Positions 1 through 64,000 of a stretch of DNA of 64,000 bases are shown one piece after another. The notes beneath the pieces were generated by a model. The model was not told the DNA's origin. It was given only the letters and a program-made list of their open reading frames with translations, and searched no databases. Made by a program: the position numbers and the translations under genes. Position 1 is the first letter of the stretch, and each line of letters begins with the position of its first letter. This DNA comes from Neoarius graeffei (lineage: Eukaryota; Chordata; Actinopteri; Siluriformes; Ariidae), in the NCBI RefSeq assembly GCF_027579695.1, contig NC_083578.1, positions 4,940,460 through 5,004,459 of the forward strand, in the 5' to 3' direction.

Positions 1-293
1 ATGAGGACAGTTGAGGGTTATACCTGTTAAAACTGTTAATATTATAGTCAGGCTGTCTGTTGTTGCCCAAATGAGGATGGGTTCCCTTTTGAGTCTGGTT
101 CCTCTCGAGGTTTCTTCCTCATGTCGTCTGAGGGAGTTTTTCCTTGCCACCGTCGCCACAGGCTTGCTCATTGGGGATAGATTAGGGATAAAATTAGCTC
201 ATGTTTTAAGTCGTTCAAATTCTGTAAAGCTGCTTTGCGACAATGTTTATTGTTAAAAGCGCTGTACAAATAAACTTGATTTGATTTGATTTG
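1..293 (+). repeat. Fish interspersed repeat family R, 3' part
   Basis: The segment is nearly identical to pieces at 7192-7455 (inverted), 12165-12379, 20378-20530 and 33227-34600. It ends with a LINE-style tail: ..gctttgcgacaatgtttattg.. then ..ataaacttgatttgatttgatt, a short simple repeat at the 3' end. A tail of reiterated short units and variable 5' truncation suggest LINE-type retrotransposition (inference). No coding capacity is seen; the short reading frame across it is not a gene. The 5' start lies at or beyond the window edge. Confidence 0.8.
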
Positions 294-506
294 ATTCCTT
301 CAGAGTAATTTGTTCTAAAACAGTGAGGGAAAAATGAAATTAGAAGGCATATCGACCTATAGTGAGAACAGAGTCCTGTAAGAATACAGAGTTTTAGAGC
401 ATAGAGATGTGTAATAATAGTAGAAAACGGCATCAGATGAAAGACATAACACATTCGTGTGGTCCAGTTAGTGAAGTTAGTCCAGAAGATGTTGTCTCGA
501 AGTCCA

Positions 507-615
507 GCTCGAGCGGGTAACCCTGCTCCGAGCAATGAAGTGGTCCTGAAGGCTCGGGCGGGTAACCCTGCCCCGAGCAATGATGAAGGCTCGGGCGGGT
601 AGCCCTGCCCCGAGC
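507..615. repeat. Three tandem hairpin units
   Basis: Three ~27-nt palindromic units lie at 507-533, 552-578 and 589-615. Each reads gctcgRgcgggtaaccctg then cYccgagc and folds on itself, with gctcgg pairing to ccgagc and ggg to ccc around a short TA-containing centre. Spacers contain aatgaag-like sequence. It looks like a small tandem GC-rich hairpin array of unknown role. No retroelement or gene signature is attached. Confidence 0.7.
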
Positions 616-757
616 AACAATGAAGTCACGAAACCCGTGATGAGGACTGTCATGGTTGTAGTGAGGATGATTGGTTCCAAATGGGGCGCAAGATCTCTTC
701 CCCTCTTTGTTCACAACGTCTTGAGGATTCTCAGTCAAATCTGTGTAGAGCTCAGAA

Positions 758-760
<3 letters not shown>

Positions 761-790
<30 letters not shown>
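761..790. repeat. (GA)n microsatellite
   Basis: About 15 uninterrupted GA dinucleotides. Confidence 0.95.
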
Positions 791-793
<3 letters not shown>

Positions 794-1039
794 CTGGCCA
801 GAGAGAGACTAGATAGGGACACAAAAAGCATTAATAACAGCAAACTTGTTATTGTAACACAACTTTGTTATGGAACCTTCTTCAATCGAGTGGCATGGAT
901 CCACTGTGGAAAAAGATCAGTTAAAACAGCAGCAAAAGTAATGGCGACTATGCCTGCAGGCCCATTATATTGTTTTCCCAATTGTCCAAATCATTACTTT
1001 AAAAAGTCACACCAGCACCTGTCTCCCACGTGAAAGGGG

Positions 1040-2510
1040 TGTGTGGTGGAGACCTTGGTACAAATTGTATGCAACTTATCTATAAGGGCTGCAGAATACT
1101 CATCCATATGCATTTTCAAATCAGAGGTACCCGGAGCCGGAGTTCCCTTCTTCCAGGGGAGAATAATTTCTTGGTGTCACACGAATTTCAGCCAGAATGA
1201 ATTATGGATTACAGAACCAAACCTGTGTCCTGCATGACCTTAATTTGTCTTTCAATGTTCGATTAGTACGTTCTACGATACCAGAGGATTTAGGAGTGTG
1301 AAAACACCAGTTTAGTTTAGAGATACTTACAAAGGTTTTGTGTGACTTTTGAGGTAAAACGGGTACCCTTGTCTGAGTCTATGGCATTTGAAACCCCATA
1401 ACTATAACAATAATTATTATTATTGATTTCTTATTATTTTATTGTAGTTGTTTTGTTGTTCTGCTTTTATTGTTTGTCTTTCTTTTTTACTGTCCAGTGT
1501 TCTTAGGTACTTTGAAAGGCACTTATAAATAAAATTAAAACGAGTAACTACCTTCGTGTTCTCTCGAAAACAGGGAAAAACTTCTACCCATTTAGAGAAT
1601 TTGTCCACAATCAAGATGACAAAAATCAAATGAGAAAGAAAGAGCGTATGTCTCATGCAGAATATCAGGCTGATATATTGATTGAACACAGAATAACCAC
1701 AGAGGTGTGATATTATAAATTATAAAACAAGAACCGTCTGAGGGTTTAGAACAAGAACCATTAACAAAGATCCCTAGAGGGCTGGAGGGAAGAGATCAGA
1801 CCTGATACTAGTAGTATGTACGATTTTTAGACAGACAATATCAGTCATCCCAAGTATCATCCCGAGAATTAAGGAGGCGTGCGAGAGCGCGACCTACATT
1901 ATCAAAAGAGGATGTGACACGAATTTCGAGATTGTTAGTAGAACAGAGAATAAATAGTCATATGTTAATTTAATTATCTATTAAATTACTGATTAATTAA
2001 TTTAATGGGTCTGTAAATTTTACCATCAAACCATCAAAGCACATGCAGAGACAGCCCCCAGACGCACAGGTAAGCCTTGAGCAACAATGTCTAATGTTTT
2101 GGATAAAAACGCACAATGATGCATTTCCCCCCCTCACGTTCCCCAGAGGCCGTGCCCCGGTGTCCACAGGCACAGAGGTGGAAGGGCTTGAAGTGAGCAG
2201 GTGACCCAGGGGCGGAACAAAGGGTGCTTCTGAGGGAGTGATAAGCGACCACCATAGCGTCAGTCCAGGTCAAAGGATGTTGCAGTGGAGGAGGTTTTGT
2301 GTCTAGAATGACAGCCTTGAGAAAGTTCAAATACTTAAGTGTCCATGCAATATTGCAGCTTAGTTCTGGAAACCTTAAAGCCCTTATGCACCAGATGTTG
2401 GAGCAGGCGCAAGTGTCAGTGTCTTGGCAGATTTCTGGTGACTCAGCAGACACCAGAACACACAGACCACAGAGTCCTGAGGGAGGGAGAAGGTCACAGA
2501 GCACGTTATG
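1040..2510 (-). pseudogene. Endogenous retrovirus pol relic (RT connection, RNase H, integrase fragments)
   Basis: On the minus strand, readable fragments occur in retroviral pol order. At about 2330-2130 is an RT thumb/connection-like stretch (WTDAM, LCSAP, KPFHL). At about 1800-1740 is an RNase H-start-like stretch with a GSC..P..G pattern. At about 1640-1560 is an integrase core start (ILIVDKFSKWVEVFP), followed at 1410-1340 by an SDKGTRF-type second-aspartate block. The pieces lie in different frames with stop codons between, so nothing full-length can be made. Orientation agrees with the minus-strand primer site and LTR at 5420-6518, so these are probably parts of one provirus (inference). 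A matching 3' LTR is not seen before position 1040. Retroviral versus other LTR-element origin rests on motif wording and on the tRNA-Leu-type primer site. Confidence 0.55.
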
Positions 2511-5419
2511 AATTACAGCTGAAAAAAAACAGCAGGAGAGTCAAATGAAACCTTGAGTCCAAAGGCTATCTCCTCATGTGCATGAAAAAAAAAAGGCAGA
2601 ACAGAGATCATTAATGGCAGGAACCTGTGATATTACAGAAGAAGCAATCAATTCATTAATCTTGTGTAAAGTGTCTCGCCACGCCTTGCTCGAGAAGAGA
2701 CTGTAGGATGACATCCAGAGAGAGAGGTATTGCTTATTAAATCATATTTTGTGTAGTTTCATGTCAATTTAAGTGCAACAAAATGCGGAAAGGTTCAAGG
2801 ACAATGAATACTTAATGTATAAACCCAAGTCTCTGATTTATAAACAAAAAGTTATTCAAGTAAACGTATGTTAACTGTTTCTTGCTGAAAGAAATTATGG
2901 TTAACTAAATACATTTTTAATTCAATTAACAGTATTAATGGGAATGGGAATTGGTTGTCTTGGACATTTTGACTTTATGTATATGGAATTTACCTAATAA
3001 TATAAAGAGATTATTATTGTGAGAAAGTGGCAAAAATAATGATTTTCTCTGCCCATTGCAGATTTCTGTGTGTCCTTGCCTGCTGTTCTTGCATGAGTTG
3101 TTTATATTATAGCTATCTGTAACAGTCTGGGAGTCTTATCTCAATGCTGACTGAGAAAGAGACAGAGAGACTAGAGACGGATTATAATAGGACGACAATT
3201 ATTAAAAAAATGTCAAAAATGAAGTAAAAAGCGGGTTAGCTCGCTGCTGAACTAATTTCATGCTTCCCAGACAAGACAAGTCCACATTTCGCTAAAACGC
3301 GTTAGAAACAGGAGTATATTGGATATTTAAAGGTTAGAATTACATACGATTAATAAAAATACCACCACACGATCAATTTTAAAATGTTTTAGATCAACAT
3401 TAAACATTAGGTTAAACATTAAACTTTTCGGCATTTCCCTTCACACGTAGGGTAAATATATTTGGTGCCTTTTATTATACCTTTAAACAGGAAGTGGTAT
3501 AATACTCAATATTTTAAAAATGATTCCTGATAAATATCTTCAAATCTGAAAGTGATATTTGATTTGGCCTTAAATATATTTCTTCTGTTTTTACCAAGTC
3601 TGTTTAATTTAAGTGAATGTTTTAAAAATGGTTTTTGTGTTGTATTTGCTTGTACAGTTATTTCATTATTTAAGGTCTGAATGCATAATTGCCCAAAAGA
3701 GCTGCTTTTTCTTTCATCCAGTGCGCATGCCCAGTTCACAAGCATCATGGGAACTGGAGTTCTCATAATTTTGAAAACTTAGTATTCATCATTTATAAGA
3801 TCTAGACATGAAACTGCATTAATAGCTGCACTATTAATTATTAAAACGCATTAATAGTCTTATAGAGTGCTCGCGGACCTGTTCAGAGATCACCTCGCAG
3901 ACCACTCGCGACTTTCCTGATAACCTTCCAGTTACAAGTTTCAGACTATCAACACACAATGAATATAAAATAAAATACAGATGATCTACTCACCAAACGC
4001 TGAAACTAATTGATTAAGAAGCAGATTTTTTCCTCTGATGATGTTAAGGGAAGAGGATCTCTTCTCTTGGGTTTCTAACAGTGATGAGATTCACAAACGA
4101 TTCGGATCTTTTTCGGGACGAAACATAAATGACTCGATCGAGCGAATCGATACAGACGCATGGACTGCATTTGTTGAGTTCATGCACACGTAATGGGTTG
4201 AGGAAAGTTCATACTTTAATTTCATGCAGCATGAAAGTGTGATTATTGTTTACAATTTGAAAACAGGAATACAAATAAGGTTTCCGTTGTTTCTTAAGAA
4301 TCAAGAGTGAATCAAGTAAATTGATTCACACGCATGCGAGTTTGTTCTAAAGAATCGATTCAGTGAAGCTTTCGTTGAGATCATAATGCACAATACACAG
4401 AATGTCCGTATTTTATACGGATTTGATTCAATAAACATAGTATACAGGCGTACAAATAAAGTTATACGGATTCTTTTTAACAAAAAAAAAACACTTCAAT
4501 ATTTATTTAGAGCTATAATCAATTCCCACGATGATAAAAGAGCACATAAAATTTACACTTTGTGTTTTTTGTCAAACATTGAAGCTTTGTATTCATTCTT
4601 AAAGTTTATTATTAAAAAGTACCTGGGATATATCATTGTTAATTATCATTCAAATTTTAGGTAAATCATTTTAATTTGCATCTTATAAGGACTTTATAAA
4701 GGGAATAAGGACTTTGGAAGTTGGTTATACAGGTTTGACTGACCAAAGGTTTGACATTTATGCAAACCAGGAACACAGTTCTAACTGTTCATGTCCAGAG
4801 TACTGATTTGTTGTTTCATTATTTTGTGCATATCCAGTAATGCCTTATATAAATGCTAAAACAATTAAAGATACATTACACAGCTCCTAGAGATTGCAAA
4901 TACCTGGATGAGGATAAATCAAAACTGAGCCGGCCAAATTGTCTAGAATCTGTGTAGAATGCTAAACCACATCCAATCCCGTGGGTTTTTTTTCTCGGGG
5001 TCCGGGTACCTTAATACAATAATACAATTAATATAATACAATTTTTATAATACAATTTTTCCCCCCATGGTGGCTGCACGAAGGAATCAAAGATTAAAAG
5101 CGCGCTCTTCTCGTGACAGTTCTCCTCCTTGGAGTGTCTTCACGAGGCTCACCGTCCCGTAAACAAATTACGAGGTTTACCAGCCCAATCCCGTGGCTCT
5201 ACCAGCCCCGTCTCGTCCCGTAAACAAGAGTCTAAAATAAATAAAGGTGTCTAATCTAATCTTCAGTCTACGAGGTTCCTTACGTCCCGTGCCTCCACAC
5301 GAGGTTTACCTGAATTTACTGGGTCTCTATTTTTTTTTTTTGAAATTACTACCAACCAGGCGGTGACCAATCAATAACCAATTATAAAATTCAAATAATT
5401 TACTCACCTGGTTGGCAGT
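2511..5419. other. Probable decayed provirus interior; nothing readable
   Basis: This stretch lies between the pol relic and the primer site on the minus strand, where gag and 5' pol would be expected. No open frame with recognisable gag, protease or RT motifs is seen on either strand. It is AT-rich, with short inverted repeats around 4300-4450 (gaatcaatt/aattgattc-like). At 4980-5340 are repeated cgtcccgt and acgaggttt words. Whether it is all provirus or includes other insertions cannot be decided by eye. Confidence 0.4.
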
Positions 5420-5437
5420 ATCCCACTTCTGACACCA
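5420..5437 (-). promoter_or_regulatory. Retroviral primer-binding site, tRNA-Leu type
   Basis: The minus strand reads TGGTGTCAGAAGTGGGAT, starting three bases inside the end of the LTR-like segment at 5441. A TGG start and this position are as expected for a primer-binding site. The sequence resembles tRNA-Leu-type sites known from ERV-L-like elements (from memory). Confidence 0.6.
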
Positions 5438-5440
5438 AAT

Positions 5441-6518
5441 TGTTGGGTTCACCCAGAAAGAGACCCCGATTCCTTCGTGGGCCACCCTCGGCCGAGGACG
5501 AGAATGATCAGGTCGAGAGAAACAGACAATCAGAATCAGAGATTCACATGTCAGTTTATTCGCACAGTCACTTCGTCAAAATGAAAACATCTTTGGAAAC
5601 GTCTTATAGTGTTTCTGTGTTTATGTTTTGTCTTCATGTGTGTGTGTGTGTGTGTGTAATGGGTGTGTGTCTATGTGGAAGTGTAATGATCTTGAATCAA
5701 TCATAATATAAAAACATATTTCTGATGACAGTAAGGTACAGATAGATATCAGCATGGAATGTCTAAACACAGAATGTCTAGTCTACGGAGTCTATTCAGA
5801 GAAGGTCAAAGACACGTTTGCACAGAAAGGATCTAATAATTTAACATAACTCCTTAACACATAAATGTGTGTTAAGTCAGTAAATTACATCTTGATTCCA
5901 TCAACATAAGCAAAATAACAAATAACAATATGTCTAAAACAATGCTAAAACAAAGAATGTTATAAGAAAATAAACATTAAAAATAAGAACAACTTAACCA
6001 CAAGAACAATGAGAATATGTCTGAAAGAGAGAGAACAATTAAACAACTAACAGGATTAAACTCATAACTAAATTAGGTTAATGCTTTTAAACTAAAAACC
6101 CTTAGAATCATAAGATCTTAACTATAATTATAATGTCATTATGAAACTAATCTAAAACTATAAAACTAACATTAATCACGGAATGCATTCATTAATTACG
6201 GGATCCAAATCACTACCATAGTATATTTCAATATATTTCAGTATATTTCATAGCTTTTATGAAGCTATGACCTAAGTTTCAACTGAATGGATTAACATAA
6301 ACATGAACTTTAATTCTACCATTTCAGGGTGTGTGTGAGTCGATCTGACACCAAAACAGACCTTCAGACACTTCTCTGTTCAAAATACACATTTCATAAA
6401 CAAAATGTTCCCAAACAATGTCCAGCTGGACCTAAGGTCGTTTCAACTAATATAATTTTGACACAGAATAATTTTGCTGAATTCTTGGCCAAGAATTAAT
6501 ACTTATATAAACCTAACA
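5441..6518 (-). mobile_element. 5' LTR of the minus-strand endogenous retrovirus
   Basis: A ~1.08 kb segment is bounded by TGTTGGGTT and AACCTAACA, imperfect inverted TG..CA termini typical of LTRs. It directly adjoins the primer site at 5420-5437 on the minus strand. It contains a (TG)n stretch near 5635-5660 and is AT-rich. No second copy of this LTR is seen in the window, so provirus boundaries and target duplication cannot be confirmed. Confidence 0.6.
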
Positions 6519-6795
6519 GTCTTGGTATGTTGGTATGTTTTCTTTTTGTTTGTTGCTTTTGTTTTCTTTTGTATATATAGTTTATTATGGCGGAAAGTGA
6601 CGTTTGATTAGCGGTGGTATAGAGGGTTAGGATTGGATAAGTTATTACTTCTTCCTAATCCTTTCTGAACATTATTATGTTACTGCCTTGTGGCTACGCT
6701 ATTCTGTTTGTTTATGACGATGTTTTGATTATTGCATTTTTTATTTAAATTTTTTAAATTTTTATATCTTTCTTCTTTATTGTTCAGAATAAAGT

Positions 6796-6843
<48 letters not shown>

Positions 6844-7190
6844 TCTGCTCCGTTATGTGTTCATTTAATTGCCTAATTTAAAAATGTAATTTACATGCAG
6901 CTTATTTGTTTTTTGTGGGGGGGTTTCTTTGTTTGTTTGTTTTTTTGTTGTTGTTTTTGTTTTTTTCTCTTACATGTATCCCCTAATCTGTAATTTTATT
7001 CCATATCCTCCCTGAGAGTTTGTACATTTTCCTTTGTTTAATAAAAAAAAGTGAAGACGGAAATGTCATCACAAAGTTTTACCCAATAAATGAGAGTGTT
7101 TTTCACAGCCCGTGTATACATTTGCAATTCTTGATATTAGACAAAGTGAACACAGATGAGAGATGTAAATGACAATGAGCATGAAATGTC
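6519..7190. other. AT-rich stretch with a LINE-like (AATC)n tail
   Basis: No coding signal. At 6785-6843 is ..cagaataaag followed by about a dozen AATC units, which resembles the simple-repeat 3' tail of a plus-strand LINE; the body upstream is too short or too diverged to classify. G/T-rich runs follow at 6905-6970. Confidence 0.5.
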
Positions 7191-7191
7191 A

Positions 7192-7810
7192 AGTCAAGTT
7201 TATTTGTATAGCGCTTTTAACAATAAACACTGTCGCAAAGCAGCTTTACAGAATTTGAATGACTTTAAACATGAGCTAATTTTATCCCTAATCTATCCCC
7301 AATGATGAAGCCTGTGGCGACGGTGGCAAGGAAAAACTCCCTCAGACGACATGAAGAAACCTCAAGAGGAACCAGACTCAAAAGGGAACCCATCCTCATT
7401 TGGGCAACAACAGACAGCATGACTATAACATTAACAGTTTTAACATGAAGTCAGCTTCATTGATGCTATAAAACCCCCACCGACGGAAACCCGAGCGCAA
7501 AACCATTCATGACAACTGCAGTCCCCAGCCACAAAAGCACCACTGCAAGAGTCCAGAGCGTCCTCCAGGCGCGACCCCCAACTGTCGACATGGGGCCGTC
7601 CTCCACAGGAGGGATGAGACTCCAACCAGACACAGGGCACCAGGATGGATCTGGCAGGTCTGAGGAGCAGAAGAGGTTCAGCATCTCGATCTCAGGACAG
7701 ATTTGGGGGGGGGGGGGGAAACACAGGTTGTTAGGTATGCCCAATGTCACCTGAATAAGTAGGAACAGTATACATATTGCACTGAGTACAAGCAGGGACT
7801 CCGGCAACTA
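7192..7810 (-). repeat. Fish interspersed repeat family R, longest inverted copy
   Basis: This is the reverse complement of the plus copies at 1-293 and 33365-34377. It starts with the tail (caagtcaagtttatttgtat) and extends through the G-run at 7705-7720 and the 'cctgtgtc..ggagtctcatc' section. It gives the most complete single view of the family's 5' direction. A ~90-bp section present at 33585-33680 (ttacagtaatgcttttatgg region) is missing, so this copy is internally deleted. Confidence 0.75.
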
Positions 7811-9090
7811 ACTATGACAGCGTAAATAAAAGGGGAGAGCCAGAAGGTAACACAGGCATGAGGGAACCCCGGGACATAAAGCAGCAGCCACTACATCGTC
7901 AACAAACTCGAGTGAGCAAGCGAGTGGGGACTGACAGCATCCATACATCCCAGTTTACCAAAACACTCTGTCTGAGGACCCTCCAGATCTACACCTTTAC
8001 CTCATAAACACCATTAACAAAAGGCTTGACTAAAATGAGCATTTTGAACGAGACATGACAAACATTTGGTATCCAAAAATGCTGCTAGGCCTTTCCCCGC
8101 TCTCCCCACAGCACAGTTAAATGCATGAAAATGAAGTGATGGAAAACAGTCATTAATGCCGAGCATGGCTTATGAAACCAGTTATACTGATCAATTCAAA
8201 CAGTCTGGACAAGGAAAGAAAACAGCAATACACTAGCGACAGGTCAGCTGATGGTAAAGTGGTGGCAAAAGGCTGCCTGCGCACTGCGCATGCTCCGTTA
8301 GCTTAGCTTTAATATCGCCTGCACGGTTTGGCTCCTGTTGCAACTTGGCCCACAAGGGGAAACATTTCAACCAAAGACCTTGAAAACTTTATATATTTTT
8401 CTCACTTTTTGGCGAAATTTGCCATTCTGTGTTGAAAATAAGAAAGTATGTCCCCTGTGATTTTGGTGTAGAGCAGAGGAAAACACTGGGTGGGGGAGGG
8501 GTGGTTTCTGTCCCGCTCAATCCACAGAAATGACATCAGAGAGCAAATGATCTCGCGAGCGCAGTGAGTTTCTAAGATGGAAACAGAGCCGAAGATGAAA
8601 ATGACAAACTCCCGATGTCTCGTGTTCTGTGTCAAACAGCTGACTCCCTGTATTGGAGCTGTTAGAGAGCAGCAACTGCAAGTCGTGCGGATTCGTCATT
8701 CTAGATGAGCTGCTTTGCAGACTGCTTTAGAACATCCCCACACCAAAACTAGCTCTATCAGTATTTACTCACCACGGAAACCAGTTTAACCTTTAACTCA
8801 ACCACACTCCTGTCTGTCATTACAGTTTAAATCTTCATATTAGTGGAGCTTTGGCCCTCACGAGTGGGGCCCCATAGGCACAGAGTGTGGAGACATAAAG
8901 AAACCCATTGAGTTGTTTTCTGATGGTTTCGGTCCTGTGTGCGCGTGCCTGCCACCACAGGAAACCCAACAACTAGTGCAGTAGAGTAGTGAAGAGTGCA
9001 GTAGAGTAGTAGTTGGGACAGTGTAGTAGTGAGTAACTTGTCACTGTTGTCCCCCGACATTTTGTGCAACATAAGGAAACAGTATAGTAT
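7811..9090. other. No gene recognised
   Basis: I see no coding pattern, no TIR pair and no SINE. Short degenerate tandem words (gtagagtagtag, 8980-9030) precede the transposon at 9091. The frames around 8400-8700 and 8827-9153 have no recognisable domain. Confidence 0.4.
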
Positions 9091-9702
9091 GGAGCACTTG
9101 CATGTGACATCACAGCCGATCCAGATTGTGACAGACGCCATCTTGTCGGTCAAACGCCATATTTCCGCCTTCTACTTCTACTTCTGGTTCTACTTCTGCT
9201 TTTACTTCTACCTTTTCTTCTGGAAAACCCTACTATATACAATTCTACTACAACGGCTGCGGTTACAAGCTCTCCCTACCTGTGCACGTTTTTTATATTT
9301 TTTGTGTGTATTTTTGCGTGTTGTTCGTCTGTACCGGACTTCAATATCCACTACAACCGTATGGACTTACTGGACATTGGTTTCCAGCAGAAAATGACGG
9401 TTTGTAACGATTTCCATCGCATGCACAACATTCCGGAAGAGAAAAAAAAAAAAAAAAACATTCCGGACGAGACAGCGAGGTCTCCGTGGATTGTTATTGG
9501 AAGCAAAGCGAAGGAGGCGGCGCCGGGAGCGGAAGCAAAAGCGAGGCTACAGGCAGAGCCGGCCTGTTGACTAAGCTCAGAAAACAGCTACTCAAACCTC
9601 CACTGCTAAGCCTCTACCTCTCCAACGCCAGATCCATGTAAACAAGACGGACGATTTGGAATTACCTTATTCTATTCTATAATCGGCTGGTCAGTGCTAT
9701 AC

Positions 9703-9945
9703 TCAATACTTAAGTGACTTACCCATCCAATGAGGATTATTTTCTTGTTTACAAGATGCCACATCTGAGTCGCTGACAAATCCTGAATTTCTGTAAAGAA
9801 AACTGTCCAGAGATTTATAAGCACGCAGTGCTTCACCACTGAACAGCGAGGGAAAGTTAATGAGGTAATCATACACGTCCGGGTATTCCGCTGACAGTTC
9901 AAAATCCGGTCGTGAAAACTCCGTCCGGTAAGCCATAAGGGTCAC
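9703..9945 (-). pseudogene. Fragment of a transposon accessory protein (YqaJ/SWIM-associated type)
   Basis: An 80-residue minus-strand frame contains EYPDVYDYLINFP and GEALRAYKSLDSF. This resembles the conserved N-terminal 'YP..YLI..PS..T...L.AYKSL.AY' block of multi-copy fish and cnidarian proteins that precede a SWIM zinc finger and a YqaJ-type nuclease domain (recalled family; no search was run). Downstream domains are absent. The same fragment is at 59011-59325, slightly longer at its N terminus (MNTAALVYKMDQFQP..). In both copies it lies between the LINE-like fragment and the right TIR. Confidence 0.5.
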
Positions 9946-9976
9946 AAATCTGTAGGTCGTTTATTTTAGACATATA

Positions 9977-11580
9977 CAACCCCGATTCCAAAAAAGTTGG
10001 GACAAAGTACAAATTGTAAAGAAAAACGGAATGCAATAATTTACAAATCTCAAAAACTGATATTGTATTCACAATAGAACATAGACAACATATCAAATGT
10101 CAAAAGTGAGACATTTTGAAATTTCATGCCAAATATTGGCTCATTTGAAATTCATGATAGCAACACATCTCAAAAAAGTTGGGACAGGGGCAATAAGAGG
10201 CTGGAAAAGTTAAAGGTACAAAAAAGGAACAGCTGGAGGACCAAATTGCAACTCATTAGGTCAATTGGCAATAGGTCATTAACATGACTGGGTATAAAAA
10301 GAGCATCTTGGAGTGGCAGCGGCTCTCAGAAGTAAAGATGGGAAGAGGATCACCAATCCCCCTAATTCTGCACCGACAAATAGTGGAGCAATATCAGAAA
10401 GGAGTTTGACAGTGTAAAATTGCAAAGAGTTTGAACATATCATCATCTACAGTGCATAATATCATCAAAAGATTCAGAGAATCTGGAAGAATCTCTGTGT
10501 GTAAGGGTCAAGGCCGGAAAACCATACTGGGTGCCCGTAATCTTCGGACCCTTAGACGGCACTGCATCACATACAGGCATGCTTCTGTATTGGAAATCAC
10601 AAAATGGGCTCAGGAATATTTCCAGAGAACATTATCTGTGAACACAATCCACCGTGCCATCCGCCATTGCCAGCTAAAACTCTATAGTTCAAAGAAGAAG
10701 CCGTATCTAAACATGATCCAGAAGTGCAGACGTCTTCTCTGGGCCAAGGCTCATTTAAAATGGACTGTGGCAAAGTGGAAAACTGTTCTGTGGTCAGACG
10801 AATCAAAATTTGAAGTTCTTTATGGAAATCAGGGACGCCGTGTCATTCGGACTAAAGAGGAGAAGGACGACCCAAGTTGTTATCAGCGCTCAGTTCAGAA
10901 GCCTGCATCTCTGATGGTATGGGGTTGCATTAGTGCGTGTGGCATGGGCAGCTTACACATCTGGAAAGACACCATCAATGCTGAAAGGTATATCCAGGTT
11001 CTAGAGCAACATATGCTCCCATCCAGACGACGTCTCTTTCAGGGAAGACCTTGCATTTTCCAACATGACAATGCCAAACCACATACTGCATCAATTACAG
11101 CATCATGGCTGCGTAGAAGAAGGGTCCGGGTACTGAACTGGCCAGCCTGCAGTCCAGATCTTTCACCCATAGAAAACATTTAGCGCATCATAAAATGGAA
11201 GATATGACAAAAAAGACCTAAGACAGTTGAGCAACTAGAATCCTACATTAGACAAGAATGGGTTAACATTCCTATCCCTAAACTTGAGCAACTTGTCTCC
11301 TCAGTCCCCAGACGTTTACAGACTGTTGTAAAGAGAAAAGGGGATGTCTCACAGTGGGAAACATGGCCTTGTCCCAACTTTTTTGAGATGTGTTGTCGTC
11401 ATGAAATTTAAAATCACCTAATTTTTCTCTTTAAATGATACATTTTCTCAGTTTAAACATTTGATATGTCATCTATGTTCTATTCTGAATAAAATATGGA
11501 ATTGTGAAACTTCCACATCATTGCATTCCGTTTTTATTTACAATTTGTACTTTGTCCCAACTTTTTTGGAATCGGGGTTG
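9977..11580 (+). mobile_element. Tc1-like transposon, copy A
   Basis: Inverted ends read CAACCCCGATTCCAAAAAAG.. and ..CTTTTTTGGAATCGGGGTTG, with TA on each side (9975-9976, 11581-11582). An inner repeat of the aaaaaagttgggaca block (10169 and 11372) gives an IR/DR arrangement like Sleeping Beauty-type elements. The sister locus at 59240-59255 is an empty site (gacatatatctaattatctg), which proves the boundaries directly. Copy B of the same family is at 32433-35415. Confidence 0.95.
10338..11411 (+). pseudogene. Tc1 transposase, dead copy (DD34E type)
   Basis: Cut-and-paste transposase: N-terminal paired-like helix-turn-helix DNA binding ([16 protein letters not shown]), then a catalytic core. 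The core shows the first Asp in WSDES, the second in FQHDNAKPH and the Glu in [10 protein letters not shown]. Three in-frame stops occur: TGA 10407-10409, TAG 11181-11183 (where copy B has tgg) and TGA 11205-11207 (where copy B has cga). At the first stop copy B has caa, so both may derive from an ancestral cga by CpG decay. The longest open part is 10431-11183. I place the start at the ATG at 10338 by comparison with copy B. It is non-functional, and the element could move only with help from another copy. Confidence 0.92.
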
Positions 11581-11753
11581 TATCTAGTTATCTGTTCATT
11601 AGAAAAACGAGCCGTGTAGTCCGTCGGTTGAAATTGATCCATTCTGTACACGAGTGCAGCAGTATTCAGCGGTGTTTTTGACCGACAAGATGGGGGTTGT
11701 GTACTTTCCGGTCACGTGACTGCAAGATCTCTATAGTATAGTATAGTATAGTC

Positions 11754-12112
11754 TCATCTCATTATCTCTAGCCGCTTTATCCTTCTACAGGGTCGCAGGC
11801 AAGCTGGAGCCTATCCCAGCTGACTACGGGCGAAAGGCGGGGTACACCCTGGACAAGTCGCCAGGTCATCACAGGGCTGACACATAGACACAGACAACCA
11901 TTCACACCTACGGTCAATTTAGAGTCACCAGTTAACCTAACCTGCATGTCTTTGGACTGTGTGGGAAACCGGAGCACCCGGAGGAAACCCACGCGGACAC
12001 GGGGAGAACATGCAAACTCCGCACAGAAAGGCCCTCGCCAGGCCCGGGGCTCGAACCCGGACCTTCTTGCTGTGAGGCGACAGCGCTAACCACTACACCA
12101 CCGTGCCGCCCC
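11754..12112 (-). mobile_element. tRNA-derived SINE (fish 'gagatgag-tail' family), copy 1
   Basis: On the minus strand it begins ggcggcacggtggtgtagtg with a tRNA-like A box (tagtggttagcg) and B box (gttcgagcc), and ends in the tail ..gataatgagatgagac. It is inserted within a (TATAG)n microsatellite, remnants of which flank it at 11733-11753 and 12113-12162, so a target duplication cannot be told from the microsatellite. Confidence 0.92.
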
Positions 12113-12164
12113 AGTATAGTATAGTATAGTATAGTATAGTATAGTATAGTATAGTATAATAGAG
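12113..12164. repeat. (TATAG)n microsatellite
   Basis: About ten TATAG units, continuing the 4-5 units at 11733-11753 on the other side of the SINE. Confidence 0.9.
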
Positions 12165-12379
12165 CATTACTCTTACAGTAATGCTTTTATGGCTGAGGAC
12201 TACAGTTGACTTGCTAACTTTAGGACTGCAGTTGTCATGAACAGTTTAGCACTCAAGTTTCCATCAATGAAGAGTTTATAACATCAACGAAACTGACTTC
12301 ATGTTAAAACTGTTAATGTTATAGTCATGTTGCCTGTTGTTGCCCAAATGAGGATGGGTTCCCTTTTGAGTCTGGTTAA
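12165..12379 (+). repeat. Family R repeat, left half of an interrupted copy
   Basis: It matches 33960-34165 and stops at ..ttttgagtctggtt. The 3' continuation of the same repeat (gtttttccttgccac.. to the tail) resumes at 20378, so the ~8 kb between them lies inside one repeat copy. About 35 bp of repeat is missing at the junction. Confidence 0.8.
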
Positions 12380-12599
12380 CCAGACTAGTAACACAGAACG
12401 TTAATGTACCGTTAGCCTATGGTTCTCTAAAGGTTTGTTAGAACGTAACCAACAACTAACATTTAGAGAACGTTTCCTCATGGTTATGCAGAAACCTAAC
12501 GAAGCCAAACGTCCCCGAAACGCTGAGGTAACTAACCAACTGAAACGTTATCATTTGGTTACACTATAACCTCCACACAACGTTATGTTTGGTTGTTTT

Positions 12600-13586
12600 T
12601 TTGTTGTTCTGAGAACTATACTATACAGCTGCTTTCCTGACGCTGGCTGAATTATCTTTTAATCTTTTATTTCAACCTCTTTTGTACTTGTAGCCTATTT
12701 TTTTTTTGCCATAGTAAACTGTCACATAACTTTCCTTTTGTCATGCATTGTTATGTCATGCCATTTTGGTTTTGTCTTGGAATCCAACCCTCACACATTG
12801 AAAACATACACCATATGGTCAACAGAAATGTGTGCATACTGTAATTGGTAGGCCAGATAAATAGGCTAGTCTATGTTGAGTTGTGAGATATGTTGCAAGG
12901 AAATTTTCACAAAAATAGGCGACAAACCCATGTACATTCCTGAGTAATGTGTTTTGACTGCCTAAAGCAGTGGTTGCCAACCTTTTTTGGCCTGGGACCC
13001 CATTTTTACATCACCAATTTCTCATGACCCCATACACATTTTTTAGATTTTATAGAGATTGCACAGTGTCACATATTCTATATTTTGATCAGCAGCCTAT
13101 AGCCTTCAGTTATGTGGATGTTTTCTTTTCAAAGCTGATATATAGCATTTTATTTGTAATATATAACATAATTAGTTGAACATTTTTATTTTCAGTATTT
13201 TTCTTCTATTTGTTATTTCAGGCGACTCCAATTCAATTCCAGGAGACCCCATTACGAACGAAGGAAAGGAAGCATTTTGAGTGTTAAATGTAAAAGATAT
13301 TTTACTGGGCAAGAAGGGAATGGTGAAAGCAAAATGGACAGATTAAATGTTTTTTCTAGTTAGTGCAATGTGGGTAGAGTGTGGCTGGTTTGCAGAAATA
13401 AACTTATAGGCTAAATTTGTTTGGATTGTAAGTGGTGATGTTTTTTGTGGAATTCAAGTGATCTGTAATGAGCAGGCTGCAGCCAAGAGGCTATTATCAT
13501 ATGAAGAGGGTGAACATGGTTTGGCAATGGGTCGTTGTGACTTGGTGCACAGTCTTTTGTGTGGTGCAAATTGGCTCCTGATAATA
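12600..13586. other. Non-coding part of unit 1, with one end of a hAT-like MITE
   Basis: At 12968 a hAT-like terminus begins (cagtggttgccaacctttt.. gggacccc); the matching other end is not found, so the copy is truncated. No gene is seen in the rest. Confidence 0.45.
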
Positions 13587-13595
13587 TGGCAGAGC

Positions 13596-14129
13596 TAGTC
13601 TGGTTAACACCAGACCATATCACAAGTGAAATATGGTCTGGAATCCGCCTATTGAATTTCTCGTAGGGGAGGTGTGGTTTACGATTGTCAACGGCCGTTT
13701 ATTGGACGTTGCGAATGTCTATCATTTGGCGTATACGTAGCCCATGGCCAGTCATGGCAGTTGTACCCAGTGACGTAGTTAGAGCAACGAAGAAAACGAA
13801 GAGGCGAAGAAGAGAAGGAAAGAGAAAGAGAAGGCAAAACAAAAATAGGAAAACAATGGCACCGAACGATTACTGCCGTTTGTGCAAGACAAAGAGAAGC
13901 TGATCGAAAGTTTGGTTCGTATCGCTCGCTGCCATGTTAAATGTGATCCGTAAACAGTCCCAAATAAACTACAAGCTTCCGTTTGTCGAGTATTACGCGT
14001 CACCGTCTTTCCACCCCTCCCCACTCTCTGATTGGCTCCCTAACTCAGGCGAGCCTTTAGACCATAGTTTCCATGCTGTCTTTTCAGATCAGAACGATTG
14101 TGCAAAGCAGCATGGGATTTCCCAGGCTA
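13596..14129. mobile_element. Non-autonomous DNA transposon with a 9-bp target duplication
   Basis: The flanks tggcagagc at 13587-13595 and 14130-14138 are identical. Inverted ends are short (tagtctgg / ccaggcta), and the left end continues into a small palindrome (tctggttaacaccaga). Inside is a short ATG frame (MAPNDYCRLCK, near 13856) that looks like the first exon of a zinc-finger-type protein and ends quickly. An 8- or 9-bp duplication fits hAT or Mutator-like elements; I cannot decide which. Confidence 0.7.
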
Positions 14130-14138
14130 TGGCAGAGC

Positions 14139-15702
14139 AGCAACAAAAGTTTGACCCTTAAGTTGTGGTCACACATTTCGCCCTCAAAACATGCTGCATT
14201 ACAATAATGCCTACATTTTCTCATGCACATACTTCTGGTACATTATCCCTTTAACTACATTTCCACTTTCATACAGCTAAAAGTGATGCTTCTCATATGC
14301 CCCAACTCACTCACACCCAGCTCCACTGATCAACATATGCCCAAATGAACCACACAGTACACCCCCTAACCCTTTGTCGTTGCCGACATTCTTAACTTCA
14401 GTCAACACATTGCCTTTACCTTTCACAAGACCCACACTATGCACAACCAAATCCACCCTGTACCACTAACAAAATCTGCTACAATACAAAAATCCACTTC
14501 TCTTCTCCTCTTATTTTCTAAAAATAAAAGTCCAGCTAGGTAGCTTCGATGCATCATCATCCTGCACATTACCCAGAATTCTCTGTGCTTTCAAACAGCT
14601 CTAAGGCAAATAACAAAATGGCGGACTTGATGCATGCTACGATAGCCCTTTTATTTAGCTATTTGAAAATTTCACCGAGTCTCCTTGTTGGATTTAGAAC
14701 TACCAGCACCAGTGTACGTTATCTGGATTTACAGTACGTGCGATCAGGTAATGTGTTATTTTATTCTGGTTGTTTGAGTTCTATGATGCAATGTATGTTT
14801 CACTATTCACCTAGCAGTTAGCTGCTATGCGTGCAACCATCTCCATCTCCGGTCACCGGCTACATTATACGAAGTGAATCGTTGTTGGTATCTCTAAAAC
14901 ACGTCTTTTCCAGTCTCCCATCTGACAAAGAACTCGTACATAATTCTTTCACCTTTGTTGTGATTTAGCACGCTCTTGATATAATGCTATGTAGCATACC
15001 TTAGCATGGCTAACACCATAGCGCCGAGGTTACAGAAGCATGATTACCCCATATCAATATACATGTCGTGTAGGTGACGGTGTTCTCTGTTAAAATGTCT
15101 GTGTATTTGTGCCTCAGAACGGCGGCATAACAGCAGTACGGATTTCCCCATGTATTATTTGACGAAATATGTTGGTGGATAAAACCTCAAGTGAGGGCCT
15201 ACTTTTGTAGGCTGCAAAGATCAGCAACACGTTTACTGCAGTACTCTGTTAACCTAGCTCACTCAAACCACATTGCTTAGAGTTTAGAATATAGCACGAG
15301 ATACTGTAAGCATTGTAGTTCAGAGGTTGCACAGAAAACAGAAAACGTAACGTAACTTTTACTGTCTGTCGAAAAACAACACTTTGTTGGTGTGAAGGGT
15401 TGTCATAAAAGTTAATAATCATCATGTATTAAATCCAATGCAGAAGGGAATCTGAACTATAAAATAAGTTATCTCTCCGTTGACTTCCATACATTATTTT
15501 TAGCATGGCATGGTCTGCTACTGGACGACACACAATGTGCGATCGCATGTTGTGAAGTGCTGAGCACCAAATACAACTTGGGCCAAACATCCTGTTAAGA
15601 AAACCTGGTACGAAACAGGTGAGCTATCGCTGCTATGCACTACATAGAATATACTGAATTGTTCTCTCTATGGCAGCAATGTTTTTTTTTTGTGCTACTG
15701 AC
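14139..15702. other. No gene recognised within unit 1
   Basis: Mixed AT-rich sequence. At 14549-14821 an open frame has no recognisable domain. It includes an aatggcggac.. ATG context near 14620 that could be a decayed first exon of the DUF4806 gene downstream (speculative). Confidence 0.35.
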
Positions 15703-15705
15703 TAA

Positions 15706-16408
15706 TGCCGCTTTTCCACTACAAACGTGGCTGAGTCGGGCTGAGCCGTGCCGTGCTGAGTTGGGCTGAGTCGAGCTGAGCGGGGCTGTTGGAGTTGCAT
15801 TTCGACTACAACCGCACTGAACCATGCTGGCTGGAAGTGGGTGGACACATTGGGTGGAGTTAGCGAAAGTGGGTGGACGTCACATGATGTCGTTAAGCAG
15901 CGCAAACAGTGACATCAGTGATCTTTTAAGCGGTAGTCTCACGACCCAGATAGTAAACAATAAACATGGAGGACATGGAGTCGTTAGTGTTGCTGGTCTT
16001 GGTTCTGTGGCTTGTTGTCACCGACAACACCAACAGATACTGGCAAGAGCGTATAGATGAGGCGAGGCGCATAAGGCTTCAGAAATTCTCGTAATTCGTA
16101 ATTATTCTTCTTCCGGGTTTACGGTGTTTACAGATCCCAGCGTGCTCGCGGGGCATGTGTGGGCATGTGAGGACACTCCTCCTCACCAGTCAATGCACAG
16201 GGGAGTGTCTGCTCACGCCCCCAGCCTCACTCAGCTCGGTTTGGCTCGCTTCAGCCCCACTCCAAAACCGTGCAAGTTTTGGGTGCTAAGCAGGGCTGAA
16301 ACGAGCTGAGTCGTGCTGTTCTGAAGTAGTCGAAACGCGAGCCGTGTCGGGCTGAAGTGAGCTGAAGCGAGCTGAAGTGAGCTGAAAAAGGGTAGTGGAA
16401 AAGGGCCA
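15706..16408 (+). mobile_element. Non-autonomous PIF/Harbinger element
   Basis: TAA occurs on both sides (15703-15705, 16409-16411), the 3-bp target duplication typical of Harbinger. Inverted ends are tgccgcttttccactac / gtagtggaaaagggcca. Subterminal sequence is rich in repeated gctgag/agctga words (15730-15790, 16300-16390). Inside, an ATG near 15966 opens a ~40-residue hydrophobic, Trp-containing start (VLWLVVTDNTNRYWQERID) like the N terminus of a Harbinger nuclease, then stops, so it is a deletion derivative. Confidence 0.85.
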
Positions 16409-17090
16409 TAAATGTCATTTTCCATAGATTCATATGCCAAAGCTGAACAGAAGTGTTTGCAGTTGATGGAGTCCTCAAGTGTTGAGACAGAGGATGATGT
16501 GAACACTTTTGCAATAAGGCAGCGTAAGCGCCCAAGGAGGTTTGTCTCCAAATCCTCTGATGATGGTAAGCTCTCTTCACTAATGACAACATTAGTTACT
16601 CAGTTCAGTGTTCATTTTCAAGTCATTTACAAGAAATTTACATTGCACATTGTATGGTCTTTCCTTCCAGATGATTCTGCTCCAGTGGTAGCAGCAACCA
16701 AGAAGCAACCCAAGACTCTGACTGTGCCTGGAAGCCCTGTGTGTAAGTTAACAGTTCCCAAGTCATCATTCATAGCTTGGAGCTAACATTCATGATGAAT
16801 AACTGGTGCATATTACGTAACTGATCTGATGTTTGTGTGCTCTTTTCAGGTCGGCAGGACCCAATGCCCCTACCACCACAATGTAAGTGTAAGTGTTTTT
16901 CAATTTATTTGTAAATGTCTAATGTATTATCATAGGTTCTTCTTTTGCGAATACCATAAGACACCCCCCACACACACACACACAATAAATGGCTTAACAT
17001 CCATATGCACCATCTTTTCAGGGTCAACACCAGCCGGGACTGGAGCCAGTCCTCACCACCCTAGCCCAAGTCCTGTTGACCCTGTTCAAG

Positions 17091-17428
17091 GTACAGTTGC
17101 TTTCAAGTTCCCATTTACAGATATTGGAATACAAAATCATGAACAGGAAAACTAACATTTTCTTTTTGAAAACTTCAGCCAGCAGCCGGGTGCTACACCC
17201 AATTCAGTCAGCCAGGCACCTCCAAGAACCACTGGAAACCTCTTTTGACTCTGTTCAAGGTACAGCTGCTTTCAAGTTCCCATTTACAGATGTTGGAATA
17301 CAAAATCATGAACAGGAAAACTAATATTTTCTTTTTGAAAACTTCAGTCAGCAGCTGGGCACTTCATGACGGATAGGGTGTCTCGGCTATCGCAGCCATG
17401 TTTGAGAGAAGTAAGTACTTTTATACAC
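17091..17428 (+). repeat. Tandem duplication of an exon-intron unit
   Basis: The sequence starting gtacagttgctttcaagttc at 17091 recurs as gtacagctgctttcaagttc at 17260 (period 169 bp), through aactaacatttt/aactaatatttt and the next acceptor (cttcagccagcagcc / cttcagtcagcagct). The unit covers a donor, a short intron and the next exon, so the gene gained an exon by tandem duplication. Confidence 0.9.
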
Positions 17429-17745
17429 ACTTAACTAGTTCTCTCACTCAGGAAAGTACATTATAAATTACAACTTCCATCACATTTGTCCCCATAGTCA
17501 CAGAGGCCCACATGAGTCGCTTGATGCGGAGGATCGAGGCTAGGTTTGATAAGATCGAGTCATTGGTGGAGACCAACGCCCCGACACACACGCCTCAGCT
17601 CCAGCAAGAAGATGTGATGTTGGCTAAACCATGCAGCACGGTGATGGAGCTGCTGGAGTTGGATAGGAGTCTGGAACAACCAGACAAGAGGAACAAGATG
17701 GTAATTCGCCCTGTCTATACCGGTATATATGTGTGTGTGTATATA

Positions 17746-19381
17746 TCAGGTGGGCAGAAAAAAGTGATACCCCTGTTTAATCAAGAATAACTCAAAAACT
17801 AGGCTATGCATACAAACTAAATTTGGTACATGTCATGAGCAGCTAGTTTTAGTCAAGTGGTGACATTTTCAGCCAAAAATATTCATTAACACAGGAATAA
17901 TGAAGAAAAAAATACAAAATTCAGGTAAAAAAAATGCAATGCCAGACGTTGACTTATTATTTACTTACCACGGCTTTAATCGAGAAGATGGTCGATATGG
18001 CCTCCATCCTCGGAATCAACCAATCGAAGTCTCTTTTTCCAGGAAGATATGGACTTTCGAATTTCAGCAACTGATATTTCATCCCACTTTTCTATTATCT
18101 TGTCCTTCAGTTCCTGTTCTGTGAACTTTTCCGTCCTTCCGGCATAAACTTTTTCGGATAACGAATCCCAAACACTGTAGTCCATTGGATTCAAGTCAGG
18201 TGACTGTGGGGGCCACTCATCCTTTTTTATGAACATTGGAGTGTTCTCTTCTAGGTATTCCTGGGTAACGCGGCTTGTATGCGAGGTGGCCCCATCCTGC
18301 TGAAAAATGTACGTGTCGTCTGGATAGAGTTGTCTGCAATCCGGCAGAAGTCCGTTTTCCAACAGCTGCATGTAAGATTGAGAGTTCACCTTCACTTTGT
18401 TCGTATTGATAAAGTGGATGTTAGTTCTTCCATTCCAAGACACACCAGCCGACACCATGACTTTCTTGGTAAACCTTGAAGTTTCATGGTAGAGTCTGGG
18501 AGGAATGTCATTCTTCTTTCTTCCATAAACCCTATCGTTCTGTCTATTGCATGCAACTTCGTACGTAAAATCCTTTTCATCCTTAAACACCATCCGTCTT
18601 ACATCCTTGGCTGAATACCTGTCGTTTAAATTCCGGCTGCGAGTCTTTCGCTTCTGTTTCATGTTAGTATCACGTCTTGAAACCCTGATTCTCTTGAATG
18701 GTTTCAAATTAAGTTCCTTGGTAATGGTTCTAACAGAAGTACGACTGATGTTCAAATCATGCGCAATTTGTCTTTGGGATTTATGTGACCCTGGCTGGTC
18801 CTCCTGGGATGCGATGAGCTCCTCAACTCGGGCCTTGTTATCATCAGTTGTAGCTGTTCGAGGTTGTCCACTGCCTGGCTTCCTATCTGTGGAACCAGTT
18901 TCTTTAATTCTTTTAATCCACCTGTTAAGAGTAGCAATGCTCGACTGTTTCCTAGGGAACTCCTTTATTAGCCGCTTAGCACCCCAGCCTTTCTCTTCCA
19001 CACAGGCCTTAACAACAGCTTTATCTTCTTCACTCAAAACCATGACTTCTCTCAAGGGCTTTACAAAATCAAATGCTCCAAAACCAGGCTGTTCAGAATG
19101 TTTAGGTTATAGGGACTGCCACGCGCAGACGTTACGTCATCAGGCAGCAGACGCACTGGTAGATGCACTGGATGACACAATAAGAACGTCTGGCATTGCA
19201 TTTTTTTACCTGAATTTTGTATTTCCTCATTATTCCTGCGTTAATGAATATTTTTGGCTGAAAATGTCACCACTTGACTAAAACTAGCTGCTCATGACAT
19301 GTACCAAATTTAGTTTGTATGCATAGCCTAGTTTTTGAGTTATTCTTGATTAAACAGGGGTATCACTTTTTTCTGCCCACC

Positions 19382-19384
<3 letters not shown>
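17746..19384 (-). mobile_element. maT-type (DD37D) mariner, apparently complete
   Basis: Terminal inverted repeats are about 200 bp (17746-17951 and 19187-19384) and almost identical, differing by one substitution and small A-run length changes in what I can compare. The ends read tcaggtgggcagaaaaaagt / acttttttctgcccacccga. It is inserted at a TA inside a (TA)n microsatellite; exact TA flanks are therefore ambiguous by a few bases. It contains one uninterrupted transposase frame on the minus strand. Near-identical TIRs and the intact frame indicate a young insertion. It sits in an intron of the DUF4806 gene, in reverse orientation. Confidence 0.95.
17976..19055 (-). CDS. maT-type mariner transposase, open 359-codon frame
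   Basis: The DDE/D transposase acts on its own ~200-bp TIRs by cut-and-paste at TA sites. Residues ~8-50 form a first helix-turn-helix (EEDKAVVKACVEEKGWGAKRLI) and ~90-120 a second (HDLNISRTSVRTITKEL). The basic linker RVSRRDTNMKQKRKTR lies at ~124-139. The catalytic core has Asp159 (FKDEK), Asp254 (FQQDGATSH) and Asp292 (SPDLNPMDY). There are 37 residues between the last two, i.e. DD37D, the maT signature. Length 359 fits the family (~340-360). No stop or frameshift is seen from the ATG at 19055 to the stop at 17976. Whether it is expressed is unknown; no host promoter is visible. The large plus-strand frame opposite is only its shadow. Confidence 0.92.
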   Translation of the reverse strand: MREVMVLSEEDKAVVKACVEEKGWGAKRLIKEFPRKQSSIATLNRWIKRIKETGSTDRKPGSGQPRTATTDDNKARVEELIASQEDQPGSHKSQRQIAHDLNISRTSVRTITKELNLKPFKRIRVSRRDTNMKQKRKTRSRNLNDRYSAKDVRRMVFKDEKDFTYEVACNRQNDRVYGRKKNDIPPRLYHETSRFTKKVMVSAGVSWNGRTNIHFINTNKVKVNSQSYMQLLENGLLPDCRQLYPDDTYIFQQDGATSHTSRVTQEYLEENTPMFIKKDEWPPQSPDLNPMDYSVWDSLSEKVYAGRTEKFTEQELKDKIIEKWDEISVAEIRKSISSWKKRLRLVDSEDGGHIDHLLD

Positions 19385-19435
<51 letters not shown>

Positions 19436-19444
19436 GTATATATA

Positions 19445-19519
<75 letters not shown>

Positions 19520-19520
19520 A
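19385..19520. repeat. (TA)n / (TG)n compound microsatellite
   Basis: About 22 TA units are followed by alternating TATG and TG runs. It is the target site of the maT mariner on its left. Confidence 0.95.
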
Positions 19521-19674
19521 TTGTATAAGCTCGCTACAGTAATTTTCATTGTATAATTATTATTTTTATTTTTATTTTTTTACAGCAACATTTTCTTGAA
19601 ACTGTTGGAGGGGCAGGTTTAGGGGCAGCCATTCGCCGTATGCTACGCCGAGTGGCAAATAATGAGGTACTCAC

Positions 19675-19965
19675 CGTTTCAGAAACTTTTCTATTTTATT
19701 CTGTTTTGTATATATATATGATTGTTTTATTGAATGCACCGTTACACTTTCAGAAACTTTTCTATTTTATTCTGTTATTGAATGCACAGTTACACTTTAA
19801 AAAACTGTTATTTCTATTTTATTCTGTTTTGAATGTATATGATTGTTTTATTGAATGCACCGTTTCAGAAACTTTTCTATTTTATTCTGTTTTGTGTATA
19901 TATATGATTGTTTTATTGAATGCACCGTTACACTTTAAGAAACTTTTCTATTTTATTTTTTTATT
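19675..19965 (+). repeat. AT-rich intronic minisatellite
   Basis: Four to five degenerate units share agaaacttttctattttatt, ctgttttg, tatatgattg and ttttattgaatgcaccgtt, with unit lengths of ~60-90 bp and internal deletions. It directly follows the last recognisable DUF4806 exon. Confidence 0.85.
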
Positions 19966-20377
19966 TTCAAACATTTTTTTATTCAAATTTGTTATTGATA
20001 TTTTATCTCATTAAACTTTCAAGACCTGCCAAATTTGCCTGTTCATTCATCACTGACAGTTTTCTAATGTAGAGCAGTTATGTGTTGATGTTGCTAATTA
20101 GTTGCAAGCAAAATCTAACCAAAACATAACATTCTACAAAGTCAGGGGGACGTGAGGCTAACATTCAGGGAACCAAACATGCAACCAGCAAGGTTAGGGG
20201 AAGGGCAGGGGAAGGTTGTTGTTGTAACCAACAGGAAACGTTTGGGCAACGTCAGAAGAACTTTCCATGGCAACCACGTGGCAACAAGTGGCAACCAAAC
20301 CTAACATATATGCAACGTATAGGCAACCAAAGGCGTACGTGCCCAGAACATTCTGGGAATGTAAAATTGTTACTGAC

Positions 20378-20530
20378 TCAGTTTTTCCTTGCCACCGTCG
20401 CCACAGGCTTGCTCATTGGGGATAGATTAGGGATAAAATTAGCTCATGTTTTAAGTCGTTCAAATTCTGTAAAGCTGCTTTGCGACAATGTTTATTGTTA
20501 AAAGCGCTATACAAATAAACTTGACTTGAC
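20378..20530 (+). repeat. Family R repeat, right half of the interrupted copy
   Basis: It continues the repeat from 12379: gtttttccttgccaccgtcg through the tail ..ataaacttgacttgact. Confidence 0.85.
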
Positions 20531-20639
20531 TATAGTAACTATAACGGTAGAAAAATAAAATAAAAGAGGCTGGCTATGATAAGAAAATTCTACAACCCCG
20601 AAACAGATAGGAGCTCCGCTTTTAGGCAGTGCCTAAATC

Positions 20640-22025
20640 TATATATTACTTTAGAAGAGCATGGTGTGTTAATGGAACAGTTCATAGTGTTATAGCTGAC
20701 AATTTGGGAGCCCACGGATTGGCTGGTTTTGTTGAGAGCTTTTCGGCACATTATATTTGTCGATTTTTGTACTGCTGAGAAAGTAGGTATTCAAACAAAG
20801 GATGTTCAGTCAGGTGCATTTTTGCTTCGAACCAAAGAAATACATGAAGCACATGTAAGGTCTGCACAGAAAACTGAAACAAATTGCTTTGGAGTAAAGA
20901 CAGCGTGTGTTTTAACTCAACATCTTAAACATTTTCTTGTTAACACAGGCTATCCTCCAGATATAGCGCACAATTTATTTGAGAGTATTGTCTCATTTGA
21001 ACTGGCACTGTGTTAGAGTTTTCTGATCTCTAAGAAGTATTTTAGTCTTGAATGTCTTAACACACTAATTCTCAAATTCCCCTATAAGTGGAGTGACAAA
21101 AACATAGATCTCCCATCATACCAAACAGCTATTCAAGTAAGAAGACAATAAGTGGCAATGCCCACGAGAACTGGAACTTAATACGATTGCTTCCATTTCT
21201 GGGAGGGGACTTGGTACCAGAGGGTGAACTTGCTTGGCAAGTGATATTGGACCTGAAGGAAATTATCAAACTAGTTGTGGCACCTGTTCACACTGAGGAG
21301 ACAATTGCCTATCTTGATATCACAGTGTCTGAGCACAGACAGCGACTACTTGAGCTTGACGCAGAGGGAAAGATTTTACCTAAACACCACTATCTTGAGC
21401 ATTACCCACACTTGATTAGGTGCTATGGGCCTCTTGTAGGTTTATGGACAATTAGATTCGAAGCTAAACATAGCTTTTTTTAAATAAGTTGCCTGGCACA
21501 CAAATAATTTCAGGAACTTTGCACTCTCATTGGCAGCCAAACACCAGCAAATGATCAGTTATCACATCCATCCATCCCGTCTCAATACATCAAATTTGGA
21601 AGTTACAAATGTATCCACAGTTCAGGTTGATGTTCTAAATAAAGAGGTTGTGTTGGCTTTAAGGCAGAAGTATCCAGATATCAGTCAAGTTCATCTTGCA
21701 AAAAATGTCACAACAAAGGGAAATAATTACAGAAATGGAATGCTTGTTGCATGTGGTTCAACTGCCGGAATGCCTGAATTTGCTGAGATTCTACAAATGT
21801 GCATAATGGGAGATGAGTTTCATTATTCGTCTACTTTGTGCTTGGTATCGAGATCACTTCAGAGCCTTTGAGTTGAGTGCATCACCAGGTAAAGAGGTCG
21901 CCCTGGTTCAGCTTGAGGAGCTGACTGATTGCTATCCACTTGTGGCCTACACAGTTGGATCAAAACATATGGTAACCCTGAAGAGACACATCGTCATCAA
22001 AGGTTTGATTTTAGATAAGTTATAG
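20640..22025 (+). pseudogene. Transposase relic, CACTA/EnSpm-like (tentative)
   Basis: It is readable in three frames with at least three frameshifts. 20690-21016 has DNLGAHGLAGFVESF followed by a CRFC-like cysteine pair and YPPDIAHNLFESIVSFELAL. 21187-21483 has LKPKHHYLEHYPHL-like wording (KILPKHHYLEHYPHL) and GPLVGLWTIRFEAKHSFF. 21530-21871 and 21813-22025 are the C-terminal part (LVAYTVGSKHMVTLKRHIVIKG). The 'PPD..H.LFE..V..EL' block followed by 'KHHYL.HYP' and 'W..RFE.KH..F' is characteristic of multi-copy fish transposase-like proteins; assignment to CACTA is from memory. The relic sits ~500 bp upstream of the SAMD3-like exons on the same strand. No ends of its element are seen. Confidence 0.55.
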
Positions 22026-22221
22026 TGCCTTGTACAAGTATTGAGTAGCTTTAACATTTCTTTGAATATCTTGTGACAGCTGTTTAAATGTGTACATGCT
22101 AGGCACTGTGCATGAATATATGATCTCTTGATTTGAATTTTAAATGTGTAATATTGACAGGGTTCCCACAGGTCCTTGAAAGTTATTTTTAATAACAGAT
22201 ATAGACCTGGGTCATTGAAAG

Positions 22222-22262
<41 letters not shown>

Positions 22263-22515
22263 TAAAAGGCTACATTCCACTTTGAGGAGTTCACACAAAG
22301 CCTTTTTTATTGTCTGAACTTATGTAAAGCAACTGTTTCTCAACAAAAATGCTCAGTGATGTACAATATTTATTAATTAACCTTGATCTGTGTCTCAAAC
22401 TATGGTGTGAATGAATACTTTACACTTGTGAGGATAAAAACTTAATAATGTTAAAATTCTTTTCACTAACAAGACTAATATTTGTCATCTTTGTGTGTTT
22501 GTGTTTGCACTCTAG
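22026..22515. other. Intergenic or intronic, with an (ATT)n tract
   Basis: (ATT)n lies at 22224-22261. The end of the stretch, ..tgtttgcactctag, is a plausible splice acceptor for the next exon. Confidence 0.5.
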
Positions 22516-22529
22516 ATTGATAAAGCAGG

Positions 22530-25500
22530 ATGACAGGACCAGTTAGCTTCAGAGTCCTTTTTGGAGGTGAAGATGATGCAAGAAAACTAATCATTTCACG
22601 AATGGACAATACACTGGACAGATACACTGATGATCTGATGAAGGTTTTCCGCGCCAAAGGAGGATCTGCAGGACAGAAAATCCGCACCATAATGGCATTG
22701 ACCGCTAAAGTAAGTGTGTTTTTATCAATATTTTTCAAAGGTATCAAGCTTCAACTGGGACTCTTAGACTTTTTTCTTTTTCCTTATCCTTATCATCTCT
22801 CTTCTCCTTTCTTTGTCAAAAGTTAAACAGATTTTCAGTTTACATTGATTTACTGTAGTGAATATTGGTTTGTGAATTTATTATTGACAAACATTCACCA
22901 CCTTCTGGTTCTTGGAGACCTATAATGACGCTTGTATTAAAGAAGCTTAATACACACAAACAACAATTTCTCTCATGTAAAATATTTATTATACAATCAG
23001 AAAATGTATATTCTAAATTATTTTTAGTGGCTACATAAAAGTTATTAGGATAATGTGACAAACATGTCTCGGGAGTGTGTCCAGCAAGTACAGCAGTGGC
23101 TGCTCTAGTCTTAAATTATTATTTAATACATTAAACTATTCAGCTTTACTTTAACTGTAAATCAGTGCATTAGCTAATGTAATTTGCTTTGTGATCTTGT
23201 TGGTATGTTTGTTTCAGAACGAAGACATAAACGTCAAGCGCGACTGTATCCTGAGGAGCCTCAGTGTCTACCTCAATGAAGACATGGAGACACTTGTCAA
23301 AGAGTTCCCAGTAAGTGTATGTTGGCCTGCTCTCTTTGTTAAGGATATACAGCGCCCTCCACAATTATTGGCATCCCTCATTAAGATATGTTCTTAGGCT
23401 TCTAATAAATTCATATTTTTTAAATAATATAGGACAACAATGCGGCGGCACGGTGGTGTAGTGGTTAGCGCTGTCTCCTCACAGCAAGAAGGTCCTGGGT
23501 TCGAGCCCCGTGGCCGGCGAGGGCCTTTCTGTGTGGAGTTTGCATGTTCTCCCCGTGTCCGCGTGGGTTTCCTCCGGGTGGTCCGGTTTCCCCCACAGTC
23601 CAAAGACATGCAGGTTAGGTTAACTGGTGACTCTAAATTGAGCGTAGGTGTGAGTGTGAATGTGAATGGTTGTCTGTGTCTATGTGTCAGCCCTGTGATG
23701 ACCTGGCTACTTGTCCAGGGTGTACCCCGCCTTTCACCCGTAGTCAGCTGGGATAGACTCCAGCTCGCCTGCAACCCTGTAGAACAGGATAAAGCAGCTA
23801 CAGATAATGAGATGAGATGAGGACAACAATGCAAAAAAAGAGAAAAATCCAACCTTTAATTCAAGTGCATTTATTCAGTGGGAAAAAAAATCCCACATTA
23901 AGAAATAATTCTTTTTACATGAAATCATGTCTGCCACAATTATTGGCACCCCCTGATGTTAATACTTTGTACAACTCCCTTTTGCCAACAAGACAGCACT
24001 TAATCTTCTCCTATAACATTTCACAAGATGGGAGAATACAGAGAGAGGGATATTCGACCATTCCTCTTTGCACAGTCTCTCTAAATCATCCAGAGTCCTG
24101 GGTCCTCTCCTATGCACTCTCCTCTTCAGCTCACCCCACAGGTTTTCAATTGGGTTGAGGTCTGGGGACTGAGATGGCCATGGGAGGAGCTTGATTTTGT
24201 GTCCGGTGAACCATTTTTGTGTAGATCTGGCCACATGTTTAAGGTCATTATCTTGCTGAAAGACCCAGTGACGACCCATCTTCAGCTTTCGGGCAGAGGC
24301 CACCAGATGTTGATTTAAAATGTCCTGGTATTTCAAAGAGTTCATGATGCCATGCACCCTAACAAGGTTCCCGGGGCCTTTGAAAGAGAAACAGGCCCAC
24401 AGCATCACCGATCCTCCCTCATACTTCACAGTGGGCATGAGGTGCTTTTCCGCATACTCATCTTTTGTGTTAAATCAGACCCACTTAGAGTGTTTGTTGC
24501 CAAAAAGTTCTATCTTGGTCTCATCTGACCAAAGCACATGGTCCCAGTACCACTTAGCGAACTCCAGATGTTTACGCTTATGCTTGTAAGTGAGAAAAGG
24601 CTTTTTCCGTGCATGCCTCCCAAACAGCTTGTTGGCATGTAGATAGCGCCTGATGGTTGTTATGGAGACTTTGTGACCCCAAGATGCTACTTTTTGATGC
24701 AATTCTCTAACAGTGAGCTTTGGAGAAGTTTTTACTTCTCTTCCCATCCTCCTCACTGTGCGTGGTGGCAAGATAAACTTGCATCCTCGTCCAGGTTTGT
24801 TTGCCACTGTTCCAGTTGTTTTGAACTTCTTGATGATTCCTCTGGCTGTAGATATGGGCCGGTGTAGGTGAGTGGCTATTTTCTTGCAGCCATTGCCTGA
24901 CTTATGAAGGTCAGCACACATCTGCCTTACTTGAATGGTGTGTTCTCTTGTCTTTCCCATGTTGAAGAGTGGATAAGAGAAATACCGGTAGGCCTCTGTG
25001 TCACATCATATTTATACCCCAGGGAAACAGGATGTGATGAATTACTAATTAAAGGTTCCTAGATACTCTGATCAACTTTATAAACTACAGTAGAAATGAC
25101 AGAAATGCTTCAATTACAATTATTTTCTAGGAATTGTTATGGGTGCCAATAATTGTGGAACAGGTGATTTTATGAGAAATAATTATTTCTTCATCAGGGA
25201 TTATTTATTTTTTAATTCACTTGAGTAAAGGGTTACATTTTTCTACAATTTTCAGTGTGAGATTATGCTTCTGCAATAAAAATTGAATTTATTTTAAGGT
25301 TTTTAACACATCTTAACCAGGGGTGCCAATAATTGTGGAGGGCGCTGTATTTACATTGGTAGTTGTGTTAATTGTCTCATAGGCATCACAGTCTAGCTTT
25401 GTGTGTGTTGTGTGCACTGAAAGATTAACCTATGCAGCTGTCAGCGTGGAGGAGAGTGATTTTATAAGCCAAGAAACTTGTCGTAAATAACCCTGGTAAA

Positions 25501-28500
25501 GTGTATAACAGTTGACTGCAAAGTATGGAACAGAATCAGAATCATCAAACGCTCAAACCATTGTGTCAGATTTGGTATAGATAGGGGTTATTTCCCTGGC
25601 AAATCAAAACTAATATCTACACAACATTTTAGTGTGAACATTTAAGAACAAGCGCTTAATCAGGATGCACAACGCATGTTGCTTTGGGATTCATTATCTG
25701 AAATCATTTTCAGCCCTCTTGCTTGCCAGCTAGTGGAACTACTTTGTTCTTGTATCAGTTCTTCTCAGCAGTGTCTTTTTAGTTAGAATGCTTGTGTAGT
25801 GATTCAGAAACATAGTTAGACTTAGACTTAGACAAAACTTTATTTATCCCCGAAGGGCAATTAGAAGGGCGAAGAGCAGTAAATTAAAAAAGCAAGAAAA
25901 TAAAATCACAAAAAGAATAAAATCACAAAAATGGGTGGGCAAAAAAAAAACCCCAGCATATTATGTACAATATACAATGACAGGCCTGTTGCCAGTAACA
26001 AAGTAAAAAAAAATAAAAAGGCAGCAGATAAAATATGGCAAATAAATAAAATGATGCGTGGATAAAATTAAAATGACTATGATTAGAGTGGCGTTGTAGT
26101 TAAAGTGACAAGGTGATATTGTAATATTGCACATCAGGACATGTGATATTGCACTAGAGTATTGTACAGGGGCGGCACGGTGGTGTAGTGGTTAGCGCTG
26201 TCGCCTCACAGCAAGAAGGTCCTGGGTTCGAGCCCCGGGGCCGGCGAGGGCCTTTCTGTGTGGAGTTTGCATGTTCTCCCCGTGTCCGCGTGGGTTTCCT
26301 CCAGGTGCTCCGGTTTCCCCCACAGTCCAAAGACATGCAGGTTAGGTTAACTGGTGACTCTAAATTGACCGTAGGTGTGAATGTGAGTGTGAATGGTTGT
26401 CTGTGCCTATGTGTCAGCCCTGTGATGACCTGGCGACTTGTCCAGGGTGTACCCCGCCTTTCGCCCGTAGTCAGCTGGGATAGGCTCCAGCTTGCCTGCG
26501 ACCCTGTAGAAGGATAAAGCGGCTAGAGATAATGAGATGAGATGAGTATTGTACAGAAGACTTAAGTTATTGTAACTGTCTTAGACTTCTTAGAGTTCAG
26601 GAGGAGAATAACACTTGGAACAAAGGTTGCTCTCCTCCTCTGGGTCTTACAGGCCGGACAGTGGAACCTGCGACCAGATGGCAGCTGCTCAAATGCCGGG
26701 AACAAAGCATGAGTCAAGTCCTTAAGAATTCGACGAGCCAGGCCGCTAGCCTGCTGCTCGTACACAGTATTCAGGTGGCGAGCAGGAAGTCCAATAATCT
26801 TAGAACACACCTTGACAATATTATGCAGGCGGTTCCTATCCTGTACAGTAATGGAGTAATACCAACAGCATATAGAAAAAGCTAAAACACTTTCAATGAA
26901 TGTATAATAGAATGTCAACAAGATGTTCTGACTGACAGAAAAAAGAGCTCAGTTTCCTTAGTAGGTACATCCTCTGGTGGCACTTCCTCAGGATCCCTTC
27001 TGTGTTGGAAGAGAACCTCAGTTGGCAGTCCAGAATGGTTCCCAGGTATTTATATTCCTCAACTGTCTTGACCGGAAAATCATGGACCATAGTGATGACA
27101 GCCGCCGCCAGTTCCCTTTGGCTGCTGGAGAAGGTCACCACCATCTCCTTAGTTTTACTAACATTCAACTCCAGGCAGGAAGAATCAAACCACTCTACGA
27201 ACTGCTGAAGAGTGGGTCCATGATGGAGGGAAGGGCCGGACAGGAGGGACAGGAGAACTGTGTCATCAGCAAACTTAACCAGGTGACAGTTGGGGTACGT
27301 TGATCTGCACTCATCAGTGTACAGAATGAAGAGCAGCGGAGAAAGCACAGCCTTGTGGGGAGCCAGTGGAGGTGGTGAGGAGATCAGACAGGTTATTGTT
27401 AATCCGGACACGCTGGGTTCGGTTGGTTAGAAAGTCCAGGATCCAGAGGATGAGCTGGCTGCTCATGTTGAAGTTCCGGTGGAGTCTCTCTGCCAGAATA
27501 TGCGGTTGCAGGGTATTAAAGGCCGAGGAGAAATCTGCCAGGGATGTTAACAGAGTTGTTACTGATAGGAAGGTTAACAGCTGCCATTCTCTTCAGGCTC
27601 TGCCAAGCTGAGCAGAGGTTTCCATGATAAAAAAAACAAAACTTTTCTTCCACTTTGTTCTTGTAGTTCAGCTTGGCAATCTTAATAGCCCTCTTGACCT
27701 CTTTATTAACCTCCTTTTTCTCCATCTCTGACCCAGAGAAGAAGATCCGTTTCTTCTTATTGATAATGGTTTTTAGCTCCTTGGTAACCTGGGGTTTATT
27801 GTTAGGGAAGATGGTAACAGTCTTGGAGGGTATAATGTTTTCCTCACAGAAGTTGATGTATGATGAGACGACATCCACCTGTTCGTTTATGTCATCAGAA
27901 GAGGAAAGGAGGTTAGTCCAGTTAGTAGACTCGAAGCAACCCTGGAGGATTGCTATACTCTCGTTAGTCCACTGCTTGATAGTCCTGGTAACCTTCTTAA
28001 TTTTCCCGATGACTGGGATGTAGGCAGGAGCGAGCAGGATGGTGAGGTGATCAGCAGAGCCGAGGGGAGGAAGAGTGACAGCTCTGTAGGCATCTGGGAT
28101 AGAACCATAGCATCTATCAAGTGTCTTTCCCAGACGAGTGGAGCAATGGGTGTATTGTTCAAAGCCTTTCAAAGATTTTCCAGGATTGCAGTGATTAAAA
28201 TCTCCAAGAATGAATTTGGGGGAATCAGGGGATACATGTTCAAATTTGTCCAGGGAGCTTTTGATGATGTCAGTTGCTGAAGTGGAGTTAGCTTTGGGGT
28301 GTATGTAAACCAGGACGAAGAAGAGTTGAGGGAACTCTCTGGGAAGGTAAAAGGGACGAAGAGACAGAGCCAGAAGCTCAATGTCTGGAGTGCTCAGCTT
28401 CTCTCCGACGTGGACAGTGGAGCACCACCGGGGGTTGATATAGAAACACACACCACCACCATGTTGTTTACCAGTGACATCACTGTCACGGTCGAGCCTG

Positions 28501-30821
28501 ATGGGGTGCCAAATCCATCGATGTACAGCGCTTTGTTGTCATCGCCATGGTTGAGCCAAGTTTCAGTAAACACCAGAATAGAAGCATTCCTGTACTCATG
28601 CAGATGGTTCACATTAGCCTGAAGTTCATCCGTTTTATTCCTTAGTGAGCGGACATTGACGAGGATGACTGCCGGCAGTGTCAGCTGTTTACCTGTTGCT
28701 TGCCGAAGTCACGCTCTGATACCTCCCTTCTTTTTTCCCCGTCTGGTCGCCTTGTGAAGTCTCTGTTTGGAGTTGGACTGATCCGTCTCGGATGTTCGTT
28801 TCTGAATCTCCTCAGGAAGAGTATCGGGGGAGAACGGAACCGGACTGAGGTTGAGACGCAGCAGCAGCTCCCGCGAGTATGTAATCCTGTTTGTCTCCGA
28901 GGGTGAAGCAGCAATCGAATAAACCAACATGTGTAAAACTGCCAGCGTGTAAATAATTCTGGAAAAATACATTCTGACAGTGTAATAACAAACAAACAAA
29001 CAAACCAAAAACACAAACAAAACAAAACACAATAGAAAAAATAAAAATAGGAAAACCGCTCAGCGCTCCGACCGGTCGACCGCAAGAGCAGTGACCAGGA
29101 ACCGGAAAAGGCCAACCCGGTACCGGAAAAGGCCTTAAATTTCATTAAAAAATTTATGAAATGGATCTGGCTCACCAACATGACTTTGAGAGGCAATCCA
29201 AAGCTGAAATGTTTTGAACGATGCACAACACACGTTTGTTTGGGATTCACTGTTTGGGATTCATTGGTTCCACCGGTTAGCAAATAAGAGGCGTGGAACA
29301 GAGCGACGACAGTGAATCCCAAACAAACGTGTGTTATGCATCGTTCAAAACATTTCAGCTTTGGATTGCCTCTCAAAGTCATGTTGGTGAGCCAGATGCA
29401 TTTCATTAATTTTTTTAAAACCACGTGCCTTTTAGGGCAGCACGGTGGTGTAGTGGTTAGCGCTGTCGCCTCACAGCAAGAAGGTCTTGGGTTTGATCCC
29501 AGCGGCTGGTGAGGACCTTTCTGTGTGGAGTTTGCATGCTTCCCTGTGTCGGCGTGGGTTTCCTCCGGGTGCTCCGGTTTCCCCCACAGTCCAAAGACAT
29601 GCAGGTTAGGCTAATTGGTGGCTCTAAATTGACCATAGGTGTGAATGTGAGTGGGAATGTTTGTCTGTATCTATTGTCCCTTTTCCACCAAAGCAGTTCC
29701 AGGGCTGGTTCGGGGCCAGTGCTTAGTCTGGAACCGGGTTTTCTGTTTCCACTGACAAAGAACTGGCTCTGGGGCCAGAAAAAATGGTTCCAGGCTAGCA
29801 CCAACTCTCTGCTGGGCCAGAGGAAAGAACTGCTTACATCAGCAGGGGGGCGGAGTTGTTAAGACCAACAACAATAACAAGACTGCGAAAGATCGCCATT
29901 TTTAAGCGACGAGAAGCAGCAGCTGTACAAACGCAAAGTCATTTATTATTATTGTTGTTGTTGCTGCTGCTGCTTCTTCCGTGTTGTTTTTGCTTCGATA
30001 TTTGCGCCAAGGTTTATGCAAACATAGCGACGTAACTGACGTACCTGTATACAGCGGCGTAACTGATGTATACAACGACGTAACTGACGTATACAGCGAC
30101 ATAATGACGTGGCTTCCCTTAGCACCGCGAGCTATGGAAAAGCAAACTGGTTCTCAGCTGGCTCGCAAGTTGAACAAGTTGTGAACCAGCACCAGCACTG
30201 GCCCCGAACCAGCCCTGGAACTGATTTGGTGGAAAAGGGGTAAATGTGTCATCCCTGTGATGACCTGGTGACTTGTCCAGGGTGTACCGTGCCTCTTGCC
30301 CATAGTCAGCTGGGATAGGCTCCAGCTTGCCTGCGACCCTGTGGGACAGGATAAAGCGGCTAGAGATGATGAGATGAGATGAGATGAGATGAGATGAGAT
30401 GAGATGAGATGAGATGAGATGAGACGTGCCTTTTAAAAAACTGAATATCACAATGTGAGTTGTATTGGGACACAGCTCATTCTCTTTGTTTATTCTCCAG
30501 GACAGCAAATGTGCAGAGGCTGAGTTGGGGATTGCACAGACAACAATGGGCATCTACGTCATTCAGGTGGAGGGTGCCGAACCTGGAGACAAGATGTATG
30601 CAGATGTTGATGTTGTGCTTGAAGGTGTGGAAGTTCTGCAAAACCTACAAAGTGTCACCCTTGGATGTGTGATGGTTTTTGGGCTGATTTATGCACTTAA
30701 CTTAAGTTACCCTAAGGACCTCAAGAGCACATTTGAAGTGTTCCAGAAAATCCTGATGGAACTGGACACAACCAAGCTTTCGCCAAAAGTCCAGGCACTG
30801 AAAATTAAGATGTTCCAGTGA
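22530..30821 (+). CDS. SAMD3-like (fish multi-copy) gene, three 3' exons
   Basis: Three exons are joined by GT-AG introns. Exon a, ~22530-22711, ends TIMALTAK then gtaagt and has KVFRAKGGSAGQKIRTIM. Exon b, 23219-23310, has KRDCILRSLSVYLNEDMETLVKEFP then gtaagt. Exon c, ~30502-30821, starts after ctccag, has GIYVIQVEGAEPGD, VVLEGVEVLQ, IYALNLSYPKDLK and TFEVFQKILMELD, and ends at a stop. Order and wording match the C-terminal region of the fish proteins annotated 'sterile alpha motif domain-containing protein 3-like' (from memory); the SAM domain would lie upstream and is not seen. All three exons are open and the splice sites intact, so this may be functional, but the N-terminal part is absent or beyond the TE-filled sequence. 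The 7.2 kb last intron holds a Tc1, SINEs and a LINE. The biochemical role is unknown. Confidence 0.65.
23444..23820 (+). mobile_element. tRNA-derived SINE, copy 2
   Basis: It runs from ggcggcacggtggtgtagtg to the gatgagatga tail. A perfect 12-bp target duplication, ggacaacaatgc, is at 23432-23443 and 23821-23832. It is inserted in the left inverted repeat of the Tc1 family D element and so is younger than it. Confidence 0.97.
23959..24960 (-). pseudogene. Tc1 transposase, family D, one nonsense codon
   Basis: It runs from MGKTREHTIQVRQMCADLH (start 24960) with two helix-turn-helix regions (KKIATHLHRP, TARGIIKKF; TVRELHQKVA) and a GRH-type linker. The core has Asp in WSDETKIELFG, Asp in FQQDNDLKH and Glu in SPDLNPIENLW (34 residues between the last two, DD34E). 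A single in-frame TGA at 24475-24477 splits the frame just after the first catalytic block; both halves remain in the same frame. Apart from it the copy has the usual length (~333 codons) and looks recently inactivated. Confidence 0.93.
25348..25808. other. Intron sequence, no feature seen
   Basis: Unique-looking, AT-rich sequence between the Tc1 element and the LINE tail. Confidence 0.4.
25810..29110 (-). pseudogene. Non-LTR retrotransposon (APE-type LINE), internally deleted
   Basis: On the minus strand, 5' to 3', ORF start material with Ser/Arg-rich sequence lies at ~28990-28690. An endonuclease follows: NVRSLRNKTDEL near 28660, SILVFTETWL at ~28580, LGDFNHC and GSADHL at 28150-27980. Then comes the RT connection KQWTNESI.. 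(~27990-27620). Part of RT follows (SPLLFILYTDE, KFADDTVLL at 27400-27250; SKTKEMVV, YKYLGTILD), and the C-terminal tail ends at 26562. RT blocks 1-3 are missing between ~27560 and 27470 (internal deletion), and there are several stops and frameshifts. The 3' UTR begins with the fish LINE-tail wording (gacaaaactttatttatccc) next to acttagacttag at 25817-25830. Clade is uncertain (Rex1/CR1-like wording). Confidence 0.75.
26170..26544 (+). mobile_element. tRNA-derived SINE, copy 3
   Basis: Full-length, with a 12-bp target duplication agtattgtacag at 26158-26169 and 26545-26556. It is inserted in the 3' UTR of the minus-strand LINE. Confidence 0.97.
29145..29418. repeat. Large inverted repeat (~110-bp arms, ~50-bp loop)
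   Basis: The left arm (about 29147-29256, gaggcaatccaaagctgaaa.. ..acaaacgtgtg-type) is reverse-complementary to the right arm (about 29306-29414). The central loop contains ttggttccaccggttagc. It looks like a foldback MITE. The ends are AT-rich (ttaatttttttaaa) and I could not find a clean target duplication. Confidence 0.85.
29435..30423 (+). mobile_element. tRNA-derived SINE, copy 4 (split by a MITE)
   Basis: The head gcagcacggtggtgtagtgg is at 29437 and the tail is (gatga)n at 30366-30423. A 12-bp target duplication acgtgcctttta lies at 29423-29434 and 30424-30435. It is interrupted at 29675-30242 by a Harbinger-like MITE; the sequence rejoins as ..gtctgtatctat | gtgtcatccctgtg.. Confidence 0.93.
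29675..30242. mobile_element. Harbinger-like MITE inside a SINE
   Basis: Long inverted ends begin ccctttTccaccaaa and include agttccagggctggttcggg on both sides (29686-29720; reverse complement at 30190-30230). Flanking trinucleotides tat/aat are compatible with a mutated 3-bp TWA duplication. The interior has (ttgttg)n and gacgtaactgacgta repeats (30028-30100) and no gene. Confidence 0.8.
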
Positions 30822-31189
30822 TGGGCCTGATACACTGATTTCTCCCTCTGGAAAATATTCAACAAAGTGACACTGCAATTTTCAGTACGTGTTTGAGTGA
30901 ACTTTGTAAATTTTTCAATGTTTTTGTTTTTACAGTTCTTTGTTATTGCTGGTGGTGCAAAGCCACTCAACCACTGAGTAATGTTTTGGATTGTTAGGGT
31001 CGTGGCTAAAATGGAAAAAAAAAATGAACGTCTGAAAATCCTTGAAATGTTGATGTACTGTAAGCATTACAGTTATCAGTTGATTTACCTGTCTACCTCA
31101 TGTTTCACACAGCTGAGCGACGTTCTTGAGGGAGTTTGTTATTACTACAGAAAGGTCTGTTTCCAAATGTTTAACATTTAAAATGACAA
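30822..31189. other. 3' flank of the SAMD3-like gene
   Basis: Probable 3' UTR. No clear aataaa is seen before 31189, and nothing else is recognised. Confidence 0.35.
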
Positions 31190-31284
31190 AAGCAAATGTG
31201 CTTAGGCTGATTCAGGGATTGCACAGACAACAATGGGCATCTACGTCATTCAGGTTGAGGATGCCAGACCTGGAGATAAGTAAA
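31190..31284 (+). pseudogene. Duplicated fragment of the SAMD3-like last exon
   Basis: About 95 bp match 30502-30597 (gattgcacagacaacaatgg, catctacgtcattcagg, ctggagaYaag) with a few changes, including tgcttaggctgattc for tgcagaggctgagtt, and a stop soon after. It is a partial tandem duplication of the exon start. Confidence 0.9.
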
Positions 31285-32290
31285 TAAGTAAACGATTGAA
31301 AAAAGAGCACTTTCTTTTTACAAAAAGAAAAAAGAAAATAAAAAATTGTGCACATTATTACATGTGCACAAATGAGTGAATTTATTTAGGTATTTTTTTT
31401 GTTTTTTTGTGTGTAGTGTGATGATGTGTTGCTGGCTTTGAGTTTTAGCAATGCCCAAACTTGCCACATGCCTTGAAGCCTAATAAATAGAATGTAAAGC
31501 AAAGTGGTCTAACTGTTTATATTGTAATTATAGATATTATTGTAGGTGTGGGGTGAATGAAGGGAAAAATGTGGAATATCTGGTAAAATTTTAAACACAT
31601 TGGGTTTATTATATCAAGTACATAAATTTATGCATTTTATTTAAATTGGGTGTAGAGCATCAACCTGGTTCTAAGCCTTTCAAACATATTGGAGCAATTA
31701 ATATTGAATACATACACTGGTTATTGAGTATTTGAAACAAATTGGATTTATTTATGATAAATACATAAATCTGTCATTGTGTATTAAAACACATTGGGTT
31801 TATTAGTATTATTGCATAAATCTCATTGTTAATTGTTTCATTTACGTTCAACTGACAAATACGCACCACATTAAGTTTATTAGTCTGTTTATGTTAAATC
31901 TGTGTAATCCAAATGGATGGAAATTTTATATTCAATTGAAATACATAAAGCTTAAATATTAGACCTAAATATTTCTGTGAATAAACTTGAAGATTACAAA
32001 AGTAACACATTTTATGCAAATTTTCAATAAAATTGTAAATTGTGTACAAAGCTCAAAGATATGAAATATTTTGTGTATTTATAATGCTGTGTGTACAAAT
32101 TGTAAACTATATTATTCTATAGGTCATATACAATTCTATTCCTTTGCATTTCTGTGATAAAGCTCACTGTGATGGCTTCTTGTTTAATTTATGATTTATA
32201 TAATTTTATTTTCTTTTATTTCGTGTATGTGTATAGTAAGTTTTAGAAAAATTAGACACGTGTTTTTGGCCAGCTCTGTATTTGTATATA
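31285..32290. other. AT-rich intergenic sequence with a degenerate repeat
   Basis: The word aaacacattgggtttatta recurs with changes near 31594, 31735, 31788 and 31868, each followed by ..tacataaat.., suggesting an old tandem repeat of ~60-80 bp. No gene. Confidence 0.5.
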
Positions 32291-32794
32291 TAGCGGTGCT
32301 TGAAAGTTTGTGAACCCTTTATAATTTTCTATATTTCTGCATAAATATGACCGAAAACATCATCAGATTTTCATACAAGTCCTAAAAGTAGATAAAGAGA
32401 ACCCAGTTAAACAAATGAGACAAAATATCATACAACCCTGATTCCAAAAAAGTTGGGACAAAGTACAAATTGTAAATAAAAACGGAATGCAATAATTTAC
32501 AAATCTCAAAAACTGATATTGTATTCACAGTAGAACATAGACAACCTATCAAATGTCGAAAGTGAGACATTTTGAAATTTCATGCCAAATATTGGCTCAT
32601 TTGAAATTTCATGACAGCAACACATCTCAAAAAAGTTGGGACAGGGGCAATAAGAGGCTGGAAAAGTTAAAGGTACAAAAAAGGAACAGCTGGAGGACCA
32701 AATTGCAACTCATTAGGTCAATTGTCAATAGGTCATTAACATGACTGGGTATAAAAAGAGCATCTTGGAGTGGCAGCGGCTCTCAGAAGTAAAG

Positions 32795-35246
32795 ATGGGA
32801 AGAGGATCACCAATCCTCCTAATTCTGCGCCAGCAAATAGTGGAGCAATATCAGAAAGGAGTTCAACAGTGTAACATTGCAAAGAGTTTAAACATATCAT
32901 CATCTACAGTGCATAATATTATCAAAAGATTCAGAGAATCTGGAAGAATTTCTGTGCGTAAGGGTCAAGGCCGGAAAACCATACCGGGTGCCTGTGATCT
33001 TCGGGCCCTTAGTTGGCACTGCATCACATACAGGCATGCTTCTGTATTGGAAATGACAAAATGGGTTCAGAAATATTTCCAGAGAACATTATCTGTGAAC
33101 ACAATTCACCGTGCCATCCGCCGTTGCCAGCTAAAACTCTATAGTTCAAAGAAGAAGCCGTATCTAAACACGATCCAGAAGCACAGACGTCTTCTCTGGG
33201 CCAAGGCTCATTTAAAATGGACTGTGTGCTCCCATCACCCAATCAAGCATCCAGCCAGAGCAGGTCATGGTATTTTTTAACCATATTAACATGCCATTGT
33301 TGTGTATTATGCCTGATGTCAAGACTCTCGTCTCTGCGAGCCTACCACACAGACTTAATACTTGTGTCATTTTAGGGCATACCTAACAACCAGTGTCCCC
33401 CCCCCCCAAATCTGTCCCTCTGAGTTACATGTCGGTCCTGGGATCGAGATGCTAACCTCTTCTGCTCCTCGGACCTGCTTGATCCATCCTGGTGCCCTGT
33501 GTCTGGTTGGAGTCTCATTGCATCGCTCCTGTGGAGGATGGCCCCATGAAGACAGTTGAAAGTTACACCTGGAGGACGCTCTGGACTCTTACAGTAATGC
33601 TTTTATGGCTGAGGACTACAGTTGACTTGCTTACTTTAGGACTGCAGTTGTCATGAACAGTTTTGCATTCAAGTTTCCATCAATGAAGAGTTACAACATC
33701 AACGAAACTGTCTTCATGTTAAAACTGTTAATATTATAGTCATGCATATTTTTAGGGCATACCTAACAACCTGTGTTTTCTCTCTCCCCCCCCCCCAATC
33801 TGTCCCTCTGAGTTACATGTTGGTCCTGGGATTGATATGCTGGCCTCTTCGGCCCCTCGGACCTGCTTGATCCATCCTGGTGCCCTGTGTCTGGTCGGAG
33901 TTTTATCGCATCGCTCCTGTGGAGGACGGCCCCATGAGGACAGTTGAGGGTTACACCTGGAGGACGCTCTGGACTCTTACAGTAATGCTTTTATGGCTGA
34001 GGACTACAGTTGACTTGCTAACTTTAGGACTGCAGTTGTCATGAACAGTTTTGCACTCAAGTTTCCATCAATGAAGAGTTACAACATCAACAAAACTGTC
34101 TTCATGTTAAAACTGTTAATGTTATAGTCATGTTGTCTGTTGCCCAAATGAGGATGGGTTCCCTTTTGAGTCTGGTTCCTCTCAAGGTTTTTCCTCATGT
34201 CGTCTAAGGGAGTTTTTCCTTGCCACGTCGCCACAGGCTTGCTCATTGGGGATAGATTAGGGACAAAATTAGCTCATATTTTAAGTCGTTCAAATTCTGT
34301 AAAGCTGCTTTGCGACAATTTTTATTGTTAAAAGCGCTATACAAATAAACTTGACTTGACTTGACTCATGCTGTCTGTTGTTGCCCAAATGAGGATGGGT
34401 TCCCTTTTGAGTCTGGTTCCTCTCGAGGTTTCTTCCTCATGCCGTCTGAGGGAGTTTTTCCTTGCCACCGTCGCCACAGGCTTGCTCATTGGGGATAGAT
34501 TAGGGATAAAATTAGCTCATGTTTTAAGTCGTTCAAATTCTGTAAAGCTGCTTTGCGACAATGTTTATTGTTAAAAGTGCTATATAAATAAACTTGACTT
34601 GACTGTGGCAAAGTGGAAAACTGTTTTGTGGTCAGACGAATCAAAATTTGAAGTTCTTGATGGAAATCAGGGACGCCGTGTCATTCGTACTAAAGAGGAG
34701 AAGGATGACCCAAGTTGTTATCAGCGCTCAGTTCAGAAGCCTGCATCTCTGATGGTATGGGGTTGCATTAGTGCGTGTGGCATGGGCAGCTTACACATCT
34801 GGAAAGACACCATCAATGCTGAAAGGTATATCCAGGTTCTAGAGCAACATATGCTCCCATCCAGACGACGTCTCTTTCAGGGAAGACCTTGCATTTTCCA
34901 ACATGACAATGTCAAACCACATACTGCATCAATTACAGCATCATGGCTGCGTAGAAGAAGGGTCCAGGTACCGAACTGGCCAGCCTGCAGTCCTGATCTT
35001 TCACCCATAGAAAACGTTTGGCGCATCATAAAACGAAAGATTCGACAAAAAAGACCTAAGACAGTTGAGCAACTAGAATCCTACATTAGACAAGAATGGG
35101 TTAACATTCCTATCCCTAAACTTGAGCAACTTGTCTCCTCAGTCCCCAGACGTTTACAGACTGTTGTAAAGAGAAAAGGGGATGTCTCACAGTGGGAAAC
35201 ATGGCCTTGTCCCAACGTTTTTGAGATGTGTTGTCATGAAATTTAA
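32795..35246 (+). pseudogene. Tc1 transposase, open except for one insertion
   Basis: The N-terminal part (32795-33226; helix-turn-helix [25 protein letters not shown]) and the C-terminal part (34601-35246; [29 protein letters not shown]) are in register once the 1381-bp insertion plus duplication is accounted for. No other stop is seen, unlike copy A. The start is placed at the MGRGSPI methionine; an upstream in-frame ATG at 32741 also exists. The fusion frame through the insertion stops at 33280, so the copy is inactive as it stands. Confidence 0.92.
33227..34600 (+). mobile_element. Family R insertion with internal tandem duplication
   Basis: The 7-bp target duplication gactgtg is at 33220-33226 and 34601-34607. 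The insert contains partial repeats in series. One starts at tagggcatacctaacaacc (33375) and a second at the same word (33756) runs to a full tail at 34345-34367. A third, shorter 3' part runs from 34368 to the tail at 34600. The reiterated tails (acttgacttgact) look like template-switching or concatemer products of LINE-type integration. Confidence 0.85.
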
Positions 35247-35494
35247 AATCACCTAATTTTTCTCTTTAAATGATACATTTTCTCAGTTTAAACATTTGAT
35301 ATGTCATCTATGTTCTATTCTGAATAAAATATGGAATTTTGAAACTTCCACATCATTGCATTCCGTTTTTATTTACAATTTGTACTTTGTCCCAACTTTT
35401 TTGGTATCGGGGTTGTACTTGGTCATTTATTTTTTGAGGAAAATGATCCAATATTACATATCTGTGAGTGGCAAAAGTATGTGAACATTTGCTT

Positions 35495-36430
35495 TCAGTA
35501 TCTGGTGTGACCCCCTTGTGCAGCAATAACTGCAACTAAACATTTCCAGTAACTGTTGATCAGTCCTGCACACCGGCTTGGAGGAATTTTAGCCCGTTTC
35601 TCCGTACAGAACAGCTTCAACTCTGGGATGTTGATGGGTTTCCTCACATGAACTGCTCGCTTCAGGTCCTTCCACAACATTTCGATTGGATTAAGGTCAG
35701 GACTTTGACTTGGCCATTCCAAAGCATTAACTTTATTCTTCTTTAACCATTCTTTGATAGAACGACTTGTGTGCTTTGGGTTGTTGTCTTGCTGCATGAC
35801 CCACCTTCTCTTGAGATTCAGTCCATGGACAGGTGTTCTGACATTTTCCTTTAGAATTCGCTGGTATAATTCATAATTCATTGTTCCATCAATGATAGCT
35901 AGCCGTCCTGGCCCAGATGCAGCAAAACAGGCCCAAACCATGATACTACCACCACCATGTTTCACAGATGGGATAAGGTTCTTATGTTGGAATGCAGTGT
36001 TTTCCTTTCTCCAAACATAACGCTTCTCATTTAAACCAAAAAGTTCTATTTTGATCTTATCCGGCCACAAAACATTTTTCCAATAGCCTTCTGGCTTGTC
36101 CATGTGATCTTTAGCAAACTGCAGACGAGCAGCAATGTTCTTTTTTGGAGAGCAGTGACTTTCTCCTTGCAACCCTGCCATGCACACCATTGTTGTTCAG
36201 TGTTCTCCTGATGGTGGACTCATGAACATTAACATTAGCCAATGTGAGAGAGGCCTTCAGTTGCTTAGAAGTTATCCTGGGGTCCTTTGTGACCTTGCCG
36301 ACTATTACATGCCTTGCTCTTGGAGTGATCTTTGTTGGTCGACCACTCCTGGGGAGGGTAACAATGGTCTTGAATTTCCTCCATTTGTACATAATCTGTC
36401 TGACTGTGGATTGGTGGAGTCCAAACTCTT
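35495..36430 (-). pseudogene. Tc1 transposase, family E, C-terminal and middle part
   Basis: Minus strand, from the insertion junction: GLHQSTVRQIMYKWRKF, SGRPTKITPR, then at 36190 onwards the core with an altered first catalytic block (WPDKIKIELFG, where SDE is usual), Asp in QQDNNPKH and Glu in SPDLNPIEMLW. A frameshift near 36130-36180 separates two open segments. The N-terminal codons are at 53983-54068, beyond the 17.5 kb insertion. Confidence 0.9.
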
Positions 36431-37302
36431 TACCCCATGTGCACAGATTACATGGCCGACCGTGATATAACTGCTCCTGACCATCACAAAAGTGCGAACA
36501 GCATGCCTGAGCGCTTCTCTGGTAATTGCACAGCAGTCACTGAGTGCTATACAAGCAGGGCTTAATTTGAGTCGGAACATGACGGAACAAGATCTGGAAC
36601 CTCCGTCGTCGAATCCGGCAGCTATTTTCATTCCATTCGGTGTTCCGGCAGCTATTTAAATGGATCAGATCACCTCCGTGACCATCACAAAGGGAAAAAA
36701 AATCAAACAATAAATTAAATAAATAATTAAATAAAAATTTGTTTAGTGTTCGGTTTTGATTTTGATATCTGTTGTTGATTTCTCTCCTATGACATCCACA
36801 AAATCTATGCGAAAGGGGAAGGAGGGGACATGGGGTGTATACTTCCGTTCAATAGAACACCGGGTTTTTTGTAGCCGTTAGCTTGCGCTGTGGAAAAAAT
36901 GGCAAAAAAACAAGAAAGCTTACTAAAATTTTTCAAAGTCCCAGGACAGCTGGATCCTAGGCAAGGCAAGGCAAGGCAAGGCAAGTTTATTTATATAGCA
37001 CATTTCATACACAATGGCAGTTCAATGTGCTTTACAGAAGTAAAAACAAAAACAGTAAACAATAGAGAAATAAAATTACATAAAATAATTTTATTTTTAT
37101 TCTAAAACAATTAATTAAAAGAATTAAAAGAATTAAAAGAAAATAATAAGAATTAAACAATAGTAGAAATAAAATAATAAAATGCCAAAAAGAAAAAGGA
37201 GAAAAAGAAAAAGAAACCAGCAGAATAAAATAGAATAAAGTTAAAGTAAATTTAAAACATGCAGAAAGTAAAGATTATAAAAAATGTAAAAATATTAATT
37301 AT

Positions 37303-40300
37303 TTAACAGAAAGCATCTGAAAACAGCTTGGTCTTTAACCTAGATTTGAAGCTGCCAACAGCAGGAGCATTTTTAATGTCCTCTGGCAGTTGGTTCCATA
37401 GCTGTACTGCATAGTAGCTAAAAGCTGCTTCACCACACTTTGTTTTAACAACTGGTTTTAATAGTAAATTTTTCTGCTGCGATCTGGTAGATCTGATTGG
37501 GTTAGGCCGCTGCAACATATCAGAGAGGTAATTGGGCCCTGTACCATTTAGAGATTTGTACACCAGCAGCAATGCTTTAAAGTCAATTCTGTAGCTTACT
37601 GGAAGCCAGTGAAGGGACCTTAGAATTGGAGTAATGTGCTCTGTTCTTTTTGTTCGTGTGAGAACCCTCGGCGCTGCATTTTGAACCAGCTGAAGTCGTT
37701 TGATGGTCTTTTTTGGCAGGCCTGTGAAAAGGCCATTGCAGTAATCAACCCTACTAGAGATGAAGGCATGTATTAGTTTTTCCAGATCATTTTTTGACAT
37801 AAGTCCTCTTAGTTTGGAAATGTTTTTTAGGTGATAAAATGCCGTTTTAGTGATTGCTTTCATGTGACTGTCAAAGTTTAGCTCGCTGTCAATGAAAACA
37901 CCAAGATTTTTAACCATTTCTTTAGTTTTAATCCCTTTTGTGTCAAGAATAGTGGTAATCCTGAGTCTTTCATCTTTTTTTCCAAATAGAATTACTTCTG
38001 TTGTATCTGTGTTCAGCTGAAGAAAATTTTGTGACACCCAGTTGTTGATTTGGTCGATACACTGGTAGAGACATTCAAGGGGGGCATAATCATTAGGTGA
38101 TAGAGCAAAATAAATTTGGGTATCATCTGCATAGCAGTGATACAAAATTGAATTTTTATTGATAATTTGCCCAAGTGGGAGCATATAAAGGTTGAAAAGT
38201 AATGGTCCAAGAATCGACCCCTGGGGGACACCACAGTTCAAGGGCATTGACGTTGAGGAACAATTTCCCAGGGTAACAAAGAAGCTTCTATCTTTTAAGT
38301 ATGATTTTAACCAATTGATAACTTTACCAGTCAATCCAACCAAGTGTTCAAGTCGATATAGCAGTATGTTGTGATCAGCAGTATCAAAAGCTGCACTGAG
38401 GTCCAGTAATACCAGGACTGATGTTTTGCCTGCATCAGTATTAAGACGTATGTCATTTATAACTTTAATCAGCGCTGTTTCAGTGCTATGATTGGCATGA
38501 AATCCTGACTGAAAATTATCAAAACGGCTGTTTGATATTAAGAAGGCAGTTAATTGATTGAAGACAATTTTTTCCAGGATTTTCCCGATGAATGGTAGAT
38601 TTGATATTGGCCTGTAGTTATTTAACACTGAAGGATCCAGATTATTTTTTTTTTAAGAAGGGGCTTTACAACAGCTTTTTTTAGGGACACAGGAACAACG
38701 CCAGTCTCCAAGGATGTATTTATAATTTGAAGCACATCTGTAATTATAAGATGAAGAACAGACTTAAAAAAGTTGGTGGGCAGAATGTCCAGTTCAGATG
38801 TTGAGGAACTGAGATTTTGTACAGTTTTTTCAAGAGTCTCATAATCAATTAAACAAAATTCTGACATTGTGTTAAAGTTATCTATCTGTGTCATTGGTGA
38901 TTGCAGTTTTTCAATTTTTTGCAACTGAGATATATTATGAGAAATATTCTGCCGTATATTATCAATTTTACCTTTGAAAAAGGATGCAAACTCATTGCAT
39001 TTATTAACTGAGAGAAGTTCAGGTGCTAATTGTGGTGGGGGATTAGTTAGTTTCTATACTGTTGAAAATAGCACACGGGCATTGTTCATATTCCTGCTGA
39101 TGATGTTGGAGAAGAAAGACTGTCTTGCTTTACGAATTTCATAATTATAATTACAAAGCATCTCTTTATGGATTTGATAATGGATGTGAAGGTTAGATTT
39201 GCGCCATTTTCTTTCAGTCTTTCTACATTCTCTCTTTAGCAGTTTAACAGCCGGGTACTGCTTCCATGGTGCTTTCTGCTTATCATTGACTCTTTTTTAT
39301 TTTGAATGGAGCAATATCATCCATAATTTGGGTCATATTTAAATTAAAAAATTCCAGTAAATCATCTACAGAGTCTGACATTTTGGTTGAGTTCTGAGAG
39401 AGAGCTTGCTCAAAAAGAGCACATGTGTTGTCTTTTATGACTCTCCTACCTATAGTCGTTGAGCTATTCTGAATGTGAGGAGACATAGAAACTTCAAAGA
39501 AAACACAGAAATGATCAGATAAGGCCAGGTCAACAACAGTATAAGAAACAGTAAGACCCTTTGTGATGACGAGGTCAAGAGTATGACCACGAGAGTGGGT
39601 CGGCCCCTGTACATGTTGTACTAGGTTAAAGTTATCAATAATTGCAAATAGTTCTTTGGCATAAATGTTATCAGTATTATCCACATGTAAGTTAAAATCC
39701 CCAGATATAATAAGACAATCAAACTCTAAGCAAATGACTGATAACAGTTCACCAAACTCTTCAAGAAAGACTTTGGCTGAATGTCTCGGAGGCCTATAAA
39801 TAGTTAATAATAATATGTTAGGAGAGCATGTAACAAGTGCACATAAGTGTTCAAAGGACATAAAATCACCAAGTGAGGATTGTTTACATTGAAAAGAGAC
39901 TTTGAATATATTTGCGATCCCTCCACCTTTCCCTTGTCGGGTAACATTCAAAAAATTAAAATTTGGGGGAGCTGCTTCGATAAGGGTGGTAGCACTATTT
40001 GCTTGATCCAGTCAGGTTTCAGTTAGAAGCAAAAAATCAAGATTGTGTTTACAAATAAGATCATTAATTAAAAATGACTTGTTTAAAAGTGATCTAATGT
40101 TCAGAAGAGCTAGCTTTACAGAAATTCTAGAAGCAATATTTGGTTGTGCACTCTGATGCTGTTTTAAAACAGGAAGGAGATTAGATTGGTTCACCCCCAG
40201 GGTTAAATGTGCTCTATGTTTTCTGTTTCTTATCAACACAGGAATAGTGTCAACATCGGGTCCCAGCTTTTTTTCAACACATCCATTTGCAGGGACCCAG

Positions 40301-40314
40301 AGTACATCAAACAA
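37303..40314 (-). pseudogene. L2 ORF2: endonuclease and reverse transcriptase
   Basis: Endonuclease: LLNIRSLLNKS and LLLTET at 40170-40013; IYRPPRHS, LIISGDFNLHVD, THSRGHTLDLVIT and ALSDHFCVFF through 39283. [14 protein letters not shown] (38626), [48 protein letters not shown], and a C-terminal domain to FSDAFC at 37303. It nicks target DNA and reverse-transcribes its own RNA. Breaks: TGA in place of the usual Trp codon after TET (40012-40014), a stop ending the endonuclease frame near 39283, a frameshift in the linker, and another at an A10 run near 38645. The sister copy has A7 at the same place with the same phase break. Confidence 0.88.
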
Positions 40315-42020
40315 GACTTTCTAAATGTTCCATTTGGTTTGAGGGTGAAAGGATTGGAGATGACATGTATCTTTTGGATGGTGAAAAAGATTTGTAGCCA
40401 GCTGAAAGTCCTGGACGAACACAATTTTGATGAACTGGGTACACTGCTTGTTGCGACAGATTTGGGCTGGAAAAAGAGAGTGTAGCCATTGGGAGCAATT
40501 TTTTCATGCTATTTGGGAAATCCATCCGAGGAGAAATGGAGTCGTCTGTCCTTGAATGTTGGGAGGCCTGCAAGTCAGATGTTTGTGTGTCCTTGATGAC
40601 GACTTGCAAAGATGATTGTTTAGGCTTTGTAACTATGTCAGTCTGCGACATCTTATCAACTGTTTTCCTCGGTGCTGGCTGAGAAAAGATTGCAAGTTTG
40701 TAGTGGTCTGCTAAGACTTTGGCTCCAGTCCAGCTGAGTTCAGTGCTATTTGGCTTGTAAAATTCTTTGCGATTCCAAAAAAGGTTAAAATTGTCTATGA
40801 AATTCATACCAAATGAAGAACAAGTTTTTCCAAGCCAGGTGTTAAGACTGAAGAGTCGAGAAAAAGCAAAACTTCCTCTCGCTGGGAGTGGGCCACTGAT
40901 AAAAGATTGAATTCCAGTCTTATAGAGCTCAGAAAAAAGTTTTCTGAAATCATCTTGGACAAACAGGCGGCATGGTGGTGTAGTGGTTAGCGCTGTCGCC
41001 TCACAGTAAGAAGGTCCTGGGTTCGAGCCCCGTGGCCGGCGAGGGCCTTTCTGTGCGGAGTTTGCATGTTCTTCCCGTGTCCGCGTGGGTTTCCTCCGGG
41101 TGCTCCGGTTTCCCCCACAGTCCAAAGACATGCAGGTTAGGTTAACTGGTGACTCTAAATTGACCGTAGGTGTGAATGTGAGTGTGAATGGTTGTCTGTG
41201 TCTATGTGTCAGCCCTGTGATGACCTGGCGACTTGTCCAGGGTGTACCCCGCCTTTCGCCCGTAGTCAGCTGGGATAGGCTCCAGCTTGCCTGCGACCCT
41301 GTAGAAGGATAAAGCGGCTAGAGATAATGAGATGAGATCTTGGACAAACAGCTGTTCTCTGAAAACATCATTTGCTCCCACATGCACAACAATACGTTTA
41401 ATAGTTTTATGCTCGGACATGAGTTTCAAAATGCTGTCTTTGGTGTCAGAGATGGATGCATTTGGAAGACAACAAATAATCATCTCATAACCTTTTAATT
41501 GTCTTACAGTGGAATCACCAAGAACAAGGGTTGTGGGATCAGGTGGTGTTACGAGCTGCTTTTTGCCTCTTCCCACAGCTCTTCGATCTTGGTGTGATCT
41601 CTTTTTACTCTGTGTTTGCCCGCTTGACAAATCCTCTTCCACATCCCTGAGGCATTCAAATTTGTTCTGAAGCCTTATGGGCTGTGGATTTTCCATAGGA
41701 TTGTAGATCCTATTGTAATTTGTAGAACGAGCTGGTGTTGAAGTAATTAGTCTTCTGTTTTTGTTTTTGGGCTTAGCACCCATCATTTTCCAGTTTTCAG
41801 TACTCACAGGTTGAGTTATGAATTCTTCCACTTGGTCTGCAATGTCCTCAGTCTGTCAGAGTGCAATCTCTGCATTCTCAGCCACTGTTTCAGTACTCCT
41901 TTCCTGAGATATCGCTTTTAATTTGTCCGTCTTTGGCAGAGCATTAATCTTTGATTCCAGAATAGAAATCCTCTGTTCTAATTCCATGCATTTTCTGCAG
42001 GATTTTTTGCTTCCTGGCAT
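40307..42020 (-). pseudogene. L2 ORF1 with SGNH-esterase-like domain
   Basis: It starts MPGSKKSCRKCMELEQRISI (a CxxC pair plus a short coiled coil). A TGA at codon 55 (41858-41856) interrupts it; a basic, disordered stretch follows (KKRSHQDRRAVGRGKK). The esterase-like domain has block I TLVLGDSTVRQL (catalytic-type Ser in GDS) and block III VVHVGANDV (G.ND). The SINE at 40967-41336 cuts the frame after LFVQD. Beyond it are the rest of the domain (SGPLPARG, TWLGKTC) and the last block FYKPNSTELSWTGAKVLADH, where the usual D..H pair is N..E. ORF1 esterase domains are known in CR1/L2 elements. It ends at 40307, overlapping the ORF2 start by a few bases. Confidence 0.78.
40967..41336 (+). mobile_element. 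tRNA-derived SINE, copy 5
   Basis: A perfect 15-bp target duplication, atcttggacaaacag, lies at 40952-40966 and 41337-41351. It is inserted into L2 ORF1, on the opposite strand to the LINE. It has a clean head (gcggcatggtggtgtagtgg) and a short tail (gatgag), so it is one of the youngest events here. Confidence 0.98.
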
Positions 42021-42210
42021 TTAAAAAAAAAAAATAGTGGAAATTAAATTAAAATTAAATTAAAAGCTTATAAAGATGAAAAATAAAAAAAAAATAAAAA
42101 AATAAAATAGTGGAAATTCAATGAGAAAGTAAAGTATAGAAATAAAGATTAAGAAAGCAGGAGCAAAGCAAAGAAGCGTCCTACTCGCTTGAGTAGGAGG
42201 AGCAGAAAAA

Positions 42211-44397
42211 AGTAAACGACCTAAAATGGACGATGTTGGACACAGTGACACTGCACCAGCTGCAAGTGTACCAGACTACATTTCAACAGGAATGGACAGA
42301 GGAATTCGCCTTTATGGGGTGAAAGGGTTCTGCTTTGTGTCCAATAGGCCTATACAATGACAAGATTGCATCGATGAAACAATGAAATAAAGCGGCACTT
42401 CGAAACACGCCAAGCTACGTTTGCGTCAAAATATTCAGCGGGGGACAGGAGGAAGACGGCATGTCAAGAGCCTCTTCATTATGAAAAAGAATATATTACA
42501 CTCAAATTGTTGGTCATACGTAAAAATGCATTTTAGTTGTATTCAGCATCACTTTTTATATATGGCTCTCACGAAAATGTATTTGAAAATATGTGGCTTT
42601 CATGGCTCTCTCAGCCAAAAAGGTTCCCGACCCCTGCCTTAACGTATGTGTGGAGAGCGAGAGTGAACTTGAGTGCCTGTTTGGAGAACATCCTGAGCGT
42701 TGTCCATTGTTCTCCAGGATTTGATAACTGTTGCTGTTGCAATACATGTCATGCATTAGGCGTGTGTGCGTAAAGTTATAGTAAACCGCCCCCCGCCTTT
42801 TTTTTTTGAGTCACCGGACCCACCCACCTCCTGCGTTCCGGGACCTCCCACTTCACAAATTAAGCACTGTATACAAGTGTTATGCGAGTAGCACTGGACT
42901 AACACTCAATCACATATCTCATAAATAATGTAGTAAACAACACATTTCCTGATTATTTAGCATTCTTTGCATGAGTTTCAAGCCATCAACTTATTTTTTT
43001 GATTATTCTTTTTTTTTTGCAAAAAAATGCACTTATGCTTGGTGCTAACTTGTTCCTGGATACACTATTGTTCTGCATTTGTGTAGCACTTTTACAACTA
43101 TTTTTGGTAAAGGTAATTTGCGGGAGTATTTCCTTAAAACTGGCGCCCTCATGTCACGAAAATACGCTCGACAAATATTCACCCGACTGAAGCACCTCAC
43201 TATATTGTGTCCCAGGATGTTCACAATACTTATGAACCACCTCCTTGTTTAAAGTAGTTCATGCCATAAACATATGCATGACATATCGGTGGGCCATGCC
43301 ACCCACCCCAGGGGGGAGGGGCCAACCGCAGGGGATTAATGATACAGCTGATTACATCCAGCCTCATCCTCGAACTCACCATTCGCGTTGTTCTTGCATG
43401 GTGCAGCAGTATTCTTGTACAGCGGAAAAGTGTGCTTGCATAGTGCAGCAGTGTTCTTGAAGAGCACTAAAGTGTGCTTGCAGTAGGACGGATCGCCACA
43501 TAGGGCCAAGCCTAAGCTGGAAATCATCGTTAGGCCTAGGGCCTACACTTCTTGAGGTAAGTAGACCCATTTACATCCATTTTAATTGTAAAGCAGATTA
43601 AAGTGAAATTCTCACCCTTAGGCCCTTAGAGGAATAGGTCAGGTGTTTATATCAGTTTGAATTAATTAATGATTTTTAAAAATTAATATCACTTTGAGTT
43701 ACATTGGGGTTATGCCTTTGGCTTTGCTTTGAAGCATTTGCAAATATGATACTAGGTGGCTGAAATCAGTGATGACCAAGGACTAAAGGATGAGATAGAC
43801 GATTTAATGTGCAACAAGTCTGGACAATCTTTTTTTTTTTTTCCAGAATACCCTAATACCTATTACTTTATTTTTATTATGGCATAAGTCATATGGTTAT
43901 GGGACAGAAACAGCTGGGCCTGTGAGCCGAATTTACTGGCAGTACTGCCACCTCATGGCGTAATATCACAAGAGACCAGAGAACAGAGGCATAGGTTCAA
44001 ATTTATTTTATTTAGTTACTATAATCAAATTAAATTTCATGCAAGTCTAAGGAAAACCAGATTCATACAAAAGTCAATGTGTTGTAGATTTTGTTCTGCA
44101 CCCATTTAAGGCACTACTGACTCCAGAAATGCATCCAATCAGAGAGGAGCTTGCAAGCTTGTTCGAATCGAAAACAAAATGGCGATGGCATGCAAATGTC
44201 ACATGTTTTATTCTCGGTGGTATTTCAAGGATTTTACATACTTAACAATGAGGCAATGATCTGCAACTAACCAAAATAAAGGTAATACAGATCTTAGAAT
44301 AGTCCTAGAATTTGAGATGGGAAAACATAAGGTTGTATCAGCCTGTTAAATTTTCATTTTTGGGTAAATCCATTACCGAATGAAGACTTGGTAATTT
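42211..44397. other. Right part of the hAT relic, then non-coding element sequence
   Basis: 42211-42869 is hAT interior, including at ~42595-42640 the end of another hAT-like MITE (..aggttcccgacccctg). 42870-44397 belongs to the 17.5 kb element; at 43390-43490 are about 2.5 copies of a ~42-bp tandem repeat (agtgtgcttgcatagtgcag). No gene is recognised. Confidence 0.5.
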
Positions 44398-45748
44398 AAC
44401 TTTGATAATACAGGCGAGTGTAAAAAAAAGGTCTCATTCATCAATGTTTAATGTTATCAGACCTTATTTTTCATATATTCCTCGTTTAATGCACAAAAAT
44501 GTTTCATTAGTGAAAAAAAACACATACAATGATGCACAGTTTCTTCAGCTCCCATACATTTATTCAAAATTCTTACGTGCAGATATCACGGGCAAGAGAA
44601 AGGGAGCTGCTTCCATGAGGGAATATCGGAAAAGAAGAGCGGAATCCTTACGTGCTTGTCAAAACACGGCCAATAGTCTTGGAGACAAAGATGATTCCTC
44701 AACATCGGATCATACTGAGAACTTTACCCATGGTGCTGATGTTAATGATGACGTGGAAACAAACTCTGTAATTCATGATGCTAATTATGATGGTCTGCAG
44801 GTAGAAAGTACTGATGAAGAAGATAATGAATCAGTACGGGTGGACTGTGGTAACGATGTTTACGAGATCAACTGGTTGGATGCCTTGAAGGATCCAGAGA
44901 ATCAGAACATTTTGAAAGATGACTTATCTCAGTGGTCAATAGATGAGAAGATCCTGACATGTAGTCTGAGTGGACTACGGCTGTTTGACAGATTCTTATC
45001 TTAAGAAGTGCAACATTCATACAGTGGAAGTGGCGAACCCATTATTTTTGAATATTTCTATGTTCGGACTGAACACTAATGACAAGGAGCGTATATAACT
45101 TCAACAGGGATAATTATTTTCTTTCTACAGGTGATAGGGTGCCAGCCATACCCGATGTATTTGAGGATATAAACAAAGAAACAACAAGGAAGAGGGCCAT
45201 AGATGCCAAACCAGAGAGCGTGTGCCGTTCAATGATAGATGATAATGACAGAGAAAAGGTGGTGGAACTCTCAGGCATGGAGGAAGCAGAGAGGCTCAAA
45301 CAACTTGAGGGGGACATCTCATCCTCTGATTCAGAGACTGACCAGCCAACAAAAAGGCGCAAAATGAACAAAGGAGGAGATTGGGACAGACCTGCACTAA
45401 AGAAAACGACCAAGCAGACATGTGTCAGATGTCAGACGTCAGATGTGCCTATGAGGAAAGTCCCGACAAGCTATACCACTCCTCAGCCCAAACCCAGTAG
45501 TGTGGGTCCGACCCACACAACACCAAAGTCTGGGATGTCCAGGAGGATAGAATACAAAACAACAGTGAAGATGTCAGCATGGTCACAGGACCAAACACCA
45601 CAAAGAGAGATGGATATTGCCAGTAAGTAAAAAAGAATGGTTAAATTAAGGTGTGATATAATATTTATTGTTTGTATATTACATTATATTTAATTTGTAT
45701 CATACAGGTTTTGAATTTAAGAATTTTAACTTTGGATCTGGTCATTTC

Positions 45749-46310
45749 TGTTAGGACTGGGACTGTTTTGGCCTCTAGAGGCCGCTGTTATGTTTATCTT
45801 GTCATGTTTGTTTTGGCCTCTAGAGGCCGCCACTGTGTTTTGTGTGTGTCTTGATTGCCTGTTTCCTGCCCCGCCCTGTTCCTTAATTAGTTTGTGTATA
45901 AATACCCCTCTGTTTGTTCCCTTGTCATGGAGTCTTTATGCTATGTTGTCTAGTGCTAGTTTCCTCTGTCCCACGGTTCTTGCCTTTGCCCTTGTGTTTT
46001 TGATATTTTTGCTTTCTTTGGACTTTGTACTTTTTGATCTTCTGAGCGTTCAGCATTTTTGCCTTTCCTTTTGTTTTTGGACTTTGCACCTTTGGATATT
46101 TTTATTTTTGTTATCTTCTGAGCTTTTGGATTTTCTTTTTGTTTTTTCCATCGGATTGTAAATATTGTATATAGTGTAAATAAACTGTTTTTTGATACTC
46201 TACTTTCGCCTCATGCCTCTGCACTTGAGTCATCCCCCTGGTGGCCTAGTGGGGGTTTGCTGGATTATCACACCAGCGATCCGGGTTGGAATCCCAGCAA
46301 AACCCTAACA
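45749..46310 (+). repeat. 5' LTR (562 bp)
   Basis: TG..CA ends. TATA box tataaata at 45897-45904. Predicted transcription start about 45927 (atggagtctttatgc). Polyadenylation signal aataaa at 46179-46184. The tctagaggccgc word is repeated near the start (45774 and 45817), and a tRNA-like module ends it (46236-46305). Confidence 0.95.
45897..45904 (+). promoter_or_regulatory. LTR TATA box
   Basis: TATAAATA lies exactly 30 bp upstream of the first base of the 11-nt segment complementary to the primer site, so the transcript should start at or next to that segment. Confidence 0.8.
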
Positions 46311-46311
46311 G

Positions 46312-46322
46312 AAAGACTCCAT
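46312..46322 (+). promoter_or_regulatory. Self-priming primer-binding site
   Basis: AAAGACTCCAT, one base after the LTR, is the exact reverse complement of ATGGAGTCTTT at 45927-45937 in the LTR. No tRNA-type TGG start is present. This is the arrangement described for Tf1 and the vertebrate Tf1/sushi group, where the 5' end of the RNA folds back to prime reverse transcription. Confidence 0.85.
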
Positions 46323-46323
46323 C

Positions 46324-47270
46324 ATGACTGACTCAGCAGAGGCTTCTTCAACTGTCTACCCGGCTAACTTTCAGGGAATTATGGCTGCTTTAACACGCTT
46401 CGGAGCTACCATGGATGAACTCTTGCAAGCCAACGTGAGACCCTTACTTGCCACGAGGTACTGCTTCAGCAGATTGGGAAAACCCTGGCACAGCTGACTT
46501 CTCTACCCCCATCTCCGCTGCCTCCTTCACCTCGTGAACCCAGCCTTCCTGCACCACAGAGGTATGACGGCAAGCACAGTGAGTGCCGGGAGTTCCTTAC
46601 CCAGTGCCAACTTACCTTTGAGCTCCAGCCTACCACCTACACTACAGATCGCCGCAAGATTGCCTTTGTGATAACCTTGTTAGCTGGTAAGGTGTGAGCC
46701 TGGGCCATAGCTATCTGGCAGAGACAGGGACCCGAGTGCTCTGATTTCCAGCTGTTTACGGAGGAGATGCTTCATGTCTTTGATCAAGCTGACATCAGTA
46801 AAGACGCAGCCAGAAAGCTCATGTCCATCCGGCAAGAAGGAAGCGTCGTGGACTACACCATCGCGTTCCGGACGCTCGCAGCAGTCAGCGGATGGAACGA
46901 AACAGCCCTGGTTTCAGCCTTTCACCATGGTTTGTCTGACCCCATCAAAGATGGCCTGGCCTCTATCGGATGCCCAAGTGACCTCGAAACTCTGATCTCA
47001 CATTCTACTCATCTTGACAACAGGATTAGAGAGCGCTGCCGAGTCCTGAGCTTCCCCGGCCTCACTGCCTCGACCTGGAGCCCGTCTACCTCCTCCAGTG
47101 ACTGTCCAGAGCCCATGCAAGTTGGCTGTACTCGTCTCTCCGCAGCTGAGAGGGAGTGCAGAAGGAGGGACAAGTGCTGCATCTACTGTGGCAAGCCTGG
47201 CCATTTCCGAGCATCATGTCCCGAGCTCTCGGGAAAAGGACCGCCCTGTCCAGCCGAGGGAGGGTTGTGA
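46324..47270 (+). pseudogene. gag (matrix/capsid-like plus zinc knuckle), broken
   Basis: The ATG at 46324 opens MTDSAEASSTVYPANFQGIM. A frameshift near 46435-46450 moves the reading to the frame that continues to 47270. A TGA lies at 46695-46697. The capsid region has FHHGLSDPIKDGLA and SIRQEGSVVDYTIAFRTLA, the retrotransposon gag pattern. The nucleocapsid zinc knuckle [15 protein letters not shown] is at about 47176-47220. Gag forms the particle and binds RNA. The downstream frame stop is at 47268-47270, past the slip site. Confidence 0.88.
47231..47237 (+). promoter_or_regulatory. Candidate -1 ribosomal frameshift site
   Basis: G_GGA_AAA sits in register with the gag frame just after the zinc knuckle. 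Slipping back one base there enters the pol frame directly before the protease region. The relation of frames (pol is -1 to gag) matches that known for sushi-type elements and PEG10, whose site is GGGAAAC. Confidence 0.65.
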
Positions 47271-50200
47271 CGGGGCCTACCCTCTCTCCTGAACTCCCTG
47301 GCCAAGGAGTCTACATCCCGGTCTCCATCTCCTGGGGTGAGTCTGTCCACTCTTGTCAGGCCTTGTTAGACTCCGGGGCGGCTGGAAACTTTATGGATGT
47401 CAACTTCGCCCAAAGTATCAATGTCCCGACTGCACCTCTTGAAGTCCCACTGTCCGTGTCTGCCCTGGATGGCCAAGCCTTAGGTGACGGAAGAGTCACC
47501 CAAGTAACTTCTCCAGTCTTCCTCCAGTTTCAAGGTCACAAGGAAGAAATATCCCTGCACCTTATTCCTTCACCAGAGTTCCCAGTTATTCTAGGTCTTC
47601 CCTGGCTTACCCGCCACAACCCTCGTATAGACTGGGTCACTAGCCAGGTTGTGGAGTGGGGTCCTGCTTGCTATGCCTCTTGTCTGCTCTCTAGCTCTCC
47701 TGTGTCTCCTGCCGAGCCTCCTGATCTCACCGAATTATCTCAAGTTCCCACAGAGTACTGGGATCTCAAGGAAGTTTTCAGCAAGAGCAGGGCCACCGTT
47801 CTTCCTCCGCACCGTGCCTACGACTGTGCCATCGACTTGCTCCCTGGGACTACCCCTCCTCGTGGCAGACTGTTTTCCCTCTCTCAGCCAGAACGCAAGG
47901 CCATGGAGGAGTACATCAAGGATGCCTTGGCCTCTGGGATCATTCGACCCTCCACCTCACCTGCTGGTGCCGGCTTCTTCTTTGTCGGCAAGAAAGATGG
48001 GGGGCTCTGGCCATGTATTGATTACAGGGGTCTGAACAAGATCACTGTACGCAACCGCTATCCCCTTCCGCTGATGTCCACAGCGTTCGATCTGCTCCAA
48101 GGCGCCAGTGTCTTCACCAAATTGGACTTACGGAACGCATACCACCTCATCCGTATCCGACAGGGAGATGAGTGGAAGACTGCCTTTAACACCCCGTCTG
48201 GGCATTACAAGTACCAGGTGATGCCCTTCGGACTCACCAACGCACCAGCTGTTTTTCAGGCCCTAATCAACGACGTCTTGAGGGACATGATTAACCAGTA
48301 CATTTTTGTCTTCCTCGACGACATCCTAATCTTCTCCAAGACCGTGCAGGAGCACCGCCACCATGTCCGCCAGGTTCTCCAGAGGCTGCTACAGAACAAT
48401 CTGTTCGCTAAGGCCCAGAAATGCGAATTTCATGTTCCCGAGGTCTCCTTTCTGGGTTTTATTGTACGGATGGGCCAACTCCAGATGGATCCAGCCAAGA
48501 CCCTGGCCGTCCAGGACTGGCCCACCCCCAAGTCCGTCAAAGAGGTTCAGCGGTTCTTAGGATTTGCTAACTTCGACCGCAAGTTTATCAGGAACTTCAG
48601 TTCCGTAGCAGCGCCCATATCGGACCTCACCAAAGGGACAGGTGGATCGTATGTCTGGTCTCCTCAGGCGGAAAAGGCGTTCAAAGACCTCAAGCACCGC
48701 TTCTGCACGGCACCCATTCTGGTCCTCCCGGACCCTTCGCAACCCTTCATCGTCGAGGTGGATGCCTCGGACAGCGGTGTCGGCGCGGTCCTCTCTCAAC
48801 GCTCGTAAGGAAGGTTGCACCCCTGCGCATACTTCTCCCACCGCCTGAGTTCTGCAGAGTGCCGGTATGACATGGGGGATCGAGAACTGCTAGCAGTTAA
48901 ACTGGCCCTTGAGGAGTGGAGGCACTGGCTGGAGGGAGCGCAACATCCATTTTTGTTCTGGACAGACCACAAGAACCTGGAGTACCTCCAGCAAGCAAAG
49001 AGACTCAATCCATGACAGGCTAGGTGGGCCTTGTTTTTCAGTCGGTTTGACTTTACCCTATCATACCGCCCTGGCTCCAAAAACACCAAACCTGATGCGC
49101 TTTCCAGGCTGTTCGCTCCCACCAACAGGGAGAGCGAAGTTGGGCCTATTATCCCTGTGTCCCGGATTGTCGCCCCTGTCCACTGGGGTATTGAGGAGGC
49201 CGTCCGACGAGCCCAACGCCAGGACCCCGGTCCTGGGACGGGGCCACCGGGCCTCTTGTATGTCCCACATCAAGCCCGGGCCAAGGTTCTCCAGTGGGGT
49301 CACTCGTCCCCTCTCACCGGCCACCCGGGAGCTCGAAGGACCCTGGACTTCCTGAGAAGACGCTTCTGGTGTCCAAGCATGGAGAAGGAAGTGAGGTCAT
49401 TCGTCCTTTCCTGCGAGGTGTGCACCAGAAGCAAGAACCCACGACAGCATCCCCAGGGCCTCCTGCATCCTCTGCCCATTCCCCGGCATCCCTGGTCTCA
49501 CGTGGCAGTCGACTTCATCACGGGTCTCCCTGAGTCTCAAGGTAACACTGTCATTTTGGTCATAGTGGACAGATTCTCCAAGGCCTGCCACTTTATACCA
49601 CTGTGCAAGCTCCCTTCTGCCCTTGAAACTGCTAAACTTATGTTCAATCACGTCTTCCGCGTCTTTGGTCTCCCACAGGATATCGTCTCTGACCGGGGGC
49701 CCCAGTTCTCCTCCCGAGTGTGGCACGGGTTTTGCAAGCTCATCGGAGCCACTGCCAGCCTCTCCTCTGGGTTCCACCCACAGTCCAATGGCCAGACGGA
49801 GAGCCTCAACCAGGACCAGGAAACCACCCTGCGAGGCCTGGCTATGGATAACCCGACTTCGTGGAGCACCTGGCTGCCATGGGCAGAGTACGCCCACAAC
49901 ACCCTGCAGTCATCGGCTACCAAGCTGTCGCCGTTCCAGTGCCAATTCGGGTTCCAGCCACCTCTCTTCCCGGACCAGGAGGAGGACGCGGGGGTGCCCT
50001 CGGTCAACCAATATGTGAGACGGTGTCGCAAGACCTGGAGCAAGGTCAGGAGGACCCTCATCCAGACCTCCAGAACCAACCAGACTCAGGCCAACCGCCA
50101 TAGAAGACCTGCCCACGCTTTCCGCCCTGGGCAGCGGGTTTGGCTGTCCACCAAGGACCTTCCACTGTGGGTGGAGAACCGCAAGCTTGCTCCTCACTAC

Positions 50201-50553
50201 ATTGGCCCCTTCAAGGTGGTGCGCAGGGTGAACCCTGTCGCTTACCGGCTCCAGTTGCCCCGGACTCTGAGGATCAACCCCACATTCCATGTTTCCCTGT
50301 TGCGACCCGTACTGACGTCCACGTATGCCCCTGCCCCTAGAAACCCCCCCGCATCTTCCAGGGTCAGACTGTGTTCACTGTGCATCACCTGCTTGACTCC
50401 CGCCGGGTCCCCGGCGGGCTTCAATATCTGGTAGACTGGGAGGGCTATGGCCCTGAGGAACGCTGTTGGGTCCCTGCCCGGGATATTTTAGATAAAGGAC
50501 TTTGTCGGGACTTCCATTCAGCCCACCCTGGGAAGGTCAGGAGACGCTCCTAG
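47240..50553 (+). pseudogene. pol: protease, RT, RNase H, integrase, chromodomain, broken
   Basis: Aspartic protease [13 protein letters not shown] near 47370. RT with [38 protein letters not shown] and the catalytic FLDDILIFS near 48320. RNase H with [16 protein letters not shown] near 48755 and [10 protein letters not shown]. Integrase HHCC from GHPGARRTLDFL to CEVCTRSK, then D (VAVDFITGL), D (VSDRGPQF) and E (NGQTESLNQ). The chromodomain [17 protein letters not shown] is near 50430. Breaks: TAA 48806-48808, TGA 49013-49015, and a frameshift at the C7 run 50344-50350 that separates the chromodomain. All else stays in one frame, so the copy was lost to a handful of mutations. Confidence 0.95.
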
Positions 50554-50562
50554 AGGGGGGGA
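50552..50562 (+). promoter_or_regulatory. Polypurine tract
   Basis: agaggggggga lies a few bases upstream of the 3' LTR start at 50566; it primes plus-strand DNA in LTR elements. Confidence 0.8.
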
Positions 50563-50811
50563 TCCTGTTAGGACTGGGACTGTTTTGGCCTCTAGAGGCC
50601 GCTGTTATGTTTATCTTGTCATGTTTGTTTTGGCCTCTAGAGGCCGCCACTGTGTTTTGTGTGTGTCTTGATTGCCTGTTTCCTGCCCCGCCCTGTTCCT
50701 TAATTAGTTTGTGTATAAATACCCCTCTGTTTGTTCCCTTGTCACGGAGTCTTTATGCTATGTTGTCTAGTGCTAGTTTCCTCTGTCCCACGTTTCTTGC
50801 CTTAGCCTTTG

Positions 50812-51176
50812 TCTCATCTCATCTCATTATCTGTAGCTGCTTTATCCTGTTCTACAGGGTCGCAGGCAAGCTGGACTACGGGCGAAAGGCGGGGTACACC
50901 CTGGACAAGTCGCCAGGTCATCACAGGGCTGACACATAGACACAGACAACCATTCACACTCACGTTCACACCTACGGTCAATTTAGAGTCACCAGTTAAC
51001 CTAGCCTGCATGTCTTTGGACTGTGGGGGAAACCGGAGCACCCGGAGGAAACCCACGCAGACATGGGGAGAACATGCAAACTCCGCACAGAAAGGCCCTC
51101 GCCGGCCACAGGGCTCGAACCCGGACCTTCTTGCTGTGAGGTGACAGCGCTAACCACTACACCACCGTGCCGCCCC
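50812..51176 (-). mobile_element. tRNA-derived SINE, copy 6
   Basis: It is inserted in the 3' LTR; gcctttg is repeated at 50805-50811 and 51177-51183. It lacks a ~20-bp piece (gagcctatcccagctga) present in other copies. Confidence 0.93.
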
Positions 51177-51377
51177 GCCTTTGCCTTTGTGTTTTTGATA
51201 TTTTTGCTTTCTTTGGACTTTGTACTTTTTGATCTTCTGAGCGTTCAGCATTTTTGCCTTTCCTTTTGTTTTTGGACTTTGCACCTTTTGGATATTTTTA
51301 TTTTTGTTATCTTCTGAGCTTTTGGATTTTCTTTTTGCTTTTTCCATCGGATTGTAAATATTGTATATAGTGTAAAT

Positions 51378-51634
51378 CAGGGGTGCCCAAATTGATCCAT
51401 AAAGGGCCATGTGGCTGCAGGTTTTCATTCCAGCCATGCAGCAGCACACCTGATTTGGCTCATTCAATCAACTGAACTGTCTTCACACAGTCAAATACTT
51501 GCAGCCACACCCACCCTTGATTAAAGGGTGGGTGTGTCAGTTGATTGAATAAGCCAAATCAGGTGTGCTGCTGCATGGCTGGAATGAAAACCTGCAGCCA
51601 CATGGCCCTTTATGGATCAATTTGGGCACCCCTG
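51378..51634. mobile_element. hAT MITE (257 bp)
   Basis: The 8-bp duplication gtgtaaat is at 51370-51377 and 51635-51642. Long inverted ends are caggggtgcccaaattgatc / gatcaatttgggcacccctg, extending ~85 bp each. It is inserted at the LTR's polyadenylation signal; the duplication restores aataaa on its right. Confidence 0.96.
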
Positions 51635-51696
51635 GTGTAAATAAACTGTTTTTGATACTCTACTTTCGCCTCACGCCTCTGTACTTCAGTCATCCA

Positions 51697-51766
51697 GCTA
51701 GTGGCCTAGTGGGGGTTTGCTGGATTATCACACCAGCGATCTGGGTTTGAATCCCAGCAAAACCCT
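51697..51766 (+). other. tRNA-like module at the LTR end
   Basis: An A-box-like TGGCCTAGTGG (51702-51712) and a B-box-like GGTTTGAATCC (51744-51754) lie at tRNA spacing. ctggg-tttgaat-cccag forms a perfect T-arm, and gctgg..ccagc an anticodon-arm-like hairpin with a 9-nt loop. The 5' LTR has the same module with a changed T-loop (46242-46294). Confidence 0.6.
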
Positions 51767-51968
51767 AACAATTTCTCTCTCAGATTATGCTAAAGTACTT
51801 TGGATATGTTCATAACATTTTGGATCAATCTCAGAATATATAATCCTTTGAAGCTATAAGATATGTAAAAGAAAATATTTGACACATTCCTGACTTGATC
51901 AGTGTATGAGGATACTTTGTATACAACCATATATTATAATAAATATTTATGTTTATTTATTTATGGAT

Positions 51969-52326
51969 GGGCAGCACAGTGGTGTAGTGGTTAGCACTGT
52001 CACCTCACAGCAAGAAGGTCTTGGGTTTGAGTCCAGTGGCTGATGAGGGCCTTTCTGTGTGGAGTTTGCATGCTGTCTGCGTGGGTTTCCTCCGGGTGCT
52101 CCAATTTCCCCCACAGTCCAAAGACATGCAGGTTAGGATAATTGGTGGCTCTAAATTGACTATAGGTGTGAGTGTGAATGGTTGTGTGTCTATGTGTCAG
52201 CCCTGTGATGACCAGGCGACTTGTCCAGGGTGTACCCTGCCTCTCGCCCATAGTCAGCTGGGATAGGCTCCAGCTTGCCTGTGACCCTGTAGAACAGGAT
52301 AAGCGGCTACAGATAATGGATGGATG
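51969..52326 (+). mobile_element. tRNA-derived SINE, copy 7 (older)
   Basis: The same family with more changes (gcagcacagtggtgtagtgg head, gtttgagtcc B box, ggatggatgg tail). It is inserted just upstream of a DUF4806 exon acceptor. Confidence 0.9.
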
Positions 52327-53689
52327 GAGTTATTTATGGTATTCTTTATATTTCTTTCAGCATTGGGAAGGACACTTGTTGGACAAATGTCAGAGATCAA
52401 AGATATGTTACGGTCACTATCAACGCACTTGTCCAATTTGGAGAAGAAAGGGAAGGGTACTAGCATATCTGATGCTTTGAGAATTCTGCCGCAACCACTG
52501 GAAACAAAGGAGGAGATTGACGCATTGGAAGAGATTGTCTCCAACAGCAAGGCAAGCCGGAGTGCAGTGGTGTGTAATTTCTATTTTTATTATTCAGGAA
52601 AGAGGCATGTGAAATCTCATGAGAATATGAATTTAATGGACACTTTAAACACATTGGAAGAGACAGAAACATGCCACTGTCCTGTGGTTTGTAATTATAT
52701 CACTATTCAGGGAAGGGTCATCACATATTGCACTCATAATGTAGCATTTAGAGTAAGAGTAAATAAAAGAACATGACAACCATACATAAAAGAATTATAG
52801 TGGGGTGGATATTATGTTTCAGGTTGATATGCTGTCCCAGGTTGGCGGACCAACTCCTGCCCACCTGGCTGTCAACATCATGAACTGAATAATGAAATGT
52901 ATAGCACAACTGCATTTCAACATTAGAGGGACAGGCCAGAAGGTGACATTTAAGAGTTACCGGCTCTACACAATGATCTTTGATGAGTTGGCGCTAAACC
53001 CTTATTCAAATATTTTATCATATAATATCTCATCTCATATAATATATTACATTTATTTCTGTTTTAGCACACACTGCAATAATATAGTATCATAATATAT
53101 ATTATAATGGGTGTAAGGCATTTACATGAGTTCACACAAGAAGAACAGGTTGATCTATTCAGACTACAATGAAGAATATGATTTGATGACTTTTTATATA
53201 AGTGTTAAAGATTTATAAGATGGCAATATTAATCATGGGCATTACTTTTCAGAAGCAGTCAAATTGGCCTTCTCAACGGAGAGGGCCAATTTAGATGAAG
53301 TTGTCCACATGGCCATCGTGGACACATTACATTCAGCTGGAGCAAAAGTGAAGAGGCTCAAGACGGTGGTTCCTCAGAATGCAACTGCAAAGGCTGATGG
53401 CCACATAGAGACAATAAATGATGATGATGATGGTAATGATGATCAGTGACACTGAAGTTTCCTTTTCAGCCATACTGCTCAGCCTTTGGAGGATATCTGC
53501 ATACTTGATATTTATTTTGGAAATTGATGTGTTTATCCCAAGATATTCAGTATAAACCCCAAAAATTGACGATGCTGTTTTATGAATGGAATGAAAGTTT
53601 GGTATGTTTTCCTTTATGTTGTTAAGAAATAAAATATTTATAAATTTATTCCATGCCTTTGAGTTCTATTTCATTAAAAGCAGATGCAA

Positions 53690-53960
53690 TGAAGGATGTA
53701 TAAATGCCATATATAATAGTATATAAGCACTACATAAGTGAGATATAAGAGCTATATAAGTGCTATAAAATAGCTACATAAGTGCAATAGAAATGCTATA
53801 GAAGTGCTACAGAAGTGCTATATTTACTGTGATGAAAGCGCTATATCTGACTGCTACAAAAGCGCTACAGAAGTGCAACGTTTGAGCGCTGACAGTGGTT
53901 ACACCTATTCTATAGCGCTATAAAAGCACTCATGAAAAGCGCTTTTATCTTGAGTTGTAA
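53690..53960 (-). repeat. Subterminal repeat array of the 17.5 kb element
   Basis: More than ten variants of agtgctata / aagcgctata / gtgctacaga occupy ~270 bp next to the right TIR. Such arrays are typical transposase-binding regions. Confidence 0.8.
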
Positions 53961-53982
53961 GTGCTGTTGTGTACATAGGGTA

Positions 53983-54068
53983 GAGATGGTTTTGTAACCT
54001 TTTCCAGTCTGATGAGCATCAACAATGCTTTTTCTGAGGTCCTCAGAAATCTCCTTTGTTCGTGCCAT
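53983..54068 (-). pseudogene. Tc1 transposase, family E, N-terminal codons
   Basis: From the ATG at 54068 on the minus strand the frame reads MARTKEISEDLRKSIVDAHQ and on to ..GYKTIS, meeting the 17.5 kb insertion. The protein resumes at 36430 with KEFGLHQ. Confidence 0.9.
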
Positions 54069-54435
54069 GATACACTTCCACAAACGTGTTGTGAAGATCA
54101 GACTTTGATAGATTCCTGTTCTTTAAATAAAACAGGGTGCCCACTCACACCTGATTGTCATCCCATTGATTGAAAACACCTGACTCTAATTTCACCTTCA
54201 AATTAACTGCTAATGCTAGAGGTTCACATACTTTTGCCACTCACAGATATGTAATACTGGATCATTTTCCTCAATAAATAAATGACCAAGTATAATATTT
54301 TTGTCTCATTTGTTTAACTGGGTTCTCTTTATCTAATTTTAGGACTTGTGTGAAAATCTGATGACGTTTTAGGTCATATTTATGCAGAAATATAGAAAAT
54401 TCTAAAGGGTTCACAAACTTTCAAGCACCACTGTA

Positions 54436-54902
54436 AATACTGAACACTTTAGATACTGAACCTGCTTGGTCACTTGTATACTGCTCTTTATCATGTCTTT
54501 TTGCACTAGATGCACATGTGGACACTGTAAACGCCTGAACCTGTTTTGCTCATTTGTTTATTGCTCACTGTCTTATCTTTTCCACGACGTTTTTGATGGC
54601 AGTCCCAGAAAGCCACCGCCAAAGCTGCAAACTGCTCCTCACACAACTGCTCCCATAGTGCTGAAGGAACAATGCCGATTGGTTTTGGACAGCCAAAAGC
54701 AGCATGGCCACGGGGTAATGCCCACTGATCACACTCACTGGAATGGCATAATTGGCGCCTTAATTCACCCTCCTCAAGCAGCCAGGGGAGTATTTTTATA
54801 CTCCCCTGGCTGCTTGAGGAGGGTGAATTAAGCTGCACTCTCCCTACACTCGCTCTTTCCTTATTTTTCATTAAACCACGCCATTTTTTTTGCACTGACT
54901 AT
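54436..54902 (+). repeat. LINE-like 3' tail, left half
   Basis: Wording such as tgcactagatgcacatgtgg and tttattgctcactgtct resembles fish LINE 3' UTRs. It appears to continue after the transposon at 59777-60010 (..ggagatcaataaagtgttatc). It contains the palindrome at 54759-54832. Confidence 0.45.
54759..54832. repeat. Perfect 35-bp inverted repeat, 4-nt loop
   Basis: Left arm 54759-54793 (cttaattcaccctcctcaag..) and right arm 54798-54832 are exact reverse complements separated by tttt. Confidence 0.98.
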
Positions 54903-56096
54903 AGAGATCTTGCATGTGACGTCACAGCCAATCCAGATTGTAACAAATGCCATCTTGTCGGTCAAACGCCATATTTCCGTCTTCTACTTCTGGTTCTACT
55001 TCTGCTTCTACCTTTTCTTCTGGAAAACCCTACTATATACAATTCTACTACAATGGCTGCAGCTACAAGCTCTCCCTACCAGTGCACGTTTATGTTTTTT
55101 GTGTGTATTTTTGCGTGTTGGTCGTCTGTACCGGACTTCAATATCCACTACAACCGTATGGACTTACTAGACATTGGTTTCCAGCAGAAAGTGACGGTTT
55201 GTAGCGATTTCCATCGCATGCACAACATTCCGGACGAGATTGTGAGACCAGCGGGCAGGGCTCGAAATTAACTTTTTTCTTTGTGTCCCCCAGTGGTCCC
55301 GAATTCTGTGTTGTATTGTCCCGAATGGAAGCAATAGTGTCCCCATTTTTTTTTCCTCTCTGAAATAACCAGTGGTTAATATTATCATATGAAGTTACTA
55401 TTATATTTGTAACTATGCGATTTTGAACCCTTTAAATCATTTTTACAATAAGTCACAAAACACAAGCGACACATGTCCTATACATCATCTACTTCAAAAT
55501 TACAGTTATTGCATTTTCAGTTTATTGAACTTTGGCGATCTCACTGTATGAATAGATACCCATTTATTTAATGGGGCCAATTAACTCATTCAGAAAATGT
55601 TTCAACTCACTACATCTGCAGTACACTTTAGTTGAAAATAAGACCCCTTTTATGTTCATTTCATCTACTTATACCTTGAATATCTGTTGGCATATATAAG
55701 GCCAACTTATCATTTTCACCATTACCGTTATCCATTTTTATGTAATATACCTGTTGCCCCATTCAGAGATGTTTTGAAAGCCATCAGCCATACCATCAAT
55801 GGATGAAATGCCCTTGAGCAAGGCACCTACCCCAACATTGCTACAGGGACTGTAACACTGTAAAAAACTGTAAAGTCACTTTGGATAAAAGTGTCATATC
55901 ATATAAGTGCAAACAAAGCAATGTAATGCAAGTTTTTTTTATTGTAACCTTTAGTCATAGAAATCATTTACATTATTTACAGTGACTTTTCTGATTTTGC
56001 AGTCACAGCGCAGCCACGTTTATAATGGCAGTCTATGGGGCTGAGCGCCTGTCCTCTCCTCACTTTCAGCCTTCTCATGCAAAAACTCGTTTTTAA

Positions 56097-58205
56097 GGCA
56101 AGGCAAGTTTATTTATACAGCACATTTCATACACAATGGCAGTTCAATGTGCTTTACAGAAGTAAAAACAAAAACAGTAAACAATAGAGAAATAAAATTA
56201 CATAAAATAATTTTATTTTTATTCTAAAACAATTAATTAAAAGAATTTAAATAAAATAATAAGAATTAAACAATAGTAGAAATAAAATAATAAAATAAAG
56301 TAGAAATAGGAGGAGGGGAAAAAAAAGAAACCAGCAGAATAGAATAAAGAATAAAATAGAATAAAGTTAAAATTAAAGTAAATTTAAAACATGCAGAGAA
56401 AGTAAAAATTATAAAAAAAGAAGACAATATTAATTATTTAACAGAAAGCACCTGAAAACAGCTTGGTCTTTAGTCTAGATTTAAAACTGCCAACAGCAGG
56501 AGCATTTTTAATGTCCTCTGGCAGTTGGTTCAATAGCTGTACTGCATAGTAGCTAAAAGCTGCTTCACCATACTTTGTTTTAACAACTGGTTTTAATAGT
56601 AAATTTTTCTGTTTTGATCTGGTAGATCTGATTGGGTTAGGCCGCTGCAACATATCAGAGAGGTAATTGGGCCCTGTACCATTTAGAGATTTGTACACCA
56701 GCAGCAATGCTTTAAAGTCAATTCTGTAGCTTACTGGAAGCCAGTGAAGGGACCTTAGAATTGGAGTAATGTGCTCTGTTCTTTTTGTTTGTGTGAGAAC
56801 CCTCGCCGCTGCATTTTGAACCAGCTGAAGTCGTTTGATGGTCTTTTTTGGCAGGCCTGTGAAAAGGCCATTGCAGTAATCAACCCTACTAGAGATGAAG
56901 GCATGTATTAGTTTTTCCAGATCATTTTTTGACATAAGTCCTCTTAGTTTGGAAATGTTTTTTAGGTGATAAAATGCCGTTTTAGTGATTGCTTTCATGT
57001 GACTGTCAAAGTTTAGCTCACTGTCAATGAAAACACCAAGATTTTTAACCATTTCTTTAGTTTTCATCCCTTTTGTGTCAAGAATAGTGGTAATCCTGAG
57101 TCTTTCATCTTTTTTTCCAAATAGAATTACTTCTGTTTTATCTGTGTTCAGCTGAAGAAAATTTTGTGACATCCAGCTATTGATTTGATCGATACACTGG
57201 TAGAGACATTCAAGGGGGGCATAATCATTAGTTGATAGAGCGAAATAAATTTGGTGTCATCTGCATAGCAGTGATACAAAATTGAATTTTTATTGATAAT
57301 TTCCCAAGTGGGAGCATATAAAGGTTGAAAAGTAATGGTCCAAGAATCGACCCCTGGGGGACACCACAGGTCAAGGACATTGACGTTGAGGAACAATTTC
57401 CCAGGGTAACAGAGAAGCTTCTATCTTTTAAGTATGAATTTAACCAATTGATAACTTTATCAGTCAATCCAACCCAGTGTTCAAGTCGATATAGCAGTAT
57501 GTTGTGATCAATAGTATCAAAAGCTGCACTGAGGTCCAGTAATACCAGGACTGATGTTTTGCCTGCATCAGTATTAAGACGTATGTCATTTATAACTTTA
57601 ATCAGCACTGTTTCAGTGCTATGATTGGCACAAAATCCTGACTGAAAATTATCAAAACGGCTGTTTGCTATCAAGAAGGCAGTTAATTGATTGAAGACAA
57701 TTTTTTCAAGGATTTTTCCAATGAATGGTAAATTTGATATTGGCCTGTAGTTATTTAATACTGAAGGATCCAGATTATTTTTTTAAGAAGGGGCTTTACA
57801 ACGGCTTTTTTTAGCGACACAGGAACAACGCCAGTCTCCAGGGATGTATTTATAATTTGAAGCACATCTGTAATTATAAGATGAAGAACAGACTTAAAAA
57901 AGTTGGTGGGCAGAATGTCCAATTCAGATGTTGAGGAACTGAGATTTTGTACAGTTTTTTCAAGAGTCTCATAATCAATTAAACAAAATTCTGACATTGT
58001 GTTGAAGTTATCTATCTGTGTCATTGGTGATTGCAGTTTTTCAATTTTTTGCAACTGAGATATATTATGAGCAATATTCTGCTGTATTTTATCAATTTTA
58101 CCTTTGAAAAAGGATGCAAACTCATTGCATTTATTAACTGAGAGAAGTTCAGGTGCTAATTGTGGTGGGGGATTAGTTAGCTTCTCTACTGTTGAAAATA
58201 GCACA
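56097..58205 (-). mobile_element. L2-clade LINE, 5'-truncated
   Basis: It matches 36961-39070 closely. The tail is (TTGCC)n at 56097-56106, with a target duplication gtttttaa at 56089-56096 and 58206-58213. It is inserted in hAT copy 1. Confidence 0.95.
56438..58204 (-). pseudogene. L2 ORF2 fragment (reverse transcriptase)
   Basis: It lacks the endonuclease. It contains the linker (VEKLTNPPPQLAPELLS), [16 protein letters not shown] and [13 protein letters not shown]; the YADDTKF block is in another frame, and the C-terminal domain runs to FSGAFC. Breaks: a phase change at an A7 run near 57785 (same place as in the 37 kb copy) and a frameshift near 57255 in the catalytic block. Confidence 0.92.
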
Positions 58206-59010
58206 GTTTTTAATTCGCTCTAGTGACCTCAATTTTTACACTACAGACAAAAAAAAATTACATCGTGTTCAGGAGAGCCTTGTGGCACTCAATGTGAAAG
58301 AATTTTGTGACTATCTCCTTCCGTTTTCATGTAAATCCCCGTTGTTTGGAGGGAGCGCTCTGAACAATTATTGCCCTTTCTGTGTCTCTCAGCGCAGCGT
58401 GCAGGTGGTGGAGGGGTTGCTTGCTCTCTCACACACACACAGCGCGCTGCTCCCTCTCAGAGACACACAGGCTTGTCGCCTCAACGCAAATCATTCATTC
58501 ACAGAGTGCAGCTCAGGCCCTGCAATTGTGACTGCTACGCGCACTGCATCACTCTCACAATTTCCCCCATGTAGAACTTTTTTTCTAGATCTATTTTTTT
58601 CCATTGTCCTGGGATTGTCCCAGATATGATAATTTTGTGTCCCGATGACATTTTTTATGGTCCCCGGGACGTCGGGACACCGTTAGTTTCGAGCGCTGCC
58701 AGCGGGGTCTCCGTAGATTGTTATCAGGTCTGGCAGGCGAAGGAGGCGAGAGGAAGCAAAAGCGAGGCTGCAGAGCCGGCCTGTTGACTAAGCTCAGAAA
58801 ACAGCCACTCAAATCTCCACTGCCAAGCCTCTACCTCTCCAACGCTAGATCCATGGTAAACAAGACGGACGATTTAGAATTAGAGCTGGAATTACCTTAT
58901 TCTATTCTATAATCGGCTGGTCAGTGCTACTAGATACTACTGATATATCTAGTATTAGTACTCAATACTTAAGTGACTTACCCGTCCAATGAGGATTGTT
59001 ATTTTCTTGT

Positions 59011-59325
59011 TTACAAGATGCCGCGGCTGACAAATCCTGAATTTCTGTAAAAATAACTGTCCAGAGATTTATAAGCACGCAGTGCTTCACCACTGAACAG
59101 CGAGGGAAAGTTAATGAGGTAATTATACACATCTGGGTATTCCGCTGGCAGTTCAATATCCACTGACACGGTCGTGAAAACTACGTCCAGTAAGCAATAA
59201 GGGTCACTAATCTGTAGGTCGTTTATTTTAGACATATATCTAATTATCTGTTCATTAGAAAAATGAGCCGTGTAGTCCGTCGGTTGAAATTGATCCATTT
59301 TGTATACGAGTGCAGCAGTATTCAT
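59011..59325 (-). pseudogene. Transposon accessory-protein fragment, copy 2
   Basis: Same block as at 9703-9945 (EYPDVYNYLINFP, GEALRAYKSLDSY), preceded by MDQFQPTDYTAHFSNEQIIR, which copy 1 has lost to the Tc1 insertion. A SINE sits at its 5' end (59325). Downstream it runs into unrelated sequence after about 25 more residues. Confidence 0.5.
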
Positions 59326-59698
59326 CTCATCTCATTATCTCTAGCCGCTTTATCCTGTTCTACAGGGTCGCAGGCAAGCTGGAGCCTATCCCAGCTGACT
59401 ACGGGTGAAAGGCGGGGTACACCCTGGACAAGTCGCCAGGTCATCAAAGGGCTGACACATAGACACAGACAACCATTCACACTCACATTCACACCTACGC
59501 TCAATTTAGAGTCACCAGTTAACCTAACCTGCATGTCTTTGGACTGTGGGGGAAACCGGAGCACCCGGAGGAAACCCACGCGGACACGGGGAGAACATGC
59601 AAACTCCGCACAGAAAGGCCCGCGCCGGCCCTGGGGCTCGAACCCAGGACCTTCTTGCTGTGAGGCGACAGCGCTAACCACTACACCACCGTGCCGCC
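59325..59698 (-). mobile_element. tRNA-derived SINE, copy 8
   Basis: A perfect 14-bp duplication, tgcagcagtattca, lies at 59311-59324 and 59699-59712. Copy 1 of the host transposon (11650-11680) is the empty site. Confidence 0.98.
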
Positions 59699-59776
59699 TG
59701 CAGCAGTATTCAGCTGTGTTTTTTACCGACAAGATGGCGGCTGTTAACTTTCCGGTCACGTGACTGCAAGATCTCT

Positions 59777-60010
59777 ATTGGGTTCTGTGTCTGTGTTTCA
59801 CCCCCTTTCACAGTGCAAGTGTCACAATGTGCAGTTGTTTGCACATTTGTTGCCCTTTTAATTGCTTATTACTATATTATACATTACAGTATTTTTATAC
59901 TTTTGTGTGTATTTTCATACTGTATATACTTCTTCACCTGTCCTTCTGTCCATTAACCCCCACATTTCCCCACCTGGAGATCAATAAAGTGTTATCTCTA
60001 TCTCTCTACA
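59777..60010 (+). repeat. LINE-like 3' tail, right half
   Basis: It ends ..gagatcaataaagtgttatctctatctctct, a typical LINE tail with a short simple repeat. Confidence 0.5.
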
Positions 60011-60439
60011 ATATAAAAAAAAATCTTTCTTGTGTAAAACGTTAATTGAAATGAAACTGTATTGATCCTATATTACCCTTACATTTTATGATAGATCTTT
60101 CCAAATTTATTTCCCCAGATACTGATTATGTAATAATATTCCTCCCTCATGATTGGCTCACATGGTGAAATTGGGTTCAACAATAGGGACTTTCCAGTCT
60201 GGTGTCATGGTTATGGTTTCGTTTACTTCTTGCCAGCGTTTCAGAACTAGAGCCATTGTTTGGTGTCATGTTTGGTATATATGCTTGGAACTTTAGTCAC
60301 ACACACTGTTCCCAAATGACTGCACAATCACTTTTTAATCTGTTTATGATCATAATGTTTCACAGATATCTGCTATGTACGGAACTGCTTTGCTGCAATG
60401 CAAGAAAAAATATCCCCATCAGCATTTCATTAGTATGAG
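60011..60439. other. No feature recognised
   Basis: AT-rich, with no coding pattern. Confidence 0.4.
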
Positions 60440-61440
60440 ACAAGCATCTTGTTATTAGCGTCTTGCAAAAAGATGCTTTTCTTGTAATAACAAGAACTTT
60501 TTCTCCAAATCAAATGATGTTCATCTCATAATATGAGACGCTTTTCTCATCATTTTTTTTAGTAATAACAATGTTTTTCATGTAATAATGTGACGCTTTT
60601 CTAATAAAAACATAAAGCTTTTCTTGCAGTAATATTATGCTTTTCTCTTAAGAACATTATGCTTTTCCCATATCCTATGCTTTTCTCATAAGATGTTATG
60701 CTTTTCTTGTAAGAATTTATGCTTTTCTCGTAAGAACACTGAACTTTTCTCATAAGTACATTATGCCTTCTCATAAGAATATGCTGCTTTTCTTGTAAGT
60801 GCCTTTCTTATTAGTTCACTGAGTGTCATTTATCAATCTAACATAGAAAACAGCACAGATAGTATAATACAGTATTTTAATATATTTTTAAGTGATGAGT
60901 ATGTCACTGAATATGCTTAGATGCCAGTCAGAATATATGGCCTAATAACAAATTCTCCACTCAACCAGATTTGATGTGCTGCACCGCATGTCCGTGCTGA
61001 CTTGAAAACATATGTACACAAGATGAGACTTGATGTGAGATTTGATTGTAGCCTCCCGTCAGGTCCACATTGATAAATGGAATTTACATTCCAGGCATTT
61101 AGCAGACACTCTTATCCAGAGTGACGTACAACATACCCAGAGCAGCCTGGAGAGCAGTTGGGGGTTAGGTGCTCAAGGGCACTTGATCCAGGGAATCAAA
61201 CCAGTGACCTTTTGGTCCCAAAGCTGGTTCTCTAACCATTAGGCCATGACTTCCATACACAAATGACCATATGTACAGTTTTCTGCTGTGCATTAATTTT
61301 GAGGGCCATTATGCTTTTCTTGTAAGTTCATTATGGTTTCTTCTTAAGAAGTTGTAGTTTTGTAATAAGAATCTTGTCTTTTCTTGTAAGTATGTAATGC
61401 TTTTCTTGTAAGAACCCTATGTTTTTCTCATAAACATGAG
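60440..61440. repeat. Degenerate minisatellite, interrupted
   Basis: A ~22-28-bp unit (atgcttttctcataagaacatt and variants with cttgtaa) repeats over 60440-60810 and again at 61305-61440. The gap holds a V-SINE-like copy. Confidence 0.85.
61072..61256 (-). mobile_element. V-SINE-like tRNA-derived SINE
   Basis: The minus strand reads gtcatggcctaatggttaga (A box), a B-box-like ggtttgattcc and the core ctctggataagagtgtctgc followed by taaatg. The core wording is that of the vertebrate V-SINE group (from memory). Confidence 0.7.
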
Positions 61441-61484
61441 ATACTTCTTTGTTCCACAGGAATCATCCAACCATTATTTATACC

Positions 61485-61800
61485 ACTTATTTGTTAGGGT
61501 TATGGGGTAGCTGGAACCAATCCCAGATGACTTTGGCGAGGTACACCCTGGACAAGTCACCAAACTATTGTCAGGCTAACACAGAGATACACAATTATTC
61601 ACACCTATGGATATCCAGTCAAACTAATCCACATGTATTTGGACTGTGGGAGGAAACCCATAGAGGCACAACACACAAACTCAGGCATAGAGAAAGCACA
61701 CAAACTCCACACAGAAAGGCCCCAGTCAGCTGCAAGGTTCTAACCCAGAACCTTCTTGCTTGAAGGCAAGAGTGCTAACCACTGCACCACCATGCCACCC
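61485..61800 (-). mobile_element. tRNA-derived SINE, copy 9 (old, diverged)
   Basis: The same family order (tagctggaaccaatcccaga.. ggtacaccctggacaagtca.. atttggactgtgg.. ctaaccactgcaccaccatg) with many substitutions and indels. Confidence 0.85.
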
Positions 61801-61853
61801 AGGCTGGAACTGATCTGAGGGAAACGTCAAATGATCAGGTGTTTGCCTGTAAA

Positions 61854-63038
61854 CAGGGCTCGAAATTAACTTTTTTTCTTTGTGTCCCCCAGTGGTCCCG
61901 AATGGAAGCAATAGTGTCCCCATTTTTTTCCTCTCTGAAATAACCAGTGGTTAATATTATCATATGAAGTTACTATTATATTTGTAAATATGCGATTTTG
62001 AACGCTTTATATCATGTTTACAATAAGTCACAAGACACAAGCGACACATGTCCTATACATCATCTACTTCAAAATTACAGTTATTGCATTTTCAGTTTAT
62101 TAAACTTTGGCGATCTCACTGTATGAATAGATACCCGTTTATTTATAGGGGCCAACTAGCTCATTCAGAAAATGTTTCAACTCCCTACATCTGCAGTACA
62201 CTTTAGTTGAAAATAAGACCCCTTTTATGTTCATTTCATCTACTTATACCTTGAATATCTGTTGGCACTTATAAGGCCAACTTATAATTTTCACCATTAC
62301 CGTTATCCATTTTTATGAACTTTCCGTTACCCATTTTATGAACTTTCGCTGCCGAAACGTGGGTGCAAATGTTAGCAACATCAACATAGTGCCAGGTCCG
62401 AGCCTAGTTGTGCTGCTGACTGACTAAACTTTCTGAACTAGAAAGACACCAAGAAAACTCACTTATTCTGTTGAACGGTATCTTCCGTCAATATCATCCA
62501 CATCATTCCTGTTGTATTTTATAACGTGTCTAACAGTGTTCATTAAGTTCATTCAGTTGCTAGCGTTGCCTGCAGACCAGGCGATGACACTTTGGATCCT
62601 GAAGGTCCCGGAGACGTTATGTCTGGGCTTTCAGTTTCTTCCCCGCGGTCGGTCCACTTCAACCACTTAAGCATTTTTGTTCTGGCAAGAGTCGGCGCAG
62701 CGTGTGCGGTATCAATTCCATTCCAAGTCCATATAATGCGGACTCCGGCCGAAGATTCTAGCACAGAATGCGCTGCTCTGTAGCCTACGGATGCAGGTGC
62801 ATCGAAAGTGTAGCTACTATGTATTTTTCGCTGTTAACATTTTAAAATTAAAATTGACAAATTACGTGAATGTCTACGTATGTGTTACGGCTTTGTAAAT
62901 AATATTAATGTAGAACTTTTTTTTCTAGATCTATTTTTTTCCATTGTCCCAGGATTGTCCCAGATATGATAATTTTGTGTCCCGATGACATTTTTTATGG
63001 TCCCCGGGACGTCGGGACACCGTTAGTTTCGAGCGCTG
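61854..63038. mobile_element. Non-autonomous hAT, copy 2
   Basis: The 8-bp duplication cctgtaaa is at 61846-61853 and 63039-63046. The same ends as copy 1 occur. The interior ~62340-62905 is not shared with copy 1 and contains no recognisable transposase. Confidence 0.96.
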
Positions 63039-63046
63039 CCTGTAAA

Positions 63047-64000
63047 TAATTATTCTGAAATGAACACAGTAGGATGACATTTTAAATAAACCAAATGAAA
63101 CATAAAAAAAGGAAATGTGTTGTTACCAATTTTAAAAAAAGGCTTAATTTGTCATATTTTCTATAAAGGAAAAAAGTGAACTTCCCTTTTGAAAGCAGAA
63201 ACAAAGCTGCTCCTGAGCCTGGGTGACCAAGGTGACCTTGATTTTAACGCTCCCCAGGCTTTTGTGTGGCTTCAGTCAAAGATACAAAAGGGTAGTATAA
63301 AGTTCTTCATCATCTATAATGTTTTTGGGGAATTTATGAACAGTACAGCAATGTTTATTTCCTCATTCCTCAAGTAAAGCACGAATGTTTGGTATGTTGT
63401 GTGTCCCCATGGTGGAGCTCTGGGGATTTTTTTTTTTTTCTGAACTGGTATTACCCAGTTTACCACACAGGTACCTTATATATAACAGCTACATTTTTCC
63501 AACACAGAATTTCCACATTATTTGAGTTTTCTTGTTCTATCAGTACTCAAAAGAGATTGTATGATTATTAGCTAATTATCCTACCTATCTTTTGACTGCT
63601 GAGCTCTCTGTGTGTTTGTAGGGCACATAATACTAAAGTATTTTAGAATTAGAATCACTTTATTCACTTTGTATACAGGAATGTACAGAAGTTTGGCAGA
63701 TCATTGTTAGCACAATCAGACCTTCAGACCTACAAGAAAAGCAGACTTTATACACAATGCACTTCATTAGAACATCTGTAAATCTGCTCATTCATGCAGT
63801 TATCCAGTCAGCCAATCATGTAGCAGTAATGTACAGTAATACATAAAATCATGTAGATACAGTGACTTTTGTTGTGGCATGGCTGTTGGTGAGTATTTCA
63901 GAAACTGTTGATCACATCCAAGTCTCTAGGGTTTACACAGAATAGTGGAGAAAAAAAAGCATACAAACAGAGTGAAAATAGCAGTTCTGAGGGTGGAGAT
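63047..64000. other. No gene recognised; possible LINE tail
   Basis: AT-rich. At 63645-63690 (attagaatcactttattcac) is wording like a minus-strand LINE 3' end. The 63189-63377 frame has no recognisable domain. Confidence 0.4.

Follow-up and report, generated by a model that had tools for sequence, protein, structure and literature searches.

TNPA of maize En/Spm binds subterminal words and joins the ends or regulates the element, and deletion derivatives of CACTA/En-Spm elements are common. For Tc1/mariner elements, a TA target duplication is the rule and the termini read CAGT..; phased subterminal arrays are, to our knowledge, not a hallmark of this group. The ends of piggyBac start with CCC, and Zisupton produces an 8-bp duplication. 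According to the accessible text of PMC8978399, the CACTA plan combines subterminal repeats with a second ORF that has no known function. The available sections of PMC12730594 describe ends in the CMCT group as mostly CA..TG, report ESTA and PlavakaA from fungi, and give a duplication of 7 bp for Kyakuja and usually 8 bp for hAT. The DUF4806 domain has been described as a subtype of BEN DNA-binding domain in the accessible part of PMC11075544, citing Pan et al. 2023; the statement of an earlier sequence-only reading that DUF4806 proteins have no known function is thus not supported in that form.

The window, which is the whole 64,000-nucleotide stretch of DNA analyzed, contains a segment at 36433-53980 whose 13-bp inverted ends share 11/13 identity. 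The borders of this outer element are as follows:

36431..36432, no strand: TA target duplication, left copy
36433..36445, + strand: left TIR CCCCATGTGCACA
53968..53980, - strand: right TIR CCCTATGTACACA, read as reverse complement
53981..53982, no strand: TA target duplication, right copy

The flanks read TTTA / TAGA. When they were fused with a single TA, the Tc1 transposase frame (...GYKTISKEFGLHQSTVRQ...) was restored, and it was broken when both TAs were retained. The rejoined Tc1 protein matched the Pfam HTH_SB profile over positions 1-51 of 53. These results confirm the proposal that a TIR- and TA-bounded segment was inserted into Tc1. Without mismatches, the TIR pattern occurred at two sites in the whole window, which are the two borders; with up to two mismatches, seven matches were found against a shuffle mean of 4.9, and seven or more were reached in 24 of 100 shuffles. 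An inverted match of at least 11/13 was observed in 40 of 400,000 random TA-anchored 13-mer pairs drawn from the window. The 74-bp inverted repeats of Tc1 itself are located outside the segment, at 35413-35486 and 54222-54295, and the possibility that the segment ends are those of Tc1 was therefore rejected.

The segment spans 17.5 kb, of which approximately 12.7 kb consists of other insertions. These are listed below together with the adjoining parts of the outer element:

36433..36555, + strand: outer element, left subterminal part
36548..36555, no strand: 8-bp duplication TATACAAG flanking the hAT-like insert, repeated at 42870-42877
36556..42869, no strand: nested hAT-like insert with ends CAGGGCTTAATTTG / CAGTGCTTAATTTG, containing a LINE; foreign to the outer element
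36959..41855 (outer limits approximate), - strand: LINE inside the hAT-like insert
36959-36985, 37303-38652 and 39283-40011, - strand: tail repeat, RT and endonuclease of the LINE, respectively
~40966-41306: SINE-like repeat copy in the LINE region
42878..45748, + strand: outer element, middle part
45749..51770, + strand: nested Gypsy LTR element with 5-bp duplication ATTTC; foreign to the outer element
51771..51966, + strand: outer element, intron part
51967..52329, no strand: nested SINE-like repeat with duplication TTATTTATGG (51957-51966 / 52330-52339, read from the sequence); foreign to the outer element

The element was initially regarded as 17.5 kb long; this length was not borne out, as the outer element measures approximately 4.84 kb without the later hAT-like (with its LINE), Gypsy and SINE-like insertions. 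The Gypsy and LINE reverse transcriptases were rejected as genes of the outer element because both lie within inserts that have their own target duplications. It had also been claimed that the segment moved as a unit. The rejoining of Tc1 demonstrates that something with these two ends was inserted, and we infer that the DUF4806 exons were already inside the outer element when Tc1 was hit, because they are located outside the three delimited nested inserts.

The coding features assigned to the outer element are the following:

44384..45001, + strand: open frame of 206 codons, first ATG at 44615, basic and then acidic
45131..45622, + strand: DUF4806-gene exon (charged linker), with acceptor and gtaagt donor
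52361..52569, + strand: DUF4806 exon encoding the first half of the domain, with donor gtgtgt
52823..52986, + strand: DUF4806 exon, second half of the domain, with one in-frame stop codon
53253..53449, + strand: final DUF4806-gene exon, with stop codon

A pyrimidine-AG acceptor precedes each of these four exons. When the exons were spliced (with X at the stop), they scored 29.8 bits against PF16064, where the gathering cut-off is 25, in agreement with the spliced DUF4806 gene predicted earlier; the single frame 52303-52773 scored only 13.4 bits. At the exon-4/exon-5 join, the nearest GT, after 52986, throws the last exon out of frame, and ending exon 52823-52986 one base earlier keeps the frame with no GT donor. 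The protein used in the searches was joined one base before the GT donor. The exon at 45131-45622 showed 77-78% identity to the catfish protein P0001, which has the charged linker and lacks the DUF4806 domain. The match starts within a few codons of the acceptor of this first exon (45131), and residues 1-109 of P0001 had no credible match anywhere in the window, which fits the loss of a first exon by deletion. Overall, the DUF4806 gene in this copy is broken: it has a stop codon in frame and a bad donor, and the window lacks a match to residues 1-109 of P0001.

In the protein search, the full spliced DUF4806 query yielded 3270 candidates, of which one was a relative at E ≤ 0.001, and the DUF4806 part yielded 278 candidates, none of them at E ≤ 10. 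Three scans of viral contigs, one each for the DUF4806 part, the 44384-45001 frame and P0001, revealed no relative. Searches of solved structures with the DUF4806 part and P0001 gave two matches each (E values of 0.099 to 0.9), which were judged to be due to chance, and the predicted structure of P0001 had a mean pLDDT of 48.5, too low for a structure search. The 206-codon frame (44384-45001) matched no Pfam family and no protein, and a protein search with its 44615-45001 part gave 82 candidates and none at E ≤ 10. We take this frame to resemble the start of a transposase, and it may be one. Pfam recognized no transposase among the scanned frames of the outer element, a set that excludes some short frames; therefore, this copy is probably a non-autonomous deletion derivative.

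A subterminal array is present at the right end:

53715..53824, + strand: ten consecutive 11-bp units with consensus AGTGCTATATA, several of them diverged

Additional AGCGCT-type words continue past 53824, up to approximately 53945. The last 300 bp of the right end contained 12 near-matches to AGYGCTAYA, where the motif was taken from the same sequence on which it was scored and the count includes one palindromic site scored on both strands. In 200 shuffles, the count averaged 1.3 and never exceeded 4. A motif-free analysis of the right array gave a self-match of 0.47 at lag 11, whereas 500 shuffles did not exceed 0.40 at any of the lags between 5 and 29. At the left end, three words at 11-bp spacing, starting with AGTGCTATA, resume beyond the hAT-like insert and hold the 11-bp step after its removal. 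The left end alone was not significant, with two near-matches to AGYGCTAYA against a mean of 0.33 and a shuffle maximum of 3. The array noted in the sequence-only reading was thus substantiated at the right end and not at the left end by itself.

Based on these features, we consider it somewhat probable that the segment is a degenerate, probably internally deleted copy, approximately 4.84 kb in length, of a cut-and-paste DNA transposon that was inserted at a TA in Tc1 and whose full-length relatives carry both a transposase and a DUF4806 protein. The transposase of such relatives would cut at the CCCNATGTNCACA ends. The DUF4806 (BEN-type) protein that they would also encode may bind the phased subterminal words and, once bound, could pair the two ends or regulate the element in a TNPA-like manner. 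In the present copy, most of the transposase would be gone, together with the first exon of the DUF4806 gene. The restored empty site, the rare TIR with its two exact matches, the array with its periodicity, the 11-bp step of the left-end words, the PF16064 score, the splice acceptors with the gtaagt donor of the first exon, the start of the P0001 match at the first acceptor, the BEN description of DUF4806 and the CACTA plan were counted in favor of this explanation. The single locus, the lack of a recognized transposase, the left array of three words, the out-of-frame exon-4/exon-5 join, P0001 without a DUF4806 domain, and the lack of relatives of the DUF4806 part or the 44615-45001 frame were counted against it.

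A different explanation, possible but in our view rather improbable, accepts the transposon and treats DUF4806 as a passenger, a captured fragment of a host gene in a non-autonomous element with no role in movement. The scanned frames without a transposase, the broken state of the gene and its retained introns are in line with capture. The accessible texts also describe several DUF4806 genes in zebrafish, many in Hydra and an enrichment in bark beetle, so host copies would have been available. However, the end of the gene is close to the repeat array, which also fits a resident gene, and the Hydra table, in its available portion, puts the DUF4806 expansion beside DDE_3, hAT-dimer and HTH_Tnp, as would be expected of a resident transposon gene.

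It is unlikely that the element is a short inverted-repeat element of MITE-like or Tc1/mariner type with a TA target and a patchwork interior, in which the DUF4806 exons are one more insertion. The TA duplication, as in Tc1/mariner, and the heavily nested interior are compatible with such an origin, but each of the hAT-like, Gypsy and SINE-like inserts is bounded by a duplication of its own, and the DUF4806 exons lie inside none of them. A second set of ends around these exons was not noticed in a non-systematic look, and phased subterminal arrays are, as far as we know, no hallmark of Tc1/mariner. It is highly improbable that the ends match by chance and that the segment reached Tc1 through rearrangement. 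The TIR of only 13 bp with two mismatches and the single locus would allow this, but the exact TA duplication, the exact in-frame restoration of Tc1 and a match at independently fixed borders that only 40 of 400,000 random pairs equaled argue against it.

Several animals carry large numbers of DUF4806 genes. Should DUF4806 be a transposon's own resident protein, as in our preferred explanation, its DNA binding and its expansions would have one common cause, the 11-bp array would be a ready candidate binding site, and animal BEN-type regulators would have an added source of recruitment. A broader proposal, which we put forward with more doubt than belief, is that DUF4806/BEN genes go back to the second gene of an animal transposon lineage, so far undescribed, that targets TA and has CCC..GGG ends. 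The BEN-type protein of this lineage would read helically phased 11-bp subterminal words, as an animal counterpart of TNPA. The expansions in Hydra, beetle and zebrafish chromosome 4 would then be footprints of this lineage or derived host genes.

In the accessible reports, the DUF4806/BEN genes of zebrafish Chr4R, Hydra and beetle share the PF16064 domain and show lineage-specific expansion or enrichment, whereas none is reported inside a TIR-bounded element. Nothing in the searched literature connected DUF4806 with a transposon; this literature included the available text of PMC12730594, PMC8978399, PMC4455052 and PMC12062965 and lay outside Repbase and most subscription journals.

Among the known transposon groups, the outer element resembles piggyBac in ends that start with CCC, but the piggyBac target is TTAA and the present one is a TA within TTTA/TAGA. 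It differs from hAT and KDZ (Zisupton group), with duplications of 7-8 bp, in having TA only. Membership in CACTA, piggyBac, hAT or KDZ was rejected on the basis of the present ends. The TA duplication is shared with Tc1/mariner, whereas the phased subterminal array and the termini are different; no Tc1/mariner DDE transposase was recognized in the scanned frames, and the interrupted Tc1 is the target rather than the element. The short TIRs are similar to those of CACTA/En-Spm (CMC group), as are the subterminal arrays, which consist of short words in direct and inverted orientation. The termini are CAC..GTG in that group and CCC..GGG (CCCC../..GGG) here, and the duplication is 3 bp there and the 2-bp TA here. 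The CACTA/En-Spm arrays are found at both ends, whereas the array here is clear at the right and weak at the left, and a tnp2 Pfam match was absent from the scanned frames of this copy, which looks deleted. The two-ORF plan, in which one protein is not the transposase (PMC8978399, accessible text), is here proposed only. As described in the available sections of PMC12730594, ESTA, an EnSpm-related lineage of the CMCT group, has a TA duplication like the outer element, and PlavakaA, another CMCT lineage, has a 2-bp duplication but TGT..ACA termini unlike those observed here. By analogy, the outer element may derive from a system that, like En/Spm, works with two proteins, and the DUF4806 protein would be the one that binds the subterminal words.

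The outer element, which lies at 36433-53980 in a Tc1 transposase gene, begins with CCCCATGTGCACA (36433-36445) and ends, on the opposite strand, with CCCTATGTACACA (53968-53980). These terminal inverted repeats are identical at 11 of 13 positions and have a TA on either side, exactly as named in an earlier sequence-only reading. Its claim that the Tc1 gene can be rejoined was also borne out: the flanks with one TA gave the Tc1 transposase ...GYKTISKEFGLHQSTVRQIMYKW..., and two TAs did not restore it. The rejoined protein spans positions 1 to 51 of 53 of the Sleeping Beauty HTH profile, and this restored frame therefore fixes the borders of the element independently of its ends. Random 13-mer pairs from the window matched equally well in 40 of 400,000 draws when anchored at TA and in 12 of 400,000 when unanchored. 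The data show that something with these two ends was inserted at TA. When up to two mismatches were allowed, seven places in the window matched the end pattern, both true ends among them, and 24 of 100 shuffles gave seven or more; beyond the two ends, no exact match was present in the window. Pieces of the outer element matched only themselves by blastn against the window, and thus a second copy was not found within it. The features are as follows.

35413-36432 and 53981-54295: interrupted Tc1, with 74-bp inverted repeats, 96% alike
36556-42869: hAT-like insert, ends CAGGGCTTAATTTG/CAGTGCTTAATTTG, 8-bp duplication TATACAAG
44384-45001: open frame of 206 codons
45131-45622: DUF4806-gene exon (first listed), pyrimidine-AG acceptor, gtaagt donor
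45749-51770: Gypsy LTR element, 5-bp duplication ATTTC
about 51967-52329: SINE-like repeat, TTATTTATGG duplication, read from the sequence
52361-52569: DUF4806-gene exon (second listed), pyrimidine-AG acceptor
52823-52986: DUF4806-gene exon (third listed), pyrimidine-AG acceptor, in-frame stop
53253-53449: DUF4806-gene exon (last listed), pyrimidine-AG acceptor
53715-53824: array unit AGTGCTATATA, ten consecutive 11-bp units in register, several diverged

The interrupted Tc1 has a frameshift of its own, located between 36111 and 36196, so this target was either already dead at insertion or died afterwards. It is adjoined by a second, different Tc1-like transposase frame (34575-35246), overlapped by a stretch (34901-35417) that is repeated at 11063-11582 with 97% identity. 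A 72-bp inverted repeat, near-perfect as judged by eye (TTAATTCACCCTCC...GGAGGGTGAATTAA, 54760-54831), lies 3' of the Tc1.

The 17,548 bp segment is mostly DNA of other elements. The hAT-like insert contains a LINE with reverse transcriptase and endonuclease frames, and the three aligned LTR pieces of the Gypsy element share 93-98% identity. When the inserts were left out, the outer element measured about 4.84 kb (four pieces, 4840 bp, a few duplicated-target bases included). The transposon carrying a DUF4806 gene proposed from sequence stands, but as a dead, nested element of about 4.84 kb rather than one of 17.5 kb. Separately, 57893-58015 is probably a further copy of the LINE (an incidental tblastn match to the same peptide), and the second Gypsy LTR holds two 103-nt arms, 97% complementary and 61 nt apart (51373-51639).

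The four spliced exons, with X at the stop codon, scored 29.8 bits against PF16064 (Pfam DUF4806; cut-off 25), and the unspliced frame 52303-52773 scored 13.4. This gene copy carries at least two disabling defects, both in exon 52823-52986: the in-frame stop, and a donor GT that throws the last exon out of frame. For the search protein, the exon was cut one base short of the GT join, where there is no GT. Among 3270 candidates, the search with this query gave a single relative (E<=0.001), P0001, which comes from the catfish Neoarius graeffei and is uncharacterised. Together with the types of repeat present, it points to a host that is probably a fish and perhaps a catfish. The match begins within a few codons of the first-exon acceptor (77% over 105 columns). 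P0001 itself had no DUF4806 match, and its residues 1-109 had no credible match in the window (best elsewhere there, E 7.5).

The open frame at 44384-45001 is longer than any obtained by shuffling that piece 200 times (longest frame per shuffle: mean 105, peak 199 codons). No Pfam or protein match was obtained for it in the searches; its C-terminal part may resemble the N-terminal part of transposase-like proteins of animals. Most simply, a deletion between this frame and the earliest DUF4806 exon still present would have taken out both the remainder of a transposase gene and the exon that once came first in the DUF4806 gene.

In the last 300 bp, AGYGCTAYA words (up to one mismatch) numbered 12, one palindromic place being scored on both strands, versus an average of 1.3 and never more than 4 across 200 shuffles. 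Because the motif was derived from the same sequence, a motif-free measure was added: self-match at the right end was 0.47 at lag 11 and 0.46 at lag 22, against a ceiling of 0.40 in 500 shuffles over lags 5 to 29. The 11-bp spacing at 53715-53824 corresponds to roughly one unit per helical turn. The first 300 bp held two words versus 0.33 expected (shuffle maximum 3), which alone is not significant; there, AGTGCTATACA-AGTGTTATGCG-AGTAGCACT hold the 11-bp step across the hAT-like insertion point.

Intact copies would supply a transposase that acts on the CCCNATGTNCACA ends, and the phased subterminal words would be bound by the DUF4806 protein, as DNA is by TNPA, an En/Spm protein of maize. From this one locus, it is plausible that DUF4806 is the transposon's own DNA-binding partner, which is the novel part. 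One table in PMC7642931 gives DUF4806 counts of 69 and 54 for two Hydra species and 0 to 6 for its five others, and lists DDE_3, hAT-dimer, and HTH_Tnp domains beside DUF4806; part of PMC13270666 reports DUF4806 enrichment in a bark beetle. Such abundance would be expected of a mobile gene, but other explanations fit too.

The outer element has ends and a target duplication that count against placing it in piggyBac, hAT, the Zisupton group, or CACTA in its usual definition. No transposase by which to assign it to a superfamily was recognised in the frames scanned. Tc1/mariner elements make TA duplications. They are also described, in part of PMC12730594, for fungal ESTA, an EnSpm-related lineage. 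The TA duplication of the outer element is like that of Tc1/mariner and, among EnSpm-related lineages, like that of fungal ESTA.
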